Below, piece by piece: positions 1 through 64,000 of a DNA stretch of 64,000 bases. Location: positions 62,001 through 126,000 of the forward strand of contig PXQV01000011.1 of assembly GCA_003021175.1 (NCBI GenBank), written 5' to 3'. The notes under the pieces were generated by a model. It was given only the letters and a program-made list of their open reading frames with translations, searched no databases and was not told the DNA's origin. Within the stretch, counting starts at the first letter, position 1, and each line of letters begins with the position of its first letter. The translations under genes were made by a program, and so were the position numbers. Source of the stretch: Halobacteriales archaeon QH_7_66_36 (GTDB lineage: Archaea > Halobacteriota > Halobacteria > Halobacteriales > Haloarculaceae).

Positions 1-260
1 ACGACCGACGCCCCGTTCAGCGCGTCGTGAATGTCCGGCCCGGGGTCGGACTCGTCGACGACGGTCGCCTCGATGCGCTGACCGGCGTGACTCCCGATGG
101 TGGCCGTGCCGTAGCGGTCGTCCAGCGCCGGGGCGAAGGCGGCGACCGACTGACCGGCTATCTCGGCGCGCCGGAGTCGCCGCAGAAGCTCCTCCGTCTT
201 CCCGGAGAACATGGAGCCGGTGACCACCTCCACCCACCCGCTGTTCGTGATGGCGTGCAC
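1..260 (-). CDS. tdk: Thymidine kinase, N-terminal part (runs off left edge)
   Basis: Phosphorylates thymidine with ATP in the nucleotide salvage pathway of the cytoplasm. The visible 86 residues begin at a GTG at 260 and contain a class II (TK1-like) P-loop, [19 protein letters not shown], at about residues 14-32. A later ATG at 212 would cut into the P-loop, so the GTG is preferred. The gene continues leftward outside the window, so the zinc-binding C-terminal lasso domain cannot be seen. The P-loop match is seen directly; the activity is from family knowledge. Confidence 0.9.
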
Positions 261-318
261 GGCGGAGGGGGGAAGTCTGCGGGAGAAAACCGTTACTCTT
301 CGCGCGCCCGGACGGCGG

Positions 319-900
319 TCAGTCGTCAGCGCCGACGTTGCTCTGGGATTCGAGTGTCGCCGGGCTCGGCTCGATGTTCGCGTACTCGACGAGGCGACGA
401 CCGAGCGTGTCGACCCGCTCGGCGTAGTCGTCGTCGACGAGTTCTCCGTCCTCGTACTGCGAGGAGACGTTCGGGAACGCGACCTGATGCGGGAGCACCC
501 ACGCGTTGACCGCGCGGGCGACGATGCGGAGGTGATCGAGCGCCCCGGTCGGGAAGGAGCCGCCGGCGACGGTGAGCAGGCCGACCGTCGTGTTCTCGAA
601 CTCGTCGAAGCCGCAGTAGTCGAGCGCGTTCTTCAGCGGCGCGGAGTAGGAGCCGTGGTAGTTTGGCGAGCCGAGCAGGACGCTGTCTGCCTGCTCGACC
701 CGAGCGAGCAGTTCGGCGCTGTCGCCGGGTTCGTCGAGGTCGCTGTTGTAGACGGGGAGGTCGAACTCCCGGAGGTCGATGCAGTCCGTCTCGACCTGTT
801 CGTCGTGGTCGGCGACCGCAAGCGCGCGGTCGCAGGCGAGGCGCGTGTAGCTCCCCTCGCGAAGACTGCCGACGAGCGCCGCGACGCGAGTCGTGTCCAT
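319..900 (-). CDS. NADPH-dependent FMN reductase family protein
   Basis: A 193-residue flavodoxin-like-fold protein. The N-terminus ([20 protein letters not shown]) has the phosphate-binding GSLR-S motif of FMN reductases and azoreductases, and residues about 77-85 carry the family motif [10 protein letters not shown] that contacts the flavin ring. Such proteins use NAD(P)H to reduce FMN, quinones or related acceptors in the cytoplasm; the real substrate cannot be read from sequence. The start ATG lies at 900. The gene stands alone, with mutY downstream on its other side in the same orientation. Confidence 0.85.
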
Positions 901-936
901 GCGTCGGCTCCGGGAGCCGCGGATAAATGTCGTGTG

Positions 937-1842
937 CTATTCGGCGAGTCGCGCCTCGCCGTCGTCGTACTCGACTAACCCGTCGGCGGCGAGATCATCC
1001 AGCAGGCCGGTGAGCCACTCGCGGCCGTGTTGCCCCTCCGGCGCGTAGTCGACCCTGATTCGAGGGCCGAGGTCGTCGAGCGCGAGCGGGCCGTGCCCGC
1101 GCAGTGCCTTCACGATCCGACCGCGCATCTGTCGGCGACTCCCTTCGAAGTCGGGTTGTGTGGGCACGTCCGGCGCGGTGAAATCTCCCGTTCCGTAGGC
1201 GTGACACCATTCCCGCCACGGACAGCCCGCCTCGTCACAGGTCGGCGTCTTCTCGCAGGCGACGCCGCCCAGTTCCATGATAGCGTTGTTCCACACCCGT
1301 GACTCGCCGTCGGGCATGAGTCCGTTCGCGACCGTCTCGAACGCCGCACCGTCGTCGGGCACGTCGAAGGCGCGGTAGAGCACGCGTTTCACGTTCGTGT
1401 CGACGACGGCGTCGCCGTTGTTGAATGCGAAGGAGGCGACGGCGTTGGCGGTGTACGGGCCGACGCCCATCAGCTCCTGTAGCCCCTCGGGCGTCTCGGG
1501 AAACTCGCCGTCGTGGTCGTCGCGCACCTGTTTCGCCGCCTCGTGGAGATACTTCGCGCGGTTGTTGTAGCCCAGCGAGTGGTCGGTCCAGAAGCCGACC
1601 ACGTCCGAGCGGTCTGCGGCCGCCAGCGTCTCGGCGTCGGGCCACTCGTCGAGGAAGTCGCGGTAGGCCGACTCGACGCGGCCGAGCTGGGTCTGCTGGC
1701 TCATCACCTCGCTCACGAGGATGCGGTAGGGGTCGGTCGTCTCGCGCCACGGGAACGAGCGGTGGTCCGTCTCGTACCACTCGACCAGCGCGTCGCGGAC
1801 GCCCCCTGTGTCCGCGGGTAGATACTCCGACGCGTCCGTCAT
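937..1842 (-). CDS. mutY: A/G-specific adenine DNA glycosylase MutY
   Basis: Removes adenine mispaired with 8-oxoguanine in base-excision repair. The 301-residue protein has the early motif SQQTQLGRVESAYRDFLDEW, the helix-hairpin-helix GVGPYTANAVASFAF with the catalytic Asp following in VDTNVKRVLYRAF, and a C-terminal iron-sulfur loop. The four loop cysteines (ACEKTPTC, DEAGC, PWREWC) are spaced C-x5-C-x4-C-x5-C rather than the bacterial C-x6-C-x2-C-x5-C. The usual C-terminal NUDIX-like 8-oxoG-recognition domain is reduced to a short winged-helix-like tail, so the protein is shorter than bacterial MutY. Confidence 0.93.
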   Translation of the reverse strand: MTDASEYLPADTGGVRDALVEWYETDHRSFPWRETTDPYRILVSEVMSQQTQLGRVESAYRDFLDEWPDAETLAAADRSDVVGFWTDHSLGYNNRAKYLHEAAKQVRDDHDGEFPETPEGLQELMGVGPYTANAVASFAFNNGDAVVDTNVKRVLYRAFDVPDDGAAFETVANGLMPDGESRVWNNAIMELGGVACEKTPTCDEAGCPWREWCHAYGTGDFTAPDVPTQPDFEGSRRQMRGRIVKALRGHGPLALDDLGPRIRVDYAPEGQHGREWLTGLLDDLAADGLVEYDDGEARLAE

Positions 1843-1935
1843 TATCCGGCGTTGGTTCGACCGGCGTTTAGTGGTGGCGCTGTGGGATGGTGCGCGAGGA
1901 ACAACGGGTATCCGTCAGCACCCCCTTGCGCGGGT

Positions 1936-2259
1936 ATGAGCCTCGAACACCTGCAGACGGACGTGGAGAACGCCGGCCGCGAGCTGGGCGATGAGGTGGC
2001 CGTGTCGCTCGACGCGGAGACGCGCAACGAACTCGCGATGCTGACCGCGGCGTACGGGACGGACGACGTCGACGAGTTGGTGCGACGGGCCGTCCACGAG
2101 CTGTTCCAGCGGGCCGTCGAGACGGGGAATCTCGACTTCCATCTCCGCTCCGGGTACGACTGCACGTACGACGAGTTCCTCTCGGGGATGACCTACGAGG
2201 AGATGACCGGCGCGGACCGGTATCCGGACCTCGACGACGACACCCGGTATCAGTTTTAA
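1936..2259 (+). CDS. Hypothetical small acidic protein
   Basis: A 107-residue soluble acidic protein, family not recognised. The ATG at 1936 is chosen because the upstream in-frame extension (to 1852) is arginine/proline/glycine-rich and unlike the body. The central segment, LDAETRNELAMLTAAYG followed by VDELVRRAVHELFQRAVE, looks like an amphipathic helical pair and could be a ribbon-helix-helix-like dimerisation unit, but this is inference. It converges on the zinc-ribbon membrane protein at 2323. Confidence 0.7.
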   Translation: MSLEHLQTDVENAGRELGDEVAVSLDAETRNELAMLTAAYGTDDVDELVRRAVHELFQRAVETGNLDFHLRSGYDCTYDEFLSGMTYEEMTGADRYPDLDDDTRYQF

Positions 2260-2322
2260 ATCTCGACCGACGCGTCCCAGTCGGCGGCGAAGACGACCGG
2301 CGTATCCTCGTCGTATGGGTAG

Positions 2323-2571
2323 CTACTCCAGTCGCGTCCCGCCGTGGGGGCAGTGCTCGTACGCCTCGGTCGTCTGAAAGCCACAGCGAGGACACTCGCG
2401 AGTCTGCGGGTCGGAAGCAGACGACGAGTCGCCGCCGAGACCGCGAAACAGGAAGGGGACGAACGGAACGAACAGGAAGACGAACAGCGAGTCGGTGTAG
2501 TAGTACACGACGGCAGAGACGGCGAGTGAAACGGCCAACCCCGCGGCCGCAGTCGCCGCCCAGCTCTTCAT
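2323..2571 (-). CDS. Small membrane protein with C-terminal zinc-ribbon-like tail
   Basis: An 82-residue protein starting MKSWAATAAAGL. Two hydrophobic segments (about residues 5-22 and 26-40) are followed by a Ser/Asp linker and a half-complete zinc ribbon, ECPRCGFQTTEAYEHCPHGG. The last position that should be Cys in a CxxC knuckle is Gly, so zinc binding may be weakened or lost. Its ATG overlaps the stop of the PadR gene by 4 nt (ATGA), so the two are probably co-transcribed and this protein may be the regulator's partner. Function unknown. Confidence 0.75.
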   Translation of the reverse strand: MKSWAATAAAGLAVSLAVSAVVYYYTDSLFVFLFVPFVPFLFRGLGGDSSSASDPQTRECPRCGFQTTEAYEHCPHGGTRLE

Positions 2572-2846
2572 TCGAGGTCGACGTACTCTCCTTCCCACTC
2601 GCGGCGCGCCTCGATCTCGCGGCGGCCGCGCCGCGTCAGCGTGTAGTAGTTCGTCCGGCGGTCACGCTCCCCCTTATCGACGAGCCCTTTGTCGACGAGC
2701 GTGTCGAGATTCGGGTAGAGTCGCCCGTGGTGGATCTCTTTCTCGTAGTACTCTTCCAGTTCGTCCTTGATCGCCAGTCCGTGGGGTTCGTCACGGCCCG
2801 CGATGACGTACATGAGGTCGCGCTGGAATCCGGTGAGGTCGTACAT
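2568..2846 (-). CDS. PadR-family winged-helix transcriptional regulator
   Basis: A 92-residue PadR-type regulator. The start MYDLTGFQRDLMYVIAG is typical of haloarchaeal members, and the winged helix follows: HGLAIKDELEEYY (recognition region), IHHGRLYPNLDTLVDKGLV (the classic PadR signature) and the wing NYYTLTRRGRREI. The upstream extension to 2975 is rejected because a good TATA box lies inside it at the right distance from the ATG at 2846. It is the first gene of a two-gene unit with the membrane protein at 2323-2571. DNA target and ligand are unknown. Confidence 0.9.
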   Translation of the reverse strand: MYDLTGFQRDLMYVIAGRDEPHGLAIKDELEEYYEKEIHHGRLYPNLDTLVDKGLVDKGERDRRTNYYTLTRRGRREIEARREWEGEYVDLE

Positions 2847-2872
2847 CCTACACGACGGTTCGACCTTCCGGT

Positions 2873-2884
2873 GAATAAATATAT
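2873..2884 (-). promoter_or_regulatory. TATA box of padR-like operon
   Basis: On the minus strand this reads ATATATTTATTC, about 28-33 nt before the ATG at 2846. This is the spacing expected for a leaderless haloarchaeal transcript and it decides the start of the PadR gene. Confidence 0.65.
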
Positions 2885-2885
2885 C

Positions 2886-3089
2886 GGACCCGTTACAAAC
2901 AGAACGACGCTTCGGGGTGCTACGACCAGTACAGCGGCGTATCACCGCTCTCACGAGCTGCGTCACGACGGACAACGCTGTACGTATTCACGTGTTGTCA
3001 ATCCGGTATCACAGACCGAGCGCACGCTGTGTCGAGTGTGCCCGCGACTGTTGCGCTCACAGACGTGGCTTCACAGTCGTCGAAACGAG
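2886..3089. other. Gene-free stretch upstream of the PadR gene
   Basis: No convincing coding sequence on either strand: the open frames here lack acidic bias and family motifs. Base composition is lower in GC than the flanking genes. The stretch separates the padR promoter from the candidate structured RNA at 3090-3182. Confidence 0.5.
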
Positions 3090-3182
3090 TGGAAAGCGCT
3101 CCGCCGGAGAAAACCCGGCCGAGCGCTTGCCGCCCTGAATTGGTCCCCGCTGACGCTTCGGCCCTCCAAAGCGAAGCGTCAC
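3090..3182 (-). ncRNA. Candidate small structured RNA (two strong hairpins)
   Basis: Read on the minus strand, a perfect 10-bp stem (arms TGACGCTTCG and CGAAGCGTCA, 3181-3151, 11-nt loop) is followed by a second long hairpin (3128-3094). The second has a 7-bp outer stem (AAGCGCT/AGCGCTT), one G.G mismatch, then about six more pairs. A TATA-like GGTTTATCAATA lies at 3212-3201, about 25 nt before the first hairpin, so a transcript could begin exactly at it. No family is recognised and no box C/D or clear ACA box was found. Existence as an RNA is inference from promoter plus structure. Confidence 0.4.
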
Positions 3183-3200
3183 CAGCAATCACGTGGTTGG

Positions 3201-3212
3201 TATTGATAAACC
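3201..3212 (-). promoter_or_regulatory. TATA-like element before the candidate RNA
   Basis: Minus-strand GGTTTATCAATA. No protein start codon lies at the matching distance; instead, the predicted start site (about 3182) coincides with the first base pair of the hairpin at 3151-3181. Confidence 0.4.
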
Positions 3213-3252
3213 TACCGCCACCCGATCGGAGTGTCAATTAGCGGTAACGAAC

Positions 3253-3399
3253 TCAGATGTACTCCTCTTCGAGCACCCAGCCGAGCGCCCGCTTGTAGTA
3301 GGTGAACATCTGCCTGACGCCCTCGTGGTTCATCTCCTCGCTGTCGAGTTGCTCCTGTAGGAACTCGTACTGCTCGCGGATCTCTGCCTCGTCGCGCAT
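3253..3399 (-). CDS. Hypothetical 48-residue helical protein
   Basis: A 48-residue, charged, probably all-helical protein beginning MRDEAEIREQYEFLQEQLD. The start at 3399 is chosen because the frame upstream runs inside the DUF1028 gene region and loses acidic character. No known motif is recognised; the Glu-rich helices with aromatic residues (MFTYYKRALGWVLEEEYI) suggest a protein-interaction role. It lies 43 nt downstream of the DUF1028 gene in the same orientation. Confidence 0.6.
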   Translation of the reverse strand: MRDEAEIREQYEFLQEQLDSEEMNHEGVRQMFTYYKRALGWVLEEEYI

Positions 3400-3442
3400 A
3401 CTCGTGGCTCGCACGGCGGCGGCAAAAACCCCAGGCAGGCGG

Positions 3443-4354
3443 TCACACTCGTTCGAGGCGGGAGAGACCGCGCCAGATGGCGTCGACCATCCGCTCCTCC
3501 CCGTCACCCTCCGCCTGTGTCCATCCGTGGGCGAGGGCGTCTTCCAACACGGCGAGCGAGTGGTTCTCGAAGTTGTTCATGCCGCGGAACGATTCGAGCG
3601 CTTCACGGGCCGTCTCGTCGAATTCGTCACTCGGCGTCCCGTCGTAGAAGCCGAGGTCGGCGAGCGTCTCCGTGACGGACTCGGCGACCTCACCCGACAG
3701 TTCCTGCGTCTCCTCAGGTGGTGCGCGTTCGAGCAGCGTCACGTCGTAGAGTTTGAACACGCGCTCCAGTTCCGCGATCGGCGTCTCGTGGTCGTCGACG
3801 CGCACGTCGATCCAGCGGTCGTTTCCGCCGTCGTACCCGCCTTCCGGCCTGGCGACGTACATCGCGGCCGACTGCTCGCCGCGGGAGTCGCCGCCGGCCT
3901 CGTTGCCGGCGTGGAGGGCAGCGAGCAGTCGCTCCGGGAGTCCGCCCTCGGTTTCCTCGCACGCGTCGGCCATCGCCGTCAGGGTCTCCTCGTTCTCGAG
4001 GATGTTTCCCTGCACCGTGTACGTCTCGCCCTGAATGTCGCCGGCCACGTCGAAGCACTCCTCGCCGGTGAAGGCGGCGACGGAGCCGTCGCGGCCGACA
4101 ACGCCGACCTGCCGGGACTCGGCCTCGGCGTCGCGGGCGGTGAGCGTGTCGACCACCGACTCTGCGTCGTGGCCCTGCCGTAGCAGATCGAGTCCGTCCG
4201 GACCGTATTCCACGTTGGCGAACGACTGCGTGGCTATCGCACCGGCGTCCGCCGAGACGAACGGGACGACGGAACCGACGCTGACGAACTTCGACTGGAC
4301 GGCGACGCCGACGGCGCGTTTGTCCGGATCGCGAGCGACGATCGAGAACGTCAT
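3443..4354 (-). CDS. DUF1028 family protein (Ntn-hydrolase-like fold)
   Basis: A 303-residue protein. The start MTFSIVARDPDKRAVGVAVQ and the following SVVPFVSADAGAIATQSFAN match DUF1028, whose fold resembles Ntn hydrolases. The central VQGNILENEETLTAMADA segment and the metal/substrate-side EGGYDGGNDRWIDVRVDDH stretch are also characteristic. The C-terminal 80 residues carry the peptidoglycan-binding-like repeat region often attached to this family, here acidic. Biochemical function of the family is not established. A TTAATTT element at 4376-4384 sits about 26 nt before the ATG. Confidence 0.88.
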   Translation of the reverse strand: MTFSIVARDPDKRAVGVAVQSKFVSVGSVVPFVSADAGAIATQSFANVEYGPDGLDLLRQGHDAESVVDTLTARDAEAESRQVGVVGRDGSVAAFTGEECFDVAGDIQGETYTVQGNILENEETLTAMADACEETEGGLPERLLAALHAGNEAGGDSRGEQSAAMYVARPEGGYDGGNDRWIDVRVDDHETPIAELERVFKLYDVTLLERAPPEETQELSGEVAESVTETLADLGFYDGTPSDEFDETAREALESFRGMNNFENHSLAVLEDALAHGWTQAEGDGEERMVDAIWRGLSRLERV

Positions 4355-4385
4355 AGAGGCCTCTCGTCGGCCCGGGAAATTAACG

Positions 4386-4860
4386 TTAGAGTTTTCGCAC
4401 CGTCAGCGGCTGTCTGCCGGTCAACTCACAGTCGAAGCCCGGATGTTCGACGAAGTGGCGCAACACGAGATGGCGTCGGCCGTCGGTCAGCCCGGTCCGT
4501 GAGAGGTCGGCGGCGGTGAACGTCTCGGGGAGACGCTCGTAGAGCCGTTCGACGGCGCGGAACGACTCGAACACCTTGCGATTCCCGGACGACTGCGCGC
4601 CGCGGCGTGCGACGACGTAACTGCCGTCCTCGCGGTGTTCGCCGCTCGTGTACACGTACTCCTGCGTGCCGGTCAGGACGGTTTCGAGCCGTTCGCGTAG
4701 CTCGGAAGCAGCACCTTCGTCGAGTCCGTAGGTCGTTTCGTCGACGTGTAAGAACAGTTCGCCAGCGTCGCGGGTGACGGTGACGTTACCGTCGAATTTC
4801 CCGGCCAGCCGCCTCGCGGCGACTTCCTCTATCCTCGTGGGTCGTCGGAGTGTCCGACAT
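4386..4860 (-). CDS. Hypothetical haloarchaeal protein, probable frameshift near the start
   Basis: An acidic soluble protein of about 158 residues; family not recognised. The body is clear from RIEEVAARRLAGKFDGN to ELTGRQPLTVRKL and includes a C-terminal helix-turn-helix-like stretch (FTAADLSRTGLTDGRRHLVLRHFVEHPGF). A TATA box at 4881-4890 points to the ATG at 4860, but that ATG (MSDTPTTHED) is one frame off the body and reaches a stop after 24 codons. A one-base indel near 4825 would join them. The alternative is a start at 4913, which would put the TATA box inside the gene. Confidence 0.6.
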
Positions 4861-4880
4861 ACCCCTATTCGCTCCTTCGG

Positions 4881-4890
4881 CCATATAAAT
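4881..4890 (-). promoter_or_regulatory. TATA box for the 4.4-kb gene
   Basis: Minus-strand ATTTATATGG centred about 26 nt before the ATG at 4860. It is the main reason to suspect that the first ten codons lie in a different frame from the rest of the gene. Confidence 0.6.
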
Positions 4891-4962
4891 CCTGCCGGAC
4901 GAACAGTTGTCACTGTTCGACCGGACCCGGATTGTTTTGCCCGACCGGACCAATCCTACGGC

Positions 4963-5676
4963 ATGAAGGTGCGCGGCACGCGAGAGTGTCAGTCCTGCGG
5001 CACCCGATGGTCCTACTACGAGACGGGTAGCGTCGAGTGTCCGGCCTGCGGGAGTATGCGGAGCGTGGGCGTCGACGAGGAGCGAAAGCTCCACACCGCG
5101 TCGGACGTGGAGCTGGATCTGACGGCAGTCCGCGAGGCGGTGGACGATCAGCCACTCCGCGAGGTTGCGGAGGAGGCTATCGGGACGACGCGGGGGTTCG
5201 TCCGAAGCTACGGCTTCATCGACGGCGGGGAACTCCGGCCACTGGCAGACACGTATCTCGCCGCGACGGAACTCCGTGTCGTTGCGGACGCGATGGGACG
5301 CGCCATGAACGTGGACGACGAGGAGAAGTACTACTTCCTGTCGCTGCTGCGCGGAGCCGATTTGGACGAGCGACCGCCGGAAGGCGAGGTTCCGGAGTCG
5401 CTTCGTGACTCACGCGGACTGGCATATGCGCGCGCCATCAGCGAGTATCGCGACGACCTCCGCACGTATCTCGACGAGCATCCGGATCCGGCAGCGAGCG
5501 ACGCGCTCGACCGACTCCGTCCACACGTGAAGCGGGTGCACGCGCTGGACGGCGACGTTCCCACGGCGGAGTCAGAGGCGCTCGTCCGCATCGCTCGCGG
5601 AACCGGTCGCTACGTCGCTGACGGCGACGAAACCGCACTCGCACGGGCGGAGTCGCGACTGGACGAGTTGGCCTGA
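4963..5676 (+). CDS. Haloarchaeal protein with N-terminal TFIIB-like zinc ribbon
   Basis: A 237-residue protein starting MKVRGTRECQSCGTRWSYY. Residues 9-30 form a zinc ribbon (CQSCG and CPACGS). The remaining 200 residues are helical and acidic with no catalytic motif recognised. Upstream in-frame codons back to 4774 overlap the opposite-strand gene and are excluded. The layout (zinc ribbon plus helical body) fits a haloarchaeal DUF7117-like family, an assignment I hold loosely. Role unknown, possibly nucleic-acid or protein binding. Confidence 0.75.
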   Translation: MKVRGTRECQSCGTRWSYYETGSVECPACGSMRSVGVDEERKLHTASDVELDLTAVREAVDDQPLREVAEEAIGTTRGFVRSYGFIDGGELRPLADTYLAATELRVVADAMGRAMNVDDEEKYYFLSLLRGADLDERPPEGEVPESLRDSRGLAYARAISEYRDDLRTYLDEHPDPAASDALDRLRPHVKRVHALDGDVPTAESEALVRIARGTGRYVADGDETALARAESRLDELA

Positions 5677-5728
5677 GCCGGGCTGGCCATCGCTCCGGTG
5701 ACAGGTACGCCTCGGCCCGAGTCGAGAC

Positions 5729-5747
5729 ACGCGCGGTGACCGCGCGT
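5729..5747. repeat. Perfect GC palindrome in intergenic DNA
   Basis: ACGCGCGGT, one spacer base, then ACCGCGCGT: nine base pairs with almost no loop. It lies in the 221-nt gap between convergent genes (5677-5897), which otherwise shows no gene. It could end transcription from both sides or be a repetitive palindrome like those at 30.7 and 43.4 kb. Confidence 0.6.
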
Positions 5748-5897
5748 CAAGTAGCGAGCAGGCGACCGGAAGACTCGACAGCGGGTGGTCGCGCAACGGC
5801 CTTGCCCGACTGTCGGCAACGCGTCAGCGCACGAGGCCAATGGCCACGTTTCGGTATTTGAATCTTCACCCGAACCACGGGCCGCTCGTTACCCGAT

Positions 5898-6791
5898 TTA
5901 GGGGAGAGTGACCTCGACGCCGGCCTGTTCGCTCGCGGCCTTCACCGTGTTCCACAGCAGCATGGCGCGGGTCATCGGGCCGACGCCGCCCGGGACGGGC
6001 GTGATGCGCCCGGCGACTTCGCGGGCGCTGGCCTGCTCGACGTCGCCGACGAGTTCGTATCCCTTCTCGGTGTCGGCCTCGACGCGGTTGATACCCACGT
6101 CGATGACCGTCGCTCCCTCCTTGAGCATCGTTCCGTCGATCATCTCCGAGACGCCCGCGGCGGCGACGACGATGTCCGCGTTTCCGAGGTGACCCGAGAG
6201 ATCCTCCGTCCGCGAGTGGCAGACGGTGGTCGTCGCGTTGCCGACGGCGGACTTCTGGACGAGGAGGTTGGCCATCGGCTTGCCGACGATGTCCGACCGG
6301 CCGACGACGACCGCCTCCGCGCCTTCCGTCTCCACATCGTAGTGTGCGAGCAGTTTCTGGACGCCATGGGGCGTACAGGGTTTGAACCGCGCGTCGCCGG
6401 CGACGAGACGGCCGACGTTCTCCGGGTGGAAGCCATCGACGTCCTTCTCGGGGGCGACAGTCCGCAGGACGCGGCGGGTGTCCACCTGTTCGACGACCGG
6501 CATCTGGACGAGGATGCCGTGCACCTCGTCGTCCGCGTTCAGGTCTTCGACCGTCTCGTACAGCTCCGCGGCCGGCGCGTCAGGGTCGATCTCGACGTGG
6601 AGGCCGTTGATCCCGACCTCCTCGCAGTCCTGCTGTTTCATCGAGACGTACGTCTCACTCGCCGGGTCGTCGCTCATCAGCACCGTTGCGAGGCCGGGCG
6701 TGACGCCGGCGTCCTCCAGCGTCGCGATGGCGTCCCTCAGTCCGTCGCGTATCTGGCTCGCCACGGCCTCCCCATCGATGATTTCGGTCAC
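5898..6791 (-). CDS. folD: Bifunctional methylenetetrahydrofolate dehydrogenase/cyclohydrolase FolD
   Basis: Interconverts 5,10-methylene-, methenyl- and 10-formyl-tetrahydrofolate. The 297-residue protein starts at GTG 6791 (VTEIIDGEAVASQI) and shows the catalytic YVSMKQQDCEEVGI motif with Lys, GILVQMPV, PEKDVDGFHPENVGRL, CTPHGVQKLL, the NADP-binding VVGRSDIVGKPMANLL and the C-terminal PVPGGVGPMTRAML. A TTGATAAC element at 6814-6822 sits at promoter distance from the GTG, supporting that start over an ATG at 6860. Nearby glyA supplies methylene-THF, so the two act in the same one-carbon pathway. Confidence 0.95.
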   Translation of the reverse strand: MTEIIDGEAVASQIRDGLRDAIATLEDAGVTPGLATVLMSDDPASETYVSMKQQDCEEVGINGLHVEIDPDAPAAELYETVEDLNADDEVHGILVQMPVVEQVDTRRVLRTVAPEKDVDGFHPENVGRLVAGDARFKPCTPHGVQKLLAHYDVETEGAEAVVVGRSDIVGKPMANLLVQKSAVGNATTTVCHSRTEDLSGHLGNADIVVAAAGVSEMIDGTMLKEGATVIDVGINRVEADTEKGYELVGDVEQASAREVAGRITPVPGGVGPMTRAMLLWNTVKAASEQAGVEVTLP

Positions 6792-6812
6792 GTGCGGCCG
6801 TCGGCACGCCCC

Positions 6813-6822
6813 GGTTATCAAC
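6813..6822 (-). promoter_or_regulatory. TATA-like box of folD
   Basis: Minus-strand AGTTGATAAC centred about 26 nt before the GTG at 6791; supports the GTG as the translation start of a leaderless message. Confidence 0.5.
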
Positions 6823-6942
6823 TTAGCGCATTCGTGATTACAACCTCTCTGCTGAAGCAATGTTTATACACGAACGTGCATTATGTGGTAGACGAACCTG
6901 TTCGGGGGAACGTCAATCGACGACTCGCCCCTGTGGGTGTGT

Positions 6943-7239
6943 ATGGATGAGACGGAGAAACTGGTCCTCGGCTCTGTCGTCGGCGTCCTACTCACCGGCG
7001 TGCTCTCCGTCGGTGGTAGCTGGCTGGGCATCGGTTCGCACGTGGTCGCGACGCTGTTCGCAATCGTCGTCCCGATGCTGGCGTTCGCTCGCCGACAGTG
7101 GCTGTCGCTGGGGGCGGTGCTGTGGATATCCGTGTTCGCCGGCCTCGCGTGGACGTTCGGCCTGCCCGGCGGCGCGACCGGCCACCTCGTGACCGGAATC
7201 CTCTGGTGTGGCGCGACGGCGTGGCTGGCGCTCGAATGA
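6943..7239 (+). CDS. Small membrane protein
   Basis: A 98-residue protein starting MDETEKLVLGSVVG with three predicted membrane segments (about residues 8-28, 34-48 and 53-72) and a hydrophobic C-terminal stretch. No conserved catalytic residues and no family recognised. The GTG two codons upstream is an alternative start. It converges on glyA, with the stops directly abutting (7239/7240). Confidence 0.65.
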   Translation: MDETEKLVLGSVVGVLLTGVLSVGGSWLGIGSHVVATLFAIVVPMLAFARRQWLSLGAVLWISVFAGLAWTFGLPGGATGHLVTGILWCGATAWLALE

Positions 7240-8514
7240 CTACTCGTACAGCGGATGCTCGTCGGTGAGCGCGTCGACCTCGGCGGCAGCCTCGGCCTTC
7301 ACAGTCTCGTCGTCGGGCGCGTCGACGACGTTCGCGATGATGTCTGCGACCCGTTGCATCTCTGCCTCTCCGAAGCCGCGGGTGGTGAGGCCGGGCGTCC
7401 CGGCGCGGATGCCCGACGGATCGAACGGTGAACGCGTCTCGCCGGGCACCGTGTTCGCGTTCAGGACGAGACCGACCTCTTCGAGCGCGTCCTCGGCCGT
7501 GCCGCCGGTCGTGTCGGGATGTGACGGCCGGAGGTCGACCAACACGAGGTGGGTGTCGGTGCCGCCCGAGACGATCTCGAAGCCGTGGTCCGCCAGCCGG
7601 TCGGCCAGCGCCTCTGCGTTGTCCACGACCTGCTGTGCGTACGCCTCAAACTTGGGGGTGAGCGCCTCCTCGAAGCCGACGGCCTTGCCCGCGACGTTGT
7701 GCATCAGGGGGCCGCCCTGCGCGCCGGGGAAGACGGCATTGTCGATGTCGTCAGCGTGTTTCTCGTCGCACATGATGATGCCGCCGCGACCGGCGCGGAT
7801 GGTCTTGTGCGTCGAGCCGGTGACGAAGTCCGCGACGCCGACCGGCGACTCGTGAACGCCCGCAGCGACCAGCCCGGTGATGTGCGCGATGTCTGCCAGA
7901 TGGTACGCATCGACCGCGTCAGCGGCCGCCTGCACCCGCTCGAATTCGACCTCGCGGGGGTACGCCGAGAAGCCGGAGACGATCACGTCCGGTTTGAACG
8001 CCTCCGCCTGCTCGCGGAGCCCCTCGTAGTCGAGATAGCCGGTTTCGGGGTCGACCTCGTACTGCTCGACCTCGTAGGTCTGGCCGGCGAAGTTCGCCGG
8101 GTGGCCGTGCGAGAGGTGGCCGCCGTGGGTCAGGTCCAACGAGAGGATCTTGTCGCCCGGATCGAGGATGGCGGTGTAGACGCCCATGTTCGCCTGCGTG
8201 CCGGAGTGAGGCTGGACGTTGACGTGCTCGGCACCCCACAGCTCCTTCGCGCGCTCGATGGCGAGTTCCTCGACGGTGTCGGCGTGCTCACAGCCGGCGT
8301 AGTAGCGCTCGCCGGGGTAGCCCTCCGCGTACTTGTTCGTGAGCGCCGACCCCTGTGCTTCGAGGACGGCCTCGGAGACGTGGTTCTCGCTCGCGATCAT
8401 CGCCAGCGTGTCGCGCTGGCGCTCGATCTCGTCGTCGAGCGCGTCGGCGACCGCCGGGTCGGCGGCGCGAACCTCGTCGTAGCGGCCCGCCTCTTCGATC
8501 TGCTCCTGACTCAT
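7240..8514 (-). CDS. glyA: Serine hydroxymethyltransferase GlyA
   Basis: PLP enzyme converting serine and tetrahydrofolate to glycine and 5,10-methylene-THF. The 424-residue protein has the expected motifs: IASENHVSEAVLEAQGSALTNKYAEGYPG near the N-terminus (quoted parts ASENH, NKYAEGYPG), HSGTQANMGVY, DIAHITGLVAAG and the PLP-lysine motif STHKTIRAGRGG. The C-terminal IRAGTPGLTTRGFGEAEM is also typical. ATG 8514 (MSQEQIEEAG) is chosen; the upstream extension is not acidic. Works with FolD, encoded 0.5 kb away on the same strand. Confidence 0.96.
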   Translation of the reverse strand: MSQEQIEEAGRYDEVRAADPAVADALDDEIERQRDTLAMIASENHVSEAVLEAQGSALTNKYAEGYPGERYYAGCEHADTVEELAIERAKELWGAEHVNVQPHSGTQANMGVYTAILDPGDKILSLDLTHGGHLSHGHPANFAGQTYEVEQYEVDPETGYLDYEGLREQAEAFKPDVIVSGFSAYPREVEFERVQAAADAVDAYHLADIAHITGLVAAGVHESPVGVADFVTGSTHKTIRAGRGGIIMCDEKHADDIDNAVFPGAQGGPLMHNVAGKAVGFEEALTPKFEAYAQQVVDNAEALADRLADHGFEIVSGGTDTHLVLVDLRPSHPDTTGGTAEDALEEVGLVLNANTVPGETRSPFDPSGIRAGTPGLTTRGFGEAEMQRVADIIANVVDAPDDETVKAEAAAEVDALTDEHPLYE

Positions 8515-8609
8515 GCGTTCCTCTTCGGGTCTGTGACAAAGAAGGTGTTCGTCTCCGGCAACCCCGCTCCCGATGGGTTGATACGGTCGGCGCACGGCGT
8601 CCCGAGGTG

Positions 8610-10571
8610 ATGGTAGAGTGGGTGCGGGCTGACGGGACGATCCGCGCGTTCGGCCGCGGCGGGTCGGTCGCGCTCGTCACCGACGGCTGGACACCAACCT
8701 CCCCAGCACACCCGCTCCCGTACCCGGCGGACGCGGGACTCGCCGGCCGCCTCCGGGCGCTCGAACTCGACGCACCGGCGACGCTCGTCGACCGTGATGC
8801 GTCCGAGAACGGAACCACCGCACTCGACGCCGGCGAACATCTGCTTCGAACGACGGGCGACGGACTCACGGCCGCAGTCCGCTTCGCTGGCCCCGGGAGC
8901 CTCAGGCTCGGCGACGAACCGACGCTCCGCTTCTCGGATCCGAGGCCGGTTTCGATCGGACTCCGAGACGCGAATCCCGACCCGGAGACGATCCGCGTCC
9001 CGCGCACGCCGGCCGGGGTGGCCGCGGCCGTCACCGCCGCCGGGGAGACGCTCCCCGACGGCCCCGACCGGTCGCTTCCACCGTACCGCCCACATCCGCC
9101 GCTCGTCGCCTTCGACGACGACGCGTCCCTCCCCGACCCGGGCGGCGCAGGCCCGGTGTTCGCGGTGCCGGAGGACCTCGCTACCGTGCTCGTGGCGGCG
9201 CCGCTCGCCTACTATCTCGGCGCTGAACTGCGGGTGGGCGCGGACGCACCGGTCGTTCGGTTCCCGACAACAGGATCGGAGCGGGCGTTCAGTCGGCTCC
9301 CTGCGCTCGCCAGCGAGGTGGCCGCCGCGCTCCGGCGCGTCGTCCACCTCGACCGCTGTTCGCGGCAGACACCCGGCGAAGCGTTCGACCGGACGCCGCT
9401 GGCCGCCCGTGCACTCACCCCGGAAGCCGTCGAGCGCGTTCCGCCCGGCGTACGTTACGCGACGTTCCTCGACGCCGACGTGGACGCGAGCGAGCTGCCG
9501 GAGTGGCACCTCTCCACGTACGTCGACGCCTCCTACGAGCGGGCACAGACGCTCCCGTCGCTGCTCGACCGCCTCTCGCTCGTGTATCCCGCCGAGGCGA
9601 CCGAGATGGAGCCGAGCGACCTGCTGGAGTCGTCGCTCGACGACTTCTTCCGCGGAGCCGTCTCGGTCACTCCGCTCGCGCCCGAACTCGGTGTCGGCCG
9701 CGCTCACGCGTGGCTCGCGGACGGCGAGGTGGTCGACGCGTTCAAGACGACGCCCGCAGCCTACGAGCACGCCCGCAGCCGCCCGGCGACAGGTGACGCA
9801 CTCGACGTGACCCTCGTCCTGAACGACCCGGAGATGGACGCAGAGCTGGCCGTCGCCGACGTGTACCGCGACCACGCCGGCACCGTCCCGCTCGACGTGA
9901 CCGTTCGGGAGGAGCTCTCCACCGACGAGTTGGCCGCGACGCTGGAGCGGTCTCACGATTTTCTCCACTACGTCGGCCACTGCGAGGCCGACGGACTCCG
10001 GTGTTCGGACGGGCATCTGTCGGCGTCGTCGCTGTCCCGATCCGGCGCGCGCGCCTTCTTCCTCAACGCCTGCGGCTCCTATCACGAGGGGGAGCGACTC
10101 GTGAAACGCGGGAGCGTCGCCGGTGCCGTCACGCTCGAAAAGGTGTTGAACGAGCAGGCGGCGAAGGTCGGCACGGCGTTCGGCCGCCTCGTCGTCGCCG
10201 GCTACGGGGTCGACCGTGCGCTCTCCGTGGCCCGGCGTCGAGTGATGATGGGGAAAGACTACGCCGCCGTCGGTGACGGGACGGCGACGATTGCTCCCGC
10301 GGTCGGCGAGCCGGCAATCGCCACCGTCGAGCCGGGGTCGGGGAGCGAGCTCGACGTGACGTACGAGCCGGCACCCGGTGCCGGGAGTCACTACGACGAC
10401 CCGTTCGACGACGGCCACGGGCCTCGCGGCGATCCCGCGACGGCACAGCTCACCCGGCACGAACTCGCCAACTTCTTGGAGGGCCGAACGCTCCCGGTCG
10501 TCTTCGACGGCGAGTTCCGGTGGAGCGAGTCGCTGGTCGCAGAGCTCACCGCAACCCGGCGTATCCGGTGA
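8610..10571 (+). CDS. CHAT-domain (caspase-like) protein, orphan
   Basis: A 653-residue soluble protein. The N-terminal ~400 residues contain no recognised domain. The C-terminal part has CHAT peptidase hallmarks: a His in FLHYVGHCEADGL (His457) and a Cys in FFLNACGSYHEGE (Cys488), followed by KRGSVAGAVTLEKVLNEQA and a helix with GTAFGRLVVAGYGVDRALSV. In other systems CHAT proteases are caspase-like effectors cleaving defence or separase-like targets. No obvious sensor or substrate gene adjoins it. The start is ATG 8610; GTG 8607 is possible. The domain call is well supported, the role is unknown. Confidence 0.8.
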   Translation: MVEWVRADGTIRAFGRGGSVALVTDGWTPTSPAHPLPYPADAGLAGRLRALELDAPATLVDRDASENGTTALDAGEHLLRTTGDGLTAAVRFAGPGSLRLGDEPTLRFSDPRPVSIGLRDANPDPETIRVPRTPAGVAAAVTAAGETLPDGPDRSLPPYRPHPPLVAFDDDASLPDPGGAGPVFAVPEDLATVLVAAPLAYYLGAELRVGADAPVVRFPTTGSERAFSRLPALASEVAAALRRVVHLDRCSRQTPGEAFDRTPLAARALTPEAVERVPPGVRYATFLDADVDASELPEWHLSTYVDASYERAQTLPSLLDRLSLVYPAEATEMEPSDLLESSLDDFFRGAVSVTPLAPELGVGRAHAWLADGEVVDAFKTTPAAYEHARSRPATGDALDVTLVLNDPEMDAELAVADVYRDHAGTVPLDVTVREELSTDELAATLERSHDFLHYVGHCEADGLRCSDGHLSASSLSRSGARAFFLNACGSYHEGERLVKRGSVAGAVTLEKVLNEQAAKVGTAFGRLVVAGYGVDRALSVARRRVMMGKDYAAVGDGTATIAPAVGEPAIATVEPGSGSELDVTYEPAPGAGSHYDDPFDDGHGPRGDPATAQLTRHELANFLEGRTLPVVFDGEFRWSESLVAELTATRRIR

Positions 10572-10667
10572 CTGCCCGCCAGTCGACAGAACCGTCTCCG
10601 CGTCCTCTTCCGAATTCGACTCGGCGAGAATCGGGGTTATGGAGTAGTTATTGTCTCAATAGGCGCT

Positions 10668-10678
10668 AATATTATACA
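10668..10678 (+). promoter_or_regulatory. TATA box of the TbsP-like gene
   Basis: AATATTATACA in an AT-rich pocket, centred 28 nt before the ATG at 10701. It favours ATG 10701 over the GTG one codon upstream and implies a leaderless transcript. Confidence 0.65.
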
Positions 10679-10700
10679 TCGCGAGCGCTTAGTTACAGTG

Positions 10701-11519
10701 ATGACATTCGACAAGAACCGATTTGAGCCGGCAGTCGCAGACATTCTTCGCAGAGCGATCGACGCGGCCGACGACGAACTGTACGTAGTAAACCCTGACG
10801 TCACCGTCCTCGAGAACCTCCTCGACGAGCTCGGGATGGACGACGAGCCGGTCGTCAAGCTGCTCGCGGCCGACGCGACGCTGAAGGAGATGGCGCGAGA
10901 TTTCAAGCTCGCGAGCGCGGCCGCCGACCTCCGCGACGCGGGCCGACTCGACCTCCGCGTGTACGAGGGGACGGACAACACGCTGCTCGTCACCGAGGAG
11001 TCGGTCGTCGCCGTCGTCGCCACCGGCGACGGGGCGGCCGGCCTCGCGGCCGACGACGACTCGTTCATCGGGGACGCCTACGAGGAGTACGCGACCGCCT
11101 TCGCGGACAGCGAGGCGTTCGGGCTCCGCACGCCCGGCATCACCGAGGTGCAGGAGTCGCTCGCCGGCAGTCTCGGCGACGACACGGCGTCGGACTTCGA
11201 CGGCGTGCTCTCGTCGATGGAGACGGCCCGCGGCGACGGCGACGATCTAGACGAGGTGACCGTCTCGCTGCTCGTGGCCGCGAAGAACGAGGAACTGCTG
11301 TACGACATCTCGAAGTGGGGCGAGGACGTCGGTATCGCCTCGAAGGCGACGTTCTCCCGCACCAAGAGCGAGCTGGAGGAAGCGGGCCTGCTCGGCACCG
11401 AGAAGGTGCCGATAGATGTCGGCCGTCCGCGGCTCCGGCTGAAGCTCGGCGACGACCGACTGCGTGAGGCCTCTGCCGGCGAACTCGCCTCCGTCGCGCA
11501 GTCCGTCCTTGCGAAATAA
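10701..11519 (+). CDS. TbsP-like transcriptional regulator (DUF5821 family)
   Basis: A 272-residue haloarchaeal regulator. The N-terminal two thirds hold a sensor-like domain (DELYVVNPDVTVLENLLDEL, then VVKLLAADATLKEMARDFKL and a TEESVVAVV strand). The C-terminal winged helix is visible as LLYDISKWGEDVGIASKATFSRTKSELEEAGLLGTEKV, quoted in parts only: ASKATFSRTKSELEEAGLL. This fits the family of Haloferax TbsP, which acts with TrmB on gluconeogenic gene control. The family call is by recognition of layout and motif, not by alignment; targets here are unknown. Confidence 0.65.
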   Translation: MTFDKNRFEPAVADILRRAIDAADDELYVVNPDVTVLENLLDELGMDDEPVVKLLAADATLKEMARDFKLASAAADLRDAGRLDLRVYEGTDNTLLVTEESVVAVVATGDGAAGLAADDDSFIGDAYEEYATAFADSEAFGLRTPGITEVQESLAGSLGDDTASDFDGVLSSMETARGDGDDLDEVTVSLLVAAKNEELLYDISKWGEDVGIASKATFSRTKSELEEAGLLGTEKVPIDVGRPRLRLKLGDDRLREASAGELASVAQSVLAK

Positions 11520-11553
11520 CGGGCTTTTTCTCCTCTCCTGACCCAGCGACGGC

Positions 11554-13163
11554 ATGCACGTTGGACTCGTTGGGAGCGGCGACGCCGCGGACGCGGTTCG
11601 TGACGCCGTAGCGCCGGCCGTCACGTCAGTCACCGGACTGGACCCGAAGGCCGTCGCCAACGTTGATCTCGCAGTCGTCGTCGGCCCGGCCGGGAGTGAC
11701 GACTTCACCGCGGCGAACCGGACGGCACGCGAGAGCGGCACGCCGTGGCTCGCGGTCGAACTCGGCGGCGTCGGCGGCCACGCGTTCGACGAGGTTTCGG
11801 CCGCAGTCTCCGGATTCGCGCCGGGACAGGTCTGTTTCGACTGTCTCACCCGACGGGTCGCCGCCAACGCCGCGGACGCCGGTCGCGCGGAGACGACCGA
11901 GGCAGACGCCCGACTCGCCGGTGCCGTCGCCGGCCGCGAAGCCGTTCGGCTGGCCGACGGCGAGGCGTCACCGGCGCTGGGTGGCGTCATCGAGATACCC
12001 CACGCACGGCGACGGTTCCTCCCCGTTCCGGGGTGTGAATGTGCCGGTGTTCGAGAGCGTGGCCTCGACCGGAGCCACGAGCCCCGGGAGCTGGAGGCGG
12101 CGCTGGCGGCCGCGGAGGCCGCGGTCGACGACCGGGTCGGCATCGTCCGCGAGATCGGCGAGGCCGAGTCGTTCCCGATCCCCTACTATCTCGCGACGCT
12201 GGCCGACACGGACGGATTCTCGGACGCGCAGGCGAGCCGCAGAGCCGCCGGCGTCGCCCCCGGCTGGGACGCCGCGTTCATGAAGGCGCTCGGCGAGGGA
12301 CTGGAGCGGTACGCCGCCGGCGTCTACCGGACAAGCGGGAGCGACCGGGCACCGGCCGCGGAACTGCCCGACTGCGTCCCGCCGTCGCGGTTCGTCACCT
12401 CGCCTGACTTCGATGAGCCGGACGCGACCGCCCCCATCCAGTGGGTCCCCGGCGAACACTTCGAAACCGGAGTGCGGGTAAAACTCCCCGCCGAGTTCGT
12501 CCACTTTCCCCCGCCGGAACCACGCCACCGGCCGGCCATCACGACCGGTCTCGGTCTCGGCAACGGTGGCGTCGAGGCGCTCCTCTCCGGGCTCTACGAG
12601 GTAATCGAGCGCGACGCGGCGATGCTGGCGTGGTACTCCACCTTCGAGCCACTGGGGCTGTCGGTCGAGACGGACCGCTACCGGACGCTCGCGAAGCGCG
12701 CCCGCTCGGAATCGCTCGACGCGACCGCGCTCCTCCTGACGCAGGACGTCGACGTGCCGGTCGTCGCGGCGTGTCTCCACCGCGACGCCGGCTCGTGGCC
12801 TCGCTTCGCCGCCGGGATGAGCGCCGACCTCGACCCGGCGACTGCGGCCGCCGACGCGCTCGAAGAGGCGCTGCAAAACTGGGTCGAACTTCGCGGGATG
12901 GGCCGTGCGGACGCCGCCGACGAGTCCGGCGCTATCGGCTCGTACGCGGAGTTCCGGTCGTCGACGCCGGGATGGACCCGTACGCCGCGCGGCTCACGAC
13001 GCGTGATCTCGAACGGATGGGCTTCGAGGCCGTCCGCGCGCTCGTTCCCGCCGCACAGCCGCTGTTCACCGACGAACCGTACTTCGGGGAGCGTGCCGAG
13101 CGCGTCCCCCGCGAGTTGGGATTCGAGCCGCGACTCGACCGCGACCACCACCCGTTCCCGTAG
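11554..13163 (+). pseudogene. YcaO-domain protein, disrupted by frameshift and internal deletion
   Basis: The N-terminal ~180 residues are ThiF/E1-like (MHVGLVGSGDAADAVRDAV, then QVCFDCLTRRVAANAA), as in azoline/thioamide-forming cyclodehydratases. The YcaO domain follows with its ATP-binding glutamates (EGLERYAAGVYR, YEVIERDAAMLAW, DALEEALQNW). After GSYAEF near 12955 the frame is lost. The true C-terminus continues in another frame from VVDAGMDPYAARLTTRDLER (12957) to the proline-rich end DRDHHPFP and the stop at 13161. Compared with homologs I recall, about 40-50 residues are missing at the junction, so this is a deletion plus frameshift. YcaO enzymes activate backbone amides with ATP. Confidence 0.75.
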
Positions 13164-13169
13164 CGGCGG

Positions 13170-14345
13170 TCAGATCCCGAACGTCGCTCGAAGCATATCG
13201 CGCGTGCCGGGACCGAGACCGACTGCGAGGATGGCGACCAGCAGCAACACCGCGTAGCGCGGCTCGTCCTCGAATATTGGCTCGTCGAACACCCAGACGA
13301 CCAGCGTCGCGGCGACGAGTTTCACGACGAGAAACGCCCACGAGGTGCCGATCAGCTCCGAGAGCCACGCCGGCTGGACGGACTGGGTCACGTCGATGAT
13401 GAACCGGTTCACGGGGTGTTTGGGGCCGTACTCGACGGGAATGCCGATGGCGTTCACCCAGTCGGCCGCGAGCACGTTCGCCACGCCGTCGATGGCGTGC
13501 CCGAAGACGACGACGATCCCGAGACGGCCCGTCCCCGCGTTGATCTCGGGTTTCACCCGCTCCACGAGCGCGTACGTCCCGACCGCGAGGACGGCGGCCA
13601 AGCCGACCGTCAGACCGGTCATCTGCGGATAGAAGCCCGCGCCCGGAACGTCGCCCGCGAGGCTGGTCGGGACGAAGTACAGCAGGAGGCCGAGGGTGAA
13701 CAGCGTCACCGCCGCCCCAGTGGCGAACAGCGGCCGGTCGTAGCCGTCGAAGACGCCGCGACGTGCCCCACGGACCCCGAGCACGAGCGCGGCGAGCGTG
13801 ACGAAGAAGACGGTGAAGTAGATGACGGGCGAGATGATGAGCGCGTTCCACGGATAGCCGAGGACGGCGTCGGCCCCCTGCGGGATGGCGTCGTTGGCGT
13901 CCTCGACCACGCGGAGCGCACCGCCGAAGAAGCCGAACGGCACCAGCGCGTAGAAGAGCCGCTTCGAGCCGCCCACGTCCAGCCGGTCGAGGAGGTCGAG
14001 CAAGCCGGCGAGGAAGAAGACGAGCGTGACGGCGTAGCCGATCTCGCTGACGACCGTGTACCCCGGCTCCGCGACGACCGTCTCCGCGTCGGCGGTGGTA
14101 CACATCGAGCGAGAGTAGAGCAGTTCCGGACCGCCCGTTCGCATCGCGGCACAGACGGCGTTGTTCGCGTCGGCGTACACCGGCCCCCAGAAGTAATGCC
14201 AGAGGAAGCGGTCCCAGACGAGTTCCGGGGCGATCAACACGCCGCCGGCGACCACCGCCACGACGGCGACGAGCGTCGCCAGCCACGTCTGTCCGCGACT
14301 CCACGAGCGGGGCCGGAGCCAGCCAGAACGGCGCTCTCGTGACAC
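13170..14345 (-). CDS. DUF63 family multi-spanning membrane protein
   Basis: A 391-residue protein with about eight to nine predicted membrane segments. Family marks include [20 protein letters not shown], a Cys/Asn-rich external loop, the repeated [15 protein letters not shown] and [15 protein letters not shown] with conserved charged residues. GTG 14345 (VSRERRSGW) is chosen because codons further up overlap the phosphatase gene. Typical for archaeal DUF63, whose role is unknown. It lies 65 nt downstream of the inositol-phosphatase-family gene, so the two may be co-expressed. Confidence 0.9.
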
Positions 14346-14410
14346 GTCCGGCTTCCGGTTCGGCTTCGGTTTCAGCGTTCCGATGGGTCGCGGCCGGCGT
14401 GCACGACCGG

Positions 14411-15217
14411 TCAGGCGGCGTCCTCGACCGCGCGAGCGGCCGCGAGCACCTCCTCGTGCGCGTGCCCGTTCGACGCGACCAGCCCCGTCGAATCGTGTCG
14501 CCACCGCTCGCCGTCGAGCCCGGTGACGGTGCCGCCCGCCCGCTCGATCATGAACGCGCCCGCGACCACGTCCCACGGATGGGCCGCCACGTTCGTGAAC
14601 GCGCCGTCGAGTTGGCCGGCGGCCACCATCGAGAGCGTGGCCTGCGCACTGCCGACCCGACGGAGGTCGCCGAACCGCTCGACCGTCTCCCGGCACGCGA
14701 CGGCGTACTCCTCGCGGCGGTCACGGCCCCACCAGACCGTGGGCGTGACCGTCATCGCCGCCGGAGCCGTCTCGTCGCTGACCGTGACCCGCTCGCCGTT
14801 CAGGAACATGGCCTCGCCGTCGGCCGTGTACACGTCCCCGAGCACGGGCAGCGCGTTCGCCGCGGCGACCGCCTCGCCGTCGTGGACGGCCGCCACGCTC
14901 GTCGCCCAGACGGGCACGTCGCGCACGAAGTTGTTCGTCCCGTCTATCGGGTCGATGATCCACGCCGAGCCGGCGTCGGGGACCGACTTCAGCTCGTCTC
15001 CCTCCTCACCGACGACGGCGTCCTCGGGATACTCCGTGCGGATGGCCGCGATCACCTGTCGCTGTGCGTCTCGGTCGGCGCGCGTCACCACGTCCGTCTT
15101 GCCCGCCTTCGTCTCGACGGGGACCGCATCGCGGAAGAGTCCCGCCGCGACGGCACCGCCCGCTCGTGCCGCTCGCTCCGCTAAATCCGCCCGCTGGCTC
15201 GCGTCCGTGTCGGTCAT
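14411..15217 (-). CDS. Inositol monophosphatase / fructose-1,6-bisphosphatase family protein
   Basis: A 268-residue metal-dependent sugar phosphatase. Metal-binding motifs are all present: VVGEEGDE (about residue 68), [11 protein letters not shown] (about residue 87) and the C-terminal [17 protein letters not shown]. In archaea such enzymes dephosphorylate inositol-1-phosphate or fructose-1,6-bisphosphate, and the substrate cannot be decided here. ATG 15217 is the only good start. Same strand as DUF63. Confidence 0.9.
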
Positions 15218-15314
15218 GACACAACACGACAGCGACCGGGCAAAGGGCCGTTGGTTTCACGGGCGGACGCCGCCGAGGAGTAAACCACTCCCGTCCGCGC
15301 CGGCTACCCGTCGT

Positions 15315-15758
15315 ATGGCCCGCCCACCGCATCTCGTCGCGGACGGCGACGAACTGTGTCTCGACGCCGCCGTCGACGGCACCCGCCGTGAACTCTCGCT
15401 CTCGGACCGCGCGGAAGCCCTGCTGGTCGACGACCTCGATTACGGCAACGCCGACCTCGTTCCGTTCGTCGTCGTGAAGGCGCTCGTGCTCGGCGGCGGC
15501 GCGACGCTCCCCGAGGGAAACGACCCCCGCGAGGCTGCGTGGGGACTCTCGGGGGCTGGCGGCGGGCGCGACCCCACCGCCGAGGACTGCTACCGGACCG
15601 CCGAGTATCTGCGCTCGGTCGAGGTGGAGGCGAACGCCGTCGAGACCCTGCGCGAACACGTGGCCGACACCGGACTGTCGCGGTATCTCACCGCCGACGA
15701 GATCAGTTCGACCGCCGACCGCGTGGGCGGCCTCTCGGACATCGCGCGGGATCTGTAG
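15315..15758 (+). CDS. Haloarchaeal hypothetical protein
   Basis: A 147-residue soluble acidic protein starting MARPPHLVADGDELCLDAAV. The segment DYGNADLVPFVVVKALVLGGGATLP and the following AAWGLSGAGGG look like conserved loops but match nothing I know. The ATG at 15315 is chosen since codons upstream overlap the opposite-strand phosphatase gene. It converges on the tRNA-Leu region. Confidence 0.7.
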   Translation: MARPPHLVADGDELCLDAAVDGTRRELSLSDRAEALLVDDLDYGNADLVPFVVVKALVLGGGATLPEGNDPREAAWGLSGAGGGRDPTAEDCYRTAEYLRSVEVEANAVETLREHVADTGLSRYLTADEISSTADRVGGLSDIARDL

Positions 15759-15775
15759 CTGCCCGGTCGCGCCGT

Positions 15776-15860
15776 GAGGATGATGCGGGGGAAGACCGCC
15801 CCGAGAGCGACCTTCCGGCACTGTTGCCAGTGCGGGGGATGGGATTTGAACCCATGGACC
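15776..15860. repeat. Direct repeat, copy 1 (tRNA-Leu 3' end plus downstream DNA)
   Basis: Identical to 15990-16074 at 84 of 85 positions. It contains the TpsiC arm and acceptor 3' strand of tRNA-Leu plus about 55 nt of DNA lying downstream of the tRNA on the minus strand. Together with the second shared block (15934-15965 versus 16074-16105) it shows a tandem duplication of the tRNA region. Confidence 0.85.
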
Positions 15861-15965
15861 ACCGCGAGACGGTCGTGCTCACTCCGTTCGCACGCTGCGA
15901 CTCGCGTGCCCTCGTTCGCTTCGCTCACGAGGACTCTACAGGAGCGGATCTTGCGTCCGCCGCCG
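15831..15965 (-). pseudogene. tRNA-Leu pseudogene with a 73-nt insertion
   Basis: On the minus strand the anticodon arm is kept, but with one change in the loop (CTCAAGA becomes CGCAAGA, position 33). The variable arm is interrupted at 15861-15933 by 73 nt of palindrome-rich DNA, after which the TpsiC arm and acceptor 3' strand are intact. The 5' acceptor strand and D arm are missing, so it cannot fold into a tRNA. Confidence 0.8.
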
Positions 15966-15989
15966 GTCTCACTATCCGAGCGTCGTCCA

Positions 15990-16074
15990 GAGGATGATGC
16001 GGGGGAAGACCGCCCCGAGAGCGACCTTCCGACACTGTTGCCAGTGCGGGGGATGGGATTTGAACCCATGGACC
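15990..16074. repeat. Direct repeat, copy 2 (within and downstream of tRNA-Leu)
   Basis: Partner of 15776-15860 with one mismatch. This copy joins directly to the intact tRNA-Leu body. Confidence 0.85.
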
Positions 16075-16128
16075 TCTACAGGAGCGGATCTTGAGTCCGC
16101 CGCCGTTTCCCGGCTTGGCTACCCCCGC
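16045..16128 (-). tRNA. tRNA-Leu (anticodon CAA)
   Basis: An 84-nt class II tRNA. The acceptor stem GCGGGGG pairs with CCCCCGC before discriminator A at 16045. The D stem is GCC/GGC, the anticodon stem GCGGA/TCCGC encloses loop CTCAAGA (anticodon CAA at 16093-16091, reading UUG), there is a long variable arm, and the TpsiC arm is ATGGG-TTCAAAT-CCCAT. CCA is not encoded. No intron. Confidence 0.95.
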
Positions 16129-16213
16129 ACGCAGTAGCGTGTCAGCCGGCGCAGGGCAAAACGGTTGCGACACCGCCCGAGGGTTGAAGTCGTCGCTGGC
16201 CGATCATGCTCGT

Positions 16214-16540
16214 ATGCCCTCCGGTGACGTATCCCCGACGGCGTTCGACTACTGCCCGTTCTGCGGGATGCATCTCCCGAGGACGGGGTTCGACGCGCAC
16301 CTCGACGAGTACGACGACTGTGCCGAACGCCGCAGGACGAGCGGCGACGACGACGATTGGGGTGCGCTCGGCGACGCGGACAGCGACTGGCGATCGACGA
16401 ATCTCGGGCGAACCGCGACACTCGCGGCTATCGTCCTCACCATCCTCGGGTACAGTCTGTTCGTCGCGCAAGAACTCCTGCTCGGCGTCCTCGCGTCGGG
16501 CATCGTCGTCGCCGGGTTCCTGTTCGGATCGCGGTCGTAG
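16214..16540 (+). CDS. Zinc-finger membrane protein, hypothetical
   Basis: A 108-residue protein starting MPSGDVSPTAFDYCPFCGMH. The N-terminus has a C2H2-like zinc site (CPFCG, then H and C in FDAHLDEYDDCAERR), then an acidic linker, then two adjacent membrane segments at about residues 70-86 and 89-103. Haloarchaeal zinc-finger/membrane-anchor proteins of this layout have no known function. ATG 16214 excludes the upstream stretch that overlaps the tRNA. Confidence 0.7.
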   Translation: MPSGDVSPTAFDYCPFCGMHLPRTGFDAHLDEYDDCAERRRTSGDDDDWGALGDADSDWRSTNLGRTATLAAIVLTILGYSLFVAQELLLGVLASGIVVAGFLFGSRS

Positions 16541-16580
16541 CCGACGACGGACTTACCCGCTCTAAGAAGTATCTCCGAGC

Positions 16581-17066
16581 GTGGACGACCACACCACCGA
16601 CCGCGAGGTGCCACCGCCGATCACCGGCGAGCCGACGGGCTGGCTCCCGCGCGAGGGTCGGTGGGAACACGACACGCTCCGGCGCGCGACCGTCCACGGC
16701 GTGCGCCTCTACAACGCCGGTGAGTACCACGAGGCGCACGACTGCTTCGAAAACGAGTGGTACAACTACGGTCGCGGCTCGGCGGAGTCGCGGTTCGCAC
16801 ACGGGATGGTGCAGGTGGCCGCCGGCGCGTACAAACACTACGACTTCGGCGACGACGACGGCATGCGGTCGCTGTTCCGCACCGCACTCGATTACGTGGG
16901 CGGCCTCCCGGACGACTTTTACGGCGTCGACCTCGCGGACGTGCGGGCGACGCTCTCGGCGGCGCTCGACGACCCCGCCGCCCTCGACGGCTGGCGGATC
17001 GAACTCGACGGTGACACGCCGGCGGCGGACCGCTGGGACCGCGCGTACGCCGACGCTCTCGAATGA
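16581..17066 (+). CDS. DUF309 domain-containing protein
   Basis: A 161-residue protein with the DUF309 signature [21 protein letters not shown] (quoted part [17 protein letters not shown]) and a following all-helical bundle with [20 protein letters not shown]. The conserved His/Glu pattern suggests a small helical metal- or ligand-binding fold; function unknown. GTG 16581 is the start; no in-frame ATG exists before the conserved domain. Confidence 0.85.
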
Positions 17067-17123
17067 ACCGGCCGACGATTACGTATCCTGCATGGTCCCG
17101 TGGCTACGAACGCGCTCGCCCGA

Positions 17124-17738
17124 TCACGGCGGGAGGACGTACTCGCTGAGCTTCTCGTCGGCGGCCTCCAGCACGTTCGAACCGTGGTAGACGAGGCCGA
17201 CCTCGAACTCGTAGTCGAGCAGGTTCTCCAGCGACTCCTCGGCTTCGTTCAGGTCGTCGGTGAACTTCGCCGGCGGGAGGTGGAAGCCGCCGGAGAGCCC
17301 GCGCTGGTCGGCACCCGAGAGGGCGTCGGCGAGGATGGCGTAGCCCTCGTCCTCGGCTACCAAGGCGTGCTGGTGGTCGCGGTGGCCCGGCATGTGGACG
17401 GCCTCAAACGGGCCGATCTCGTCGCCGTCGTCGTAGAAGGAGGCCACCTCCGGGGCGTGTTCCGGGTCCGCGCCGACCGGCAGATACACCCCGGGACCGT
17501 GCGCCTCGACCACGGCGTCGATACCGCCGACGTGGTCCGGATCGGTGTGCGTGATGACGATGCGCTCCACGCCGACGCCCGCCTCCGCGATGCCGGCGAG
17601 CAGGGCGTCCGTCGAATCCGGCAGTCCCGTGTCCACGAGCGTTCCGTCGTCGGTGAGATACGCGCGGATGCGACCGGGGTCCGCGCCCGTCTCTGTGCAG
17701 GTGATGTCGTACACGCCGTCGACTGGCTGTGTGACCAT
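17124..17738 (-). CDS. Metallo-beta-lactamase fold hydrolase
   Basis: A 204-residue MBL-fold protein. Metal ligands are visible as VITHTDPDHVGG (HxDxDH variant; the third position is Asp instead of His), the second-shell HMPGHRDHQH and LADALSG, and a C-terminal His in GLVYHGSN. This fits glyoxalase-II-like or similar hydrolases; the substrate is unknown. Starts at ATG 17738, 79 nt from the divergent rqcH. Confidence 0.85.
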   Translation of the reverse strand: MVTQPVDGVYDITCTETGADPGRIRAYLTDDGTLVDTGLPDSTDALLAGIAEAGVGVERIVITHTDPDHVGGIDAVVEAHGPGVYLPVGADPEHAPEVASFYDDGDEIGPFEAVHMPGHRDHQHALVAEDEGYAILADALSGADQRGLSGGFHLPPAKFTDDLNEAEESLENLLDYEFEVGLVYHGSNVLEAADEKLSEYVLPP

Positions 17739-17817
17739 GGAACCGCTTCACTGGGCGGGCACGAAAACCCCGGGGCAGACCCGATAACGGTTTCCGGCCG
17801 ACCCGGGAAAGCGTGGT

Positions 17818-19926
17818 ATGGACCAGAAGCGGGCGATGACGAGCGTGGATATCCGCGCGCTCGCGACCGAGCTTCGCGACTACGAGGGGGCGAAGCTCGA
17901 CAAGGCGTATCTCTACGACGACGACCTCGTCCGTCTGAAGCTCCGCGACTTCGACCGCGGCCGCGTCGAACTGCTGATCGAGACGGGCGACCCGAAGCGC
18001 GCCCACGTCGCCGACCCCGACCACGTGCCGGACGCCCCGGGGCGACCGCCGGATTTCGCGATGATGCTTCGCAATCGGCTGTCGGGCGCTGACCTCGTCG
18101 ACGTTCGCCAACACGAGTTCGACCGGATCCTCGTGTTCGAGTTCGAGCGCGACGACGCCGACACGCTCCTGATCGCGGAACTGTTCGGCGACGGTAATCT
18201 CGTCGTCACTAATCGGGACCGGGAGGTGATCGACTGTCTCGACACCGTCCGGCTCAAGTCTCGGACCGTCGCGCCCGGGTCGGTGTACGGCTTCCCCGCC
18301 TCGCGGTTCGACCCGCTCTCCTGTTCGCGGGAGGCGTTCGACGCGAAGATGCGAGCGTCCGACAGCGACATCGTGCGAACGCTCGCCACCCAGCACAATC
18401 TCGGCGGGCTGTGGGCCGAGGAGCTGTGTAGCCGCGCCGGCGTCGAGAAGACCCGCGACATCGCCGACGCGACCGCCGAGGAGTACGACGAGCTGTTCGA
18501 CACCCTCGAACGGCTCCGCGAGGACATCCGCGACGGGAACTTCGACCCGCGTCTCTACTGGGAGACGGAAAGCGAGGACCACGAACGCACGCGGCCCGTC
18601 GACGCGACGCCCATGCCGCTGGCGGAGTACGAGGGCGTCGACTGCGACGCCTACGACCGGTTCACGGGCGCGCTCGACGACTACTTCTACGAGTTGGACC
18701 GCGAGGAGCCGGAGCCGGGGTCGACGCGCCCGGACTTCGAGTCGGAGATAGCGAAGTACGAGCGCATCATCGACCAACAGGAGGGAGCGATCGAGGGGTT
18801 CGAGCGGGAAGCCGAGGAGTACCGAGAGATGGCCGAGTCGCTGTACGGCAACTACGACCTCGTCGACGAGATACTGGCGACGGTCCGCGAGGCGCGAGCG
18901 AACGACTTCCCATGGGGCGACGTGGAGACGCGGTTCGACGAGGCCGCCGACGCCGGGAACGAGCGGGCCTCGCACGTCGTCGGTGTGAAGCCTGAGTCCG
19001 GCGAGGTGACAGTTGACATCGACGGCAACCGGATCGATCTCGTGCCCGAGGAGGGCGTCGAGAAGAACGCGGACCGACTGTATCAAGAGGCGAAGCGCGT
19101 CGAGGAGAAGAAAGAGGGCGCGCTCGCCGCCATCGAGGACACCCGTGAGGACCTCGCCGACGTGAAGCGTCGCCGCGAGGAGTGGGAAGCGGAGGACACA
19201 GAACCAGAGCCCGACGAGCAGGACGAGGACGGAGAGACGGACTGGCTCGCGAAGCAGAACATTCCCGTCCGCTACGACGAGCAGTGGTACGAGCGGTTCC
19301 GCTGGTTCCACACCTCCGACGACTTTCTCGTCATCGGCGGTCGCAGCGCCGACCAGAACGAGGAAATCGTCAAGAAGTACATGGAGAAAGGTGACCTGTT
19401 CTTCCACGCACAGGCCCACGGGGGCCCGGTCACCGTGCTGAAGGCGACCGGTCCCTCGGAGCCCTCGAAGGACATCGACATTCCGGAGCGGTCGCGAGCG
19501 GAGGCGGCCCGGTTCGCTGTCACGCACTCGTCGGTCTGGAAGGACGGGAAGTTCGAGGGCGACGTGTACGAGGTGACGCCGGATCAGGTGTCGAAGACGC
19601 CGGAGTCCGGCGAGTATCTCGAGAAGGGCGGGTTCACCATCCGCGGCGACCGGACGTACTACGGGAATACGACTGTCGGCTGTGCCGTCGGCGTCCAGTG
19701 TGAACCCGAGACCCGCGTGCTCGGTGGGCCGGAGCGGGCCATCGCGGATCAGGTGGAGACGCACGTGACGCTCGAACCCGGCCAGTACGCGCAAAACGAC
19801 ATCGCGAAGCTGATCTACCGGGAACTGAAGAGCCGGTTCGCCGACGAGTCGTTCCTCCGGAAGGTCGCCTCGCCCGATCTCGTACAGGAGTTCTGTCCGC
19901 CCGGCGGCTCTCGGTTAGTCGAGTGA
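17818..19926 (+). CDS. rqcH: Ribosome quality-control factor RqcH (NFACT family)
   Basis: Archaeal homolog of Rqc2/NEMF/RqcH, which binds split large ribosomal subunits carrying stalled peptidyl-tRNA and recruits tRNA-Ala. The 702-residue protein has the NFACT-N domain (RALATELRDYEGAKLDKAY, then DFAMMLRNRLSGADL), helix-hairpin-helix/coiled-coil middle (about residues 310-470, rich in Glu/Arg), and the NFACT-R domain RWFHTSDDFLVIGGRSADQN with GDLFFHAQAHGGPVTVLKA. It lies on the same strand as pelota 1.7 kb downstream, both serving stalled-ribosome rescue. Confidence 0.95.
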   Translation: MDQKRAMTSVDIRALATELRDYEGAKLDKAYLYDDDLVRLKLRDFDRGRVELLIETGDPKRAHVADPDHVPDAPGRPPDFAMMLRNRLSGADLVDVRQHEFDRILVFEFERDDADTLLIAELFGDGNLVVTNRDREVIDCLDTVRLKSRTVAPGSVYGFPASRFDPLSCSREAFDAKMRASDSDIVRTLATQHNLGGLWAEELCSRAGVEKTRDIADATAEEYDELFDTLERLREDIRDGNFDPRLYWETESEDHERTRPVDATPMPLAEYEGVDCDAYDRFTGALDDYFYELDREEPEPGSTRPDFESEIAKYERIIDQQEGAIEGFEREAEEYREMAESLYGNYDLVDEILATVREARANDFPWGDVETRFDEAADAGNERASHVVGVKPESGEVTVDIDGNRIDLVPEEGVEKNADRLYQEAKRVEEKKEGALAAIEDTREDLADVKRRREEWEAEDTEPEPDEQDEDGETDWLAKQNIPVRYDEQWYERFRWFHTSDDFLVIGGRSADQNEEIVKKYMEKGDLFFHAQAHGGPVTVLKATGPSEPSKDIDIPERSRAEAARFAVTHSSVWKDGKFEGDVYEVTPDQVSKTPESGEYLEKGGFTIRGDRTYYGNTTVGCAVGVQCEPETRVLGGPERAIADQVETHVTLEPGQYAQNDIAKLIYRELKSRFADESFLRKVASPDLVQEFCPPGGSRLVE

Positions 19927-19969
19927 CGCGACGACTGTACTTATTCGCCTCCGACGCCAACACCGAGAT

Positions 19970-20815
19970 ATGATCCGGGAGGCGCTCGACTTTCCCACGT
20001 CCGGTGACGGCGGCTCTCAGGCGCTGCTCGTCGGGTCGCTGCTGTTGCTCCTCGCCGGCGGTGCGGCCACCGGCGCTGGCTACGCGCTCGACGCCGGACG
20101 GCTCCCGCTCGCCGTTGTAGCCGGTGTGGCGGCTCTCGTTCCGCTGCTTGCGGTCCGAGGCTACTACTACCGAGCCTTGGCCGCGGCCGCGACGCGTGCC
20201 GACCCAGTGGCACCGTCGTTCGGTGGCAGTCGGCGACTCTTCCGCGAGGCGTTCGTCGCCGTCGGCGTCGCCGTCGCGTACGCGCTACCGTCTGTCCTTC
20301 TCTTCGCGACTGCGGCCGGGATGACGCGTCTCGCCGGTCGTGCAGGAGTGACAGTTGGACTGCTCGCACAGGCGCTCGGTGCCGTCGCCGCCCTGCTCGG
20401 CATCGTCTCGCTGCTCGCCGCGCTGTATCTCACGCCGGCCGCGCTGGCGACGGTCGCGCGCAGCAGCGGTGTCAGGAGCGCGTTCCGAGTCCGAACGGTG
20501 GTCGACGGTGCGGCGACGGAGGATTACGTCGTCGGCTGGGTGCTCGCGACCGCACTCCAGTGGACGCTGGCTCCAATCGCCGCGCTTCTGTCGTCGGTCG
20601 GCGTCGGGGTCGTGCTCTACTTTCTCACCGCCGTCGCGACGCGCTACGTCTTCGGTGCGTCGTTCCGGGCGGCCGTCGGAGCCGACAGGGTGCCGACGGT
20701 CGGCGTCACGCCGTCGAACCGGGCACGTTCAGAGGCAGAGCTGCAGGAGATGGTGTTGAACGCCGACGTGTACGCCGACTCTCGCGAGGCCGACTCTCCG
20801 GAGCGACCGCGGTAG
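19970..20815 (+). CDS. DUF4013-like multi-spanning membrane protein
   Basis: A 281-residue protein with a short N-terminal motif MIREALDFPTSGDGG followed by six or seven predicted membrane segments and a polar C-tail. The conserved RGYYYRALAAAATRADPVAPSF between segments 2 and 3 and the layout match DUF4013. It is followed 37 nt later by a second gene of the same family, suggesting a duplicated pair. Role unknown. Confidence 0.75.
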   Translation: MIREALDFPTSGDGGSQALLVGSLLLLLAGGAATGAGYALDAGRLPLAVVAGVAALVPLLAVRGYYYRALAAAATRADPVAPSFGGSRRLFREAFVAVGVAVAYALPSVLLFATAAGMTRLAGRAGVTVGLLAQALGAVAALLGIVSLLAALYLTPAALATVARSSGVRSAFRVRTVVDGAATEDYVVGWVLATALQWTLAPIAALLSSVGVGVVLYFLTAVATRYVFGASFRAAVGADRVPTVGVTPSNRARSEAELQEMVLNADVYADSREADSPERPR

Positions 20816-20852
20816 GGAAGATTCTTACCAGTGGGCTGTCACTCACGGACGC

Positions 20853-21554
20853 ATGTTCGGAGACGCCCTGCGGTTCCCACTGGCAGGTGACGACGGCGTA
20901 CGAAGCATCATCATCGGCGGAGTTCTCTCCTTTCTCAGCTTTCTGATCATCCCCATATTCCCGGTGTTGGGCTACTACCTCAGAGCCGCAGAGGCGGGGG
21001 CGACAGGCTCCGAGGTAGCACCACCGTTCGACGACTGGGACGAACTGCTCGTCGACGGGCTGAAGATGCTCGTGGTCGGTATCGCCTACTTCCTGATTCC
21101 GCTGGCGATGTTCGTCGGCACGACGGTCGCCGTCGGTGTCAGCGCGTTCGCCGTTGGGCAAGGCGGGGGACCGCCGACGGCAGCGATGACCGGCGTCGGC
21201 GTCGTCGGAGGGATCCTGTTCCTGCTCGCGGTGGTCTTGTCGCTCGTCGCGACCTACGTGTTCCCTGCGGGCCTCGTCGCTCTCGCCCGCGACGGCGACA
21301 TCGCCGCAGCGTTCGACACGAGTCGCGTGTTCGGTGCCGCGTTCAGCGCCGACTACTTCGTCGCCGGCCTGCTCGCGATCATTCTGTCGCTCGTCGTCGG
21401 CATCTTGACCTTCGTGCTGACGGCCGTCACCTTCGGGCTGTTCGCCCTGCTCGGCGTGTTCGTCCAGTTCTACGTGCAGGTGGCGTTCTTCTATCTGTTC
21501 GGCCGCGGCTACGGGAAGGCGCTCGATATCTCTCCCACGCCGACGGTCGAATAA
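20853..21554 (+). CDS. DUF4013 family membrane protein
   Basis: A 233-residue paralog of the preceding protein: MFGDALRFPLAGDDGVRS, then VLGYYLRAAEAGATGSEVAPPFDDWDEL (quoted part LGYYLRAAEAGATG), and about five membrane segments with a Gly/Phe-rich C-terminus. Compared with the upstream copy it has a shorter C-tail and fewer Ala repeats. Probably co-expressed with its neighbour and possibly with pelota, 34 nt downstream. Confidence 0.8.
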   Translation: MFGDALRFPLAGDDGVRSIIIGGVLSFLSFLIIPIFPVLGYYLRAAEAGATGSEVAPPFDDWDELLVDGLKMLVVGIAYFLIPLAMFVGTTVAVGVSAFAVGQGGGPPTAAMTGVGVVGGILFLLAVVLSLVATYVFPAGLVALARDGDIAAAFDTSRVFGAAFSADYFVAGLLAIILSLVVGILTFVLTAVTFGLFALLGVFVQFYVQVAFFYLFGRGYGKALDISPTPTVE

Positions 21555-21588
21555 CAGGGCCTAACACCCCCGGTCACGGAGTCAGAGT

Positions 21589-22656
21589 ATGCGTATCGCC
21601 GACCGGCAGCAGCGCGAGGGGGGCCGCGAGCGCATCACTGTCGTCCCCGAGAGCCTCGACGACCTCTGGCACCTCACGTACGTGCTCGAACCGGGCGACC
21701 GGGTGGGTGGCGACACGACTCGACGTATCCAGCGGAACGACGACAAGACGCGCGACACCGGCGGCGAGCGGGAACACATGTGGGTGGAACTCGTCGTCGA
21801 CGACGTGGAGTTCGCGAAGTTCGCCAATCGGCTCCGCGTCGGCGGCGAGATCGCCGGCTGCTCACGCGAGGACCAGATCGGCTTCCACCACACACTCAAC
21901 GTAGAGGAACACACCGAGCTGGAAATCGAGAAGGTGTGGCAGACCGACCAACTCGAACGGCTCCAAGAGGCCGTCGAGGCGGCCGAGAATCCCGACGTGG
22001 CGGTCGCGACCGTCGAGGAGGGGGAAGCGTACGTCCACACCGTCGCCCAGTACGGCGTCGAGGAGCGCGCGTCGATCACGAAGCCGACCGGGAAGGGTGA
22101 GTACGCCCGCCCCCGCGAGGAGTTGTTCGACGAACTGGGCGCGGTGCTGGAACGGACCGACGCCGAGGCCGTCATCCTCGCTGGCCCCGGCTTCACCAAG
22201 CAGGACGCGCTCGACTACGTCCAAGACGAGTATCCGTCCGTGGCCGAGCAGGTGACGACTGTCGACACGTCGGCGGCAGGGGGCCGCGGCGTCCACGAGG
22301 TGCTCAAGCGCGGTGCTGTCGAGCAGGTACAGACGGAGACGCGAATCGCGGAGGAAGCCGACCGCATCGACGAGCTCACCGAGCGCATCGCCGAGGGCGC
22401 GAAGGCGACGTACGGCGTCGATCAGACGATGGAGGCCGCCGAGTTCGGCGCGGTCGAGGAACTGCTCATCCTCGACGAGCGCTTGCGCGCGGAGCGCGCC
22501 GACGAGGGTGACTGGGGGGTGGACGCCAACGAACTCATCCAGACCGTCGAGCAGAAGGGCGGCGACGTGACGGTGTTCTCCGGCGAGTTCGCCCCCGGAC
22601 AGCAGCTGAAGAACCTCGGCGGCGTGGCCGCGCTGCTTCGCTACCGACTGGAATAG
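21589..22656 (+). CDS. pelA: Pelota (aPelota/Dom34), mRNA surveillance factor
   Basis: Recognises stalled ribosomes with an empty A site and recruits ABCE1 for splitting. The 355-residue protein shows the N-terminal PELOTA-1 domain ([38 protein letters not shown], then [22 protein letters not shown] in part), the central eRF1_2 domain ([36 protein letters not shown]) and the C-terminal eRF1_3 domain ([13 protein letters not shown], ending [16 protein letters not shown]). As expected it lacks the eRF1 GGQ loop. Confidence 0.96.
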
Positions 22657-22761
22657 CGAACAGGCGGGCCACGCAACGTCCACCGGAGACGGCCCGCACA
22701 CCCGTCTCGATCCCCGGCGGCGACGACTCAGGGCACGCAGGGGGTGGTCCCGCCCTCGTAT

Positions 22762-23508
22762 TTAAATCTCGACCTCGGTGCCGTCGCGGGCGACCCGTAT
22801 CTCGCCGTCGAACGCCTCGCGGACGCTCTCGACCATCTCGCGGTGTTTCCCGTCCGTGTGTGGATACATGTGGGTGAGATACAACTGCTCGATGGCTCGG
22901 CCGTCGAGCACCTCGCCGAGTGCGCTCGGCGTCGGGTGGTTCGACACGTCGATCTCGTCCGGGAACGAGCAGTCGTGCGCTAGCACCCGCACACCGTCGG
23001 CAAGGTCGGCGACAGCGTCCGTCGCCTCGCTGTCACCGGAGAAGCAGAAGTCGCCGTCGGCGTCCGCGTGTGTGAATCGGTAGGCGAGACAGTGCATCGA
23101 GTGGACGGTCTCGACTGCCTCGACGTCGAAGCCGGCGAGTTCAAACTCGCCGGGCGTCACCTCGCGCAGCGTCAGGTCAACGCGGCTCTGGAGGTAGTCG
23201 TGTACGTCGAACAGCCCCTCGACGAGTGCGTCCGTGCCTTCGGGACCGGCGACGGTGAGCTGTTCCTCGCCGGCGAGCCACCGGGCCTTGATCAGTGGGA
23301 ACAGATCCGAGACGTGGTCGAGGTGGTGGTGGGTGAGGAGGACGGCATCGACGGCCTCGTAGCCGGCGTCGGTGTCCGCGAGCGCGCGGAGGACGCCGCT
23401 GCCGCAGTCGACGAGCAGGGTGGTCTCGCCCGCTTCGAGGAGGAGTCCGGTCTGGTTCCGGTCACCGGTGGGCATCGCGCTCCCGGTGCCGAGAAGGGTG
23501 ACGCGCAT
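22762..23508 (-). CDS. Metallo-beta-lactamase fold protein, RNase Z-like
   Basis: A 248-residue MBL-fold protein. MRVTLLGTGSAMPTGDRNQTGLLL is a typical RNase Z/arylsulfatase-like start (quoted parts LLGTGSAMP, RNQTGLLL). Metal ligands are LLTHHHLDHVSDL, HSMHCLAYRF, FSGDSEAT and a C-terminal LYLTHMYPH. It lacks the long exosite arm, so tRNA 3'-end processing is possible but not shown; other hydrolases of this family share these motifs. ATG 23508 starts the protein; a repeat element lies 43 nt upstream. Confidence 0.85.
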   Translation of the reverse strand: MRVTLLGTGSAMPTGDRNQTGLLLEAGETTLLVDCGSGVLRALADTDAGYEAVDAVLLTHHHLDHVSDLFPLIKARWLAGEEQLTVAGPEGTDALVEGLFDVHDYLQSRVDLTLREVTPGEFELAGFDVEAVETVHSMHCLAYRFTHADADGDFCFSGDSEATDAVADLADGVRVLAHDCSFPDEIDVSNHPTPSALGEVLDGRAIEQLYLTHMYPHTDGKHREMVESVREAFDGEIRVARDGTEVEI

Positions 23509-23538
23509 ACACGCGGTCAGAGGCCCGGTCACTTGTGT

Positions 23539-23551
23539 CCTGTTCCGCGGT
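23539..23551. repeat. 13-bp target-site direct repeat, left copy
   Basis: CCTGTTCCGCGGT, identical to 23765-23777. The two copies flank the element at 23552-23764 exactly. Confidence 0.8.
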
Positions 23552-23764
23552 GGTGTTCAGATGAGCGGGTTGTGGCCTGAGCAAGAAATCGCGGCGGGTG
23601 GGACTGAAAGGGGCCGGTCGCTGCGGGAAGCCCGACGACGCAAGCACCGGAAGCCGACCGGAGGGAGGCTACGGAGCGCAGCGAGACGCGCGACCGCAGC
23701 GCCCGGGGGCTTTCTACACCTCGTTGCCCACCTGCTCTCTGGAGGCACTGTCGACTGAACACTA
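23552..23764 (+). mobile_element. MITE-like repeat element, copy A (213 nt)
   Basis: Non-coding element bounded by inverted ends GTGTTCAG (23553-23560) and CTGAACAC (23755-23762) and flanked by perfect 13-bp direct repeats. It contains the core GGGACTGAAAGGGGCCG also found, slightly altered, at 30.7 and 59.3 kb. It holds no transposase and sits between divergent genes (MBL protein and Lhr helicase). The target-site duplication is good evidence of movement; the mobilising enzyme is unknown. Confidence 0.7.
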
Positions 23765-23777
23765 CCTGTTCCGCGGT
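23765..23777. repeat. 13-bp target-site direct repeat, right copy
   Basis: Identical to 23539-23551; see the element between them. Confidence 0.8.
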
Positions 23778-23813
23778 CGCAACGGCCTTCCGTCGCCGAC
23801 CCGTGATACGGGT

Positions 23814-26558
23814 ATGGACGGCCGGGAGCTGCTCGCGGCCCGTGACGACATCGATTTCGACCCCGCGACCGTCGCCATCGACGACGCGGACGCGTTCGCT
23901 CGGTTGGAACCCGAGGTGCGCGAGTGGTGGATCGACGAGTTCGGCGAGTTCGTCCCCGGAAACGGCGGCTTCTTCACCCCGCCACAGAAGGAGGCCATCC
24001 CCCTCATCGACGACGGCACGAACAGTCTCGTCTGTGCGCCCACCGGGTCGGGGAAGACGCAGGCGGGCTTCTGTGCCATCTACAACGACCTGCTCGCCCG
24101 CGAGAAGGCCGAGGGGCTCGACAACGCCGTCTACTGTCTGTACGTCTCGCCGCTGAAGTCGCTCGCCAACGACATCCACCGGAATCTGGCGGAGCCGTTA
24201 GACGGCATCACCGAACGCGCCGACGAGGACGTGGAGATTCGCCACGCGATCCGCCACGGCGACACCTCCGACGCGGAGCGGCAGGCGATGCTCGACGAGA
24301 CGCCACACATCCTCAACACGACGCCCGAGACGCTGGCGATCCTGCTCAACTCGCCGAAGTTCAAGCAGAAGCTCGAATCCGTCGAGTACGTCGTCGTCGA
24401 CGAGATACACTCGCTGGCGGAGAACAAACGCGGGACGCATCTCGCCGTCTCGTTGGAACGGCTCGAACGGATGTGTGAGGAATCGCCGACCCGCATCGGT
24501 TGTTCGGCCACCGTCGAACCGCTGGAGACGGTCGCGGAGTTCCTCGTCGGCTACGAGACGAGCGACGGCGAGCGACGGCCCCGCGAGTACGAGATCGTCG
24601 ACGCGCGGTTCGTCCGCGAGTTCGACATGGAGCTCTCCTGTCCCACCGACGACCTCATCGACACGCCGCCGGGCGTGGTGAGCGAGCGGTTCTACGACGA
24701 ACTGGCGAGCCTCGTGCGCGATCACGAGAGCACGCTCGTGTTCACGAACACCCGGTCGGGGGCCGAGCGCGTGCTCTCGAACCTGCGCGAGAAGCACGGC
24801 TTCGACGAGTCCGATTCCGGCTGTCACCACGGCTCGCTGTCGAAGGACCGCCGACAGGAGATCGAAAGCCGGCTGAAGCAGGGGAGCATCGACGTGGTGA
24901 CCACCTCCACCTCCCTCGAACTGGGTATCGACATGCCGTACATCGATCTGGTGGTGCAGGTCGGCTCACCGAAGTCGGTCGCAGCGCTGCTTCAGCGCGT
25001 GGGACGGGCGGGCCACCAGCTCGGCGAGACGGTGAGGGGCCGCGTCTTCGCGCTCGACCGCGACGAACTCATCGAGTGTGCGGTCATGCTCCGGAAGGCG
25101 GAGGAGGGGTTCGTCGACAGAGTGTTCGTCCCCGAGAACGCCCACGACGTGGCCGCCCAACAGGTGTACGGAATGGGGATCAACGAGGTGCGTCCCGAGA
25201 CAGAGGTGCGGGAGATACTCCGGTCGTCGTACCCGTATCGGAACTACGGCGACGCGGCGTTCGAGACGCTGTTCGCGTATCTGACGGCCGACTACGACGG
25301 GCTGGAGGCGAAGAACGTCTACGCGAAGGTGTGGCGGGACACGAACGCCCCGCCGAGCGGCGAGCACCACTACGAGGAGTACGACGTCGGTCAGGAGCTG
25401 ATCGGCAAGCGGGGGCGGATGGCCCGCGTCATCTACATGACGAACATCGGCACCATCCCGGACAGTTTCGACATCGACGTGTTCACCCGGTGCGGCGACG
25501 AGTGGGTCGGCCAGCTCGACGAGGAGTATCTCGACACGCTGGAGAAGGGCGACGTGTTCGTCCTCGGCGGCGCGAACTACGAGTACAAGTACCGTCGCGG
25601 GACCAAGGCGTACGTCGACCCCACGAGCAAGCAGGCGACCGTCCCCTCGTGGTTCTCCGAGCGGTTGCCCCTGTCGTACGATCTGGGCCGCGAGATGCTC
25701 GCCTTCCAGCAGGAGGTCGTCGCGACGCTACAGGACGGTGGGCCGCCGGCCGTCCGCGAGTGGCTCCGGACGTTCCCGCTCGACGAGAACACCGTCCGCG
25801 CGGTGACCCGGATGTACGACGAGCAACTCCGGTACGCCGGCGGGCGCTCCGTCTCGACGCCGGACCGACTCGCCATCGAGGTGGCGCTGGACCACGACGA
25901 GTATCGCCGCCACTACTACGTCCACTCCGGCTACGGCCGTCGGTTCAACGACGGCTTCTCGCGACTGCTCGCATACCACGTCGCCCAGCAGACCAACGCG
26001 AACGTGCAGGTCGCCGTCGCCGACAACGGCTTCACCCTCTCGCTGCCGCTCAATCGGAAGGTGGACATCGAGGCCGTCGTGGCGGAGATCGACCCCGACG
26101 AGGTGCGAGCGGACCTGCGGGCCAGCCTCGACGGCTCCGATCTCTTGAAACGCTACTTCCGCATCAACGCGACCCGGTCGCTGATGATCCTGAAACGCTA
26201 CAAGGGGTACGAGAAGACCGCCGCACAGCAGCAGGTCTCCTCCGAGATGCTGCTGTCGTTTGCACAGAACCTCGACGAGTTCGCGGTGATGGAGGAGACG
26301 TACCGGGAGATACTGCAGGACAAACTGAACGTCGCGGCAATCGAGCGCGTGCTCCGCGGCATCGTGACGGGCGAAACCCGGGTGGAGGCACAAGCGGTCG
26401 AGTCACCGTCGCCCCGCGCGTTCGGACTGGCGACGCTCATGGCGAGCGACGTGGTGCTCGCCGAGGACGAATCCGCGGTGTTACAGGAGTTCCACGCCCG
26501 CGTGATGGACGAAATCGAGCGCGACGGCGAGGGCGGCGAGTCGGTTGCGACCGATTGA
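23814..26558 (+). CDS. lhr: Lhr-type superfamily 2 ATP-dependent helicase
   Basis: A 914-residue Lhr-core helicase. Motifs in order: FFTPPQKEAIPLI (Q-like), APTGSGKTQAGF (motif I, near residue 70), VVDEIHSLAENKRGTHL (II), IGCSATVEPLE (III), LVFTNTRSGAERV (IV), TTSTSLELGIDMPYIDLVVQ (V) and LLQRVGRAGHQ (VI). The C-terminal winged-helix and Lhr-specific domains follow. Lhr helicases act 3'-to-5' on forked or RNA:DNA hybrid substrates in repair. ATG 23814 is preferred; the frame further upstream runs into the repeat element. Confidence 0.93.
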   Translation: MDGRELLAARDDIDFDPATVAIDDADAFARLEPEVREWWIDEFGEFVPGNGGFFTPPQKEAIPLIDDGTNSLVCAPTGSGKTQAGFCAIYNDLLAREKAEGLDNAVYCLYVSPLKSLANDIHRNLAEPLDGITERADEDVEIRHAIRHGDTSDAERQAMLDETPHILNTTPETLAILLNSPKFKQKLESVEYVVVDEIHSLAENKRGTHLAVSLERLERMCEESPTRIGCSATVEPLETVAEFLVGYETSDGERRPREYEIVDARFVREFDMELSCPTDDLIDTPPGVVSERFYDELASLVRDHESTLVFTNTRSGAERVLSNLREKHGFDESDSGCHHGSLSKDRRQEIESRLKQGSIDVVTTSTSLELGIDMPYIDLVVQVGSPKSVAALLQRVGRAGHQLGETVRGRVFALDRDELIECAVMLRKAEEGFVDRVFVPENAHDVAAQQVYGMGINEVRPETEVREILRSSYPYRNYGDAAFETLFAYLTADYDGLEAKNVYAKVWRDTNAPPSGEHHYEEYDVGQELIGKRGRMARVIYMTNIGTIPDSFDIDVFTRCGDEWVGQLDEEYLDTLEKGDVFVLGGANYEYKYRRGTKAYVDPTSKQATVPSWFSERLPLSYDLGREMLAFQQEVVATLQDGGPPAVREWLRTFPLDENTVRAVTRMYDEQLRYAGGRSVSTPDRLAIEVALDHDEYRRHYYVHSGYGRRFNDGFSRLLAYHVAQQTNANVQVAVADNGFTLSLPLNRKVDIEAVVAEIDPDEVRADLRASLDGSDLLKRYFRINATRSLMILKRYKGYEKTAAQQQVSSEMLLSFAQNLDEFAVMEETYREILQDKLNVAAIERVLRGIVTGETRVEAQAVESPSPRAFGLATLMASDVVLAEDESAVLQEFHARVMDEIERDGEGGESVATD

Positions 26559-26564
26559 CGCTCG

Positions 26565-27785
26565 CTACATCACGAGCGTGTCGATGGCGTCCGGGACGAC
26601 GAGCACGTCACTCCCCGGTTCGACCGCGTCGGCGACCGTCTCGCGAGCGTCGAGGAGACAGTCGTCGACCACGTCGGGAGCCTCGCTGTTCGTGACGTAG
26701 CAGTCGGTCTCGCGGAGTGCACGCGCGACGACGAACGCGCGCTGTGCGCCGGCTTCGTAGCCGTCGCGCATCTGCTCGTACAGCGTCGCCGGGTCTGACG
26801 CGCCGGACAGATACCGATAGAACCGCCGTTCACCCGTGCCGTTACCCGCGCCCTCGTGGAGACGCGCCGGGATGACGACCCGACCGTCGTCACGGACCGG
26901 ATTGTGCGCGCCGAACACGAGATAGGTGAACGCGCGGGTCGTCTGATACAGGTTGGCGTCCTTGGGCGCGCCGACACCCGCGATTACGGCGTCGTACGTG
27001 CCCGACACCTCGACGGCCAGCGCCCCTCGGGCCGTGGCGGCGAGGTCGCGCACGACGGGCCGCGGTTCGCCGGCCGCGGCGGCGAGGATCTCACCGCCCT
27101 CGCGGGTGACGTTCAGACAGAAGTCACAGCCGACGGCGTCGCCGGCCCGGTCGATGGCGGCCCGGAACGGGTTGTCCTCGACGATCCCCAGCCGGATGCC
27201 CAACCGGGACAGCATCTCGGGGCCGTGCGTGTAGCGGATGAGCGACTCCGACCCCGCGCCGATGACGACCGTCTTCGCGCCGCCGGAGAAGCCGGCGTAC
27301 TGGTGGGGTTCGACCATCCCCGTGGAGACGACCAGATCCGCGTCGGCGACGCGCTCGTTCACCGCCACGGTGACGCCGTCGACCTCACCGACCGCGACGG
27401 TCTGGTCGGGGTGGTGATTGACCGCGAGGTCGGCAGGGTCGCCGAGGCCCGCTTCGATCTCTGCGTCGGTCATCGGCCGGTGGAGACCGAGACCGAGCAG
27501 GATCGTGACCTGCTCGCGGTCGACGCCGGCGGCGCGCAGTTCTTCCAACAGCACGGCCGCGAGCACGTCGTCCGGGGTCGCGCGGGTCACGTCGGTGACG
27601 ACCAGCGCCACCTCGTCGTCCGGGTCGGCGAGGTCGCGCAGACGAGGGCCGTGCGGGTCCGCGACCGCGCGCTCGGCGGCGACTCGCGGATCGACGCTCT
27701 CCCCACCGGGCGGTGTCGCGACGGTCACGTCACAGTCCGGAAACTCGACCGCGAGCGTGTCGTCGCCGTACGGGAGCGTGACCAT
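26565..27785 (-). CDS. LarA-family (nickel-pincer racemase-like) protein
   Basis: A 406-residue DUF2088/LarA-fold protein. The residues that in lactate racemase bind or serve the nickel-pincer nucleotide are all recognisable: His in GLGLHRPM, His and Lys in EPHQYAGFSGGAKTV and His in THGPEMLSR. LarA-type enzymes racemise or epimerise 2-hydroxyacids. The cofactor-building genes larB, larC and larE are not in this window, so they must be elsewhere or the cofactor is absent. Ends 7 nt from convergent lhr. Confidence 0.85.
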   Translation of the reverse strand: MVTLPYGDDTLAVEFPDCDVTVATPPGGESVDPRVAAERAVADPHGPRLRDLADPDDEVALVVTDVTRATPDDVLAAVLLEELRAAGVDREQVTILLGLGLHRPMTDAEIEAGLGDPADLAVNHHPDQTVAVGEVDGVTVAVNERVADADLVVSTGMVEPHQYAGFSGGAKTVVIGAGSESLIRYTHGPEMLSRLGIRLGIVEDNPFRAAIDRAGDAVGCDFCLNVTREGGEILAAAAGEPRPVVRDLAATARGALAVEVSGTYDAVIAGVGAPKDANLYQTTRAFTYLVFGAHNPVRDDGRVVIPARLHEGAGNGTGERRFYRYLSGASDPATLYEQMRDGYEAGAQRAFVVARALRETDCYVTNSEAPDVVDDCLLDARETVADAVEPGSDVLVVPDAIDTLVM

Positions 27786-27847
27786 GCCTCGGCTGTGTGG
27801 CGAAGCGACGTGTAGTTTGCCGTGGGAGTCTCGTACTCAGCCTGTGC

Positions 27848-30580
27848 TCACGCCTGCGCCCACGTCAGCAGTCGCGCGTAGAACTCGTCGGAGCCGAGCG
27901 CGTCGCCGTCGCCGACGAGCGCGAGCGCCTTCTTCGCCCGCGTGAGCGCGACGTTCATCCGGCGGTGATCCTCGAAGATCGGGCCGTCGAGGTCGCCGGT
28001 CGCGACGAAGGAGACGACGATCACCTCCGTCGCGGAGCCCTGAAATCGGTCGACGGTGTCGACGGTCGTGTTGGGGAGGCGTTTGCTGATCTCGGCGACC
28101 TGCGCGCGGAACGGCGCGATGACGCCGACCTCGTCGCGGTCAACCCCCGCGTCGACGTACGCCTCGACCACCTCGGCGACTCGGTCCGCCTCGACCGGAT
28201 TCGTGTTCCCGTCCTGCTCGCCGTCCGGGTCGACGAAGCTCACCGGATCGCGGAGATCGGACGGGAGGTCGGCCGTGTCGACGCCCAGATCCGCGAGCGA
28301 CTGGCTCGCGACGGCCGGGGTGGCGGGCCGGAGCGCGCCGTCGTAGAACTCCCGCGAGGAGAAGTATTGGACGCGCTGACACATCCGGTACTGGCGGTCG
28401 AGCAGGACGCCGGCGTCGGGATGCTCCTCGATGAGACGCTCGAACAGCGACGTGGAGAGGTCGGTGTCGGCCCGCACCACGGGCGGCAACTGCTGGTGGT
28501 CGCCGACGAGGACGAACCGGTCGGCGCGGTTGACTGCCGCGAGCGTCCCCGGCTCCGTGAGCTGTCCGGCCTCGTCGACGACGGCGACGTCGAACTCCTG
28601 TGACCGGAGCGCGCGTCCGCCACAGGAGGCGGTCGTCGCGGCCACCACCTGCGCGTCGCCGAGCCGGCCAGTCACGGTCACCGGGTCGCCGGCGGTTTCG
28701 AGCCGGGCGTCCTGCATGTCCTCGCGCACGCCGCTCTGGGTGCCGACGCGCACGAAGTCGTCGAACCCCTGCTCGCGGAGCGCCGCCAGCGCGTTGTCGA
28801 CCGCGCGGTTCGTGAACGCGCTCAGGAGGACGCGCTCGCCCCGCTCGACGAGCGCGCGCACCGTCGCCGCGAGGGTGTACGTCTTCCCCGTTCCCGGCGG
28901 CCCGTGGACGAGCGCGAAGTCGTCGGCCCGGACGGCGCGGTTGACCGCCGCGTCCTGCGCGTCGTTGTTATCGATGTACGTCCGCTCTGGGCCAGAGAAC
29001 GTCGGGGCCTGGCGGCCGAACAGCACGTCCTTCCGCTCCGGGTCGCCCTTCAGGATAGCGTCGTGGAGCGCGGCGAGCTGTCGGTCGACGGTGAGTTCCG
29101 AGGGGTACACGTCGAGCCGTCGGAGTTCCAGCGGCTCGTCGGCCGTGACGACCACCTCCTCGCCGAGTCGCTGAATGCGCGCCAGCTCGGCGGTGCCCCG
29201 GGTCGGGTGGCCGTCGCTGGCGAGCGCCACGTCCCCTTCGCGGAGTTTCGACACCGCGTCGCCGACACGCTCGCCGCACAACTCCCACGAGCTGTCCGGG
29301 AGTTGCCGGCGACCGGCGGGTTCGATGTCCACGAGCGCGCGGTCGTCGTCGGCCCGCTCCGTCGCGGACTGCTCCCACAGCTTCCGGTACTCGGCGTGGA
29401 CCGCGCGCCGTTCTGCCTCGATAGCACGATAGAATCGCTCGAAGTACGCCTGTTCTTCGTCGGGGACCGGGGTCCCGATCTGTCCCGCCTTCGACTCCTG
29501 ATCCAGCCGGCCGGAGACGACCATACAGGTGTCCTGTTCGAAGCAGTACTCGCAGATCGCGTCCGCCTCGTTGCCGGTCGGCACGTCGAAGTCGTGTTCC
29601 ATCGCGGCGATCTCGTTGCGCTGGCGGACGACGTACTTCAGCAGGCCCGCGCCGAGCGAGAAGTCCTTCGCCGGCGAGAGGTCGCCGCTCTCCTCCACGC
29701 GGTCGAGCGCGTTGTTCTTGGCGTACAACAGGGTCCCCGTGTCGGGGGCCGCCTCGACGATGCTCGTCGCCTCGCTGTGGGCCTCGTGTTCGCCCAGCAC
29801 GAGCGCGTAGCAGGCCGCCTGCACCTTGTCGTGGAACCGCGGCTCGCGGTCGAGGTTCTTCCCGGTCTTGAGTTCGACGGGCGCGCCGCGCCGCACCGCG
29901 TCGGCTCGGCCCTTGATGCCGAACGTCTCCGAGACGAGCGTCTGTTCGGAACGCCACTCCGTCTCCGCGGGGTCGAATCTGTCGCCGTCCGCGCTGGCAG
30001 TTCCGCCGCCGTCACTCGCCGTCAGCGCGCCCTGCGCGAGCCATCCCTCGACCGCGCCGGCGTTCTGTCGCACCTCCTCTCTGACGCTCTCGACGTCCTC
30101 GCCGAGCAGGCCCACGTCCAGTCCGGCCTCGGTGACCCGCGCGTCGATGGCATCCTCCAAATCGCGGCCGCGCAACAGGTCGCCGAACACCTCGTGGACG
30201 ATGGTCCCGCGGACGACGGGGTACGCCAGCGGCGTCGCCGAGAGCTTGTTCAGGTAGTACATCCGGGGGCACTGCACCCACGAACGCACGTCGGTCACGT
30301 CGACGAGGAACGCCGGTTCGACGACCACGAACGTCTCTCGCCCCGTGGCGTACTGCGTCTCGCCCCGATACTCGTCGATCTCGGGGTCGACGACGAGCAG
30401 TTCCATCCCGGGTTCCAGCACGGCGGCCGTCTCGGTCCACTTCCCCCACAGCGTCACCGTGACTGGGTCACCACTCCCCCCGTCCGGCTTCATCTCCACC
30501 TCGGCGAGGTCCGTGGTCCCGTTGCTGGTGTCTACGGTTCGGGCGTCGTCGACGGCGAGCACGGGGCCGCGGAGCTTCAC
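27848..30580 (-). CDS. dna2: Dna2-type nuclease-helicase
   Basis: A 910-residue fusion. The N-terminal ~110 residues look like an OB-fold (VTVTLWGKWTETAAVLEPGM). A RecB/Cas4-like nuclease with iron-sulfur cysteines follows: SWVQCPRMYYLNKLSATP, RGTIVHEVFGDLL, GRADAVRRGAPVELKTGKN and a cluster ICEYCFEQDTCMVV. The SF1B helicase has GPPGTGKTYTLAATVRAL, VVDEAGQLTEPG, VGDHQQLPPV and late motifs DTVDRFQGSATEVIVVSFV and MNVALTRAKKALALVGD. Dna2 trims 5' flaps and resects ends; that function is inferred. Confidence 0.92.
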   Translation of the reverse strand: MKLRGPVLAVDDARTVDTSNGTTDLAEVEMKPDGGSGDPVTVTLWGKWTETAAVLEPGMELLVVDPEIDEYRGETQYATGRETFVVVEPAFLVDVTDVRSWVQCPRMYYLNKLSATPLAYPVVRGTIVHEVFGDLLRGRDLEDAIDARVTEAGLDVGLLGEDVESVREEVRQNAGAVEGWLAQGALTASDGGGTASADGDRFDPAETEWRSEQTLVSETFGIKGRADAVRRGAPVELKTGKNLDREPRFHDKVQAACYALVLGEHEAHSEATSIVEAAPDTGTLLYAKNNALDRVEESGDLSPAKDFSLGAGLLKYVVRQRNEIAAMEHDFDVPTGNEADAICEYCFEQDTCMVVSGRLDQESKAGQIGTPVPDEEQAYFERFYRAIEAERRAVHAEYRKLWEQSATERADDDRALVDIEPAGRRQLPDSSWELCGERVGDAVSKLREGDVALASDGHPTRGTAELARIQRLGEEVVVTADEPLELRRLDVYPSELTVDRQLAALHDAILKGDPERKDVLFGRQAPTFSGPERTYIDNNDAQDAAVNRAVRADDFALVHGPPGTGKTYTLAATVRALVERGERVLLSAFTNRAVDNALAALREQGFDDFVRVGTQSGVREDMQDARLETAGDPVTVTGRLGDAQVVAATTASCGGRALRSQEFDVAVVDEAGQLTEPGTLAAVNRADRFVLVGDHQQLPPVVRADTDLSTSLFERLIEEHPDAGVLLDRQYRMCQRVQYFSSREFYDGALRPATPAVASQSLADLGVDTADLPSDLRDPVSFVDPDGEQDGNTNPVEADRVAEVVEAYVDAGVDRDEVGVIAPFRAQVAEISKRLPNTTVDTVDRFQGSATEVIVVSFVATGDLDGPIFEDHRRMNVALTRAKKALALVGDGDALGSDEFYARLLTWAQA

Positions 30581-30628
30581 GGTGGTGCCTGCGGCGCGGC
30601 GAGGTAAACGCTGTCGCTGTCGGCACGG

Positions 30629-30906
30629 CAGTGTTCAGCTACGCGGGTCGTTGCTCGGCCCCGAAATCGTACCGGGTGGGACGGAAGGGGGCCGTTATCG
30701 GCGGCTGCGCCGCCGATTGCTCGGGAGAGCGCCGCTCTCCCGGTGGGCGCTACGGGAAGCCCGGCGTTTGGAAGACGCGGTGCGTCTTCCGCAGCCCAGC
30801 AGCAATCTGCGATTTCTGCGGACGACGCAAGCAGCGAGGCGACGGCGTCGCCTCGGCCCGCTCGCGCGCTCATAGTCCCTGGAACCACTCTTCATTGAAC
30901 AGTACC
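30629..30906 (+). mobile_element. MITE-like repeat element, copy B, with four palindromes
   Basis: Starts GTGTTCAG (30631) and ends with the imperfect inverse TTGAACAG (30895-30902). Core GGGACGGAAGGGGGCCG lies at about 30677-30693. Near-matching 10-mers GTCGGCACGG (30619) and GTCGGTACGG (30907) may be a decayed target duplication. Inside are four perfect palindromes with 3-nt centres or less: 30697-30717, 30722-30742, 30770-30790 and 30835-30855. It fills the 375-nt gap between divergent dna2 and the gene at 30956; no gene is seen in it. Confidence 0.6.
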
Positions 30907-30955
30907 GTCGGTACGGGACCGGCGACTCTTTGACAGAAGACAGACAACCACCGGT

Positions 30956-31570
30956 ATGGAGTATCTCGGCTTCGCGCTCGCGTGGCCCCGGTTCGTCGAC
31001 GCCCCGCTCCGGAAAGCGAAGCGTGAGGCGGTCGCCGACCACGTCGCGCCGGCGTTCGACGCGCTCCGCGAGGCCGGCCACATCCGCCACTGGTCGCACA
31101 CCTTCTGGGGCGAGGACGAACTCGGGACGAAGGTGGTGCGCGTCGTCGCCGCGGCCGACGACCCCGAGGCGGCTGCCGCGCGGGTCCGCGAGGCCTTCGA
31201 CGAGTTCGAGGAGGGGACGGAGTTTCGCGTGGCCGTCCCCGCCGACCTGACCCGATTCCGCGACTTCTGGGGCGATGAGTTGGACGCGTGGCTCGCGGCG
31301 CGCGCTCGGCTCTCGACGCTCGCCGTCGCGGCCATCGAGGGCCGGCTCAGGGAGTCGTACGCGTGGCACCGCCGACAGAACCGCCCCGGCCACGTCTGGG
31401 CGAACCAGCTCGGACTCACGTACATGGACGAGGCGGCCGCTTACGCGACGCTCGCGCACGGCTATCTGGAACAGGTGTCGGCCGAGGGCGCGTCAGAGGA
31501 GAGCCGCGAGGCGCTCGCGGCCGTCCGCGACCATCTGGAGGCTGCCGTCGACGCGCTGCCGGAGCCGTAG
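30956..31570 (+). CDS. Haloarchaeal hypothetical protein
   Basis: A 204-residue protein beginning MEYLGFALAWPRFVDAPLRK. The first half is a mixed alpha/beta domain (GHIRHWSHTFWGEDELGTKVVR), the second half is helical with YAWHRRQNRPGHVWANQLGL, rich in aromatic and His residues. No family recognised. ATG 30956 directly follows the repeat element and is the only good start. Confidence 0.65.
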   Translation: MEYLGFALAWPRFVDAPLRKAKREAVADHVAPAFDALREAGHIRHWSHTFWGEDELGTKVVRVVAAADDPEAAAARVREAFDEFEEGTEFRVAVPADLTRFRDFWGDELDAWLAARARLSTLAVAAIEGRLRESYAWHRRQNRPGHVWANQLGLTYMDEAAAYATLAHGYLEQVSAEGASEESREALAAVRDHLEAAVDALPEP

Positions 31571-31634
31571 CCGTCGAGCCGGTCGCGCGTGCCCGTGACC
31601 CACGAGTTAACCGTCCGTGGCTCCGAGTTCGTGT

Positions 31635-32084
31635 ATGTACACCGGGCAGACGGAACAGCCCTGTTGTCTCTGCGACGACCCGGAGACGGACGTGCGGATC
31701 GATATCTTCCCCCGCGCCGTCCAGCTGCTGAAGCACAGCGACCCCATCGCGTGGCGTGACATCGAGGGCGAGGTGTCGCTCCACTTCTGTGCGGACGACT
31801 GGGACCTCGTCCGCGAGTTGGTCGAGGAGATGGGGATGAGCCCGCTCGGCCGGTGTAACGCGGCCCGGGCGTCGATGGTGTTCCGCGAGGACTTCGAGGC
31901 GCTGTTGAACGACGTGCGCGACGAACCCGACCAGACGCCGCTGGAGCGGCGGCTGCGCGAGCAGGCCGAGACACACGTCGAGAGCTACGGCGACGACCCG
32001 CACGTCAGCGAGCGCGATTACGTCGAGGGGTGGATCGTGCTCGACGCGCTCGACGAACTCGGGCTCGCGACCGCCGAGCCGTGA
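31635..32084 (+). CDS. Hypothetical protein with N-terminal Cys cluster
   Basis: A 149-residue acidic protein starting MYTGQTEQPCCLCDDPETD. The CCLC motif with Cys in LHFCADDWDL suggests a metal-binding N-terminal domain of about 60 residues. The rest is helical with LERRLREQAETHVESYGDD. No family recognised. The ATG at 31635 is preferred to an upstream in-frame codon because it begins the conserved-looking Cys region. Confidence 0.65.
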   Translation: MYTGQTEQPCCLCDDPETDVRIDIFPRAVQLLKHSDPIAWRDIEGEVSLHFCADDWDLVRELVEEMGMSPLGRCNAARASMVFREDFEALLNDVRDEPDQTPLERRLREQAETHVESYGDDPHVSERDYVEGWIVLDALDELGLATAEP

Positions 32085-32207
32085 CTGCACCGATCCGTAA
32101 TCGGTCGGTAAGGGCCACAACGGTGTAGATTTCGCAGACGCGTCAGCGATTACTGAGCAAGAGCTATTCATCTTTGCTCTCACGTGCACCCACGTACTGA
32201 GCGAACA

Positions 32208-32780
32208 ATGGAGGGTGGCACGCGGGTAACGATGCTCGTTGTCGACGACGACCGCCGGATCGCCGAGAGTCACGCCGAGCGGCTCGGAAACTACGACACC
32301 GAAACCGCGTTCGACGGCACCGCGGCGCTGTCAGCGATGGACGAGTCGGTCGACGTGGTGTTGCTCGACCGGCGAATGCCGGGGCTGAACGGCGAGGAGG
32401 TGCTCGGGCGGATTCGCGAGCAGGAGTACGACTGTCAGGTGGCGATGCTCACCGGCGTCGAACCGGAGCTCGACATCGTCGACATGGGGTTCGACGAGTA
32501 CCTGAAGAAGCCCGTGTCGGGCGACGAACTCCGCGAGACGGTGGAGGCGCTGTGTCAGCGCTCCCGGTACGACGCGCGGCTCCAGCGGTATTTCTCGCTC
32601 GCGTCGAAGGTCGCGGCGCTGAAGGCCGAACACGACCACGAGGAGCTCGCACACGAAGAGACGTACGTGGAACTCAGAGAGAAGCTGTCGCGGCTGCGCG
32701 ACGAGGTCGACGCCTCGCTCTCACAGCTGTCGACCCGTGACAGCTACGCCGTCGCGGCCGACACCCGGTCGCGCAGCTAA
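32208..32780 (+). CDS. HalX-domain response regulator
   Basis: A 190-residue response regulator: receiver domain MLVVDDDRRIAESHAERLG with phospho-acceptor Asp in VVLLDRRMPGLNG and Lys in EYLKKPVSGDEL, then the haloarchaeal HalX output domain (ASKVAALKAEHDHEELAHEE). HalX regulators usually respond to a histidine kinase encoded nearby. Here the only neighbour is a decayed kinase remnant directly beyond the stop. ATG 32208 is chosen; 32232 would also keep the domain. Confidence 0.9.
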   Translation: MEGGTRVTMLVVDDDRRIAESHAERLGNYDTETAFDGTAALSAMDESVDVVLLDRRMPGLNGEEVLGRIREQEYDCQVAMLTGVEPELDIVDMGFDEYLKKPVSGDELRETVEALCQRSRYDARLQRYFSLASKVAALKAEHDHEELAHEETYVELREKLSRLRDEVDASLSQLSTRDSYAVAADTRSRS

Positions 32781-32890
32781 TCGAACACGAACCGCGCGCC
32801 CCCATCGCAGACTCCTCGACCGACACCGACCAGTCGTGGCGCTCTGCGACGAGATTCACGAGCGCGGCGGCGTGGTCCCGACGTAGACAA
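32777..32890 (-). pseudogene. Remnant of a histidine kinase C-terminus
   Basis: On the minus strand, LVNLVAERHDWSVSVEES runs into a frameshift and is completed in another frame by DGGARFVFD and a TAG at 32777-32779. This is the typical end of a haloarchaeal HATPase_c domain. The rest of the kinase is gone. Its stop overlaps that of the HalX regulator, so a cognate kinase gene may once have converged on it. Confidence 0.55.
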
Positions 32891-32953
32891 CGCTGTCTGA
32901 ACGAGACTCCACGTCGGCACACGGAACACGACGCGAGATGAAAACTGTAGCGG

Positions 32954-33937
32954 CTAGTCGGCGGGCTGCGCCTCGAGATACTTCTCGTTGAGCACCCACT
33001 CGCCGTCTTCCTCGACGAGATACTCGCCGTAGTACGGGACGCGCTCGGCGACCGTCTCCCGGAACGCCTCTCGGATCTCCGGCTTTGTCATCTCACCCAT
33101 GCTCTTGAGGTCATCGTTGCGGTTGAGACACCCCTTCAGGTAGCCCTCGTGGGTGACCCGCACCCGCCCGCAGTTGGCACAGAAGTTCGGATTCTCGACC
33201 GGGTCGACGATCTCGACCATCCCCTCGCCGCCGTCCTCGCCCTCGACGTAGTAGCGCCGGCGGTCGTGCATCTCCCGGTGTTCGATCCGGTCGGCCTGCT
33301 CCGCCAGCCAGCCGTGGACGCGGTCGATGTCGACGGCCCACTCCGGTCGGCCGGCGAGCTCCGGCATGTACTCGATGAGTTGGAGTTGGAGGCCGTCGTT
33401 CGACGCCGCGTGTTCGACCATCTGTGGGACGTAGCCGGCGGTCTGCTCGAAGACGACCATGTTGAGCTTCACCGGCGCGAGACCGGCGTCGAGCGCCGCC
33501 TCGACGCCCCGGAGCACGTCCTCATAGCCGTTCGACTTCGTCAGCTCCGCGAACGCGTCCGGGTCCATCGCGTCCTGCGAGACGTTCACCCGCGAGAGCC
33601 CCGCCTCTCGTAGCGCTTCGGCGCGGCCCGGCAGATACGTGCCGTTCGTCGTCAGCGAGGTCTCCATCCCGTCCGGCGTCCGCCGGATTATCTCTTCGAG
33701 GTCCTGTCGCAACATCGGCTCGCCGCCGGTGAACTTCACCGACTCGACGCCGAACTCGCGGGCCACTTCGAGGAAGCGAACCACGTCGTCGGCGGTCATT
33801 TCGTCGTCTGCCGGCTCCATCGGTCCCCGCGTGTCGCCCAACCCCTCGTTGTGGCAGTAAACGCAGTCGAAGTTACAGCGGTCGGTCAGCGAGACGCGTA
33901 CCCCCGAGATCTCGCGACCGAAGTCGTCCTCAAGCAT
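32954..33937 (-). CDS. moaA: GTP 3',8-cyclase MoaA (molybdenum cofactor synthesis)
   Basis: Radical-SAM enzyme for the first step of molybdopterin biosynthesis from GTP. The 327-residue protein has the N-terminal SAM cluster [13 protein letters not shown], the [15 protein letters not shown] loop, and the C-terminal second [4Fe-4S] cluster [20 protein letters not shown] with the third Cys in GCLNRND. The C-terminal GG-type tail is absent, as usual in archaea. A GTTAAGTA box at 33960-33967 lies 27 nt before the ATG. It would supply cofactor to the formate dehydrogenase and AOR 12-25 kb away. Confidence 0.95.
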
Positions 33938-33959
33938 ACTACTCCGTGGTCACTGGCTC

Positions 33960-33967
33960 TACTTAAC
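33960..33967 (-). promoter_or_regulatory. TATA-like box of moaA
   Basis: Minus-strand GTTAAGTA, centred 27 nt before ATG 33937; leaderless arrangement. Confidence 0.5.
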
Positions 33968-34056
33968 TCCGCCGTGCTTCCGGGAGCGGTCGAAACTACG
34001 AGAGGTTACGTCCTGCCGGGAGGGGTTGCCGCTATCGGTTCCAGATTCCCCGTCGC

Positions 34057-34064
34057 TCTTAACT
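34057..34064 (+). promoter_or_regulatory. TATA-like box of the ArsR-like gene
   Basis: TCTTAACT centred 27 nt before ATG 34087. It mirrors the moaA box on the other strand, giving a compact divergent promoter region. Confidence 0.5.
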
Positions 34065-34086
34065 CCCTCTCAGCGGTATCGGGGGC

Positions 34087-35000
34087 ATGGACTCCGACCC
34101 TGCCGACGCCTTCGCGTTGCTGGGCGCGCCGACCCGGATGGCGACGCTCTCGGCATTCGCCGACGCTGCCCGCGAGCGGGAGCGCCCGGTGACGCTGACG
34201 TTCACGGAGCTGTTCGAGGCGACCGACGAGGCGACCACTGCCGGCTTCGCCTACCACCTCCGCCAACTGCGAGACCACTACCTCGAGAAGGTCGACCGCG
34301 ACGACGGGGAGGCGGGCTACCGGCTCACCGACGCCGGCCGCAGGGTCGTTCGCGCGCTCGCGGCCGGGGTCTACACCGAGCGGGTGGACCGCGAGCCGGT
34401 GTCCATCCCCGAGCCGTACTCCTTGTGCGAGGGAGACCTCCGGGCAGCGACCGCCGACAACGTCGTCACGGTCGGCTGTACGGACTGTGACCGGAACGTC
34501 TGCCGGCTCTCCTTCCCACCGGGCGGGTTCGCGAGCCACGACACTCCCGAGGAGCTGCTGGCCGCCATCGACCGACTCCACCGCGGCCGTGTCCGGCTGC
34601 TGCGCGAAGGCACGTGTCCCGACTGCGGCGGCGAGACGACGGCGACGGTCGATACCGTCGGGGGCGAGCAGGGACCAGCCCACGCCACGCTGTCCTGTAC
34701 TGCCTGCGGCGAGCGCGTCGACTGTCCGGTGACCGTCGCCCTGCTCGACCCCCCGGCGCTGGTCGCGTTCGGGTACGATCACGGCGTCGCGCCCGACGAA
34801 CACCCGGTGTGGAACGTCGGCGATGCCTTCTCCGAGACGGTACTGTCGGCCGACCCCGTCTGTGTCCGGGTGGGCTGGCGGCTCGGTGACGAGGAACTGG
34901 CGGTGCTCGTCGGTGCGGACTGTTCGGTCGGGACGTCGAGCGGACAGAACTGCGAGGATCGAGCAAGCGGGACGAACAGGCGGGACCGGCGGCAGCCTGA
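34087..35000 (+). CDS. ArsR-like winged-helix regulator with zinc ribbons, C-terminus frameshifted
   Basis: N-terminal winged helix: ALLGAPTRMATLSAFADAA, TFTELFEATDEATTAGFAYHLRQL (in part FAYHLRQLRDHYLEKV) and AGYRLTDAGRRVVRALAAGV, as in haloarchaeal ArsR-like regulators. The C-terminal domain has two Cys pairs (VGCTDCDRNVC; GTCPDCGGET with LSCTACGERVDC). At about 34924 the frame changes: the natural C-terminus appears to continue one frame over as DVERTELRGSSKRDEQAGPA and stop at 34998. Otherwise the frame would run into psmA on the opposite strand. A missing base near GGTCGGGACG would explain this. Confidence 0.75.
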
Positions 35001-35012
35001 GTCTCCCGGAGG

Positions 35013-35756
35013 CTACTCCTCCGGCTCGCCGTCGAGACTGTGGCCGGCGATGGTGTCGGAGAGTTCGTCGGGTGAGAGTTCGCGGAAGCCGTCCTTGTCG
35101 ACGACGGCCGCGCTCATCCCCTCGGCGTTGAGTCCGCCGCCCTCGTTCGCGTCTTCGAGCGCGCGGAGCGCGAGTTCGAGCGCCGCCTCGGCGTCGATGC
35201 CGGCCTCGTACTCGGCTTCGAGGTGGCCCTGTATCTGGTCCGCGTTGCCGCCGATGGCGACGGCCTCCCACTCGTATGGAGTGCCAGAAGGGTCGGTCTC
35301 GAACAGCCGGGGCGTGCCGCTGTCGTCGACGCCACCGACGAGCAGCGCCGCGCCGAACGGCCGTGCGCCGCCCGCCTGCGTGAACTCCTGAATGTAGCCG
35401 GTGACCTCCTTCGTCAGCGACTCGACGTCGGCCGGTTCGCTGTAGCGGAGCCGCTCCACCTGCGCCTGCCGGCGTGCGACATCCACGAGCTGGCGGGCGT
35501 CGGCGACGTGGCCCGCGCTGGCGACGCCGACGTGGTCGTCGGCCTTGTGAATCTTCTCGATGCTCTCCGCAACCTGAAGCGACGAGCGGAGTCGTCCGCC
35601 GGCCACGAAGACGACGCCGTCCTCGAATCGGACGCCGACGGTCGGCGAGCCACGCTTCACCGCCTCGCGTGCGTACTCGACCTGATACAGCCGCCCGTCG
35701 GGGCTGAAGATGTTCGTTCCGCGGTCGTACGCCTGCTGTTGTGAGTTACCCTGCAT
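35013..35756 (-). CDS. psmA: Proteasome subunit alpha PsmA
   Basis: Forms the outer rings of the 20S proteasome and gates substrate entry. The 247-residue protein begins with the alpha-type N-terminal helix AYDRGTNIFSPDGRLYQVEY and has KRGSPTVGVRFEDGVVF, the Lys-pocket-forming EKIHKADDHVG for ATPase HbYX tails, and SGTPYEWEAVAIGGNADQ. The tail is short and acidic (SLDGEPEE). It starts one nucleotide after the stop of psmB, so both are in one transcription unit. Confidence 0.96.
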   Translation of the reverse strand: MQGNSQQQAYDRGTNIFSPDGRLYQVEYAREAVKRGSPTVGVRFEDGVVFVAGGRLRSSLQVAESIEKIHKADDHVGVASAGHVADARQLVDVARRQAQVERLRYSEPADVESLTKEVTGYIQEFTQAGGARPFGAALLVGGVDDSGTPRLFETDPSGTPYEWEAVAIGGNADQIQGHLEAEYEAGIDAEAALELALRALEDANEGGGLNAEGMSAAVVDKDGFRELSPDELSDTIAGHSLDGEPEE

Positions 35757-35757
35757 G

Positions 35758-36393
35758 TTAGATCTCCTCCGCGTCGATTTCTCCGGTGTCGATGCCTTCC
35801 TCGGTGATGCGTGCGACCATCGCGCCGTTGCCGGAGGCGGTGTCGCGGGCGCTCGCTGCCTCGATGGCGTCGAGCGCGACCTCCTCTGCCTCGTCCATCG
35901 TGAGGTCCTCGTCGTAGCCGCCTTCGAGCACGCCGTAGGCCATCTGCATCCCGGAGCCTGTTGAGCCGTAGGTGTCCTCCATCTTCCCGCCGAGCGGGTC
36001 GAGTTCGAACAGCCGCGGCCCCTCGCTGTCGACGCCGCCCAGCAGCGGGACGACGCGCATGCCGCGGATCGTGTTCGCCGCGGCCGAGGCCAGCGCTTCC
36101 ATGCTCATGTCGTCGCCGCGGCGCGTCTCGTACAGCGAGGACTGCGCGCGCAACTGGTCGGCGAACGTCTGGCCGTCCCCGACGCCACCCGAGATGGTGA
36201 TGGCGGCGTTCGGGTGAACCTCGATGATCTTGTCGGCCGACTTGTTCGAGACGAACCGGCCGCCGAGACTCGCCCGGCGGTCGGTGGCGAGCACGATCCC
36301 GTCGTCGGCGACGATACCGACGGTGGTCGTCCCCGTCTTCAACTCCTCAGGTGCGCCGTCCGTGGCACCCTTACCTGAAGTGAATCTATCCAT
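35758..36393 (-). CDS. psmB: Proteasome subunit beta PsmB, active-site subunit
   Basis: Forms the inner rings with the catalytic N-terminal Thr. The 211-residue precursor has a 21-residue propeptide; autocleavage before Thr22 in KTGTTTVGIVADDGIVLATD. The catalytic set Asp (DRRASLGG) and Lys (FVSNKSADKI) follows, then GGVGDGQTFADQL and the C-terminal NGAMVARITEEG. The propeptide is much shorter than the roughly 49 residues recalled for Haloferax volcanii. Start ATG 36393; a codon upstream is disfavoured by promoter spacing. Confidence 0.96.
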   Translation of the reverse strand: MDRFTSGKGATDGAPEELKTGTTTVGIVADDGIVLATDRRASLGGRFVSNKSADKIIEVHPNAAITISGGVGDGQTFADQLRAQSSLYETRRGDDMSMEALASAAANTIRGMRVVPLLGGVDSEGPRLFELDPLGGKMEDTYGSTGSGMQMAYGVLEGGYDEDLTMDEAEEVALDAIEAASARDTASGNGAMVARITEEGIDTGEIDAEEI

Positions 36394-36417
36394 ACACACA
36401 CGAAGGGCGGGGGGACT

Positions 36418-36425
36418 GAAATACC
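36418..36425 (-). promoter_or_regulatory. TATA-like box of psmB-psmA
   Basis: Minus-strand GGTATTTC centred about 28 nt before ATG 36393; a single promoter for the psmBA pair. Confidence 0.5.
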
Positions 36426-36758
36426 CTTGCTAACGTCGGCTTTAGCCCGACGACGAAAGTGCTATACGGCCACGCGGGACCGCCCGACAGGTCGGCTTGG
36501 GACCGGTCATCTGTCTCCGCTCCGACGCCCGAGAGGTGCAGGTGACGACGCTCGCGGCGGCCGTCGGTATCGTCTGCGGACTCGCCTACGTGGCCGAGTT
36601 TCGGGACGGGCGCGTCAGGTGGGTAGAGCCGGTGGTCGCATCCGCCTGGTGAGCGTCGCGGTCATGCCGAGGGCTATCGGGGCCGTGCTGGGTGACTCCT
36701 GCCGAGTACCTGAGAGCCATTGAAAAGCGTTAAACGGCGCGGTCACTCACCGACGTGC
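36426..36758. other. Intergenic stretch between psmB and the zinc-finger microprotein
   Basis: No well-supported gene. A 38-codon frame at 36536-36652 (+, GTG start) reads VQVTTLAAAVGIVCGLAYVA and then a charged tail, so a single-span microprotein is possible, but nothing confirms it. The downstream TGAAAAGCGTTAAAC at 36721-36735 may be part of the promoter for the gene at 36759. Confidence 0.4.
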
Positions 36759-36938
36759 ATGAGCGATACTGAGCAGAAGCGCGCACGCAAGTGCATCTCC
36801 TGCGGGATCAACATCTCGGGGACAGCCGCCGCCCGGTTCGCCTGTCCGGTCTGCGGACAGGAGATCTGCCGCTGTGCGAAGTGCCGCAAGCAGAGCAACC
36901 TCTACGAGTGCCCGGACTGCGGGTTCACGGGGCCGTAA
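36759..36938 (+). CDS. HVO_2753-type zinc-finger microprotein
   Basis: A 59-residue protein with four Cys pairs: [29 protein letters not shown] and [12 protein letters not shown]. It closely resembles the Haloferax volcanii microprotein HVO_2753, a two-zinc protein, and, as in that species, sits immediately upstream of the aEF-1beta gene (1 nt apart). Role unclear; linkage suggests a translation-related job. The ATG at 36759 is chosen from the conserved length. Confidence 0.92.
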
Positions 36939-36939
36939 A

Positions 36940-37206
36940 ATGGGGAAAGTCGCCGTCAAACTCAAGATCATGCCGGAGGACCCGGAGGTCGACCTCGACG
37001 CCCTGCAGGAGCGTCTCGAAGGGTCGCTCCCCGAGGGTGCGAAGATTCAGGGCTTCGAGCGCGACGACGTGGCGTTCGGCCTCGTCGCGCTCCTCCCGAC
37101 GGTCGTCGTCCCCGACGACGCCGGCGGCAGCGAGGCCGTCGAGGAGGCGTTCGGCGGCGTCGAGGGCGTCGAGTCCATCGCCGTCGAATCACAGGGTCGC
37201 CTGTAA
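36940..37206 (+). CDS. ef1b: Elongation factor 1-beta (aEF-1beta)
   Basis: Nucleotide-exchange factor for EF-1alpha. The 88-residue ferredoxin-like fold reads [20 protein letters not shown], the conserved [20 protein letters not shown] and a C-terminal [17 protein letters not shown]. Length and order match other archaeal EF-1beta. It starts one nucleotide after the stop of the zinc-finger microprotein, so the two are co-translated from one message. Confidence 0.95.
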
Positions 37207-37298
37207 CGCGGCTCGCGGTGTGACGCTTCTTTCCGTCGCAACGCTCACTCGGTAGCCGGTAGGCCGGTCACGGGCTGGTCGCGGCACCGTAACGCACG

Positions 37299-37306
37299 TT
37301 TTATAA
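37299..37306 (+). promoter_or_regulatory. TATA box of the L21e-rpoF unit
   Basis: TTTTATAA about 30-37 nt before ATG 37336, giving a leader of at most a few nucleotides. Confidence 0.65.
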
Positions 37307-37335
37307 CGATGACCAAGTTACACAAAACTACGATT

Positions 37336-37632
37336 ATGCCGAGTTCAAACGGTCCACTCGAAGGCACCCGGGACAAGCTACAGAACAAGCCGCGCGACCG
37401 CGGCACCTCGCCGCCCCAGCAGACCGTCGAGTCGTTCGAGACGGGCGACAAGGTTCACCTCCGGATCGACCCGTCCGTCCCCGACGGCCGATTCCACGCC
37501 CGCTTCAACGGCCACACCGGAGAGGTCGAGGGTGAGCAGGGCCGGGCGTACAAGGTCGAGATCACCGACGGCGGGAAGCCGAAGACGCTCATCGTGAACC
37601 CCGCCCACCTCCACCGGCAGTCGAACGAGTAA
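37336..37632 (+). CDS. rpl21e: Ribosomal protein L21e
   Basis: A 98-residue large-subunit protein. The order [15 protein letters not shown], the core [20 protein letters not shown], then [18 protein letters not shown] and [11 protein letters not shown] is standard for archaeal L21e. An earlier in-frame ATG at 37309 lies inside the promoter spacing and is rejected. Its stop overlaps the rpoF ATG by one base (TAATG), indicating coupling. Confidence 0.95.
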
Positions 37633-37988
37633 TGACGATCTTCAAGGAGATCGTCGACGAGGAGTATCTGACGACGGGCGAGGTGAAGGAGGCGCTCGCG
37701 GAGATCGAAGAGGAGCGCGCTCTCGCCGAGGACCGCGAGATGCCGTACGAGCTGGCCCGCGCCGTCGACCACGCCAACCGGTTCGCCGACCTCGACGCCG
37801 AGGAGGCGGCGGAACTGGTCGAAGAGCTTCACGAGCTGGAGAAGGTCGACGAGCCGACCGCCTACAAGATCGCGAACCTGCTGCCCGCGGACCGCGACGA
37901 GCTGCGTGCCATCTACGCGCAGGAGCGGTACTCGCTGTCGGGCGACGAACTCGACGACATCCTCAACGTCGTCGCGCAGTACGCCTGA
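37632..37988 (+). CDS. rpoF: RNA polymerase subunit F (Rpo4/RpoF)
   Basis: A 118-residue homolog of eukaryotic Rpb4, which pairs with Rpo7 to form the polymerase stalk. [20 protein letters not shown] and the HRDC-like helices ELHELEKVDEPTAYKIANLL and the acidic C-terminus are visible. It sits between L21e and DUF655 in the order common to archaea. Confidence 0.93.
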   Translation: MTIFKEIVDEEYLTTGEVKEALAEIEEERALAEDREMPYELARAVDHANRFADLDAEEAAELVEELHELEKVDEPTAYKIANLLPADRDELRAIYAQERYSLSGDELDDILNVVAQYA

Positions 37989-37999
37989 GCGCGGCGGAA

Positions 38000-38007
38000 T
38001 TTTAAAT
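38000..38007 (+). promoter_or_regulatory. TATA box of the DUF655 gene
   Basis: TTTTAAAT centred 27 nt before ATG 38031. The gene may therefore also be transcribed apart from rpoF. Confidence 0.65.
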
Positions 38008-38030
38008 ACGCCCTCCACATATCAGTGCGT

Positions 38031-38615
38031 ATGAGTACTGCCGAGAGCGACGAGCGCGTCGAGACGGTCGTGCTGGACGTGCTGCCGAACGGCCGTCCCG
38101 ACGACGACCGACCGCCGTCGCGGAAGGACCCGCTCGCGTACGCCCTCGGTGTCGACGAGTTCGGTCTATACGAACTGATACTATCGGACGACGCACACGT
38201 CTTGGTCGGCCGGCGACTCGTCGTCGAGCCACGCGACGAACGCGACGAACAGATCGTCGCCGTCCGAGACGCGTCGTACGACGACATCTCCGGCGCGGCA
38301 CAGTCAGAGTTGGAGTACGCGGTCGAGGAGCTGATCGAGGCGGACGAACGGCGGTTCGTCGACTTCTACAACGAGGCGCAGCCGATCACGCTCCGACTCC
38401 ACCAGCTGAATCTCCTGCCGGGTATCGGGAAGAAGCTCCGCAACGACATCCTCGACGAGCGGAAGCGAGAGCCGTTCGACGCCTTCGAGGACATCGCGGA
38501 GCGCGTCTCCGGTCTCCACCACCCGAAGGACGTGCTCGTGGAGCGCATCACCGAGGAACTCCGCGAAGACGATCTGAAGTACCGCATCTTCGCTCGCGGC
38601 GAGAACGAGGCGTGA
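38031..38615 (+). CDS. DUF655 family nucleic-acid-binding protein
   Basis: A 194-residue protein conserved in archaea next to rpoF and rsmA. N-terminal OB-like domain (VVLDVLPNGRPDDDRPPSRK, then VLVGRRLVVEP) and C-terminal helix-hairpin-helix region RLHQLNLLPGIGKKLRNDIL with FEDIAERVSGLHHPKDVLVE. Probably binds RNA or DNA; exact role unknown. ATG 38031 fits the promoter and is preferred over an ATG two codons upstream. Confidence 0.88.
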   Translation: MSTAESDERVETVVLDVLPNGRPDDDRPPSRKDPLAYALGVDEFGLYELILSDDAHVLVGRRLVVEPRDERDEQIVAVRDASYDDISGAAQSELEYAVEELIEADERRFVDFYNEAQPITLRLHQLNLLPGIGKKLRNDILDERKREPFDAFEDIAERVSGLHHPKDVLVERITEELREDDLKYRIFARGENEA

Positions 38616-38636
38616 CGGCCGGCGAACTCGTGAAGC

Positions 38637-38644
38637 CTTTTTAG
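38637..38644 (+). promoter_or_regulatory. TATA-like box of rsmA
   Basis: CTTTTTAG centred about 27 nt before GTG 38667; supports that start. Confidence 0.45.
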
Positions 38645-38666
38645 TAGCGACGGCGAACGACGGATA

Positions 38667-39506
38667 GTGACCGAACGCAAGCGTCGTGATCCGGACGCGC
38701 TCATCGGGCGAGCGAAGCGGGGGAACCCGGACGCAGACCAGCATTTCCTCGTGGACGACCGCGTGCTCGACCGGATACCGACGTATCTGCCCGCCGACGC
38801 CGACCGAAGCCACGTGCTGGAGATCGGTGGCGGTGCGGGCGCGCTCACCGACCGCCTGCTCGCGGCCGGCGACCGCGTCACCGTCGTTGAGCGTGACCCC
38901 GACCTCGCGGCGTTTCTCCGCGAGGAGTTCGCCGAGGCCGTCGCCGCCGACCGACTGACCGTCGTGACGGGCGACGCCTTGGAGGTCGAACTCCCCGAGT
39001 TCACCGTCTGCGTCTCGAATCTCCCGTACGGCGTCTCCTCGGAGATAGCCTTCCGGGTGTTGCCGACCGGCCGACCGCTGGTGTTGATGTTCCAGCGGGA
39101 GTTCGCCGAGCGGATGGCCGCCGACGCCGGCGACGACGAGTACGGCCGGCTCTCCGTCACGGCGGGCCACTACGCCGGTGTCGACCTTGTCGAGACGGTG
39201 CCGAAGGAGGCGTTCGACCCGCGGCCGCGCGTCGAGAGCGCGCTCATCCGGTGTACGCCCCGAGAGCCGGCGTACACCGTCCCCGACGAGGCGTTCTTCC
39301 TCGATTTCGTCACGGCGTGTTTCACACAGCGGCGCAAGACGATGCGAAACGCCGCCCGCAACACCGCTCACATCTCCGGGCTGGATGACCCCGAGGCGGT
39401 CGTCAACGCGGCCAACGAGGAACTCATGTCGAAGCGGGCCGGCAACGTCACGCCTGCCGAGTTCGCCGAACTGGCCGCGCTCGCGTGGGAGGTGGGCGAG
39501 CCGTGA
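38667..39506 (+). CDS. rsmA: 16S rRNA dimethyladenosine transferase RsmA (KsgA/Dim1)
   Basis: Dimethylates two adjacent adenines in helix 45 of 16S rRNA. The 279-residue protein has the leader DADQHFLVDDRVLDRI, SAM motif I VLEIGGGAGALTDRLL, VTVVERDPDL, the catalytic motif IV VCVSNLPYGVSSEIAF and the C-terminal helical domain with FTQRRKTMRNAAR. Start GTG 38667. Its stop overlaps the GTG of the MscS gene (GTGA). Confidence 0.95.
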   Translation: MTERKRRDPDALIGRAKRGNPDADQHFLVDDRVLDRIPTYLPADADRSHVLEIGGGAGALTDRLLAAGDRVTVVERDPDLAAFLREEFAEAVAADRLTVVTGDALEVELPEFTVCVSNLPYGVSSEIAFRVLPTGRPLVLMFQREFAERMAADAGDDEYGRLSVTAGHYAGVDLVETVPKEAFDPRPRVESALIRCTPREPAYTVPDEAFFLDFVTACFTQRRKTMRNAARNTAHISGLDDPEAVVNAANEELMSKRAGNVTPAEFAELAALAWEVGEP

Positions 39507-40657
39507 CGCTCGGACAGACCGGGCTGCTCGACGCTCCCTCCGAGCAGACGGTCGCCTCGCTGCTCATTCTGCTCGGATATCTGCTCGTAACCGGCGCTAT
39601 CTACGCCGTCGGCGAGCTGATAAAACAGCGACTCGCCAACGAGTCCACGGAGGCGTTACAAACGCTCGCCGGGATGGTCGCCGCTATCGTCGCCGGGGCG
39701 GCACTCGTCAACGTGTGGAACCAGACCGACGCGGTCGTGACGGCGTTGGAGAACATCAAACCCAGCGTCGACGCGCTCGTCCGTGGGCTCATCGCGCTGC
39801 TTGCGGTCGGTGTCACCTACACGCTGACGCGCATCACGAAGCGGTTCGTTCAGGTGAGCGAGGACCGAGACGCCATCTCCCGCCACCAGCGCGAGATACT
39901 CCACCACGTCGTGCAGATCGCTCTGTTCGTCCCCGCGTTCCTGTTCGTCCTCGGGCTGTTCAAGGTCGGGGCGGGCAACGTACTCCTGTCTGCGAGCGTG
40001 CTCGGTGTCGTCTTCGGCTTCGCGGCGAGACAGACGCTCGGGGCGGTCCTCGCGGGGTTCGTCCTCCTCTTCTCGCGGCCCTTCGAGCTGGGCGACTGGG
40101 TCGAGATAGCCGACCACGAGGGCGTCGTCACGGACATCACCATCGTCAACACGGAGGTCCGGACGTTCGACGACGAACTGGTGTTGTTGCCGAACGACGA
40201 GATCACCCAGCGTGCCGTCATAAACCGGACGAAGAGCGACCGGCTCCGGGTGCAGGTCGACGTGGGCGTCGACTACGGGACCGACGTGGAACACGCGATG
40301 AGCGTGGCGGCCGAGGCGATGGCCGAGGTCGACGTCGTCGAGTCACAGCCGAACCCGGACGTGGTGGTGGAGTCGTTCGGTGACAGCGCGGTCGTATTGA
40401 CGCTCCGGTTTTACATCACCAACCCGAGCATTCGGCGGAAGTGGGACGCACAGAACGCCGTCATGGAGCGAGTCAAGACGGCCTTCGAGCGGGAGGGGAT
40501 CACCATCCCGTTCCCACAGCGGGTGCTCTCCGGTCGCGAGCGGGCCGGCGGACTCGCGGTGCGTGACGTCGAAGAGGGGAGCGACGACCCGGAGCGAACG
40601 ACCGAGCAGATGACCACCGACGGCGGCGACGAGGATGGCGGTAGCGGAGATGAGTGA
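39503..40657 (+). CDS. Mechanosensitive ion channel, MscS family
   Basis: A 384-residue membrane protein. Three or four membrane helices (about residues 15-35, 50-70, 85-105 and 135-160) lead into the pore helix VGAGNVLLSASVLGVVFGFA and the MscS beta-domain core LFSRPFELGDWVEIADHEG, then VTDITIVNTEVRTFDDELV and LPNDEITQRAVIN. The acidic Asp/Glu/Gly tail is haloarchaeal. Releases solutes on osmotic downshift. GTG 39503 overlaps the rsmA stop, implying coupling. Confidence 0.92.
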   Translation: MTLGQTGLLDAPSEQTVASLLILLGYLLVTGAIYAVGELIKQRLANESTEALQTLAGMVAAIVAGAALVNVWNQTDAVVTALENIKPSVDALVRGLIALLAVGVTYTLTRITKRFVQVSEDRDAISRHQREILHHVVQIALFVPAFLFVLGLFKVGAGNVLLSASVLGVVFGFAARQTLGAVLAGFVLLFSRPFELGDWVEIADHEGVVTDITIVNTEVRTFDDELVLLPNDEITQRAVINRTKSDRLRVQVDVGVDYGTDVEHAMSVAAEAMAEVDVVESQPNPDVVVESFGDSAVVLTLRFYITNPSIRRKWDAQNAVMERVKTAFEREGITIPFPQRVLSGRERAGGLAVRDVEEGSDDPERTTEQMTTDGGDEDGGSGDE

Positions 40658-41246
40658 CCGCGCCGACGCCGGCGACGAGACGACGGTGTACCAGCCGGCG
40701 GAGGATTCGCGCCTGCTCGCCGAGGCGGCAGTCGAACGGGTGGGAGACGACGAGCGCGTGCTCGAAGTCGGCACCGGCTCCGGCTACGTCGCCGGCCGAG
40801 TCGCGGCGGAGACGGACGCGGCCGTCGTCGCGAGCGACCTGAACCCGCACGCCTGTCGCGCGGTGCGGGAGACGGCACGGTCAGAGGGGGTCGCTCTCCC
40901 CGTCGCTCGGGGGAATCTCACCCATCCGTTCCGAGCGGGAGCGTTCGACCGCGTCCTGTTCAACCCGCCGTATCTCCCCTACGACCCGGACGCGGCACGG
41001 GACGACTGGATGGAGCGGGCGCTGACGGGCGGCGAGACGGGCCGAGAGGTGATCGAGGCGTTTCTGGACGACGTGGGCCGGGTGCTCGCGCCCGAGGGCC
41101 GCGTCCTCCTCCTCGTCTCGACGCTGACCGACATCGAGGCGGTGGCCGCCTACGCGGCCGACCGGAGGCTCGCCGCGACCACGGCCCGCGAGGAGTCGTT
41201 CCCGTTCGAGCGACTCGCGGCGTTGTCGATAACTCCAGAGCATTAG
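40650..41246 (+). CDS. HemK2-like protein methyltransferase (release-factor type)
   Basis: A 198-residue class I methyltransferase. Motifs: VYQPAEDSRLLAEAA, VLEVGTGSGYVAGRVA, AVVASDLNPHACRAV and the catalytic NPPY in RVLFNPPYLPYDPDA. These fit the archaeal PrmC/HemK2 homologs that methylate the GGQ glutamine of aRF1. ATG 40650 overlaps the MscS stop; an ATG at 40635 is possible. Last gene of the rsmA-mscS-methyltransferase run. Confidence 0.9.
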   Translation: MSDRADAGDETTVYQPAEDSRLLAEAAVERVGDDERVLEVGTGSGYVAGRVAAETDAAVVASDLNPHACRAVRETARSEGVALPVARGNLTHPFRAGAFDRVLFNPPYLPYDPDAARDDWMERALTGGETGREVIEAFLDDVGRVLAPEGRVLLLVSTLTDIEAVAAYAADRRLAATTAREESFPFERLAALSITPEH

Positions 41247-41256
41247 TCTCCTTCGG

Positions 41257-41265
41257 AAATATTAA
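41257..41265 (+). promoter_or_regulatory. TATA box of the metE operon
   Basis: AAATATTAA about 26-34 nt before the ATG at 41291. A GGAGG stretch at 41283-41287 precedes the ATG but is too near for normal ribosome-binding spacing. A mini-ORF of five codons starts at 41274. Confidence 0.5.
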
Positions 41266-41290
41266 GCCACGGTATGACGAATGGAGGGTA

Positions 41291-42286
41291 ATGACGGAAC
41301 TAGTCGCGACGACACCCGGAATATTCCCGTTACCCGACTGGGCGAAAGATGAGCTATCGGACCTGAAGGGCCACCAGAAATCCGATCTCGTCTCCGGCGA
41401 CGAGGGCGAGGCGATCACCGCGGCCTACGACGAGGTGCGCGCGGAGTTGATCGAGACACAGCAGGACGCCGGCCTTGACCGCATCGTCGAGGGGCAGGGT
41501 CGCTGGGACGACAACCTCGCGCATCCGCTCGCCGTCCACGACAACGTGGAGACGCGCGGCATCGTCCGCTACTACGACAACAACAACTTCTACCGCGACC
41601 CGGTCGTGACCGGCCCGCTGACAGAGAGCGGTGACGTCGCCGGCGAACTCGACGCGACCGCAGCGCAGACGGACGGGCTACAGGCCGTCCTGCCGGGTCC
41701 GTACACACTGGCAGAGTTGGCGACCGACGAGCAGTACGGCGACGAGGCCGCGTTCCTCGACGCGATCGCGGAGTTCCTCGCCGGCGAGGCCGCCGCGTTC
41801 CCCGACCACGAGACATTGTTCCTGCTCGAACCCTCGCTCGTGACCGACGCGCCCGGCGACGGCCGCGACGCGCAGGCCAGCGAGGCTATCGACACGGTCG
41901 CAGCTGCGGTGGACAGTGAGGTCGTCGTCCATCCGTTCTACGGCGCGGTCGACGAGAAGGTGTACGCGCACCTGATGGACGCGGACGTGGACGCAATCGG
42001 CTTCGACCTCGTGAGCGACCACGACGCCAACGTCTACAACGCACAGGAGTACGGGACGAAGTCGGGCGTGGCGCTCGGCGTCGTCGACGGCCAGAACACG
42101 CTCGTCGAGGACCCGGCGACGGTCCGCGAGCGGTTCGACTGGTTCGACGAGCAGATCCCCGCCGAGGCGTTCGAGACGGCGTATCTGACGAGCAACACGG
42201 AGCTGTTCTATCTGCCCGTCAACAAGGCGGTCGCGAAGATGGAGACGCTTGCGACCGCGGCGGACCTCGAGGAGGTGGAAGCATGA
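41291..42286 (+). CDS. Methionine synthase, N-terminal-half homolog (MetE-like)
   Basis: A 331-residue protein of the cobalamin-independent methionine synthase fold, corresponding to the N-terminal barrel. Family marks are TTPGIFPLPDWAKDELSDLK, the core LAHPLAVHDNVETRGIVRYY, VLPGPYTLAELATDEQYG and GVALGVVDGQNTLVED. It overlaps the C-terminal-type gene by 4 nt, so both form a heteromeric or two-component enzyme, as known in haloarchaea. Confidence 0.88.
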   Translation: MTELVATTPGIFPLPDWAKDELSDLKGHQKSDLVSGDEGEAITAAYDEVRAELIETQQDAGLDRIVEGQGRWDDNLAHPLAVHDNVETRGIVRYYDNNNFYRDPVVTGPLTESGDVAGELDATAAQTDGLQAVLPGPYTLAELATDEQYGDEAAFLDAIAEFLAGEAAAFPDHETLFLLEPSLVTDAPGDGRDAQASEAIDTVAAAVDSEVVVHPFYGAVDEKVYAHLMDADVDAIGFDLVSDHDANVYNAQEYGTKSGVALGVVDGQNTLVEDPATVRERFDWFDEQIPAEAFETAYLTSNTELFYLPVNKAVAKMETLATAADLEEVEA

Positions 42287-43350
42287 CGCGAGAACAGCTC
42301 CGTCCCGACGACCACCCGAACGAGCATTTCCTGCTCACGACGGTCGTCGGCTCGTACCCCAAACCAAAGTGGCTCAACCGCGCCGACGAGCTCCATGAGG
42401 ACCACGACCACGACTTCGGCGACGAACAGCTGCGCGAGGCCCACGACGACGCCGCCCGCCTCATCACGCACGAACACGAGCGAGCCGGCGTGGACGCCGT
42501 CGTCGACGGCGAGATGCGCCGCAACGAGATGGTGGAGTTCTTCGCCGAGCGCATCGACGGCTACGAGTTCAACGGCCCGGTGAAGGTGTGGGGCCACAAC
42601 TACTTCGACAAGCCCAGCGTGTCGAGCGAGGTGGAGTACGACGAGCCGTGGCTCGTCGACGAGTTCGAGTTCACCGCGAGCGTGGCGAACCGGCCGGTGA
42701 AGGTGCCCATCACCGGCCCGTACACGCTCGCCAACTGGTCGTTCAACGAGGCCTACGAGGACGAGGAGACGCTGGCGTACGACCTCGCGGACCTCGTCAA
42801 CGAGGAGATAGAGCGGCTGGTCGCGGCCGGCGCGCGCTACATCCAGATCGACGAGCCGGCGCTCGCAACGACCCCGGACGATTACGCCGTCGTGGGCGAG
42901 TGTCTGGAGCGCATCGCCGACGACATCCCCGAGGAGGTCCGCATCGGCCTCCACGTCTGTTACGGCGACTACTCGCGGGTCTACCCCGAGATCAACGAGT
43001 TCCCCATCGACGAGTTCGACGTGGAACTCTGCAACGGCGAGTACGAACAGCTCGATGTGTTCGCCGACGGCGAGTTCGGGCCGGACCTCGCGCTGGGCGT
43101 CGTCGACGCCCACACGGCCGAGATCGAGCCCGTCGCGGAGATAAAGGAGAACATCAAGAAGGGCTTCGAGATCGTCCCGCCGGAGCAGCTCACCGTCAGC
43201 CCGGACTGCGGGCTGAAGCTCCTCCCGCGGGAGATCGCGTACGGCAAGATGGAGAACATGGTGCAGGCCGCCCGTAAGATCGAGGCGGAACTCGACGCCG
43301 GCGAGGTCGACGTTGGCTTCGCGGGGACGGCTGCGCCGGCTGACGACTGA
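42283..43350 (+). CDS. metE: Methionine synthase, catalytic MetE-like protein
   Basis: A 355-residue zinc methyltransferase making methionine from homocysteine. It has TTVVGSYPKPKWL at the N-terminus, DGEMRRNEMVEFFAE, the substrate stretch VPITGPYTLANWSF, IQIDEPAL, the zinc ligands His and Cys in IGLHVCYGDYS, and the Cys near the end in LTVSPDCGLKLL. ATG 42283 overlaps the upstream stop. Archaeal members probably use a corrinoid or folate-type methyl donor different from the bacterial triglutamate. Confidence 0.92.
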   Translation: MTREQLRPDDHPNEHFLLTTVVGSYPKPKWLNRADELHEDHDHDFGDEQLREAHDDAARLITHEHERAGVDAVVDGEMRRNEMVEFFAERIDGYEFNGPVKVWGHNYFDKPSVSSEVEYDEPWLVDEFEFTASVANRPVKVPITGPYTLANWSFNEAYEDEETLAYDLADLVNEEIERLVAAGARYIQIDEPALATTPDDYAVVGECLERIADDIPEEVRIGLHVCYGDYSRVYPEINEFPIDEFDVELCNGEYEQLDVFADGEFGPDLALGVVDAHTAEIEPVAEIKENIKKGFEIVPPEQLTVSPDCGLKLLPREIAYGKMENMVQAARKIEAELDAGEVDVGFAGTAAPADD

Positions 43351-43402
43351 TCGATCCGACTGCCGCACGGCCGGGGCGGACGACTGACGGGCGGTCGAGC
43401 AG

Positions 43403-43466
43403 CGAGGTGGCGAAGCCACCTCGGGCAGTCGGCGCAGAGCGCCGACGACAGCGCGACGGCGAAGCC
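43403..43466. repeat. Cluster of GC-rich palindromes
   Basis: Two perfect hairpins close together, CGAGGTGGC-GAA-GCCACCTCG (43403-43423) and GTCGGCGC-AGA-GCGCCGAC (43428-43446), and a partial third with the same GAA centre (43458-43466). They lie in the 211-nt gap after metE. They resemble the palindromes inside the 30.7-kb element. Confidence 0.65.
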
Positions 43467-43561
43467 GCCCCGGACCACGATTCGACGCCATTCTTCGACG
43501 ACCGTCTGCGAGGGCCGTCGCATACCCAACGAGTCAAGTCCCCTCAGTGGCAAGGCCGGCC

Positions 43562-43960
43562 ATGCGCATCGAACTCCGCGTCTGCAAACACTGCTACGAG
43601 GGGACACACGGGAATCCACAGAAGACCGCGGTGACGCAGGACATGGTCAACTGCGCCCGGACGGTCCGGGAGTACAAGGACCTCATCGGGCTCGACGGCA
43701 TCTACATCACGCGCGTCGAGGAGGGCGACCCGGGCGGCGCGGAGGCGCTTCCGGTCATCGTCGCCGGCATCGATGGGAAGCAGGTGACGCTGTCGGACAC
43801 GCAACTGGTGATGGAGGACGACGACGGCAACATGCTGGTGTATCCGGAGCCGGAGGACATCCTCAAGGTGCTCACGCGGAACCTCGACCAGATACAGGAG
43901 CAGACGCGACAGGACGTGACGGTCGAACTCTCCTCGGAAGGAGCGGAACTGGTCGGTTAG
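43562..43960 (+). CDS. Hypothetical protein with N-terminal Cys pair
   Basis: A 132-residue protein starting MRIELRVCKHCYEGTHGNPQ. The CKHC pair and His may bind metal. The rest is mixed alpha/beta (LIGLDGIYITRVEEGDPGGA, then TLSDTQLVMEDDDGNMLVY) with a helical C-terminus. It converges on the formate dehydrogenase operon (stops overlap by 4 nt), so it is probably not part of it. Family unknown. Confidence 0.65.
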   Translation: MRIELRVCKHCYEGTHGNPQKTAVTQDMVNCARTVREYKDLIGLDGIYITRVEEGDPGGAEALPVIVAGIDGKQVTLSDTQLVMEDDDGNMLVYPEPEDILKVLTRNLDQIQEQTRQDVTVELSSEGAELVG

Positions 43961-44955
43961 TCGTCCGCAGCGCCGACCTCGCCGCTCTCGCCGCTGCCTT
44001 CCTGTTCGAGTTGGCGCTCCCAGCGGATGCGGAGCACGTTGCCGTACATCGACAGCACCAGACCGACACCGAGCACGAGGATGCCGATGTTGATGCCGAT
44101 GGTCATCAGCAGATTCGTCGGGCCGCCGCCGATGGCCAACTCGCGGGGCACCGGATACCCCTCGTCGAGGATACTGGCCATCAGCACCGAGGCGATGCCG
44201 ATGACGGTCGCGGCGCCGAACAGCGTCGACGCCCACCCCCACGACGGGGAGAGCGTCAGCCGCTCGATGCCGGTCGTCTCGGGCTCGCCGTCGGCGTGGT
44301 ACTCGGGCACCAGCTTTCGCGGGATGTACGCCTTCGTCTCGACCGGGTAGAAGGCGGGATGGAAGCCGTGCTCGAAGATGTGGAACATGACCCCCATCAG
44401 CATGATGACGCCAAGCAGCCCGTGGAAGGTGACGAACGCCGCCGCGGCCGCCTTCGTCTGGAAGAGCGCCGCCACCCCGGTCTTGCTCCAGATGAGCAGC
44501 CCCGAGACGGCCAACAGCGTCAGCTCTGCCGAGAAGATGAACACGACGCCCTTACCGATGTACGACAGCAACGGCACCTCGTCGGCCTTGTAGCCGCCGA
44601 ACTGCCGCGCGTTCGGGTGTCGCTCGTCGGCGCGGCCGAGCATGAACTGGATGTCCTGCACGAACGCGTCGATGTCGTCCTTCCCGGGGATGATCTCGCC
44701 GAAGTTGCTCCGACCGGTCGGCGAGATGACCTGAAGCACGATCCAGAAGATGATAAGCGCGATCAGCCCGACACCGGTGATCCGGTGGACCGCCGAGACG
44801 CCGTTCGGACCGCCCATCAGCTCCATCAGCCACCACAGTTCGTCGTTGAACATGATGGCGTAGCCGCTGAAGAACAGCAGGAACACGTCCAGTCCAAGCA
44901 GTGAGTGGAACAGGGTCGTGACCCGCGTGAACTTGCCGTGGTCGAGATTGCTCAT
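43957..44955 (-). CDS. fdnI: Formate dehydrogenase membrane cytochrome b subunit
   Basis: A 332-residue membrane protein of the FdnI/cytochrome b556 type. It begins with FTRVTTLFHSLLGLDVFLLF and has about six membrane helices. Candidate heme ligands include His17, His in SAVHRITGVG and in ILFHIFEHGFH-type stretches (FHIFEHGFHPAFY), plus FVTFHGLLG. It passes electrons from the extracellular catalytic subunit to the quinone pool. Last gene of the fdh operon; overlaps the small membrane subunit by 4 nt. Confidence 0.88.
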   Translation of the reverse strand: MSNLDHGKFTRVTTLFHSLLGLDVFLLFFSGYAIMFNDELWWLMELMGGPNGVSAVHRITGVGLIALIIFWIVLQVISPTGRSNFGEIIPGKDDIDAFVQDIQFMLGRADERHPNARQFGGYKADEVPLLSYIGKGVVFIFSAELTLLAVSGLLIWSKTGVAALFQTKAAAAAFVTFHGLLGVIMLMGVMFHIFEHGFHPAFYPVETKAYIPRKLVPEYHADGEPETTGIERLTLSPSWGWASTLFGAATVIGIASVLMASILDEGYPVPRELAIGGGPTNLLMTIGINIGILVLGVGLVLSMYGNVLRIRWERQLEQEGSGESGEVGAADD

Positions 44956-45368
44956 CGGTCGTCACCTCCGTCGTCGTCGGTGATCTTCCGCGCGGCGGGT
45001 TCACCGCCGTCGGCCGCGACGGCGTCGGTCACGTCCTCGCCCGGCCGCTGCATCTGGCCGGCCAGTCGGCGGAACGCCGCCCAGTGGAGGAACACCATCA
45101 CGAGGATGAATATCCCCATGATGACGTCCGCCGCGTGGATGAGCGCGATGAGGAAGTCGAGCGCGGGAATCGAGTTGCCCGCGACCCAGTCGGCACCGAT
45201 GCCGCCATCCCCGACGCTCGGATTCACGCGATAGAGCGACTCGTAGAAGACGTTGAACCCCTGTGCCCACCAGACGGAGAACAGGGCGACGACGATGCCA
45301 ACGACGGCACTGACGCCGACGTGCCACCGCTCGTAGCCGGCCGTGTCGGGGAGCTCTTGCTCGCTCAT
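44952..45368 (-). CDS. Small membrane protein in the formate dehydrogenase operon
   Basis: A 138-residue protein with two membrane helices (about residues 18-38 and 74-96) and a charged C-tail. VWWAQGFNVFYESLYRVNPS between the helices may be an outer loop. The ATG overlaps the stop of fdnH and its own stop overlaps fdnI. A conserved accessory or anchoring subunit of the haloarchaeal complex is likely; direct evidence is lacking. Confidence 0.7.
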   Translation of the reverse strand: MSEQELPDTAGYERWHVGVSAVVGIVVALFSVWWAQGFNVFYESLYRVNPSVGDGGIGADWVAGNSIPALDFLIALIHAADVIMGIFILVMVFLHWAAFRRLAGQMQRPGEDVTDAVAADGGEPAARKITDDDGGDDR

Positions 45369-46033
45369 TCGAACTCACCGGCGTTCTCCTCGCCGAAGAT
45401 GATGTTCATCGCTTCGTCGTTGAAGAACGTCCCGCTGCCGCGGTGGTCCAGTTCGTCGGCGATCTCGCCGGGCGTCCCGACGAGGATAGCGTCCGTCGCG
45501 CACTCCTGTGCACACGCCGGGCCCTTGCCGACCTCCTGACGTTCGGTACACATCGTACACTTGTCCATCTTGCCGCCGTTGCCGACGAGACTCGCCATTC
45601 CCTCATCAGAGTCTGGGAACTGCGGGGCCCCGAACGGGCAGGCGGACAGACAGTACTGACACCCGATACACAGGTCGTCGCGCACGTCGACGAAGCCGCT
45701 CTCGTCGGCCTTGATGAGCGAGTCCGTCGGGCACACCGACACACAGGGCGCGTTCTCGCAGTGGTAACACTGCATCGGCACCGCCGTCTCGCCGGGCGAC
45801 TCGCCCTGACTCATCGCCTCCCCGCTCTGCGTGTTGAATCCCGAGGCGGCCTCTTGGCCCTCGAGCATCGTCGAGATACTGATGCGCTGTTCGTCGTGCG
45901 GCACCTCCCACGTCCGCTTGCACGAGACGACGCAACCGCCGCAGTCGATGCAGGCCTCCACGTCCGGGAAGATGCGAGTGCCCTCACCGACGCTCATCAC
46001 GCCGTCGTGCATTTGTTCTTTTCCAGTTGACAT
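45365..46033 (-). CDS. fdnH: Formate dehydrogenase iron-sulfur subunit
   Basis: A 222-residue four-cluster ferredoxin subunit. Cys sets: CIDCGGCVVSCKRTWEVP, CYHCENAPCVSVCP, CIGCQYCLSACPFG and CTMCTERQ with CAQEC. It transfers electrons from the molybdenum subunit to the membrane cytochrome. The start at 46033 lies 11 nt from the end of fdnG. No Tat signal, so it is carried across with the catalytic subunit. Confidence 0.93.
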   Translation of the reverse strand: MSTGKEQMHDGVMSVGEGTRIFPDVEACIDCGGCVVSCKRTWEVPHDEQRISISTMLEGQEAASGFNTQSGEAMSQGESPGETAVPMQCYHCENAPCVSVCPTDSLIKADESGFVDVRDDLCIGCQYCLSACPFGAPQFPDSDEGMASLVGNGGKMDKCTMCTERQEVGKGPACAQECATDAILVGTPGEIADELDHRGSGTFFNDEAMNIIFGEENAGEFE

Positions 46034-46044
46034 ATTATATCACC

Positions 46045-49000
46045 TCACTGCACCGTCGAGTTGCCGCGGACGTCGAAGTCCTTCTGGCCGCCGATGTTGT
46101 TGCGGTCCTGCGGGAACTCGATGTCCGTGTCCATGTTGAGCTCGTTCATCCGTTCTTCCGTCGCTTTCTCGACGGCGACCATCGACACCTTCGTCTCCTG
46201 CATCTGGGTCTCGACATCGTAACCGGTGGACGTGATAGCGTTCACTGAGTCGCCGATGGCGTACGGCACGTGGCCGTCGGGGTACTTGTCCTCCAAGCTC
46301 TCGCCCTTGAACACCCCGCCCCAGTGGTAGGGGAGAAACACCTCTCGGTCGTTCGGCCGGTCCGTCACGCGTGCCTTCACCAGTACCGAGCCGCGGTCGG
46401 TCGAGGAGATGATGATGAGGTCGCCGCCGTCGACATCGAGATCCTCCGCCCGTTTGGGCGTGATCTCGGCGTACATGTGCGGCTGCAGGTCGGCGGTGTG
46501 GATGTTGTTCCGCGTCTCTGCGCCACCACCCTGATGTTCGACCTGCCGGCCGGTGGTCATGATAGTGTCCAGATCCGGCCCCTCGTCGGTGTTGTGGATG
46601 ATGTCCATCGCCCGCTGCTGCTCGACCGCGTTGTTCTGGTCGAGCCGGTAGAAGTTCTTCTGCTGGCCGTTGGCGGGCCACTCTTCCACCAGTTCCGGAC
46701 TCGGACTCTCGATGGGTTCCCGGTGGACGGGCACCGTGTCGAGGAAGTTCCACACGACCGCCCGAGCCCGACCACGACCGGTCGGGGCGTCGGGCTGCCG
46801 GTAGTCGTACTCCTCGAAGGTGTCCATCTGACCGCGGACGCCCGGTGCGATCTTCCGCTCGATGTAGTCGTCGAACGCCGCGCTGCCGGTGTCCGGGTCC
46901 GCGAGCGCCTGTGCAGCGGTGTACACCGACTCGTCGTTGTCCAGCGCGCGCTTCTGTGGGATCGTGAGTTCGTCCGACTGTACGGACTGGTTCGGATCGA
47001 TGAGGCTCTCGGGCGGCGTCGTCTTCCAGCCGGGATACTCCGGAATCCCGTGAATCTGGCCGTCTTCGGCCAGATCCTCGCTGTCTGCCCAGTCGGGCAC
47101 GTACGGTGCGCGGGTGAGGTCTAACGCCTCCTCCTCGCTGTCGTACCTGTCGCCGACGGCGTCGACCGTCTCCTGAAGCGGGTACGGCTTGTCGGAGTTC
47201 CACTGGTCGGGACTGGGTGCCTGCACACCCCACCGGGTCCGGAAGTCCTGGCCCCCGTCGTTGGGGTCCATGTCGTCGTTCCAGATGATGGGTGTGCCGG
47301 GGTGGTCCTCGCCCCAGCAGGGCCACGGGAGCATCCAGTACTCCCCTTCGACGGGCGTCCCCTCGGCGCCTTGGAGGTTCTCCGAGGAGAACGCGTAGTC
47401 GTACTCCATGTGTTGCTGGATGCGCTCGGGGGTCTGCCGGTAGCCGATGGTGTTCGTCCCGAGGTTGAACTCCCGGATGACGTTCTCGTAGGTCGACTTC
47501 CCGTTGTACAGCTCCGAGCCGGCACCCCAGTCGAAGTGCTCGCCGAAGCCCAGCGCACCCGCGAGTTCCTGCATGATCTGCAGGTCGGGCTTGGAGTTGT
47601 GGGCCGGCGGTCGCACGGGTTCCGACCACTGGGTCGCGCGGTGGGTGTTCGTCAGCGAGCGGTAGTGCTCGTACTGACTCGACGCGGGCAGCAGGAGCAC
47701 CGGCGGGCCGTCCTCGTAGTCCGGGAGGACGCTCGCCACGGACGGGAACACGTCGACCACGACCAGCAGGTCGAGGTTCTCCATCCCTTCCTTCATCTGC
47801 TCCATCTCGCTGATTGAGTTCGCGGAGTGACCCCAGAAGACGGCGATCTTCACCTGATCCGGCTGGTAGGCCGGCGTCTCCTGCATCCGGTCTTCCTGAT
47901 CGAGTGCCGCCTCGAACCAGCGGGCCACCGTCAGCCCGTTCTGGAACATCATCGAGTTGGTCGCCGGGTTCTCGGCGCTCGTCTCGTCGGTGCTCGACGG
48001 GAGGTCGTCCGCCGAGATATCCTCGCTCGACTGCTCGACGTACTTTGCCGGCGGCATCAGGTCGAACCTGTCGTACAGGTCTTCGAACGAGGTGGAGCCG
48101 CTCGTGTACGGGTTCTTATCCCAGATTTCCGACCACCACTTCCAGCCGCCGGCAGTCAGTCCGTAGTAGCCGGGCAGGATGTGGCTCGCGACCGCGAGGT
48201 CGGTCGCGCCCTGCACGTTCGCGTGGCCGCGCATGACCTGCAGGCCGCCGCCCGACCGAGCCGCACTGCCGGATGCGAGGCTCGTCGCCGCGTACGAGCG
48301 GATGTTCTGGGTGCCGTTGTTGTGCTGGGTGCCGCCCATCGCCCACTCGATCTGGACGTTCGGGCGGGCCTCGTCGATCATGTCCGCGATGCGCTCGATG
48401 TCTTCCTCGGAGACCCACGTGATCTCCGAGACGGTCTCCGTGTCGTACTGGTCGAGTTCGGCGTCGATGTCCTCCCAGCCCTGCACGCGGTCGGCGAGCA
48501 TGTTCTGCCCGCTCGCGTCCGCGTCGGTGTCGAGCGCGAGCCCGTGTTTGTCGCGGAGCACCTTGATGACGCCCATCATCAGGGCAACGTCCGTACCCGG
48601 CCGGAACCGCATGAACTCGTCGGCGTGAGCCGAGGTCTTCGTGAACCGTGGATCGAGATTGAGTATCTTGCCGCCCCGCTTCTGCCCCTCGAGGATATGC
48701 TGCATCGCGATGGGGTGTGCCTCGGCGGGGTTCTGTCCGACGATGATGTTGAGATCGAAGTTCCGGTAGTCGGTGACCGTGTTGGTCATCGCGCCGTACC
48801 CCCACGTGTTCGCCAAGCCGGCGACCGTGGTGGAGTGGCAGATCCGCGCCTGATGGTCGATGTTGTTCGTCCCCATGAACGCCGCGAGCTTCCGGATCGC
48901 GTACGCCTCCTCGTTAGAGTGGTGCGCACTCCCGAGCAGCATCACGCTCTCGCGGCTGTATTCCTCCCACACCCGTTCGATCTCGCCCGAAAGCAGGTCG

Positions 49001-49407
49001 TAGGCTTGGTCCCACGTCCGCTTCTCCCAGCTTCCGTCCGCGCCACCTTCGCGGATCATCGGGTGTTTCAGTCGTTTCTCGGAGTGTTCGGTCTCGTAGA
49101 TGCCTGCCCCCTTCGAGCAGAGCGACCCATGGTTGATCGGGTGGTCCTGCCACGGCTCCATGCCGACGAACGAGTCACCGTCGCGTTCGCCGCGGAAGCC
49201 ACAGCCGACCGAACAGTAGTTACAGATCGTTTTCGACAGCTCCGTGTCCGTGTCGGTGCCGTCGACCTCTTCGCTCCCCTCTTGGAGCGCTTGGCCCGTC
49301 CCTGCGGCTCCGAGCGCGACTGCGCCCGCGAGCGCGCTCGCCTTCATGAACGAGCGCCTGTCGAGGTCGAGCGACACCGGTTCCGGATCCGGTCGTTGCG
49401 TGCTCAT
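46045..49407 (-). CDS. fdnG: Formate dehydrogenase catalytic subunit, Tat-exported, Cys form
   Basis: A 1120-residue molybdopterin enzyme. The N-terminal Tat signal LDRRSFMKASALAGAVALG is followed by the [4Fe-4S] cysteines ICNYCSVGCGF. The metal-ligand region is RICHSTTVAGLANTWGYG (Cys about residue 190), where bacterial FdnG has selenocysteine, so this is the Cys form. QNPAEAHPIAMQHILEGQ is a further family mark, and the C-terminal dinucleotide-binding domain has FLPYHWGGVFKGESLEDKYP. Oxidises formate outside the cell membrane. The molybdenum/tungsten choice is not visible. Long AT-rich upstream region suggests regulation. Confidence 0.93.
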   Translation of the reverse strand: MSTQRPDPEPVSLDLDRRSFMKASALAGAVALGAAGTGQALQEGSEEVDGTDTDTELSKTICNYCSVGCGFRGERDGDSFVGMEPWQDHPINHGSLCSKGAGIYETEHSEKRLKHPMIREGGADGSWEKRTWDQAYDLLSGEIERVWEEYSRESVMLLGSAHHSNEEAYAIRKLAAFMGTNNIDHQARICHSTTVAGLANTWGYGAMTNTVTDYRNFDLNIIVGQNPAEAHPIAMQHILEGQKRGGKILNLDPRFTKTSAHADEFMRFRPGTDVALMMGVIKVLRDKHGLALDTDADASGQNMLADRVQGWEDIDAELDQYDTETVSEITWVSEEDIERIADMIDEARPNVQIEWAMGGTQHNNGTQNIRSYAATSLASGSAARSGGGLQVMRGHANVQGATDLAVASHILPGYYGLTAGGWKWWSEIWDKNPYTSGSTSFEDLYDRFDLMPPAKYVEQSSEDISADDLPSSTDETSAENPATNSMMFQNGLTVARWFEAALDQEDRMQETPAYQPDQVKIAVFWGHSANSISEMEQMKEGMENLDLLVVVDVFPSVASVLPDYEDGPPVLLLPASSQYEHYRSLTNTHRATQWSEPVRPPAHNSKPDLQIMQELAGALGFGEHFDWGAGSELYNGKSTYENVIREFNLGTNTIGYRQTPERIQQHMEYDYAFSSENLQGAEGTPVEGEYWMLPWPCWGEDHPGTPIIWNDDMDPNDGGQDFRTRWGVQAPSPDQWNSDKPYPLQETVDAVGDRYDSEEEALDLTRAPYVPDWADSEDLAEDGQIHGIPEYPGWKTTPPESLIDPNQSVQSDELTIPQKRALDNDESVYTAAQALADPDTGSAAFDDYIERKIAPGVRGQMDTFEEYDYRQPDAPTGRGRARAVVWNFLDTVPVHREPIESPSPELVEEWPANGQQKNFYRLDQNNAVEQQRAMDIIHNTDEGPDLDTIMTTGRQVEHQGGGAETRNNIHTADLQPHMYAEITPKRAEDLDVDGGDLIIISSTDRGSVLVKARVTDRPNDREVFLPYHWGGVFKGESLEDKYPDGHVPYAIGDSVNAITSTGYDVETQMQETKVSMVAVEKATEERMNELNMDTDIEFPQDRNNIGGQKDFDVRGNSTVQ

Positions 49408-49485
49408 TTTTTCTGGTCCCGTCGTGTCCGGGGTACCGGTCGCCCGGTCCCGTCCCGGTCCTGTCCATCCATGGCTATACCTACG

Positions 49486-49547
49486 GTCGATAAAAATTGG
49501 TGGATAATAAAACGTGGGGGCTCATACCCCGTATTCTGGGGGATATG
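49486..49547 (-). promoter_or_regulatory. Candidate promoter/operator of the formate dehydrogenase operon
   Basis: Minus-strand TTTTATTATCC at about 49512-49503 and ATTTTTATCG at 49497-49488 are candidate TATA boxes, implying a 60-75 nt leader before ATG 49407, unusual in this genome. Upstream of them lies an imperfect inverted repeat, CATACCCC...GGGGGATATG (49523-49547), a possible operator. Confidence 0.4.
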
Positions 49548-49575
49548 TAGTCCCGCAGATATGCTGTCTTGAGTC

Positions 49576-49585
49576 CTAACGTTAG
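49576..49585. promoter_or_regulatory. Perfect 10-bp palindrome upstream of fdnG
   Basis: CTAACGTTAG in the AT-rich part of the 439-nt gap between fdnG and the ModE-like gene. Its position, about 170 nt before the fdnG start, would suit an upstream activator or repressor site. The regulator is not known. Confidence 0.35.
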
Positions 49586-49724
49586 CCGAGACGAACGTAT
49601 CAGCAGATATCTATCCGAAGGTGGTGCTGACCGTTGGAGGGTTCGAGATTCGCCGTCCCACGTCGAGTGTGCGGCGCCACCGAACGCAGTCGATAATACG
49701 GTGAGAGATAGGAAGATCAGACGC

Positions 49725-49814
49725 GAGATTCCCGCAGACCCACCCGCCGCCGTGGACGTACGCGACATCCGGGGGCGACTCGTCGGGGTCGGGGTCGTAG
49801 ATGCGAAGTTCGCC
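49725..49814 (-). pseudogene. Remnant of an alpha/beta-hydrolase (HSL-type esterase)
   Basis: Minus-strand frame reads LRIYDPDPDESPPDVAYVHG followed by GGWVCGNL, the oxyanion-hole HGGGW block of hormone-sensitive-lipase-type esterases with its usual leading strand. Homology ends directly after GNL and the frame becomes unrelated until a stop; nothing of the catalytic Ser region is left. The gap around it holds no other gene. Confidence 0.5.
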
Positions 49815-49846
49815 TGCCCGTGGCCACCTGCGAGCGTGAGCGTTCC

Positions 49847-50542
49847 TCAGTTGAAGACGCCGCGCGTCGCCGTCGCTTTGAACGAGACGGTGACCTCGCG
49901 TCCGACTCCGAGGGCGAGACGCTCCCGACTGTCTTCGGTCACCAGCGCCAACACCGGGTCGTCGGCACCGATGTCGACGGCGACGCGGGCGATACGCTCG
50001 CCGCCTTCGATGTCCCGCACCGTTCCGGCGAACTGGTTCCGCGCGCTCGTGGTGTCCGGCACCGGCGCGTTCGTCGCCTCGTGGAGCGTCACGGCGTCGG
50101 CCGGTATCGTCAACTGGACCGTGCCGTCACCGGCGGACGGGACGAGAGCACGGAGCCGCCCGGCCGACGTTTCGACGGTCGCGAGTTCCCCGTCACGCTC
50201 GACGAGCGTGCCCGAGAGGACGGTTTCGGCGATCTCGGCGACGCCCTCGAAACTCGTCTGCACGCGGTCGAACGCCGCGAGCAACTCGTCGGCGGTTTCG
50301 GTCAGTTCGCTCCCTCCGCCGTCGGTGCCACCCCGCTGTCGGTCGACGAGCGAGCCGAACGCGGCTTCGAGTTCGACGATGCGCTGTTGCGCGTGGCCGT
50401 ACGAGCGGCCCAGAGAGTCGGTCGCCGCGTTCAACGACCCCTCGCCGTCGATTGCACGCAACAGCGTCACGTCCCGGGCGTCGACGGTCACGTCGCCGCT
50501 CCCGATGTAGGCGTCGAACTCCGTCCGAACGTCTATTCCCAT
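49847..50542 (-). CDS. ModE-like molybdate-responsive regulator (wHTH plus TOBE/Mop)
   Basis: A 231-residue protein. N-terminal ModE-type helix-turn-helix: VTLLRAIDGEGSLNAATDSL with LGRSYGHAQQRIVELEAAFG. The C-terminal half holds one or two TOBE/Mop-like domains, recognisable in SARNQFAGTVRDIEGGERIA and GVGREVTVSFKATATRGVF. It should sense molybdate or tungstate and regulate molybdoenzyme genes. It lies between the fdh operon and the HdrA-like gene, so it could control both; ATG 50542 is chosen. Confidence 0.85.
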   Translation of the reverse strand: MGIDVRTEFDAYIGSGDVTVDARDVTLLRAIDGEGSLNAATDSLGRSYGHAQQRIVELEAAFGSLVDRQRGGTDGGGSELTETADELLAAFDRVQTSFEGVAEIAETVLSGTLVERDGELATVETSAGRLRALVPSAGDGTVQLTIPADAVTLHEATNAPVPDTTSARNQFAGTVRDIEGGERIARVAVDIGADDPVLALVTEDSRERLALGVGREVTVSFKATATRGVFN

Positions 50543-50695
50543 GCGTAGCGGTATCCGAACGGCGAACAAAAGCGTTGGTTCACCGCCAATAGAACGCGGA
50601 GGGATCAAGGGGCAAACCCGTCTGACGAAGCATCGAGGGCGAATTCGGGTTCGTGAGGCGGCCAAGCGGGTTGCCCCCCGTCCGCTCCCGCAACG

Positions 50696-50703
50696 CATAA
50701 AAC
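50696..50703 (+). promoter_or_regulatory. TATA box of the HdrA/MvhD-like gene
   Basis: CATAAAAC, 23-28 nt before the paired ATGs at 50723 and 50726; leaderless transcript for the HdrA-like/torD pair. Confidence 0.6.
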
Positions 50704-50722
50704 TGCGCAGGGATTCGCTCGG

Positions 50723-52852
50723 ATGATGAACGTAGGTGCGTTCGTGTGCTCGTGCGGAGGCACGTGCGACATTGACTTAGAGGAGGTCCGAGAGGGCGTC
50801 GAGGGGGTCGACGTCGTCGCCAGCTCGGAGCTGTTGTGTCAGGACGGTCGTCCGGCGATGTCGCAGGTGATCGACGAGTACGACCTCGACCAGCTCATCG
50901 CGACGACGCCGGAGCCGTCGTGTCAGGAACGCATCCGCTCGCTCGCGGACGACCACGGGCTACACCCGGAGGCGACGGCGTTCGTCGACCACCGAGAGAC
51001 GACCGCGTGGGTCCACGACGAGGGCGAAGCGACCGACAAGACTGCGCGCCTGATCAACGCGAAGCGGGCCGGTCTCGCCGAAGAAGCGATCTCGCGAACC
51101 GTCTCGACGGAGGCCGGCAACCGGGTCGCCGTCGTCGGTGACGCCGACGCCGCCCGGTCGCTGTCGGACGAGGCGGACGTGACGCTCATCGCGGACGGCC
51201 GCGAGTTCGCCGACACGGAGGGGCTGGACGACGTGAACGTCGAACGGGGCCACGTCGCCGCCGTCGAGGGCTCGTTCGGCGAGTTCGAGCTGGTGGTTCG
51301 CGCGCAGGTCACCGACGACTGCATCGACTGCATGGAGTGCGTCCGCGAGGGTCCCGACGGGATGGTGACCGAGTTCCCGGTCGACATCCACCCCGAGGCA
51401 CCCGACGGCGACTGGGTTGACGTGTGTCCGACCGACGCTATCGAACTCGACGGCACGACCCGACGACTGGAGTTCGATCAGGTGATCCACCCCGGCGGCA
51501 CGTCGCGAGCGCGGAGCGGCCGCGTCGGGTTCTACACCGGGCCGGTCGACGCGGGGACCGTCGCCGCCGTCGAGTCGCATCTCGGCGGCATCGAGAAGCC
51601 GAAGTTCCTCGATCTGGAGATGGACGTGTGTGCGGCCGGCGAGTCGAGCCAGCAAGGGTGTACCGCCTGCGTCGACGCCTGCCCGCACGAGGCGGTCGAC
51701 CGGCCGGCGGTCGACGAGGTGGCGTTCGACGAGACGGCCTGTCAGAACTGCGGGGCCTGTACGAGCGCCTGTCCGACGGGTGCGGCGAAGCTCCGCGAGC
51801 CGTCCAACGAGCGGATCGCTCGCGAGGTGGAGGCGCTGCTCGAAGCCGACGAGGAGGACGACAGTCTGCTCGGTGCGCGTGACGACGCCGGCATCGAGAC
51901 GCAGGTCGTCGCGTTCGTCTGCTCCGAGCGGGCGAGCGAACGACTGCGCGCGTACGGCCGCCGCGCCGCGCGCCGCGGCGACGTGGAGTATCCGCCGGTG
52001 CTCCCGGTGCAGGTCAACTGTACCGACACCGTCGGCGAGGCACACGCGATGCACGCGCTCGCGGCGGGTGCCGACGGCGTCGCAATCGTCGGCTGTGGCG
52101 GCTCCTGTCTCCACTCCGGCCCGGACCCGAAGGCGGAGCTGGTCGAGCGGCTCAACACGGCGACCAGCGATCTGGGACTCGGCGAGCGCGTCGGCTTCTT
52201 CGCCCCCGAAGCGGGTGACCCGTCGGCCTTCGCCGCGGAACTCTCGGCGTTCGTCGAGGAGACGCTCGACGAGACGTCGGTGCCGGCGGGCAACCACGAG
52301 GCCACGGGCCGCATCGACGACGACCGGCCCAACCCCGACTTCGACAGTCACGGCTGGACGCTGGAAAGCGTCCGCGCGCTGCTCGATCACGTCGACCCGG
52401 CACGGGAGACGATCAGGGGGCTGAAGAACTTCGGCCTGCTGTCGGTGAACGACTCGTGTACGCTCACGCCCACCTGTACGAGCCTCTGTCCGACGGACGC
52501 CATCAAGCGCACGGACGACGGTCGGCTTCAGTTCAATCACGAGCGGTGTGTGAACTGCGAACTCTGCGAGGAGGGGTGTCCCGAATCCGCCATCACGATG
52601 GAGACGGGACTGGACCTCTCGCTGCTGCCGGAGCACAACGACGACGACCCGTGGACCACCGTTCACGAGGACGAGATGCTCGAGTGTATCCGCTGTGGAA
52701 CGCCGTTCACCAGCGCGGCCTCGGCCGCGAAGGTGGAAGCGGAGGTCGGCGACCGCGTGGCCGGCCTCGCGCCGGACAGCGACCACAGCGTCTTCGAGTA
52801 CTGTGGCGACTGTCGCGGACGCCTCCTCTTCGATCAGGGTGACGCGCGATGA
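50723..52852 (+). CDS. HdrA/MvhD-like multi-cluster iron-sulfur protein
   Basis: A 709-residue soluble protein. Order: HdrA-type start VGAFVCSCGGTCDIDLEEV with SSELLCQDG and TPEPSCQERIR; a reduced nucleotide-binding-like region (VAVVGDADAARSLSDEADVT); clusters around CIDCMEC (about 197), ACVDACP (311), CQNCGACTSACP (339); an MvhD/FrhD-like domain (about 395-494: VVAFVCSERASERLRAYGRR, VGCGGSCLHSG); then CTLTPTCTSLCP (578), CVNCELCEEGCP (608) and two CxxC pairs at 654 and 693. HdrA and MvhD move electrons between hydrogenase or formate dehydrogenase and heterodisulfide reductase in methanogens; here, a link to ferredoxin is inferred. Overlaps torD by 4 nt. Confidence 0.8.
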   Translation: MMNVGAFVCSCGGTCDIDLEEVREGVEGVDVVASSELLCQDGRPAMSQVIDEYDLDQLIATTPEPSCQERIRSLADDHGLHPEATAFVDHRETTAWVHDEGEATDKTARLINAKRAGLAEEAISRTVSTEAGNRVAVVGDADAARSLSDEADVTLIADGREFADTEGLDDVNVERGHVAAVEGSFGEFELVVRAQVTDDCIDCMECVREGPDGMVTEFPVDIHPEAPDGDWVDVCPTDAIELDGTTRRLEFDQVIHPGGTSRARSGRVGFYTGPVDAGTVAAVESHLGGIEKPKFLDLEMDVCAAGESSQQGCTACVDACPHEAVDRPAVDEVAFDETACQNCGACTSACPTGAAKLREPSNERIAREVEALLEADEEDDSLLGARDDAGIETQVVAFVCSERASERLRAYGRRAARRGDVEYPPVLPVQVNCTDTVGEAHAMHALAAGADGVAIVGCGGSCLHSGPDPKAELVERLNTATSDLGLGERVGFFAPEAGDPSAFAAELSAFVEETLDETSVPAGNHEATGRIDDDRPNPDFDSHGWTLESVRALLDHVDPARETIRGLKNFGLLSVNDSCTLTPTCTSLCPTDAIKRTDDGRLQFNHERCVNCELCEEGCPESAITMETGLDLSLLPEHNDDDPWTTVHEDEMLECIRCGTPFTSAASAAKVEAEVGDRVAGLAPDSDHSVFEYCGDCRGRLLFDQGDAR

Positions 52853-53475
52853 ACGACGGAGCACTCTACGAGGCGCGACTCGAACTGGTCGACTTCGTCA
52901 TCGAGACGTTCTGGGACACGCCGGAAGAGGCGTTCGTCGAGCGACTGTTGGGCGACGAACTCCAGTTCCCCGACGACTCGGTGAACGAGTCGATGGACGA
53001 GGGGTTCGACCTGCTGCGAGCGTGGCTCGACGAGAACCGCGACCGGAACGCCGTGGCGGTCCACGAGGATCTGCGACGGGAGTACACGGAGCTGTTCGTC
53101 GGGCCGCGACCGCAGGTGTTGCCCCACGAGACGCATTACCGCGACGATACGGAGTTCATCGGTGAGGGGCTGGCCGAGGTCGAGGCGAGTTACGGCGCGG
53201 CCGGCTGGGCCGCCCCCGAGGACTACCCCGAGGAGGACGACTTCATCGCCGTCGAGATGACGTTCCTCCGGTATCTCATCGACCAGCAGCGAAACGGCCA
53301 CGAGGAGGCGTTCGGCTTCGAGCGGGTGTTCATCGACGAGCACCTCTCGCAGTGGGTCGACGACTTCGTCGCGGAGACGCGCGGAGAGACCGACGACGGC
53401 CTGTTCCTCGCCGCGGCGCTCGTCTGTCGGGGCATCGTCCAGTTCGAGGACGAAATCGTCGCGCAGATGGTTTAA
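52849..53475 (+). CDS. TorD-family molybdoenzyme maturation chaperone
   Basis: A 208-residue all-helical protein of the TorD/DmsD family. The conserved DLRREYTELFVGPRPQVLPHE motif (quoted part REYTELFVGP) is followed by YRDDTEFIGEGLAEVEASYG and FIAVEMTFLRYLIDQQ. Such chaperones bind Tat signals and insert the cofactor, here most likely for FdnG. ATG overlaps the HdrA-like stop, indicating coupled translation. Confidence 0.9.
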   Translation: MNDGALYEARLELVDFVIETFWDTPEEAFVERLLGDELQFPDDSVNESMDEGFDLLRAWLDENRDRNAVAVHEDLRREYTELFVGPRPQVLPHETHYRDDTEFIGEGLAEVEASYGAAGWAAPEDYPEEDDFIAVEMTFLRYLIDQQRNGHEEAFGFERVFIDEHLSQWVDDFVAETRGETDDGLFLAAALVCRGIVQFEDEIVAQMV

Positions 53476-53702
53476 TCGGCCGTCGCGACGACGACGGCCC
53501 CGACGACGAGGAGGCCAGCCGCGACGGCGAGCGTCGCCGGGGCCGCGGTCGCGAGCGCCCGTTCGAACAGGAACAGCGACCGCCACGTGCCGACGTACTC
53601 CGCGGCCAGTCCGAGTCCGCCGACGACGGTGAGGAGCAGACAGAGCCCGCCCACGGACAGCGCGACGAGCGCGTCGAGCGGGCGAACGCTGATGTCACGC
53701 AT
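53472..53702 (-). CDS. Small membrane protein, third of an overlapping trio
   Basis: A 76-residue protein with two membrane helices (about residues 11-33 and 49-72), linked by a short loop with EYVGTWRSLFLFERA. Its start overlaps the end of the 98-residue gene upstream, and its stop overlaps the convergent torD stop. No family recognised. Confidence 0.65.
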   Translation of the reverse strand: MRDISVRPLDALVALSVGGLCLLLTVVGGLGLAAEYVGTWRSLFLFERALATAAPATLAVAAGLLVVGAVVVATAD

Positions 53703-53991
53703 CGTCGATCACCCGGCGACCGACGAGCGTGACGGCGAACAGCGGAACCAGCACGGCGAGGAGTCGGCTCACGAACAGTCCCATGTAGCTCACGGTCGAT
53801 TCGAGGTGGATCGCCCAGTGCCAGTTTTGCCCGGGTTGCATCGAGTGTTTCAGCGCCGCGATGACGGCCACCGTCCCGACGACGAGCAGTGACAGCGCCA
53901 GCAGCCCGGCGAGCGCGTACACCAGCGTCTCCGCGTATCTGAGGGCGGTCGCCGCGTCGAAACCGGGGTCGCGGCCGTGTTCTGTCGCCAT
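53695..53991 (-). CDS. Small membrane protein, second of the trio
   Basis: A 98-residue protein with two membrane helices (about 22-45 and 68-90) and a hydrophilic loop KHSMQPGQNWHWAIHLESTV containing His and Trp residues, which could bind a cofactor or quinone; this is only a suggestion. Overlaps both neighbours by 4-8 nt. Confidence 0.68.
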   Translation of the reverse strand: MATEHGRDPGFDAATALRYAETLVYALAGLLALSLLVVGTVAVIAALKHSMQPGQNWHWAIHLESTVSYMGLFVSRLLAVLVPLFAVTLVGRRVIDDA

Positions 53992-54137
53992 CAGCTATCC
54001 ACCCCGAACGACCGGCGTCGGTAAAGGTCGTAGCCCACGAGCACCAGTACGACGAGGCCGACCGCGAGGACGGCGAGCCCTACGTCAGGCGGGAACGGTA
54101 GCGCCGGTGCCGAGCCGGCATGCCCGGGTCCACTCAC
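53991..54137 (-). CDS. Small membrane protein, first of the trio
   Basis: A 48-residue protein from GTG 54137 (VSGPGHAGSAPALPFPPDVG) with one membrane helix at residues about 20-38 and a basic tail LYRRRSFGVDS. The stop overlaps the next ATG (ATGA). No ATG lies in this frame at a suitable position. The existence of three overlapping reading frames of membrane type supports it. Confidence 0.55.
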   Translation of the reverse strand: MSGPGHAGSAPALPFPPDVGLAVLAVGLVVLVLVGYDLYRRRSFGVDS

Positions 54138-54220
54138 GACTCCGTAAACGGCCAGCGGCTTCAAAACGCTTGTGCCCGGCGCGAACAACGCTTTTGTCCG
54201 CCGGCCTCCACATCTTGGTA

Positions 54221-55444
54221 ATGACATCTCGCCGCGGGCTCTTACGCCGGCTCGCCGCGCTGTCGGGGGCGGCCGGGCTGAGTGGCTGTTCTCGGCTGCT
54301 CGCACAGCGGGCGGAGGCACCCACCGCCGACCTGCCGGCGAACCCGCTCGCCGCCGAACTCCCCGTCGCCCAGCACGCGTGGGAAGCGGAGCTCCGAACG
54401 GACGCGAAGGGGAACACGCTCCTCCCGCGTCACTATCGCATCCTGCTGTTGAATCTCGACGCGGAGCCGTCCGAGGAGAGCGCGGCGACCGTCGAGCGGG
54501 CGATGCGCACGCTAGAGCAGGCCTACGAGTTCAGCGCCGACGGCCTGCTCCACATGCTCGGGTGGGGGAGCGCGTACTTCGAGCGACTCGGCGCGCTGAG
54601 TGGCTCGCCGATTCGCCACCCGAAGGTGCTCTCTCGCACCGACGACCCGGACCTGCTGGCGTTCGACGCCGCGCTCGTGCTCGCGAGTCACGTCCCCTCG
54701 CAACTGGTCGCGACCGAACAGGCAATGTTCGGGGATAGAGGGACGCTCGGCGGCGCGGCAGTCGAGGACCGACTCGGCGACGTGTTCAGCCTCGCCGAGC
54801 GCCGGACCGGCTTCCTCGGCGAGGGACTGCCCGCGAAACACGCCGACGCCGAGGGCGTCCCGGCAGACATTCCGGACGATGCGCCGAACTTCACCGGCTT
54901 CGGGACGGGTCGAAAGGGGACGCAGGCGACCGTCGAGCGGGTCACGATAGACGACGGCCCGTTCGCGGGCGGCACGACGATGCATCTCTCGCAGCTCACC
55001 GAGTCGCTCAACTCGTGGTGGGAGATGGCCGAGTCCGAGCAGGTCGAACAGCTGTTCTCACCCGAGTTCTCGCCCGAAGACATCGACATGGACCCGTCGC
55101 TCCCCTTCGCCGACGCCGTCGAGGAACACGCCGCCGAGGAGGGCGTCGTCGGGCACTGGGAGAAGGCGGCCCGGGCGCGCGACGAGGACGGCCAGCCCCG
55201 ACTCCTTCGCCGCGACTTCGACACGGTGGACGGTGGACAGGCCGGCGTGCACTTCCTCTCCTTACAGCGCGAAATCGAGGACTTCGAGCGGGTCCGCGAC
55301 GCGATGAACGGCTGGTGGCTCCGCGACGAGCACGCAGACGTGACTGACCGGTCGAACAACGGAATACTGGAGTTCATCACCGTCGTCTCGCGGGCGAACT
55401 TCTACGTTCCGCCGCGAGACAAGCGGGCGTTCCCGAGCGCCTGA
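54221..55444 (+). CDS. DyP-peroxidase-like Tat-exported protein
   Basis: A 407-residue protein with a twin-arginine lipoprotein-like signal: MTSRRGLLRRLAALSGAAGL with SGC at residues about 21-23. The body resembles the DyP-type peroxidase family: HYRILLLNLDAEPSEESAAT, GLLHMLGWGSAYFERLGAL and GTTMHLSQLTESLNSWWEM. The usual heme motif GXXDG is replaced by TGFGTGRKG, so peroxidase activity is uncertain. Exported, possibly lipid-anchored. Divergent from the trio of small membrane proteins. Confidence 0.75.
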   Translation: MTSRRGLLRRLAALSGAAGLSGCSRLLAQRAEAPTADLPANPLAAELPVAQHAWEAELRTDAKGNTLLPRHYRILLLNLDAEPSEESAATVERAMRTLEQAYEFSADGLLHMLGWGSAYFERLGALSGSPIRHPKVLSRTDDPDLLAFDAALVLASHVPSQLVATEQAMFGDRGTLGGAAVEDRLGDVFSLAERRTGFLGEGLPAKHADAEGVPADIPDDAPNFTGFGTGRKGTQATVERVTIDDGPFAGGTTMHLSQLTESLNSWWEMAESEQVEQLFSPEFSPEDIDMDPSLPFADAVEEHAAEEGVVGHWEKAARARDEDGQPRLLRRDFDTVDGGQAGVHFLSLQREIEDFERVRDAMNGWWLRDEHADVTDRSNNGILEFITVVSRANFYVPPRDKRAFPSA

Positions 55445-55445
55445 G

Positions 55446-55589
55446 CTACTCGTCTTGGATGACGTCGAGGTCGCCGTCGACCTCGGCCTCGTTCACTTCG
55501 TTGGCGTGGACGCCGTGGTCCCATATCTCGGACCCGTCGAACGTGTTCGTGACACCCTTCGGCCGCCATCCGCTATCTTCGTGTGACAT
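55446..55589 (-). CDS. Hypothetical 47-residue protein
   Basis: A short acidic protein reading MSHEDSGWRPKGVTNTFDGS then EIWDHGVHANEVNEAEVDG. Clean start and stop, strong acidic bias and an AGCTTAACA element (about 55619-55612) at promoter distance support a real gene. No family known. Last of the small-gene run following the AOR operon. Confidence 0.6.
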   Translation of the reverse strand: MSHEDSGWRPKGVTNTFDGSEIWDHGVHANEVNEAEVDGDLDVIQDE

Positions 55590-55643
55590 TAGCTGAACCT
55601 TGCTCCGACCCGTGTTAAGCTTTTCCGCACCGACTGAGTCAAC

Positions 55644-55991
55644 TCACTCCGGCCCCGGGGTTCCCGGCGGGCGCTCTTCTTCCGCTGCCTCGTCCAAGAA
55701 GGCGTTCGAGTACAGGTCGACGTGGAGCTTCAGCACCGTCGTCTCGTCGATTTCAGCCCGTTCGGCCTGTCGTTCGAGGAACGCCTCGGTCGCCTCGGTG
55801 GGGTCGTAGACGATCTCGCGGCCCTCAACTTCGAACTCCGTCTCGTGTGCGCCCGCGACGAGATGCTCGATCTCGAGGAGCGACTGCTCCACCTTCGTGG
55901 CGAGCGCGTCGTCGATCTCCTCGAAGCGTGCCTCTGCCCACTTCTCTGCGGCTTCGTACAGTCGGTCACTCACTTCGAATCGGTAGCTCAC
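55644..55991 (-). CDS. Hypothetical acidic helical protein
   Basis: A 115-residue protein starting MSYRFEVSDRLYEAAEKWAE. Mostly helical and acidic with ALATKVEQSLLEIEHLVAGA; the C-terminus ends in a Pro/Gly tail (PPGTPGPE). Its ATG overlaps the stop of the zinc-ribbon gene. Function unknown. Confidence 0.7.
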   Translation of the reverse strand: MSYRFEVSDRLYEAAEKWAEARFEEIDDALATKVEQSLLEIEHLVAGAHETEFEVEGREIVYDPTEATEAFLERQAERAEIDETTVLKLHVDLYSNAFLDEAAEEERPPGTPGPE

Positions 55992-56134
55992 AGCGACACC
56001 CCCTCGTCGGCTTCGAACTCCGGCGTCCAGACGGTCGTCTCCTCACACACCGGGCAGTGTTCGCGGCGCATCCCGCCCTCGAACGCGCTGAGGTCTATCA
56101 TCTGGCCGCACTCCTCACAGCTGTAGTACGTCAT
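55988..56134 (-). CDS. Zinc-ribbon microprotein
   Basis: A 48-residue protein MTYYSCEECGQMIDLSAFEG ending in an acidic tail. Two Cys pairs, CEECG and CPVCEE, make a complete zinc ribbon. It overlaps neighbours by 4 nt on both sides, so it is an integral part of the small-gene run. Possibly a regulator or assembly helper; unproven. Confidence 0.72.
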   Translation of the reverse strand: MTYYSCEECGQMIDLSAFEGGMRREHCPVCEETTVWTPEFEADEGVSL

Positions 56135-56397
56135 TCCGACGGCGGCCACGACTCGGGTGCCGGGTCGGACTCGCTGAGTTCGCTGTACAGCGTCAACAGC
56201 GCGCCGAGGACGACGAGCAGGACGACCAGTCCGGCGATACCGCCAAGCGCGTTCCGGCCGATGAAGTCGCCCGCCCCCGCCGAGAGCCAGTCGAACGATC
56301 CGGCGACGTTGAGCGTCGTCAACAGCAGCCAGACGAAGGCTCCCGTGACGGCGAACGTGAGTATCCGCGAGTTCTCGAGTGCTGTTCGAAGACCCAT
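56131..56397 (-). CDS. Small membrane protein
   Basis: An 88-residue protein with two membrane helices (about residues 11-32 and 50-72) and a polar C-tail SESDPAPESWPPSE. The first gene of a tightly overlapping group of three. No family recognised; probably the membrane anchor for the small soluble products that follow. Confidence 0.65.
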   Translation of the reverse strand: MGLRTALENSRILTFAVTGAFVWLLLTTLNVAGSFDWLSAGAGDFIGRNALGGIAGLVVLLVVLGALLTLYSELSESDPAPESWPPSE

Positions 56398-56464
56398 TGT
56401 GTTTCCCTCGCTTCCCCACTGGATGTCCGCCGTTAAAACTGTACCGTCCGGGAGCGCGCGTCGG

Positions 56465-56641
56465 TCAGACGAGCAACTGTGCGGTCAACGCGAGGATGAA
56501 CAGCAGCACGCCGCCGAGTGCCGACAGTTCGAGCCACCGCGGGCTCGAATCGGCCGACTGCGCGGTCACCGCGAACACCGACCCCGCGATAGCTACCAGT
56601 GCGACGACGACCAGATAAACGCTGTTGAGGACGCCCGCCAT
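56465..56641 (-). CDS. 58-residue membrane protein
   Basis: Reads MAGVLNSVYLVVVALVAIAG, a hydrophilic turn, and a second helix LGGVLLFILALTAQLLV. Two membrane helices, clean start and stop, and a good TATA box 32 nt upstream support it. Family unknown. Follows the AOR pair with its own promoter. Confidence 0.65.
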   Translation of the reverse strand: MAGVLNSVYLVVVALVAIAGSVFAVTAQSADSSPRWLELSALGGVLLFILALTAQLLV

Positions 56642-56669
56642 GTGTGCTCACAGCTACTCAAGCCTCGAC

Positions 56670-56677
56670 GTATAAAG
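56670..56677 (-). promoter_or_regulatory. TATA box of the small-gene run downstream of AOR
   Basis: Minus-strand CTTTATAC, centred about 32 nt before ATG 56641. It sits between the AOR partner gene and the membrane gene and gives the small genes independent expression. Confidence 0.6.
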
Positions 56678-56684
56678 GTTCCCG

Positions 56685-57476
56685 TTACTCAGGGTCGATC
56701 TCGTAGCCCCAATCGGCCTTCTCTGCGGCCTCGGGGAGCGGTCGGAACTCCCAGCCGTCGGGTTCCATCCCGGCTTCGTCCGGGAGGCCGACGAGCACCT
56801 GCCGGTCGGCGTAGAACATCGAGGACGGCCCGACCTCCGCGAGCCGTTCCGTCGGCCGCGTCCCCGACCCGTTGAAGAAATCGAGGTCGATGGTGTGGCG
56901 GCGCTGGAACTTGTTGAGCGCGTGGGAGGGCACGTCGCCCACGATGCCGAGCCAGTCGGTCCACCGCGTGGCGTCCCGACACGCCGCCTGCGGGTCGTCG
57001 AGTGCGCGTGCCCCCCGGTAGGTGAACGCGAGCGTCATGTCGTCCGCGTTGCCGCCGTGCGGCCCGCTGCCGGCAGCGCCGGAGCCGACCGGCCCGGAGA
57101 CGGACTCCTCGTCTCCCGGAACGCCGGGCGTCCCCGCATCCGTGTCTGTACTGCCATCGCTGCTCGGGATGCCGGGCGTCACGTTGCCCGCGCCCTCGGT
57201 GTCGTCGCTCGCCATGCCGCCCCCTGCTGGCACTTCGGTTTCGATACCGGAGCCGGCTCCGCCCTGCTCGGTCGGGATACCGACCGGTTTCCCGTCGGTC
57301 TCGCTCGGCACGCGGGGCGTGCGCTCGCCGAGGTCGTCGCCGGTGAGCGCGTCAGCGTCGTTGGTCGGCTCCTCGTCGGGGTCGCCGTCGCCCTTCCAGA
57401 GCCAGTCGCCGGGGTTCGCCGCCGGCTCGTCGTCGTCCTGTTCCGTCAGGTCGTCGAGGTCGATGCTGTCCGTCAT
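56685..57476 (-). CDS. AOR-linked hypothetical protein with disordered N-terminal half
   Basis: A 263-residue protein. Residues 1-145 are low-complexity, acidic and Gly/Ser/Pro-rich with repeats such as TPGIP, TPGVP. The folded C-terminal part begins MTLAFTYRGARALDDPQAAC and includes LGIVGDVPSHALNKFQRRHT and a Trp/Pro-rich end. Its ATG overlaps the AOR stop by 4 nt (57473-57476). I know no function; tight coupling suggests a partner or electron-carrier-binding subunit of the AOR homolog. Confidence 0.7.
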   Translation of the reverse strand: MTDSIDLDDLTEQDDDEPAANPGDWLWKGDGDPDEEPTNDADALTGDDLGERTPRVPSETDGKPVGIPTEQGGAGSGIETEVPAGGGMASDDTEGAGNVTPGIPSSDGSTDTDAGTPGVPGDEESVSGPVGSGAAGSGPHGGNADDMTLAFTYRGARALDDPQAACRDATRWTDWLGIVGDVPSHALNKFQRRHTIDLDFFNGSGTRPTERLAEVGPSSMFYADRQVLVGLPDEAGMEPDGWEFRPLPEAAEKADWGYEIDPE

Positions 57477-59179
57477 GCGATGTCGTCGGCAAGGTGGTCC
57501 AGATCGAGTCGCGCGAGCGTCGCGTCCGTCGGCACGCCGTCGGCGTCCCAGCCGCGAGCGTCGTAGTATGCGTCCAGCAGTGCCTCAAACGACGCGTCGA
57601 GGCTCGCCGGGTCGATGGGGTCGGGGAGGCGGTCGTCGGCGCGCGTGAACCCCTCTCGGACGTTGAACAGCCGGACGAGGTTCCAGACGCGCTCGCTGGT
57701 CGCCGCGAGGTCGCCGTGTGGCGCGCCGACGGCTTCGAGCCACTCCGCGCCGTCGTCGCGGAGCGTCTCGCCGGCGAAGTCGTCGGAGACCAGACTCCAC
57801 CGGACGGAGCGGGTGTCCTGTGCGTCGATCACGGCCGTCGCGGCCTCGGCGGGCGTGAACGGCCCGTCGAACGGCTCTCGCTCCACCGGACGAGCGCGCC
57901 GGTGACAGCCGCCGCGGTCGGAGGTGGCGTACGCGAGCGCCATGCTCGCGGCCCCTCGCGGGTCGTAGGCGGGCAACTCCATCCCCTTCACCGTCGGGAC
58001 GAGGCCGTCGCCGCCCAGCTCCTCGGCCGCCTCGGCGACGCCGTCCGCGAGCGCGTCGCCGAGCGTCCCGTCGCGGGCCGCGATATCATCGAGCAGCGCG
58101 CGGGCACCCGCAGGGTCGCCGAACGCGTAGTCGTCGGCGAGCAGACCCTCCTCGCTCGCGCGGACGGCCCACGCGACGGCGTTGCCCGCCGAGATGAGGT
58201 CGATCCCGAGTCGGTTACACAGTTCGCCCAGCTCGGCGACGGCGTCGAAATCGTCGATAGCCAGTCCGGCCCCGAGCGTCATCGCCGTCGCGCCGCGGGG
58301 GACCGTCTCGCCGGCGTCCGTCTCGACGCGGAACCCGCCGGCGACCGCCTCGTCCGCACGCTCGCGGCCGTGGGCGGCGGCGCGGGCGGCCTCGATACCC
58401 ACCTCGTCCGTGCCGTCGAAGCCGCGCTCCGACCAGCCGCGACTCGACAGCACGCCCGCCTCGTCGGCGAAGTCGACCGTCTCCAGCGTGTCGCTGACCG
58501 CCAGCCACCGGCCGGTGGCGTCCTCGGCGTAGCGACGCTCGTACTCCGCGCGGAGGTCAGCCAACTCGTCCGGTGGTGACCCGTGCGCGACGACGGCCTT
58601 CAGCCGTTTCGCGCCCATCACGGTGCCCGCGCCGCCGCGACCCGCGTGGTGGTCCGCGTTCGGCCCGGAGGCGATGGTGGCGTAGGAGACGCCCGCCTCG
58701 CCGGCTGGGCCGATACACGCCACCGCGCCGTCGTGTGTACGACAGGTCTCGGCGGCGTCTCGGCCCCACGTCGTGGCCGGTTCCACCGTGGCGTCGCCGT
58801 CCTCGACGACGATCCGGACCGGCTCGTCGGCCGCGCCGGTCACCAGCAGCGCGAGGTGGTCGTCGAGCGCGCCGACGAGCGCCTCGGGGAACGCACCGCC
58901 GGCGTAGGAGTCGAGGAACGCACCGGTGAGCGGCGACTTCGTCACCGCGGCGTACCGCGTCTCGCCGGGGAGCAGGCCGGACACCGGTCCGAGCGCGAAG
59001 CAGAGCAGGTTCTCCGGGCCGAGCGGATCGGCACCGGCGTCGAGTTCGTCGTAGAGATAGCGAGCACCGAGCCCCTTCCCGCCGAGATAGCGGCGGCGCC
59101 ACGCCTCCGGGACCGGCTCGCTTGCCACCGTCCGGTCGGAGAGATCGACCCGGAGCACGCGGTCGGGTGCACGGCGCAT
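57473..59179 (-). CDS. Aldehyde:ferredoxin oxidoreductase homolog lacking the Fe-S cysteines
   Basis: A 568-residue member of the tungsten AOR family. Shared motifs: RYLGGKGLGARYLYDEL, the pterin-binding NADHHAGRGGAGTVMGAKRL, VACIGPAGEAGVSYA and C-terminal FNVREGFTRADDRLP. The whole protein has only a few Cys (LCFALG, CRTHD, ACIGP, LCNRLG, GGCHRR). The CxxCxxxC set and the late Cys that bind [4Fe-4S] in classical AOR are absent: the corresponding stretches read VLSSRGWSERGFDG and RSVRWSLVSDD. Promoter at 59203. It may use the tungstopterin without the cluster. Confidence 0.85.
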   Translation of the reverse strand: MRRAPDRVLRVDLSDRTVASEPVPEAWRRRYLGGKGLGARYLYDELDAGADPLGPENLLCFALGPVSGLLPGETRYAAVTKSPLTGAFLDSYAGGAFPEALVGALDDHLALLVTGAADEPVRIVVEDGDATVEPATTWGRDAAETCRTHDGAVACIGPAGEAGVSYATIASGPNADHHAGRGGAGTVMGAKRLKAVVAHGSPPDELADLRAEYERRYAEDATGRWLAVSDTLETVDFADEAGVLSSRGWSERGFDGTDEVGIEAARAAAHGRERADEAVAGGFRVETDAGETVPRGATAMTLGAGLAIDDFDAVAELGELCNRLGIDLISAGNAVAWAVRASEEGLLADDYAFGDPAGARALLDDIAARDGTLGDALADGVAEAAEELGGDGLVPTVKGMELPAYDPRGAASMALAYATSDRGGCHRRARPVEREPFDGPFTPAEAATAVIDAQDTRSVRWSLVSDDFAGETLRDDGAEWLEAVGAPHGDLAATSERVWNLVRLFNVREGFTRADDRLPDPIDPASLDASFEALLDAYYDARGWDADGVPTDATLARLDLDHLADDIA

Positions 59180-59202
59180 TGGTCCGAGGAAGGAGGATCC
59201 CG

Positions 59203-59210
59203 AATATAAG
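59203..59210 (-). promoter_or_regulatory. TATA box of the AOR operon
   Basis: Minus-strand CTTATATT centred 27 nt before ATG 59179; leaderless arrangement. Confidence 0.65.
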
Positions 59211-59230
59211 CGTTTCCGGTGCGGACGGGA

Positions 59231-59347
59231 TAGTGCTCGGATAAGCCCGGATGAGCCGGCGCAACCAGTGTGACCAGCTTGGAAGCCCCCGGCCCCTTCC
59301 AGTCCCGCCCGCCTGTGCTTGGTCAGCCATCGCGTAGCTGAACACTA
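59231..59347 (-). mobile_element. MITE-like repeat element, copy C (about 117 nt)
   Basis: On the minus strand it opens AGTGTTCAGCTACGCG (59346-59331), has core GGGACTGGAAGGGGCCG, and ends near GAGCACTA, an imperfect inverse of the start. GGACGG occurs just outside both ends, a possible short target duplication. Shorter than copies A and B. It lies between divergent AOR and mobA, upstream of the AOR promoter. Confidence 0.55.
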
Positions 59348-59413
59348 TCGGGGACGGAACGCTCGCCCTGCCGACGCGACACCCATATGTCACTCCGACG
59401 GTCAGACGGGAGT

Positions 59414-60028
59414 ATGCGCGCGGGAGCAATCGTCGCCGGCGGGCGGTCGACCCGATTCGGCGACGCCGACAAGGCCGTCGCCTACCTCGCTGGCGTGCCG
59501 ATGGTCCGCCGCGTCGCCGACCGCCTCGCCACGGCCACCGACACCCTCGTCGTCAACTGCCGCCCCGACCAGCGTGACGCCATCGGCGCGGCGCTCGACG
59601 GCTACCCGAACCCCGTCGTCTACGCCGAGGATCCCGAACCGGATCAGGGACCGATGGCCGGCATCCGCACGGCCTGTCGGGGGGTCGCCCGCACCGACGC
59701 CGAGTACGTCTTCGTCGCGGCCTGCGACATGCCGTTTCTCGACCCGGCGCTCGTCGACCGCTGCTTCGAGCGGGCCGCCGGCCGCGACGCTGCCGTCCCG
59801 CGCCCGGACGAGTGGTACGCGACGACCCACGCCGTCTACCGAGCCGAGGCGATGGCCGACGCCTGCGACCGGGCGCTCGCCCGCGGCGACCGGAAGATCG
59901 TCGCGCCGCTCGATGACCTCGACTGGACCGTCGTCGAGCGCGACACGCTGGAAGCCCACGGCTCGCTCGACTCCTTCGAGAGTTTGGACACCAGAGCGGC
60001 ATTCGACGCGGCCGCCGAGCGGTTCTGA
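59414..60028 (+). CDS. mobA: Molybdenum cofactor guanylyltransferase MobA
   Basis: Attaches GMP to molybdopterin, making the bis-MGD cofactor. The 204-residue protein starts MRAGAIVAGGRSTRFGDADK, the nucleotide-binding loop, followed by VYAEDPEPDQGPMAGIRTAC and the metal-binding FVAACDMPFLDPALVD. ATG 59414 is preferred over an ATG at 59387. It serves the formate dehydrogenase, which needs MGD; the neighbouring AOR does not need it. Confidence 0.9.
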   Translation: MRAGAIVAGGRSTRFGDADKAVAYLAGVPMVRRVADRLATATDTLVVNCRPDQRDAIGAALDGYPNPVVYAEDPEPDQGPMAGIRTACRGVARTDAEYVFVAACDMPFLDPALVDRCFERAAGRDAAVPRPDEWYATTHAVYRAEAMADACDRALARGDRKIVAPLDDLDWTVVERDTLEAHGSLDSFESLDTRAAFDAAAERF

Positions 60029-60039
60029 CTGGCGCGACG

Positions 60040-60771
60040 CTACGCGATCACGTCGACGACCCGCGGCTCGTCGAGTTTCGTCAGCGCGACGCGGTCCACC
60101 CGGTCGGAGCGGGTCAGCGTCGCCTCGGCTATCTCGCGACCGACCGCTTCGAGGCGGTCATCGTCGACCATGTTCACGACGGCGACGGCGGTCACGTCGT
60201 CGGGGACGGCTTTCAGCCCCCCGTCGGTGCTCGCGAGCACGGCCGCCACGTCCTCGGGCTGTATCTCGTCCCCAAGGGACCGATTCGCGATGTCGGCGAC
60301 GCGCTCGGGTCGGTGGACGACGCCCTCGTCGAGCGGTTCGCCGACGGCGTGGGCGCTCGCGATGGCGAGCACGGTGTCGGTGTTCGCCGGCAACTGTGGC
60401 TCCCGCTCGTTGGGCGCTTTGAACCGCCGCATCCGCGCGCCGTCGGCCTTCACCAGTACGGGCCCCGGGGCCGCGTCGCGCAGGCCGGCGACGACCTCGT
60501 TCTCGTAGCCGGCGTGGCGCGACTCGTCGGCCGCGCCGGGGACGACCTCCAGCGGCCACGTCTCGTTGTTCCGGAGGGCCTCGGCCGGGTCGTCGGTCGT
60601 GACGAGGTGCGCGACCTCCTCGCGGTCCGCGAACGCCTTCGGGATCCGGACCGTCGCGGTGACGGTCGCCCGGTCGGTCGCGGCCGCCAGTGCGGCCATC
60701 GCCGTCTTCTTCCCCCCTGCGCCGACCGCACAGACGATTCCCTCGGCCGCGAGCGCGTCCGCCAGTTCCAT
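60040..60771 (-). CDS. yqeC: YqeC-like accessory protein (selenium/molybdenum cofactor biosynthesis)
   Basis: A 243-residue P-loop-like protein. GIVCAVGAGGKKTAMAALAA is the nucleotide-binding start; VLVKADGARMRRFKAPNERE and the repeated IASAHAVGEPLDEGVVHRPE match YqeC, linked to selenium-dependent molybdenum hydroxylases. It converges on mobA with an 11-nt gap. In bacteria YqeC helps mature selenium-containing enzymes; no selenoprotein is visible here, so the role is open. ATG 60771 chosen. Confidence 0.8.
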   Translation of the reverse strand: MELADALAAEGIVCAVGAGGKKTAMAALAAATDRATVTATVRIPKAFADREEVAHLVTTDDPAEALRNNETWPLEVVPGAADESRHAGYENEVVAGLRDAAPGPVLVKADGARMRRFKAPNEREPQLPANTDTVLAIASAHAVGEPLDEGVVHRPERVADIANRSLGDEIQPEDVAAVLASTDGGLKAVPDDVTAVAVVNMVDDDRLEAVGREIAEATLTRSDRVDRVALTKLDEPRVVDVIA

Positions 60772-60872
60772 ACGTGGCGTCGCTCCCCGGCCGGCAAGAC
60801 GGTTACGACCGCAGGGTGAGCGGTGTCCATGGAAGGGGAATCGATTAGTGACAGCTCCGCAATGTGGGTTCC

Positions 60873-62918
60873 ATGTCTCGGTTCGAACCAGACGACATCT
60901 ACGAGTACACGGGAGCCGTCGACGTGGCACTCTCTCCGGACGGGGAGCGTGCGGCGTTCGTCACGTCCGAGTACGACCCCGACGAGGACCGCCGACGCAG
61001 TTCCGTGTTCACCGTGCCGACGGATGGCTCGCGTGACCCGCACCGACTCACGCGCGCCTCCGACGCGAGTTCACCTGTCTGGGGGCCAGACGGCGAGAAG
61101 CTCGGCATCCTCGCCGCCCGCAAGAGGGACGTAGAACTGACCGTCGGCCCGCAAGAGGAAGAGAAGGACGCAGACGAGGACGACGCCGAGGACGCCGGCG
61201 GCAACGGCAGCGGCGACGATGGGCCGAAACAGCAGGTGTGGGTGTACGACCTCGCGCGGGGCGGCGACGCCCGCCAGATCACCGACCGCGACGAGGGCGT
61301 GCGCGCCTTCGACTTCGGTCCGGACGGCGACAGAGTCGTCTTCGACGCCCGCGACCCGACCGACGAGCAGGCCGACCGCCTCGAAACCCGGCACGACGAC
61401 GGTCCCATCGAAATCGAGCGACTCAACCACAAGGCGAACGGCGTCGGCTGGCTCGACGACGTGACCTCATATCTGTTCGTCGCGAGCGTGGACACGCGGG
61501 AGAGCCACCGGCTCGACGACGCCTACGGCTCCGGCTCGTTCGAGGCGCTCTCGGGCCTCCAGCCCGCGTGGGGACCGGACGGTCGCATCGCGTTCGTCGC
61601 CAACTACGAGGACGACGCCGAGGACTCCGCGGTGTACGACGTTCACACCATCGACCCCGACGGCTCGAACTACGAGCGCGTCACCGACGGCGACCGGTTC
61701 TGCATGAACCCGGCGTGGAGCCCCGACGGCGACCGACTCGCCTTCGTCGCTCGCGACCCGCCGATGAACTGGTACCGACCAGCCGAGGTACACGTCGCCG
61801 ACGACGACGGCATTCGCTCCGTCTCAGAGAGTCTCGACCGAACCGTCGCGTTGAACGCGGCGGCGTCGTGGACCGACGACGACACGCTGCTCGCGCCAAT
61901 CGGCGACGAGGGCTGGACCCGGCTCGTCCGCTGTCACGCCGACGGGTCGCCGGCCGAGCGCGTCTTCGACGCGCAGGGCGACCACCGGACGCTCGGCGCG
62001 GTCGACGCCACCCCGAACGGTGTCGTCGGGACGCTCACCACCGCCGACGCGCCGCCCGACGTGTACGCGCTCGATGGCCTCGCTGACGCGGAACGGCTCA
62101 CCGACCTCAACGCCGGACTGGTCGAGGAGTACGACCTCCCGACCCACGAGCGCGTGACGTTCGAGAACGGCGACGGCGACGAGGTGGAGGCGATCACGTT
62201 CCTCCCGCCGGGGTTCGACCGCGACGACCCGGAGCCACACCCGACGGTCGCGCTGGTCCACGGCGGGCCAATGTCCTACGACACTCCCGGCTTCAATCTC
62301 ACCCGCGCGTTCTTCACGAACGCCGGCTACGTCGTCATCTGTGTCAACTACCGCGGCAGTACCTCCTACGGCGGCGACTTCGCCGAACGGCTCCGTGGCA
62401 GTCGCGGCGACCTGGAGACCGACGACGTGGTGAGCGGCGTCGACCACCTCGTCGAACGGGGCTGGGCCGACCCCGACCGGCTGTTCTGTACCGGCTTCTC
62501 CTACGGCGGCATCACCAGCGCGCACGTCGCCGTCCGCGAGGACCGCTTCGCCGCCATCGCGCCCGAACACGGCATCTACGACTTCTACTCCAACTTCGGC
62601 ACCGACGACAACCACCTTTGGCACGAGGACGAGTTCGGCCTCCCGTGGGAGAACGTGGAGACGTACCGCGACATCTCCTCCATCACCCGCGTCGACGAGA
62701 TAGACACGCCGATGCTCATTACTGCGGGGGAGGAGGATTGGCGGTGTCCACCGACGCAGGCCGAACAGCTGTATCTCAGCGTCAAGAAACAGGACGTGCC
62801 AGCGAAGCTCGTCGTCTACCAGAACGAGCACCACAATATCGGCGACCCGGAGCGGGCTATCCACCGCATCGAGACGCTGCTGGAGTGGTTCGAAGAGCAC
62901 GGGGGACAGACGGAGTGA
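60873..62918 (+). CDS. S9-family prolyl-oligopeptidase-type peptidase
   Basis: A 681-residue serine peptidase. Beta-propeller repeats (VDVALSPDGERAAFV, PVWGPDGEKLGIL, AWSPDGDRLAFVA) fill residues 1-400, with a Glu/Asp-rich insert near residue 95-115. The alpha/beta-hydrolase domain has oxyanion-loop VALVHGGPMSYDTPG, nucleophile Ser543 in FCTGFSYGGITS, Asp622 in GEEDWRCPP and His653 (or His654) in QNEHHNIG. Acylaminoacyl-peptidase-like exo- or oligopeptidase of the cytoplasm; no signal peptide. ATG 60873 preferred over GTG 60864. Confidence 0.92.
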   Translation: MSRFEPDDIYEYTGAVDVALSPDGERAAFVTSEYDPDEDRRRSSVFTVPTDGSRDPHRLTRASDASSPVWGPDGEKLGILAARKRDVELTVGPQEEEKDADEDDAEDAGGNGSGDDGPKQQVWVYDLARGGDARQITDRDEGVRAFDFGPDGDRVVFDARDPTDEQADRLETRHDDGPIEIERLNHKANGVGWLDDVTSYLFVASVDTRESHRLDDAYGSGSFEALSGLQPAWGPDGRIAFVANYEDDAEDSAVYDVHTIDPDGSNYERVTDGDRFCMNPAWSPDGDRLAFVARDPPMNWYRPAEVHVADDDGIRSVSESLDRTVALNAAASWTDDDTLLAPIGDEGWTRLVRCHADGSPAERVFDAQGDHRTLGAVDATPNGVVGTLTTADAPPDVYALDGLADAERLTDLNAGLVEEYDLPTHERVTFENGDGDEVEAITFLPPGFDRDDPEPHPTVALVHGGPMSYDTPGFNLTRAFFTNAGYVVICVNYRGSTSYGGDFAERLRGSRGDLETDDVVSGVDHLVERGWADPDRLFCTGFSYGGITSAHVAVREDRFAAIAPEHGIYDFYSNFGTDDNHLWHEDEFGLPWENVETYRDISSITRVDEIDTPMLITAGEEDWRCPPTQAEQLYLSVKKQDVPAKLVVYQNEHHNIGDPERAIHRIETLLEWFEEHGGQTE

Positions 62919-63141
62919 GTCCCCCGCCGGACGAGCGGGAGGGAGCGGAGCGACCGACACGTGAGTCGCGAAGTGGGCGGGAGCGACAGCGAGGCCGAAC
63001 GTAGTGAGGCCTCGGAAGCGAGCGGCGGAGCTGCGAGCAGTGACGAGAGAGTTATAAAGCAACGGTAACGGACGGCGGCACGGCGGAGCGCCTCCACGCG
63101 TCGCTATCGGTGTGGCGAGCGAAGGTCGGACGCCGTGACGG
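62919..63141. other. Low-complexity intergenic stretch
   Basis: Contains purine-rich GAGCGxAGCG-type repeats (62930-63045) of the kind scattered in haloarchaeal genomes, then TTATAAAGCAAC at 63051-63062. Convergent ends of the peptidase gene and ndk flank it; no gene is seen. Confidence 0.5.
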
Positions 63142-63609
63142 TCAGTCCTCGTAGACCCAGTCCGCGGCGTCGAGGTCCCAGTCGACGAGTTCCGCGTCGT
63201 CGAAGAACAGCTCGATCTCGCGTTCGTTCGCGCCCTCGTCCTCGTGGTCGGAGCCGTGGATGACGTTGTGACCGAGGTCCAGCCCGAGGTCGCCGCGGAT
63301 GGTGCCCGGCGGCGACTCGGCGGGGTCGGTCTCGCCCATCATCTTGCGAACTTGACGGGTGGCGTCCGCGCCCTCCCAGACCATCGCGAAGACGGGCCCG
63401 GAAGTGATGAACTCGACGAGCCCCTCGAAGAACGGCTTCCCCTCGTGTTCGCCGTAGTGTTCGTGGGCGAGATCCTCGTCGATCTGCATGAACTTCGCGC
63501 CGACGAGCTTCAGCCCGCGGTCCTCGAACCGGGAGACGATCTCGCCGATGAGCCCGCGCTGAACGCCGTCGGGCTTCACCATCACGAAGGTGCGCTCGTC
63601 GTGGGTCAC
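63142..63609 (-). CDS. ndk: Nucleoside diphosphate kinase
   Basis: Equalises nucleoside triphosphate pools by ping-pong phosphate transfer. The 155-residue protein has [39 protein letters not shown] and the active-site His118 in [15 protein letters not shown]. Its ATG overlaps the L24e stop by 4 nt, the usual rpl24e-ndk arrangement in haloarchaea. Confidence 0.96.
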
Positions 63610-64000
63610 TGTTCGGCCTCCTCAGTGTCGTCCGCATCAGCGTCGGCTTCGTCCTCGTCAGCCTCGGGGGCGGCCTCGGCGTCGTCGGCCTCCCCTTCGT
63701 CCTCGACTGCCGACTCCTCCTCGACGGCTTCCGAATCCGACTCCTCGGACTCGTCGATGTCCTCGGCCGTCTCCGCGCCTGTCTCCTCAGCCTCGGCGGC
63801 CTCGTCGGACTCCGCTGTCTCGTCAGTGTCGTCGTCCTCGGCTTCGTCGACAGCATCCGCTTCCTCGGCCTCGACGTCGTCAGCGTCGGCCGCGTCGGCC
63901 GCGTCCGTCGTCTCGACGACGTCGGCTTCTTGGATCTCCACGGCCGGGCCGCCCTGCTGCTGGCCGGCCTCGGTCCACTCCACGTCGCGGGGTTCGCGGC
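63606..64000 (-). CDS. rpl24e: Ribosomal protein L24e with long acidic extension (5' end off right edge)
   Basis: The visible part begins [17 protein letters not shown], the conserved end of L24e that follows its zinc-finger Cys pairs (outside the window). A further ~115 residues follow, almost wholly Asp/Glu/Ala/Thr, with repeats such as [14 protein letters not shown] and [18 protein letters not shown], ending DTEEAEQ and overlapping ndk. Typical L24e is about 55-65 residues, so the acidic tail is exceptional. The link with ndk supports the identity. Confidence 0.85.

Follow-up and report, generated by a model that had tools for sequence, protein, structure and literature searches.

An uncharacterized HdrA-derived protein accompanies exported formate dehydrogenases in Halobacteria and probably helps to build them

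The exported formate dehydrogenase and its neighbors

We analyzed a window of 64,000 nucleotides from the contig PXQV01000011.1 (positions 62,001 to 126,000) of Halobacteriales archaeon QH_7_66_36. The genome is 2.6 Mb in size, is 96.7% complete and falls in the family of Haloarcula; its nearest named record is Halobacteriales archaeon QS_9_67_17. All genes named in the first-pass annotation of this DNA lie where it placed them and are long reading frames backed by family matches. Together with their neighbors they are, in window positions:

43547-43960 (+): small CxxC protein, 137 aa; no Pfam match; present at 68-84% identity in most formate dehydrogenase (FDH) loci
43957-44955 (-): FdhC, cytochrome b561-type membrane anchor (PF01292, 73 bits) with several transmembrane-like stretches
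44952-45368 (-): FdhS, small membrane protein with two predicted transmembrane stretches; no Pfam or NCBIfam family match; in all type-A loci
45365-46033 (-): FdhB, iron-sulfur subunit; 16 cysteines in four motifs; best NCBIfam family FDH3_beta, below cut-off
46045-49407 (-): FdhA, predicted Tat-exported catalytic subunit, 1120 aa; Cys190-His191 and Arg393 region; Molybdop_Fe4S4, Molybdopterin and Molydop_binding domains
49847-50542 (-): ModE-like regulator, HTH and one TOBE/Mop domain (PF03459, TIGR00637); probable start near 50542, picked by inspection (longest frame 49847-50698)
50723-52852 (+): HdrL, HdrA/MvhD-like protein, 709 aa, 32 cysteines; assigned from profile matches and alignment to solved structures
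52849-53475 (+): TorD/NarJ-type chaperone (PF02613, 94.1 bits against a cut-off of 22.2)
53861-55444 (+): DUF7405/Dyp-peroxidase-related protein (PF24152, 392 bits); true start probably later; neighbor kept in part of the loci
56685-57476 (-): DUF7124 protein (PF23439, 114 bits), overlapping the next gene by 4 nt; seen repeatedly in FDH loci
57473-59179 (-): aldehyde:ferredoxin oxidoreductase-family protein (AOR; PF01314, PF02730); recurrent in FDH loci
59387-60028 (+): MobA-like molybdenum cofactor guanylyltransferase (PF12804, 116 bits)
60040-60930 (-): YqeC-like protein (TIGR03172, 163.3 bits against a cut-off of 73.05; PF19842); start probably later; co-occurs with FDH

The four fdh genes had been described as one overlapping operon. 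This holds for FdhB/FdhS and FdhS/FdhC, each pair of which overlaps by 4 nt, but fdhA and fdhB are separated by an 11-nt gap. As the first-pass annotation had noted, hdrL is divergent from the fdh operon and coupled to torD; the two genes share a 4-nt ATGA overlap. In the near-identical metagenome-assembled genome QS_9_67_17 (locus L010, 10001-12063), hdrL is split into two overlapping frames, reflecting a frameshift or an assembly error.

Several features indicate that the window encodes a complete, Tat-exported, FDH3-like formate dehydrogenase, as predicted from its sequence. FdhA carries a Tat signal with an RRSFMK motif (TIGR01409, 19.4 bits against 16.7; the Pfam TAT_signal score is just under its cut-off). 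Among solved structures its best relative is the FdhA of 9vap (705.7 bits), to which it aligns at the active-site Cys-His as well as in the Arg region. The curated FDH equivalog cut-offs were not reached (TIGR01591, 412.6 against 666.25; TIGR01553, 319.5 against 814.2), and FdhB scored 128.6 with FDH3_beta, which has a cut-off of 240. Since FdhA falls under the equivalog cut-offs, it belongs to a divergent subfamily.

Formate is a plausible electron donor to the quinone pool, in line with the formate respiration first proposed. The accompanying claim that this would be unusual for the group did not hold: about a quarter of sampled Halobacteria have such an FDH, and formate-dependent respiration is already known from Halodesulfurarchaeum and the AArc natronoarchaea (PMC5437934, PMC6176080), whose membrane FDHs are also exported and anchored. 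The window enzyme is of the type found in Haloarcula and many others, unlike the Halodesulfurarchaeum type. Halodesulfurarchaeum-like loci (genomes G001 and G007, of presumed identity) are arranged FdhABC-TorD-HdrL, and their FDH is about 45% and their HdrL about 29% identical to those of the window. The AArc strains do not use formate aerobically (PMC6176080). Besides the exported FDH, the window genome has a second PF00384 enzyme, a cytoplasmic FDH whose N-terminus resembles NuoG (G000:C10:307451-309487, locus L001; FdhD is also absent from this genome). Since no other PF00384-type reductase was found in the genome, oxygen is a likely acceptor, with the AArc strains as a caution.

The island had been drawn from 43957 to 53475. 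The genes are present, but the conserved unit is larger, about 43547-60930, and also includes AOR, MobA and YqeC. Five Haloarcula loci share a single order: the small CxxC protein, FdhCSBA, HdrL-TorD, DUF7405, DUF7124, AOR, MobA and YqeC; much of this order also occurs in other families. Among the examined loci, the ModE-like gene was found only in the window, its near relative QS_9_67_17 and one further locus, and is the sole gene of the earlier list outside the usual set. The 137-aa CxxC protein repeatedly lies next to exported FDH or HdrL and can stand at either end of the locus. The overlapping AOR and DUF7124 genes (56685-59179) recur as a pair in several families wherever FDH loci were compared, which hints at a connection with tungsten; AOR is absent near several other FDH loci.

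HdrL lacks the flavin domain of HdrA

HdrL, an uncharacterized, deeply conserved accessory protein, consists of an HdrA N-terminal domain, an eroded Rossmann remnant, a ferredoxin, an MvhD/FlpD domain (PF02662, 62.5 bits against a cut-off of 22.3), a second ferredoxin and a C-terminal CxxC...CxxC. Phmmer comparison with solved structures aligned HdrL to HdrA at the N-terminal domain and the C-terminal end only. The FAD-binding, thioredoxin reductase-like region of HdrA gave no alignment and corresponds in HdrL to a stub without GxGxxG, and HdrL has no Pfam flavin domain, signal peptide, transmembrane stretch or flavin motif. The original HdrA/MvhD-like label thus fits as regards the N- and C-terminal parts of HdrA, the MvhD domain and the second ferredoxin, but not the HdrA flavin domain. 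A structure prediction from 8 close sequences was too poor to use (pLDDT 41) and was excluded.

Since the flavin domain, a hallmark of HdrA, is missing, HdrL cannot bifurcate electrons as HdrA does. This bears on the earlier proposal of a link between formate oxidation and a cytoplasmic low-potential carrier, in which HdrL would be a true HdrA/MvhD module performing flavin-based bifurcation or confurcation. The HdrA N-terminal domain, C-terminal ferredoxin and MvhD domain that HdrL has in common with methanogen HdrA and HdrA-MvhD are recognizable, as this reading expects. Yet the FAD domain is gone and its GxGxxG eroded, FdhA has a Tat signal and would act outside the cell, and the loci that we examined showed no hdrB, hdrC or mvhAG; HdrL is paired there with exported Mo-enzymes. 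We consider this reading hardly credible. Loss of the domain removes the bifurcation model, though not the passage of electrons through HdrL. That an HdrA descendant has apparently been reused without its flavin cautions against reading electron bifurcation from "HdrA/MvhD-like" annotations.

An alignment of HdrL across archaea and bacteria contained 19 invariant cysteines, in the ferredoxin motifs and the CxxC...CxxC. One ferredoxin motif lacks one cysteine in the main haloarchaeal form. The MvhD cysteines are kept in this form but absent from the bacterial and Halodesulfurarchaeum-like homologs, and part of the N-terminal cysteine set is likewise not common to all homologs. Thus, the MvhD cysteines and some N-terminal cysteines are not needed for whatever role the HdrL proteins have in common.

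HdrL accompanies exported molybdenum enzymes and has changed partners

We determined how exported FDH (E<1e-100) and HdrL (E<1e-15) are distributed across 292 Halobacteria genomes. Both were present in 76 genomes and neither in 212, while one genome had the FDH only and three had HdrL only (Fisher p = 2e-65, a value that ignores shared ancestry). The HdrA-like gene is therefore not widespread without the FDH; a wide occurrence of that kind is what the first-pass annotation had named as refuting its proposal. Presence of the two is patchy within genera, and the sole sampled congener of the window genome has neither. The one FDH-only genome (G129; locus L061, C1:1182000-1200000) encodes exported FDH and TorD with no detectable HdrL and is the only such genome sampled. 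In some genomes (G131, G247 and G263) a single HdrL accompanies a pair of exported FDHs. In most type-A and Halodesulfurarchaeum-like loci, hdrL overlaps or abuts torD, while in type-B loci the two lie 6-8 kb apart.

HdrL also accompanies a second enzyme. An operon (loci L041, L043 and L044) read in two HdrL-only genomes and around a second HdrL copy of genome G029 encodes a Tat-exported Mo-enzyme of 924-934 aa, an iron-sulfur subunit, an NrfD anchor, TorD, HdrL, an ApbC/Mrp-like ATPase and MobA. The best families for this Mo-enzyme are PhsA, DmsA and ArrA, all far under cut-off. In the third HdrL-only genome (Natrialba, loci L042/L009), HdrL is followed by the ATPase, and the stretch contains no such Mo-enzyme. 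The annotated copy from Natronorubrum shares this Mo-enzyme operon and has ars genes and a regulator of the ArsR type close by. The loci with HdrL relatives in this Phs/Arr-like Mo-enzyme operon are L041, L043, L044 and L085 (2213-15588); in one record it stands beside ars genes.

More distant homologs occur outside the archaea. A plasmid search recovered HdrL relatives in 22 proteobacterial records. In the four annotated loci that we opened (plasmids of Bradyrhizobium, Microvirga, Sulfitobacter and Diaphorobacter), the relative belongs to an FDH3 locus that also encodes TorD and DUF3306 and, depending on the locus, DUF3305, MobA, FdhD or ApbC. As in the window, these loci encode FdhA, FDH3-type FdhB, cytochrome gamma, TorD and an HdrL-homologous 4Fe-4S protein, and in Diaphorobacter the HdrL homolog and torD overlap by the same 4 nt. 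They differ from the haloarchaeal loci, which lack FdhD and DUF3305/3306, and their FdhA is shorter than that of the window. The bacterial proteins are about 22-26% identical to HdrL over its length. Across Halobacteria, HdrL is found with exported FDHs and also with one other exported Mo-enzyme, and it has distant homologs in proteobacterial FDH3 loci.

The trees of FdhA and HdrL, in both of which distant rows sit on long branches, disagree. In the FdhA tree, the type-B enzymes (NrfD anchor in locus L060) group with the Halodesulfurarchaeum-like enzymes (cytochrome b anchor) with support of 99/99. In the HdrL tree, the type-B proteins are nested within those of type A (98/95). Type-B HdrL is 60-63% identical to that of the window, while FdhA is only about 41% identical. 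The HdrLs that accompany the second Mo-enzyme group together with support of 100/100, and their clade falls inside the FDH-associated HdrLs (94/95). The conflict between the two trees indicates that HdrL changed partners between FDH types. Since HdrL serves different anchors and probably opposite directions of electron flow, an assembly factor is easier to reconcile with these data than a docked redox partner.

A proposed maturation role, the FdhD gap and YqeC

Because HdrL tracks exported FDH, is coupled to torD and serves several anchors and a second Mo-enzyme, we favor a role in maturation. On balance, these comparisons make it somewhat probable that HdrL is a cytoplasmic, NapF-like factor that acts with TorD on exported Mo/W-bisPGD enzymes. 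FdhA would be folded and receive its iron-sulfur cluster and Mo/W-bisPGD in the cytoplasm, and FdhA and FdhB would be exported jointly by Tat. FdhC, and probably FdhS, would then hold the enzyme at the outer face, with electrons passing from FdhB through heme b to menaquinone. HdrL, derived from HdrA and lacking the flavin domain, would remain in the cytoplasm, where together with the co-translated TorD it may deliver iron-sulfur clusters, or electrons for cofactor insertion, before export. Its action on FdhA would resemble that proposed for NapF on NapA. In vitro, the cluster of Rhodobacter sphaeroides NapA could be reconstituted only with the help of NapF, a cytoplasmic polyferredoxin (PMC10609526). 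Like HdrL, NapF has several [4Fe-4S] motifs and is encoded with an exported Mo-bisPGD enzyme for which it has a proposed maturation role (PMC10609526). HdrL is far larger, is derived from HdrA and has an MvhD domain and the CxxC...CxxC; the proposed likeness is one of function. The literature that we searched contained no experiment or functional study on any HdrL homolog.

Some observations count against maturation. Genome G129 has an exported FDH without HdrL, hdrL and torD are far apart in type-B loci, and the main haloarchaeal form keeps MvhD cysteines for which maturation alone would have no need. Polyferredoxins are also more often electron carriers. HdrL could instead be a cytoplasmic multi-cluster wire that, without bifurcation, connects the membrane FDH or quinone pool with a partner of low potential, for example ferredoxin or the neighboring AOR. 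The retained MvhD cysteines and the recurrence of AOR as a neighbor fit such a carrier, as does the fact that in methanogens MvhD/FlpD domains connect FDH or hydrogenase to HdrA. However, FdhA is Tat-exported, HdrL occurs with both cytochrome b and NrfD anchors and with an exported enzyme that is not an FDH (which also speaks against the HdrA/MvhD coupling first proposed), the bacterial and Halodesulfurarchaeum-like homologs lack the MvhD cysteines, and several FDH loci have no AOR nearby. We regard the carrier as possible but doubtful, and a maturation role for this constant companion of exported FDH as the better reading.

FdhD is a helper of most other formate-using microbes, with known archaeal exceptions. 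We detected FdhD in none of the 292 Halobacteria genomes, and a second model gave no match over cut-off in 18 genomes; FdhE was not found in the 30 genomes searched. This gap is already known, as a 2023 review noted that Halobacteria often encode FDHs but lack fdhD, and that it is not known which proteins insert and sulfurate the cofactor in them (PMC10609526). Could HdrL replace FdhD, by sulfurating or inserting the FDH cofactor? HdrL is FDH-linked and rich in cysteine, and both FdhD and FdhE were not found. However, 138 genomes without exported FDH have cytoplasmic FDHs, and all but two of these also lack HdrL, which disfavors HdrL as a general FdhD substitute. Moreover, FdhD can be encoded beside HdrL in the FDH3 loci of Proteobacteria, and HdrL accompanies the Phs/Arr-like enzyme. 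We therefore judge this replacement very unlikely.

A further candidate for an FdhD substitute, or cofactor factor for FDH, is YqeC, which is present in 201 of the 292 genomes (TIGR03172). With FDH scored as a best TIGR01591 E below about 1e-190 or an exported FDH, 198 genomes had both YqeC and FDH, 17 had FDH only, three had YqeC only and 74 had neither, in counts uncorrected for phylogeny. The distance from YqeC to an FDH gene is no more than a few kb in many genomes. The link is a correlation and may be indirect, by way of MobA, AOR or another Mo/W enzyme. In the 17 FDH genomes without YqeC (G014, G026, G031, G073, G227 and others), the best FDH matches are frames of 757-874 aa, suggesting a YqeC-independent type.

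A more speculative reading is that FDH maturation without FdhD would involve two activities: YqeC, acting without SelD on the cofactors of most FDHs (insertion or sulfuration), and an export-specific loading or reduction step carried out by HdrL and TorD before Tat. HdrL and YqeC are two deletable candidates for haloarchaeal FDH maturation without FdhD.

YqeC is otherwise tied to selenium-dependent molybdenum hydroxylases. The window protein passes the cut-off of this family, but in Halobacteria YqeC tracks FDH. Roles independent of selenium have been suggested (PMC5029168), and in Clostridioides difficile deletion of yqeC alone gave no obvious phenotype (PMC11448449). The literature searched contained no functional work on YqeC from haloarchaea. 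A role as a factor for assimilatory nitrate reductase is disfavored, as 21 of 23 NasA-type genomes without an FDH match over threshold (a hand-compiled list) also lack YqeC. A selenium factor is also unlikely here, as SelD was over cut-off in only three of the 30 genomes searched, where it adjoins a different YqeC copy. These SelD-adjoining copies are 39-47% identical to the YqeC of the window, compared to 53-56% for the FDH-linked copies of Haloarcula.

Follow-up and report, generated by a model that had tools for sequence, protein, structure and literature searches.

A haloarchaeal polyferredoxin derived from HdrA-MvhD, with most of the flavin domain lost and a HycF-like C-terminus, shows genetic linkage to TorD and a Tat-exported formate dehydrogenase-like enzyme

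The 64,000-nucleotide stretch of the Halobacteriales archaeon QH_7_66_36 genome analysed here (the window) encodes an iron-sulfur protein, HDRX, which arose from an HdrA-MvhD chain of type Ia that lost the greater part of its flavin domain and acquired a HycF-like module of ferredoxin and Cys quartet, and which is genetically tied to the chaperone TorD and the formate dehydrogenase-like subunit FdhA. Its gene (50723-52852, forward strand) starts with ATG and has no internal stop, so the single 709-residue chain described in an earlier note on this DNA stands, and it is present in single copy in the source genome. The product, a FAD-less HdrA-MvhD-HycF-like polyferredoxin, is predicted to carry five or more Fe-S sites, one after another along the chain. 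No signal peptide or membrane segment is visible in the sequence and HDRX is therefore most likely cytoplasmic, where it would either meet FdhA prior to export or serve the cytoplasmic side of the complex. The family is already annotated but functionally uncharacterised, and represents a new combination of known parts; we found no function or mutant data for haloarchaeal or bacterial homologues in the papers searched. A full-length structure model built from eight close homologues had a pLDDT of 41 and supports no claim made below.

Homology to HdrA is found at residues 3 to 140 and about 299 to 376 of HDRX (NCBIfam and solved-structure searches), the former match confirming the HdrA-type N-terminus suspected previously. 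This N-terminal domain (residues 1-131; 50723-51115, forward strand) was delimited using the NCBIfam match, a profile comparison with HdrA structures and cysteine counts, and has conserved C9, C11 and C39. It is followed on the same strand by a remnant of the Rossmann beta-alpha-beta unit of the HdrA flavin domain lacking GxGxxG (residues 132-160, VAVVGDADAARSL; 51116-51202), what is left of the inserted HdrA ferredoxin (residues 197-245; 51311-51457) and the HdrA C-terminal ferredoxin, which we call Fd1 (residues 296-375; 51608-51847). Two cluster pairs had been proposed for this region; Fd1 has the eight cysteines expected of one, but the inserted ferredoxin has been reduced to one cluster of two (C200, C203 and C206 with C235). 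C303 precedes C320 by 17 residues, the spacing of C386 to C403 in HdrA, and probably supplies the missing first cysteine of the first Fd1 motif; judged by spacing and alignment, it may once have belonged to the flavin-domain cluster and now serve Fd1.

A profile of 19 HDRX family sequences aligns with the HdrA of M. thermolithotrophicus (5odc_A) from residue 5, with HdrA segments missing. Among HdrA proteins from related archaea used as hhalign templates, a 779-aa HdrA-MvhD fusion is co-linear with HDRX through the end of MvhD (probability 100, E 1e-52), with about 26 residues past the first beta-alpha-beta and template columns ~329-560 essentially unaligned. Approximately 235 columns or residues of the HdrA flavin domain are without a match in HDRX. 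The GxGxxG position is degenerate (VAVVGDADAA at 135-144), and one relative (locus L091) retains GGGAVG, a GGGxxG motif, at this site. Lys409 of HdrA, which stabilises FAD (PMC12054007), is replaced by D326 in the alignment to 5odc_A and is not a lysine in the relatives shown. HDRX thus keeps the type Ia order of an HdrA-MvhD fusion, with the flavin domain largely excised. The earlier suggestions of a reduced nucleotide-binding region and of an FAD region too small for a normal HdrA Rossmann domain are thus both upheld, and as no complete FAD site was found, HDRX is very unlikely to bifurcate electrons in the manner of HdrA.

The MvhD/FlpD domain occupies residues 395 to 513 (51905-52261, forward strand) between ferredoxin domains, as indicated by a Pfam FlpD/MvhD match (PF02662, E 5e-17), and extends slightly beyond the 395-494 first assigned to an MvhD/FrhD-like domain. 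Of its cysteines C400, C433, C458 and C462, the last three line up with those of solved MvhD sequences and are candidate [2Fe-2S] ligands. The best fold matches of a model of this segment (pLDDT 69.6) in both Foldseek and VIA are the MvhD chains 5odh_D, 5odc_D, 7bkb_F and 8rvu_F, with Foldseek E-values of 6e-7 to 2e-6 and VIA Z-scores of 12.5 to 12.8 (rmsd 2.9-3.2 over 124-132 residues), the next unrelated row scoring 10.6. HDRX therefore resembles MvhD/FlpD in the fold and cysteine positions of this domain, but differs in carrying it internally in a larger chain and in that the cysteines have been lost in several relatives. The earlier note remarked that HdrA and MvhD are separate subunits in methanogens, but a chain combining the two is nothing unusual and is already known as HdrA2 or type Ia HdrA, in which MvhD is fused to the HdrA C-terminus (NF040770, PMC12054007). 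HDRX shares with HdrA2 the order of N-terminal HdrA domain, inserted ferredoxin, C-terminal ferredoxin and MvhD, but most of the flavin (thioredoxin-reductase-like) domain is missing, K409, GxGxxG and an HdrBC partner at the locus are absent, and a HycF-like C-terminus has been added.

This C-terminal module comprises a dicluster ferredoxin, Fd2 (residues 573-630; 52439-52612, forward strand), with seven of eight canonical cysteines and T582 in place of the missing one, and a HycF-like Cys quartet, C655xxC658-x35-C694xxC697, predicted to be a mononuclear metal site (52670-52822, forward strand). The four Cys motifs that had been counted beyond MvhD are present (C579/C585/C589, C609/C612/C615/C619, C655/C658 and C694/C697), although the first lacks its second cysteine, and rather than generic additional ferredoxin clusters they match a HycF-like module with a mononuclear-metal quartet. 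When the last 145 residues are used as a profile, HycF (7z0s_F, residues 38-164) is matched in a single stretch including the quartet (E 1.2e-20); polyferredoxins score higher in the same search, but over the ferredoxin part only. All 24 family members examined match the HycF family NF009053 at E 1e-5 or better, albeit below the curated cut-off, and the quartet is invariant in all 24 sequences. In the formate hydrogenlyase (FHL) of E. coli, the HycF counterpart, Cys117/120/155/158, holds a metal ion close to the interface with FdhF (PMC9474812). HDRX is thus alike to HycF/HyfH (NF009053, 7z0s_F) in having a dicluster ferredoxin followed by a CxxC-x34/35-CxxC quartet, but unlike it in that the module is the C-terminal end of a polyferredoxin, the associated FdhA is Tat-exported and complex-I-like partners are not encoded beside it; no complex-I-type hydrogenase partners were seen in the stretch of the window examined. 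The first Fd2 motif of the window protein and the main haloarchaeal clade (residues 579-589; 52457-52489) reads CTLTPTCxxLCP rather than CxxCxxCxxxCP, which may mean a [3Fe-4S] cluster or a ligand other than cysteine at this site.

Conservation of the cysteines is uneven along the chain. Those of Fd1 are invariant in 20 of 20 wider archaeal and 56 of 56 haloarchaeal sequences counted, and none of the archaeal and bacterial sequences compared has lost Fd1, the quartet or, position T582 aside, Fd2. Cysteines of the N-terminal HdrA domain, inserted ferredoxin and MvhD have been gained or lost variably among relatives, those of MvhD being absent in the divergent haloarchaeal clade, loci L103 and L107 and the bacterial homologues. 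Judged by this pattern, the HdrA and MvhD cysteines appear dispensable and those of Fd1, Fd2 and the quartet do not. The repeated loss of MvhD and N-terminal HdrA cysteines argues against a full HdrA-to-MvhD wire being the shared core function.

The gene downstream of HDRX encodes a TorD-family chaperone (52849-53475, forward strand; Pfam Nitrate_red_del, E 1e-26), a conserved neighbour whose ATG overlaps the HDRX stop codon (ATGA). On the reverse strand lie a ModE-like molybdate-responsive regulator (49847-50698, start codon uncertain; NCBIfam ModE/Mop), FdhA, a molybdopterin formate dehydrogenase-like subunit with a Tat signal and the active-site motif RICHSTTVAG (46045-49407), the FDH3-beta-like four-cluster iron-sulfur subunit FdhB (45365-46033; NCBIfam), a small membrane-like protein of the Fdh operon (44952-45368) and an FdhC-like cytochrome b (43957-44955; Pfam Ni_hydr_CYTB). 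The Tat signal of FdhA scores above the cut-off of TIGR01409, and RR motifs are found in nearly all FdhA sequences (the SRRTFAK-type signals among them were identified by eye). At most haloarchaeal loci cytochrome b-FdhB-FdhA is divergent from HDRX-TorD, and in a divergent haloarchaeal clade the genes are co-directional in the order FdhA-FdhB-cytochrome b-TorD-HDRX. The gene caller used for synteny was crude and score-based, and small neighbours missing from it, such as TorD labels, do not count as evidence of absence. HdrB or HdrC genes were not found in the conserved HDRX neighbourhood, and the CCG-domain proteins of the source genome are located on other contigs. An HdrBC- or hydrogenase-linked role was ruled out as the shared role because no such neighbours are present.

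A homologue of aldehyde:ferredoxin oxidoreductase (AOR) in the window (57473-59179, reverse strand) is without any of the [4Fe-4S] cysteines, its CxxCxxxC region being deleted and its C-terminal cysteine replaced by aspartate; this applies to 28 of 28 window-type sequences. Many haloarchaea have the homologue as a conserved member of their Fdh cluster. The AOR adjoining HDRX at loci L042, L044 and L045 retains the [4Fe-4S] cysteines. Four small genes near the Fdh cluster are likewise conserved across many haloarchaea (43547-43960, forward strand; 55644-55991, 56131-56397 and 56685-57476, reverse strand), only the last of which has a Pfam domain (DUF7124).

HDRX is present in 111 of 391 Halobacteria genomes, the same set being recovered with the whole protein and the C-terminal profile, and the copies are mostly full length with 55 to 78% identity. 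Window-type FdhA was scored as present at E 1e-120, giving 106 positive Halobacteria genomes, 105 of which also have HDRX (Fisher p 8e-87, a value that overstates the association as related genomes are not independent). Six genomes have HDRX without this FdhA, five of them with another FdhA type at the locus. The sole genome among the 106 without any HDRX (G129) has an FdhA-FdhB-TorD locus (L137). A MAG with 97% identity to the window has a frameshifted HDRX copy (L009, 10001-12060), and an N-terminally truncated copy in Natrialba swarupiae has no adjacent FdhA (L008, 10001-11902). Full-length homologues with 30 to 34% identity occur in other, non-halophilic archaeal families of the phylum, and HDRX-TorD-FdhA-FdhB operons recur in distant archaeal families, sometimes with cytochrome b, MobA and ModE.

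Bacterial homologues go by the name '4Fe-4S binding protein' and belong to FDH3 operons; they are co-linear over their whole length, are accompanied by TorD, and appear in PMC4464133 only as 'fer4'. Proteins of such FDH3/fdhGHI operons (Microvirga, Bradyrhizobium, Variovorax) are likewise encoded beside Tat-FdhA, FdhB and cytochrome b, but lack the MvhD cysteines and are accompanied by additional DUF3305 and DUF3306 genes; two alphaproteobacterial representatives also lack the HdrA-inserted ferredoxin. The Shewanella oneidensis 'iron-sulfur cluster-binding protein' SO_4506, which is co-regulated with FdhT (SO_4507) and FdhA (SO_4509) (PMC5826389, PMC2535785), looks like an HDRX homologue judging by gene position. 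The strongest clue to the role of HDRX is this near-invariant link to TorD and Tat-exported FdhA, which lies outside the coordinates of the ORF itself.

E. coli exports its Fdh without HDRX. FdhE is a protein with CX2C-bound iron that is needed only for exported Fdh (PMC10609526), and HDRX may be likened to it as a functional analogue dedicated to exported Fdh. The two have no demonstrated sequence relationship, PF04216 giving no match to HDRX, and FdhE was found in none of 21 genomes tested, 20 of which have HDRX (the E. coli control was positive). Absence of FdhE from these genomes is compatible with HDRX acting as its substitute. According to published tables Shewanella has FdhE in addition to the likely HDRX homologue, and together with E. 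coli, which has no HDRX, this indicates that any replacement of FdhE would be per operon and not per genome. In other organisms FdhD is regarded as indispensable for Fdh activity, and PF02634 was found in none of 11 haloarchaea tested (the source genome, G000, and 10 others), all of which have this FdhA, but in all 10 non-halophilic relatives; HDRX is therefore not a simple FdhD replacement.

We tentatively favor HDRX as a cytoplasmic redox or maturation partner of Tat-exported FdhA that works with TorD, since the lack of a signal and the partnership with TorD fit maturation or proofreading better than electron conduction or co-export. TorD would keep the FdhA precursor in the cytoplasm, the HycF-like end of HDRX would dock on FdhA (or FdhAB) much as HycF contacts FdhF in FHL, and the HDRX clusters could pass electrons to or from unexported FdhA, either while its cofactors mature or to check its redox state ahead of Tat export, a role comparable to that of FdhE. 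With still greater reserve, we suggest that the archaeal and bacterial proteins may form one family of redox-maturation or proofreading factors for Tat-exported Fdh, a counterpart of FdhE evolved from HdrA-MvhD minus the flavin domain plus a HycF-like docking module. The genome with FdhA, FdhB and TorD but no HDRX counts against the maturation-partner reading, as do Fdh export in E. coli without HDRX and the number of clusters: maturation would hardly need five or more, a feature better explained by a conduit. HDRX would then be a soluble wire carrying formate electrons from FdhAB or the cytoplasmic face of cytochrome b via Fd2, MvhD and Fd1 to a cytoplasmic acceptor, for instance ferredoxin or the neighboring AOR, or the reverse. 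Fe-S sites in series, a canonical AOR following HDRX at three divergent loci and the FdhF-HycB-HycF order of FHL (PMC9474812), to which FdhA, FdhB and the HycF-like end correspond, are all consistent with such a wire. We consider this electron wire, also suggested in the earlier note, plausible but less likely than a maturation role, as export of nearly all FdhA would require a trans-membrane route, no soluble acceptor is consistently encoded nearby, the AOR homologue of window-type clusters lacks its own [4Fe-4S] cysteines, and the MvhD and N-terminal HdrA clusters have been lost in several lineages.

The remaining explanations are less probable again. Export of HDRX through Tat together with FdhA and FdhB, lengthening the Fe-S chain outside the cytoplasm, seems improbable: the E. 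coli FDH-N complex is known to comprise alpha, beta and gamma subunits only, and bacterial homologues, found in aerobes, would meet an oxidising periplasm. FdhB is likewise signal-less and must hitchhike, however, and PMC10924467 describes some Tat substrates that leave the cell as heterodimers of which one partner bears the signal. A functionless, decaying relic of HdrA-MvhD might account for the missing N-terminal and MvhD cysteines and for the truncated (L008) and frameshifted (L009) copies, but is highly implausible given two ferredoxin modules and a Cys quartet invariant across archaea and bacteria and strongly conserved synteny. Scarcely credible is a bifurcating flavoprotein of HdrA type whose FAD site is small, for which the HdrA-like N-terminus, the beta-alpha-beta remnant and the GGGxxG of L091 could be cited, against the ~235 unmatched flavin-domain columns, the degenerate GxGxxG and D326 of the window protein and the lack of HdrBC beside HDRX.

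HDRX shows the scaffold of a bifurcating enzyme, minus its flavin, re-used in haloarchaea and proteobacteria without methanogenesis. A widespread gene whose only current names are '4Fe-4S binding protein' and 'hydrogenase iron-sulfur subunit' thereby gains a candidate role, open to testing, in the assembly or wiring of respiratory Fdh, and as the Cys quartet is common to HDRX and HycF, the question of the HycF metal site becomes testable in a second system.
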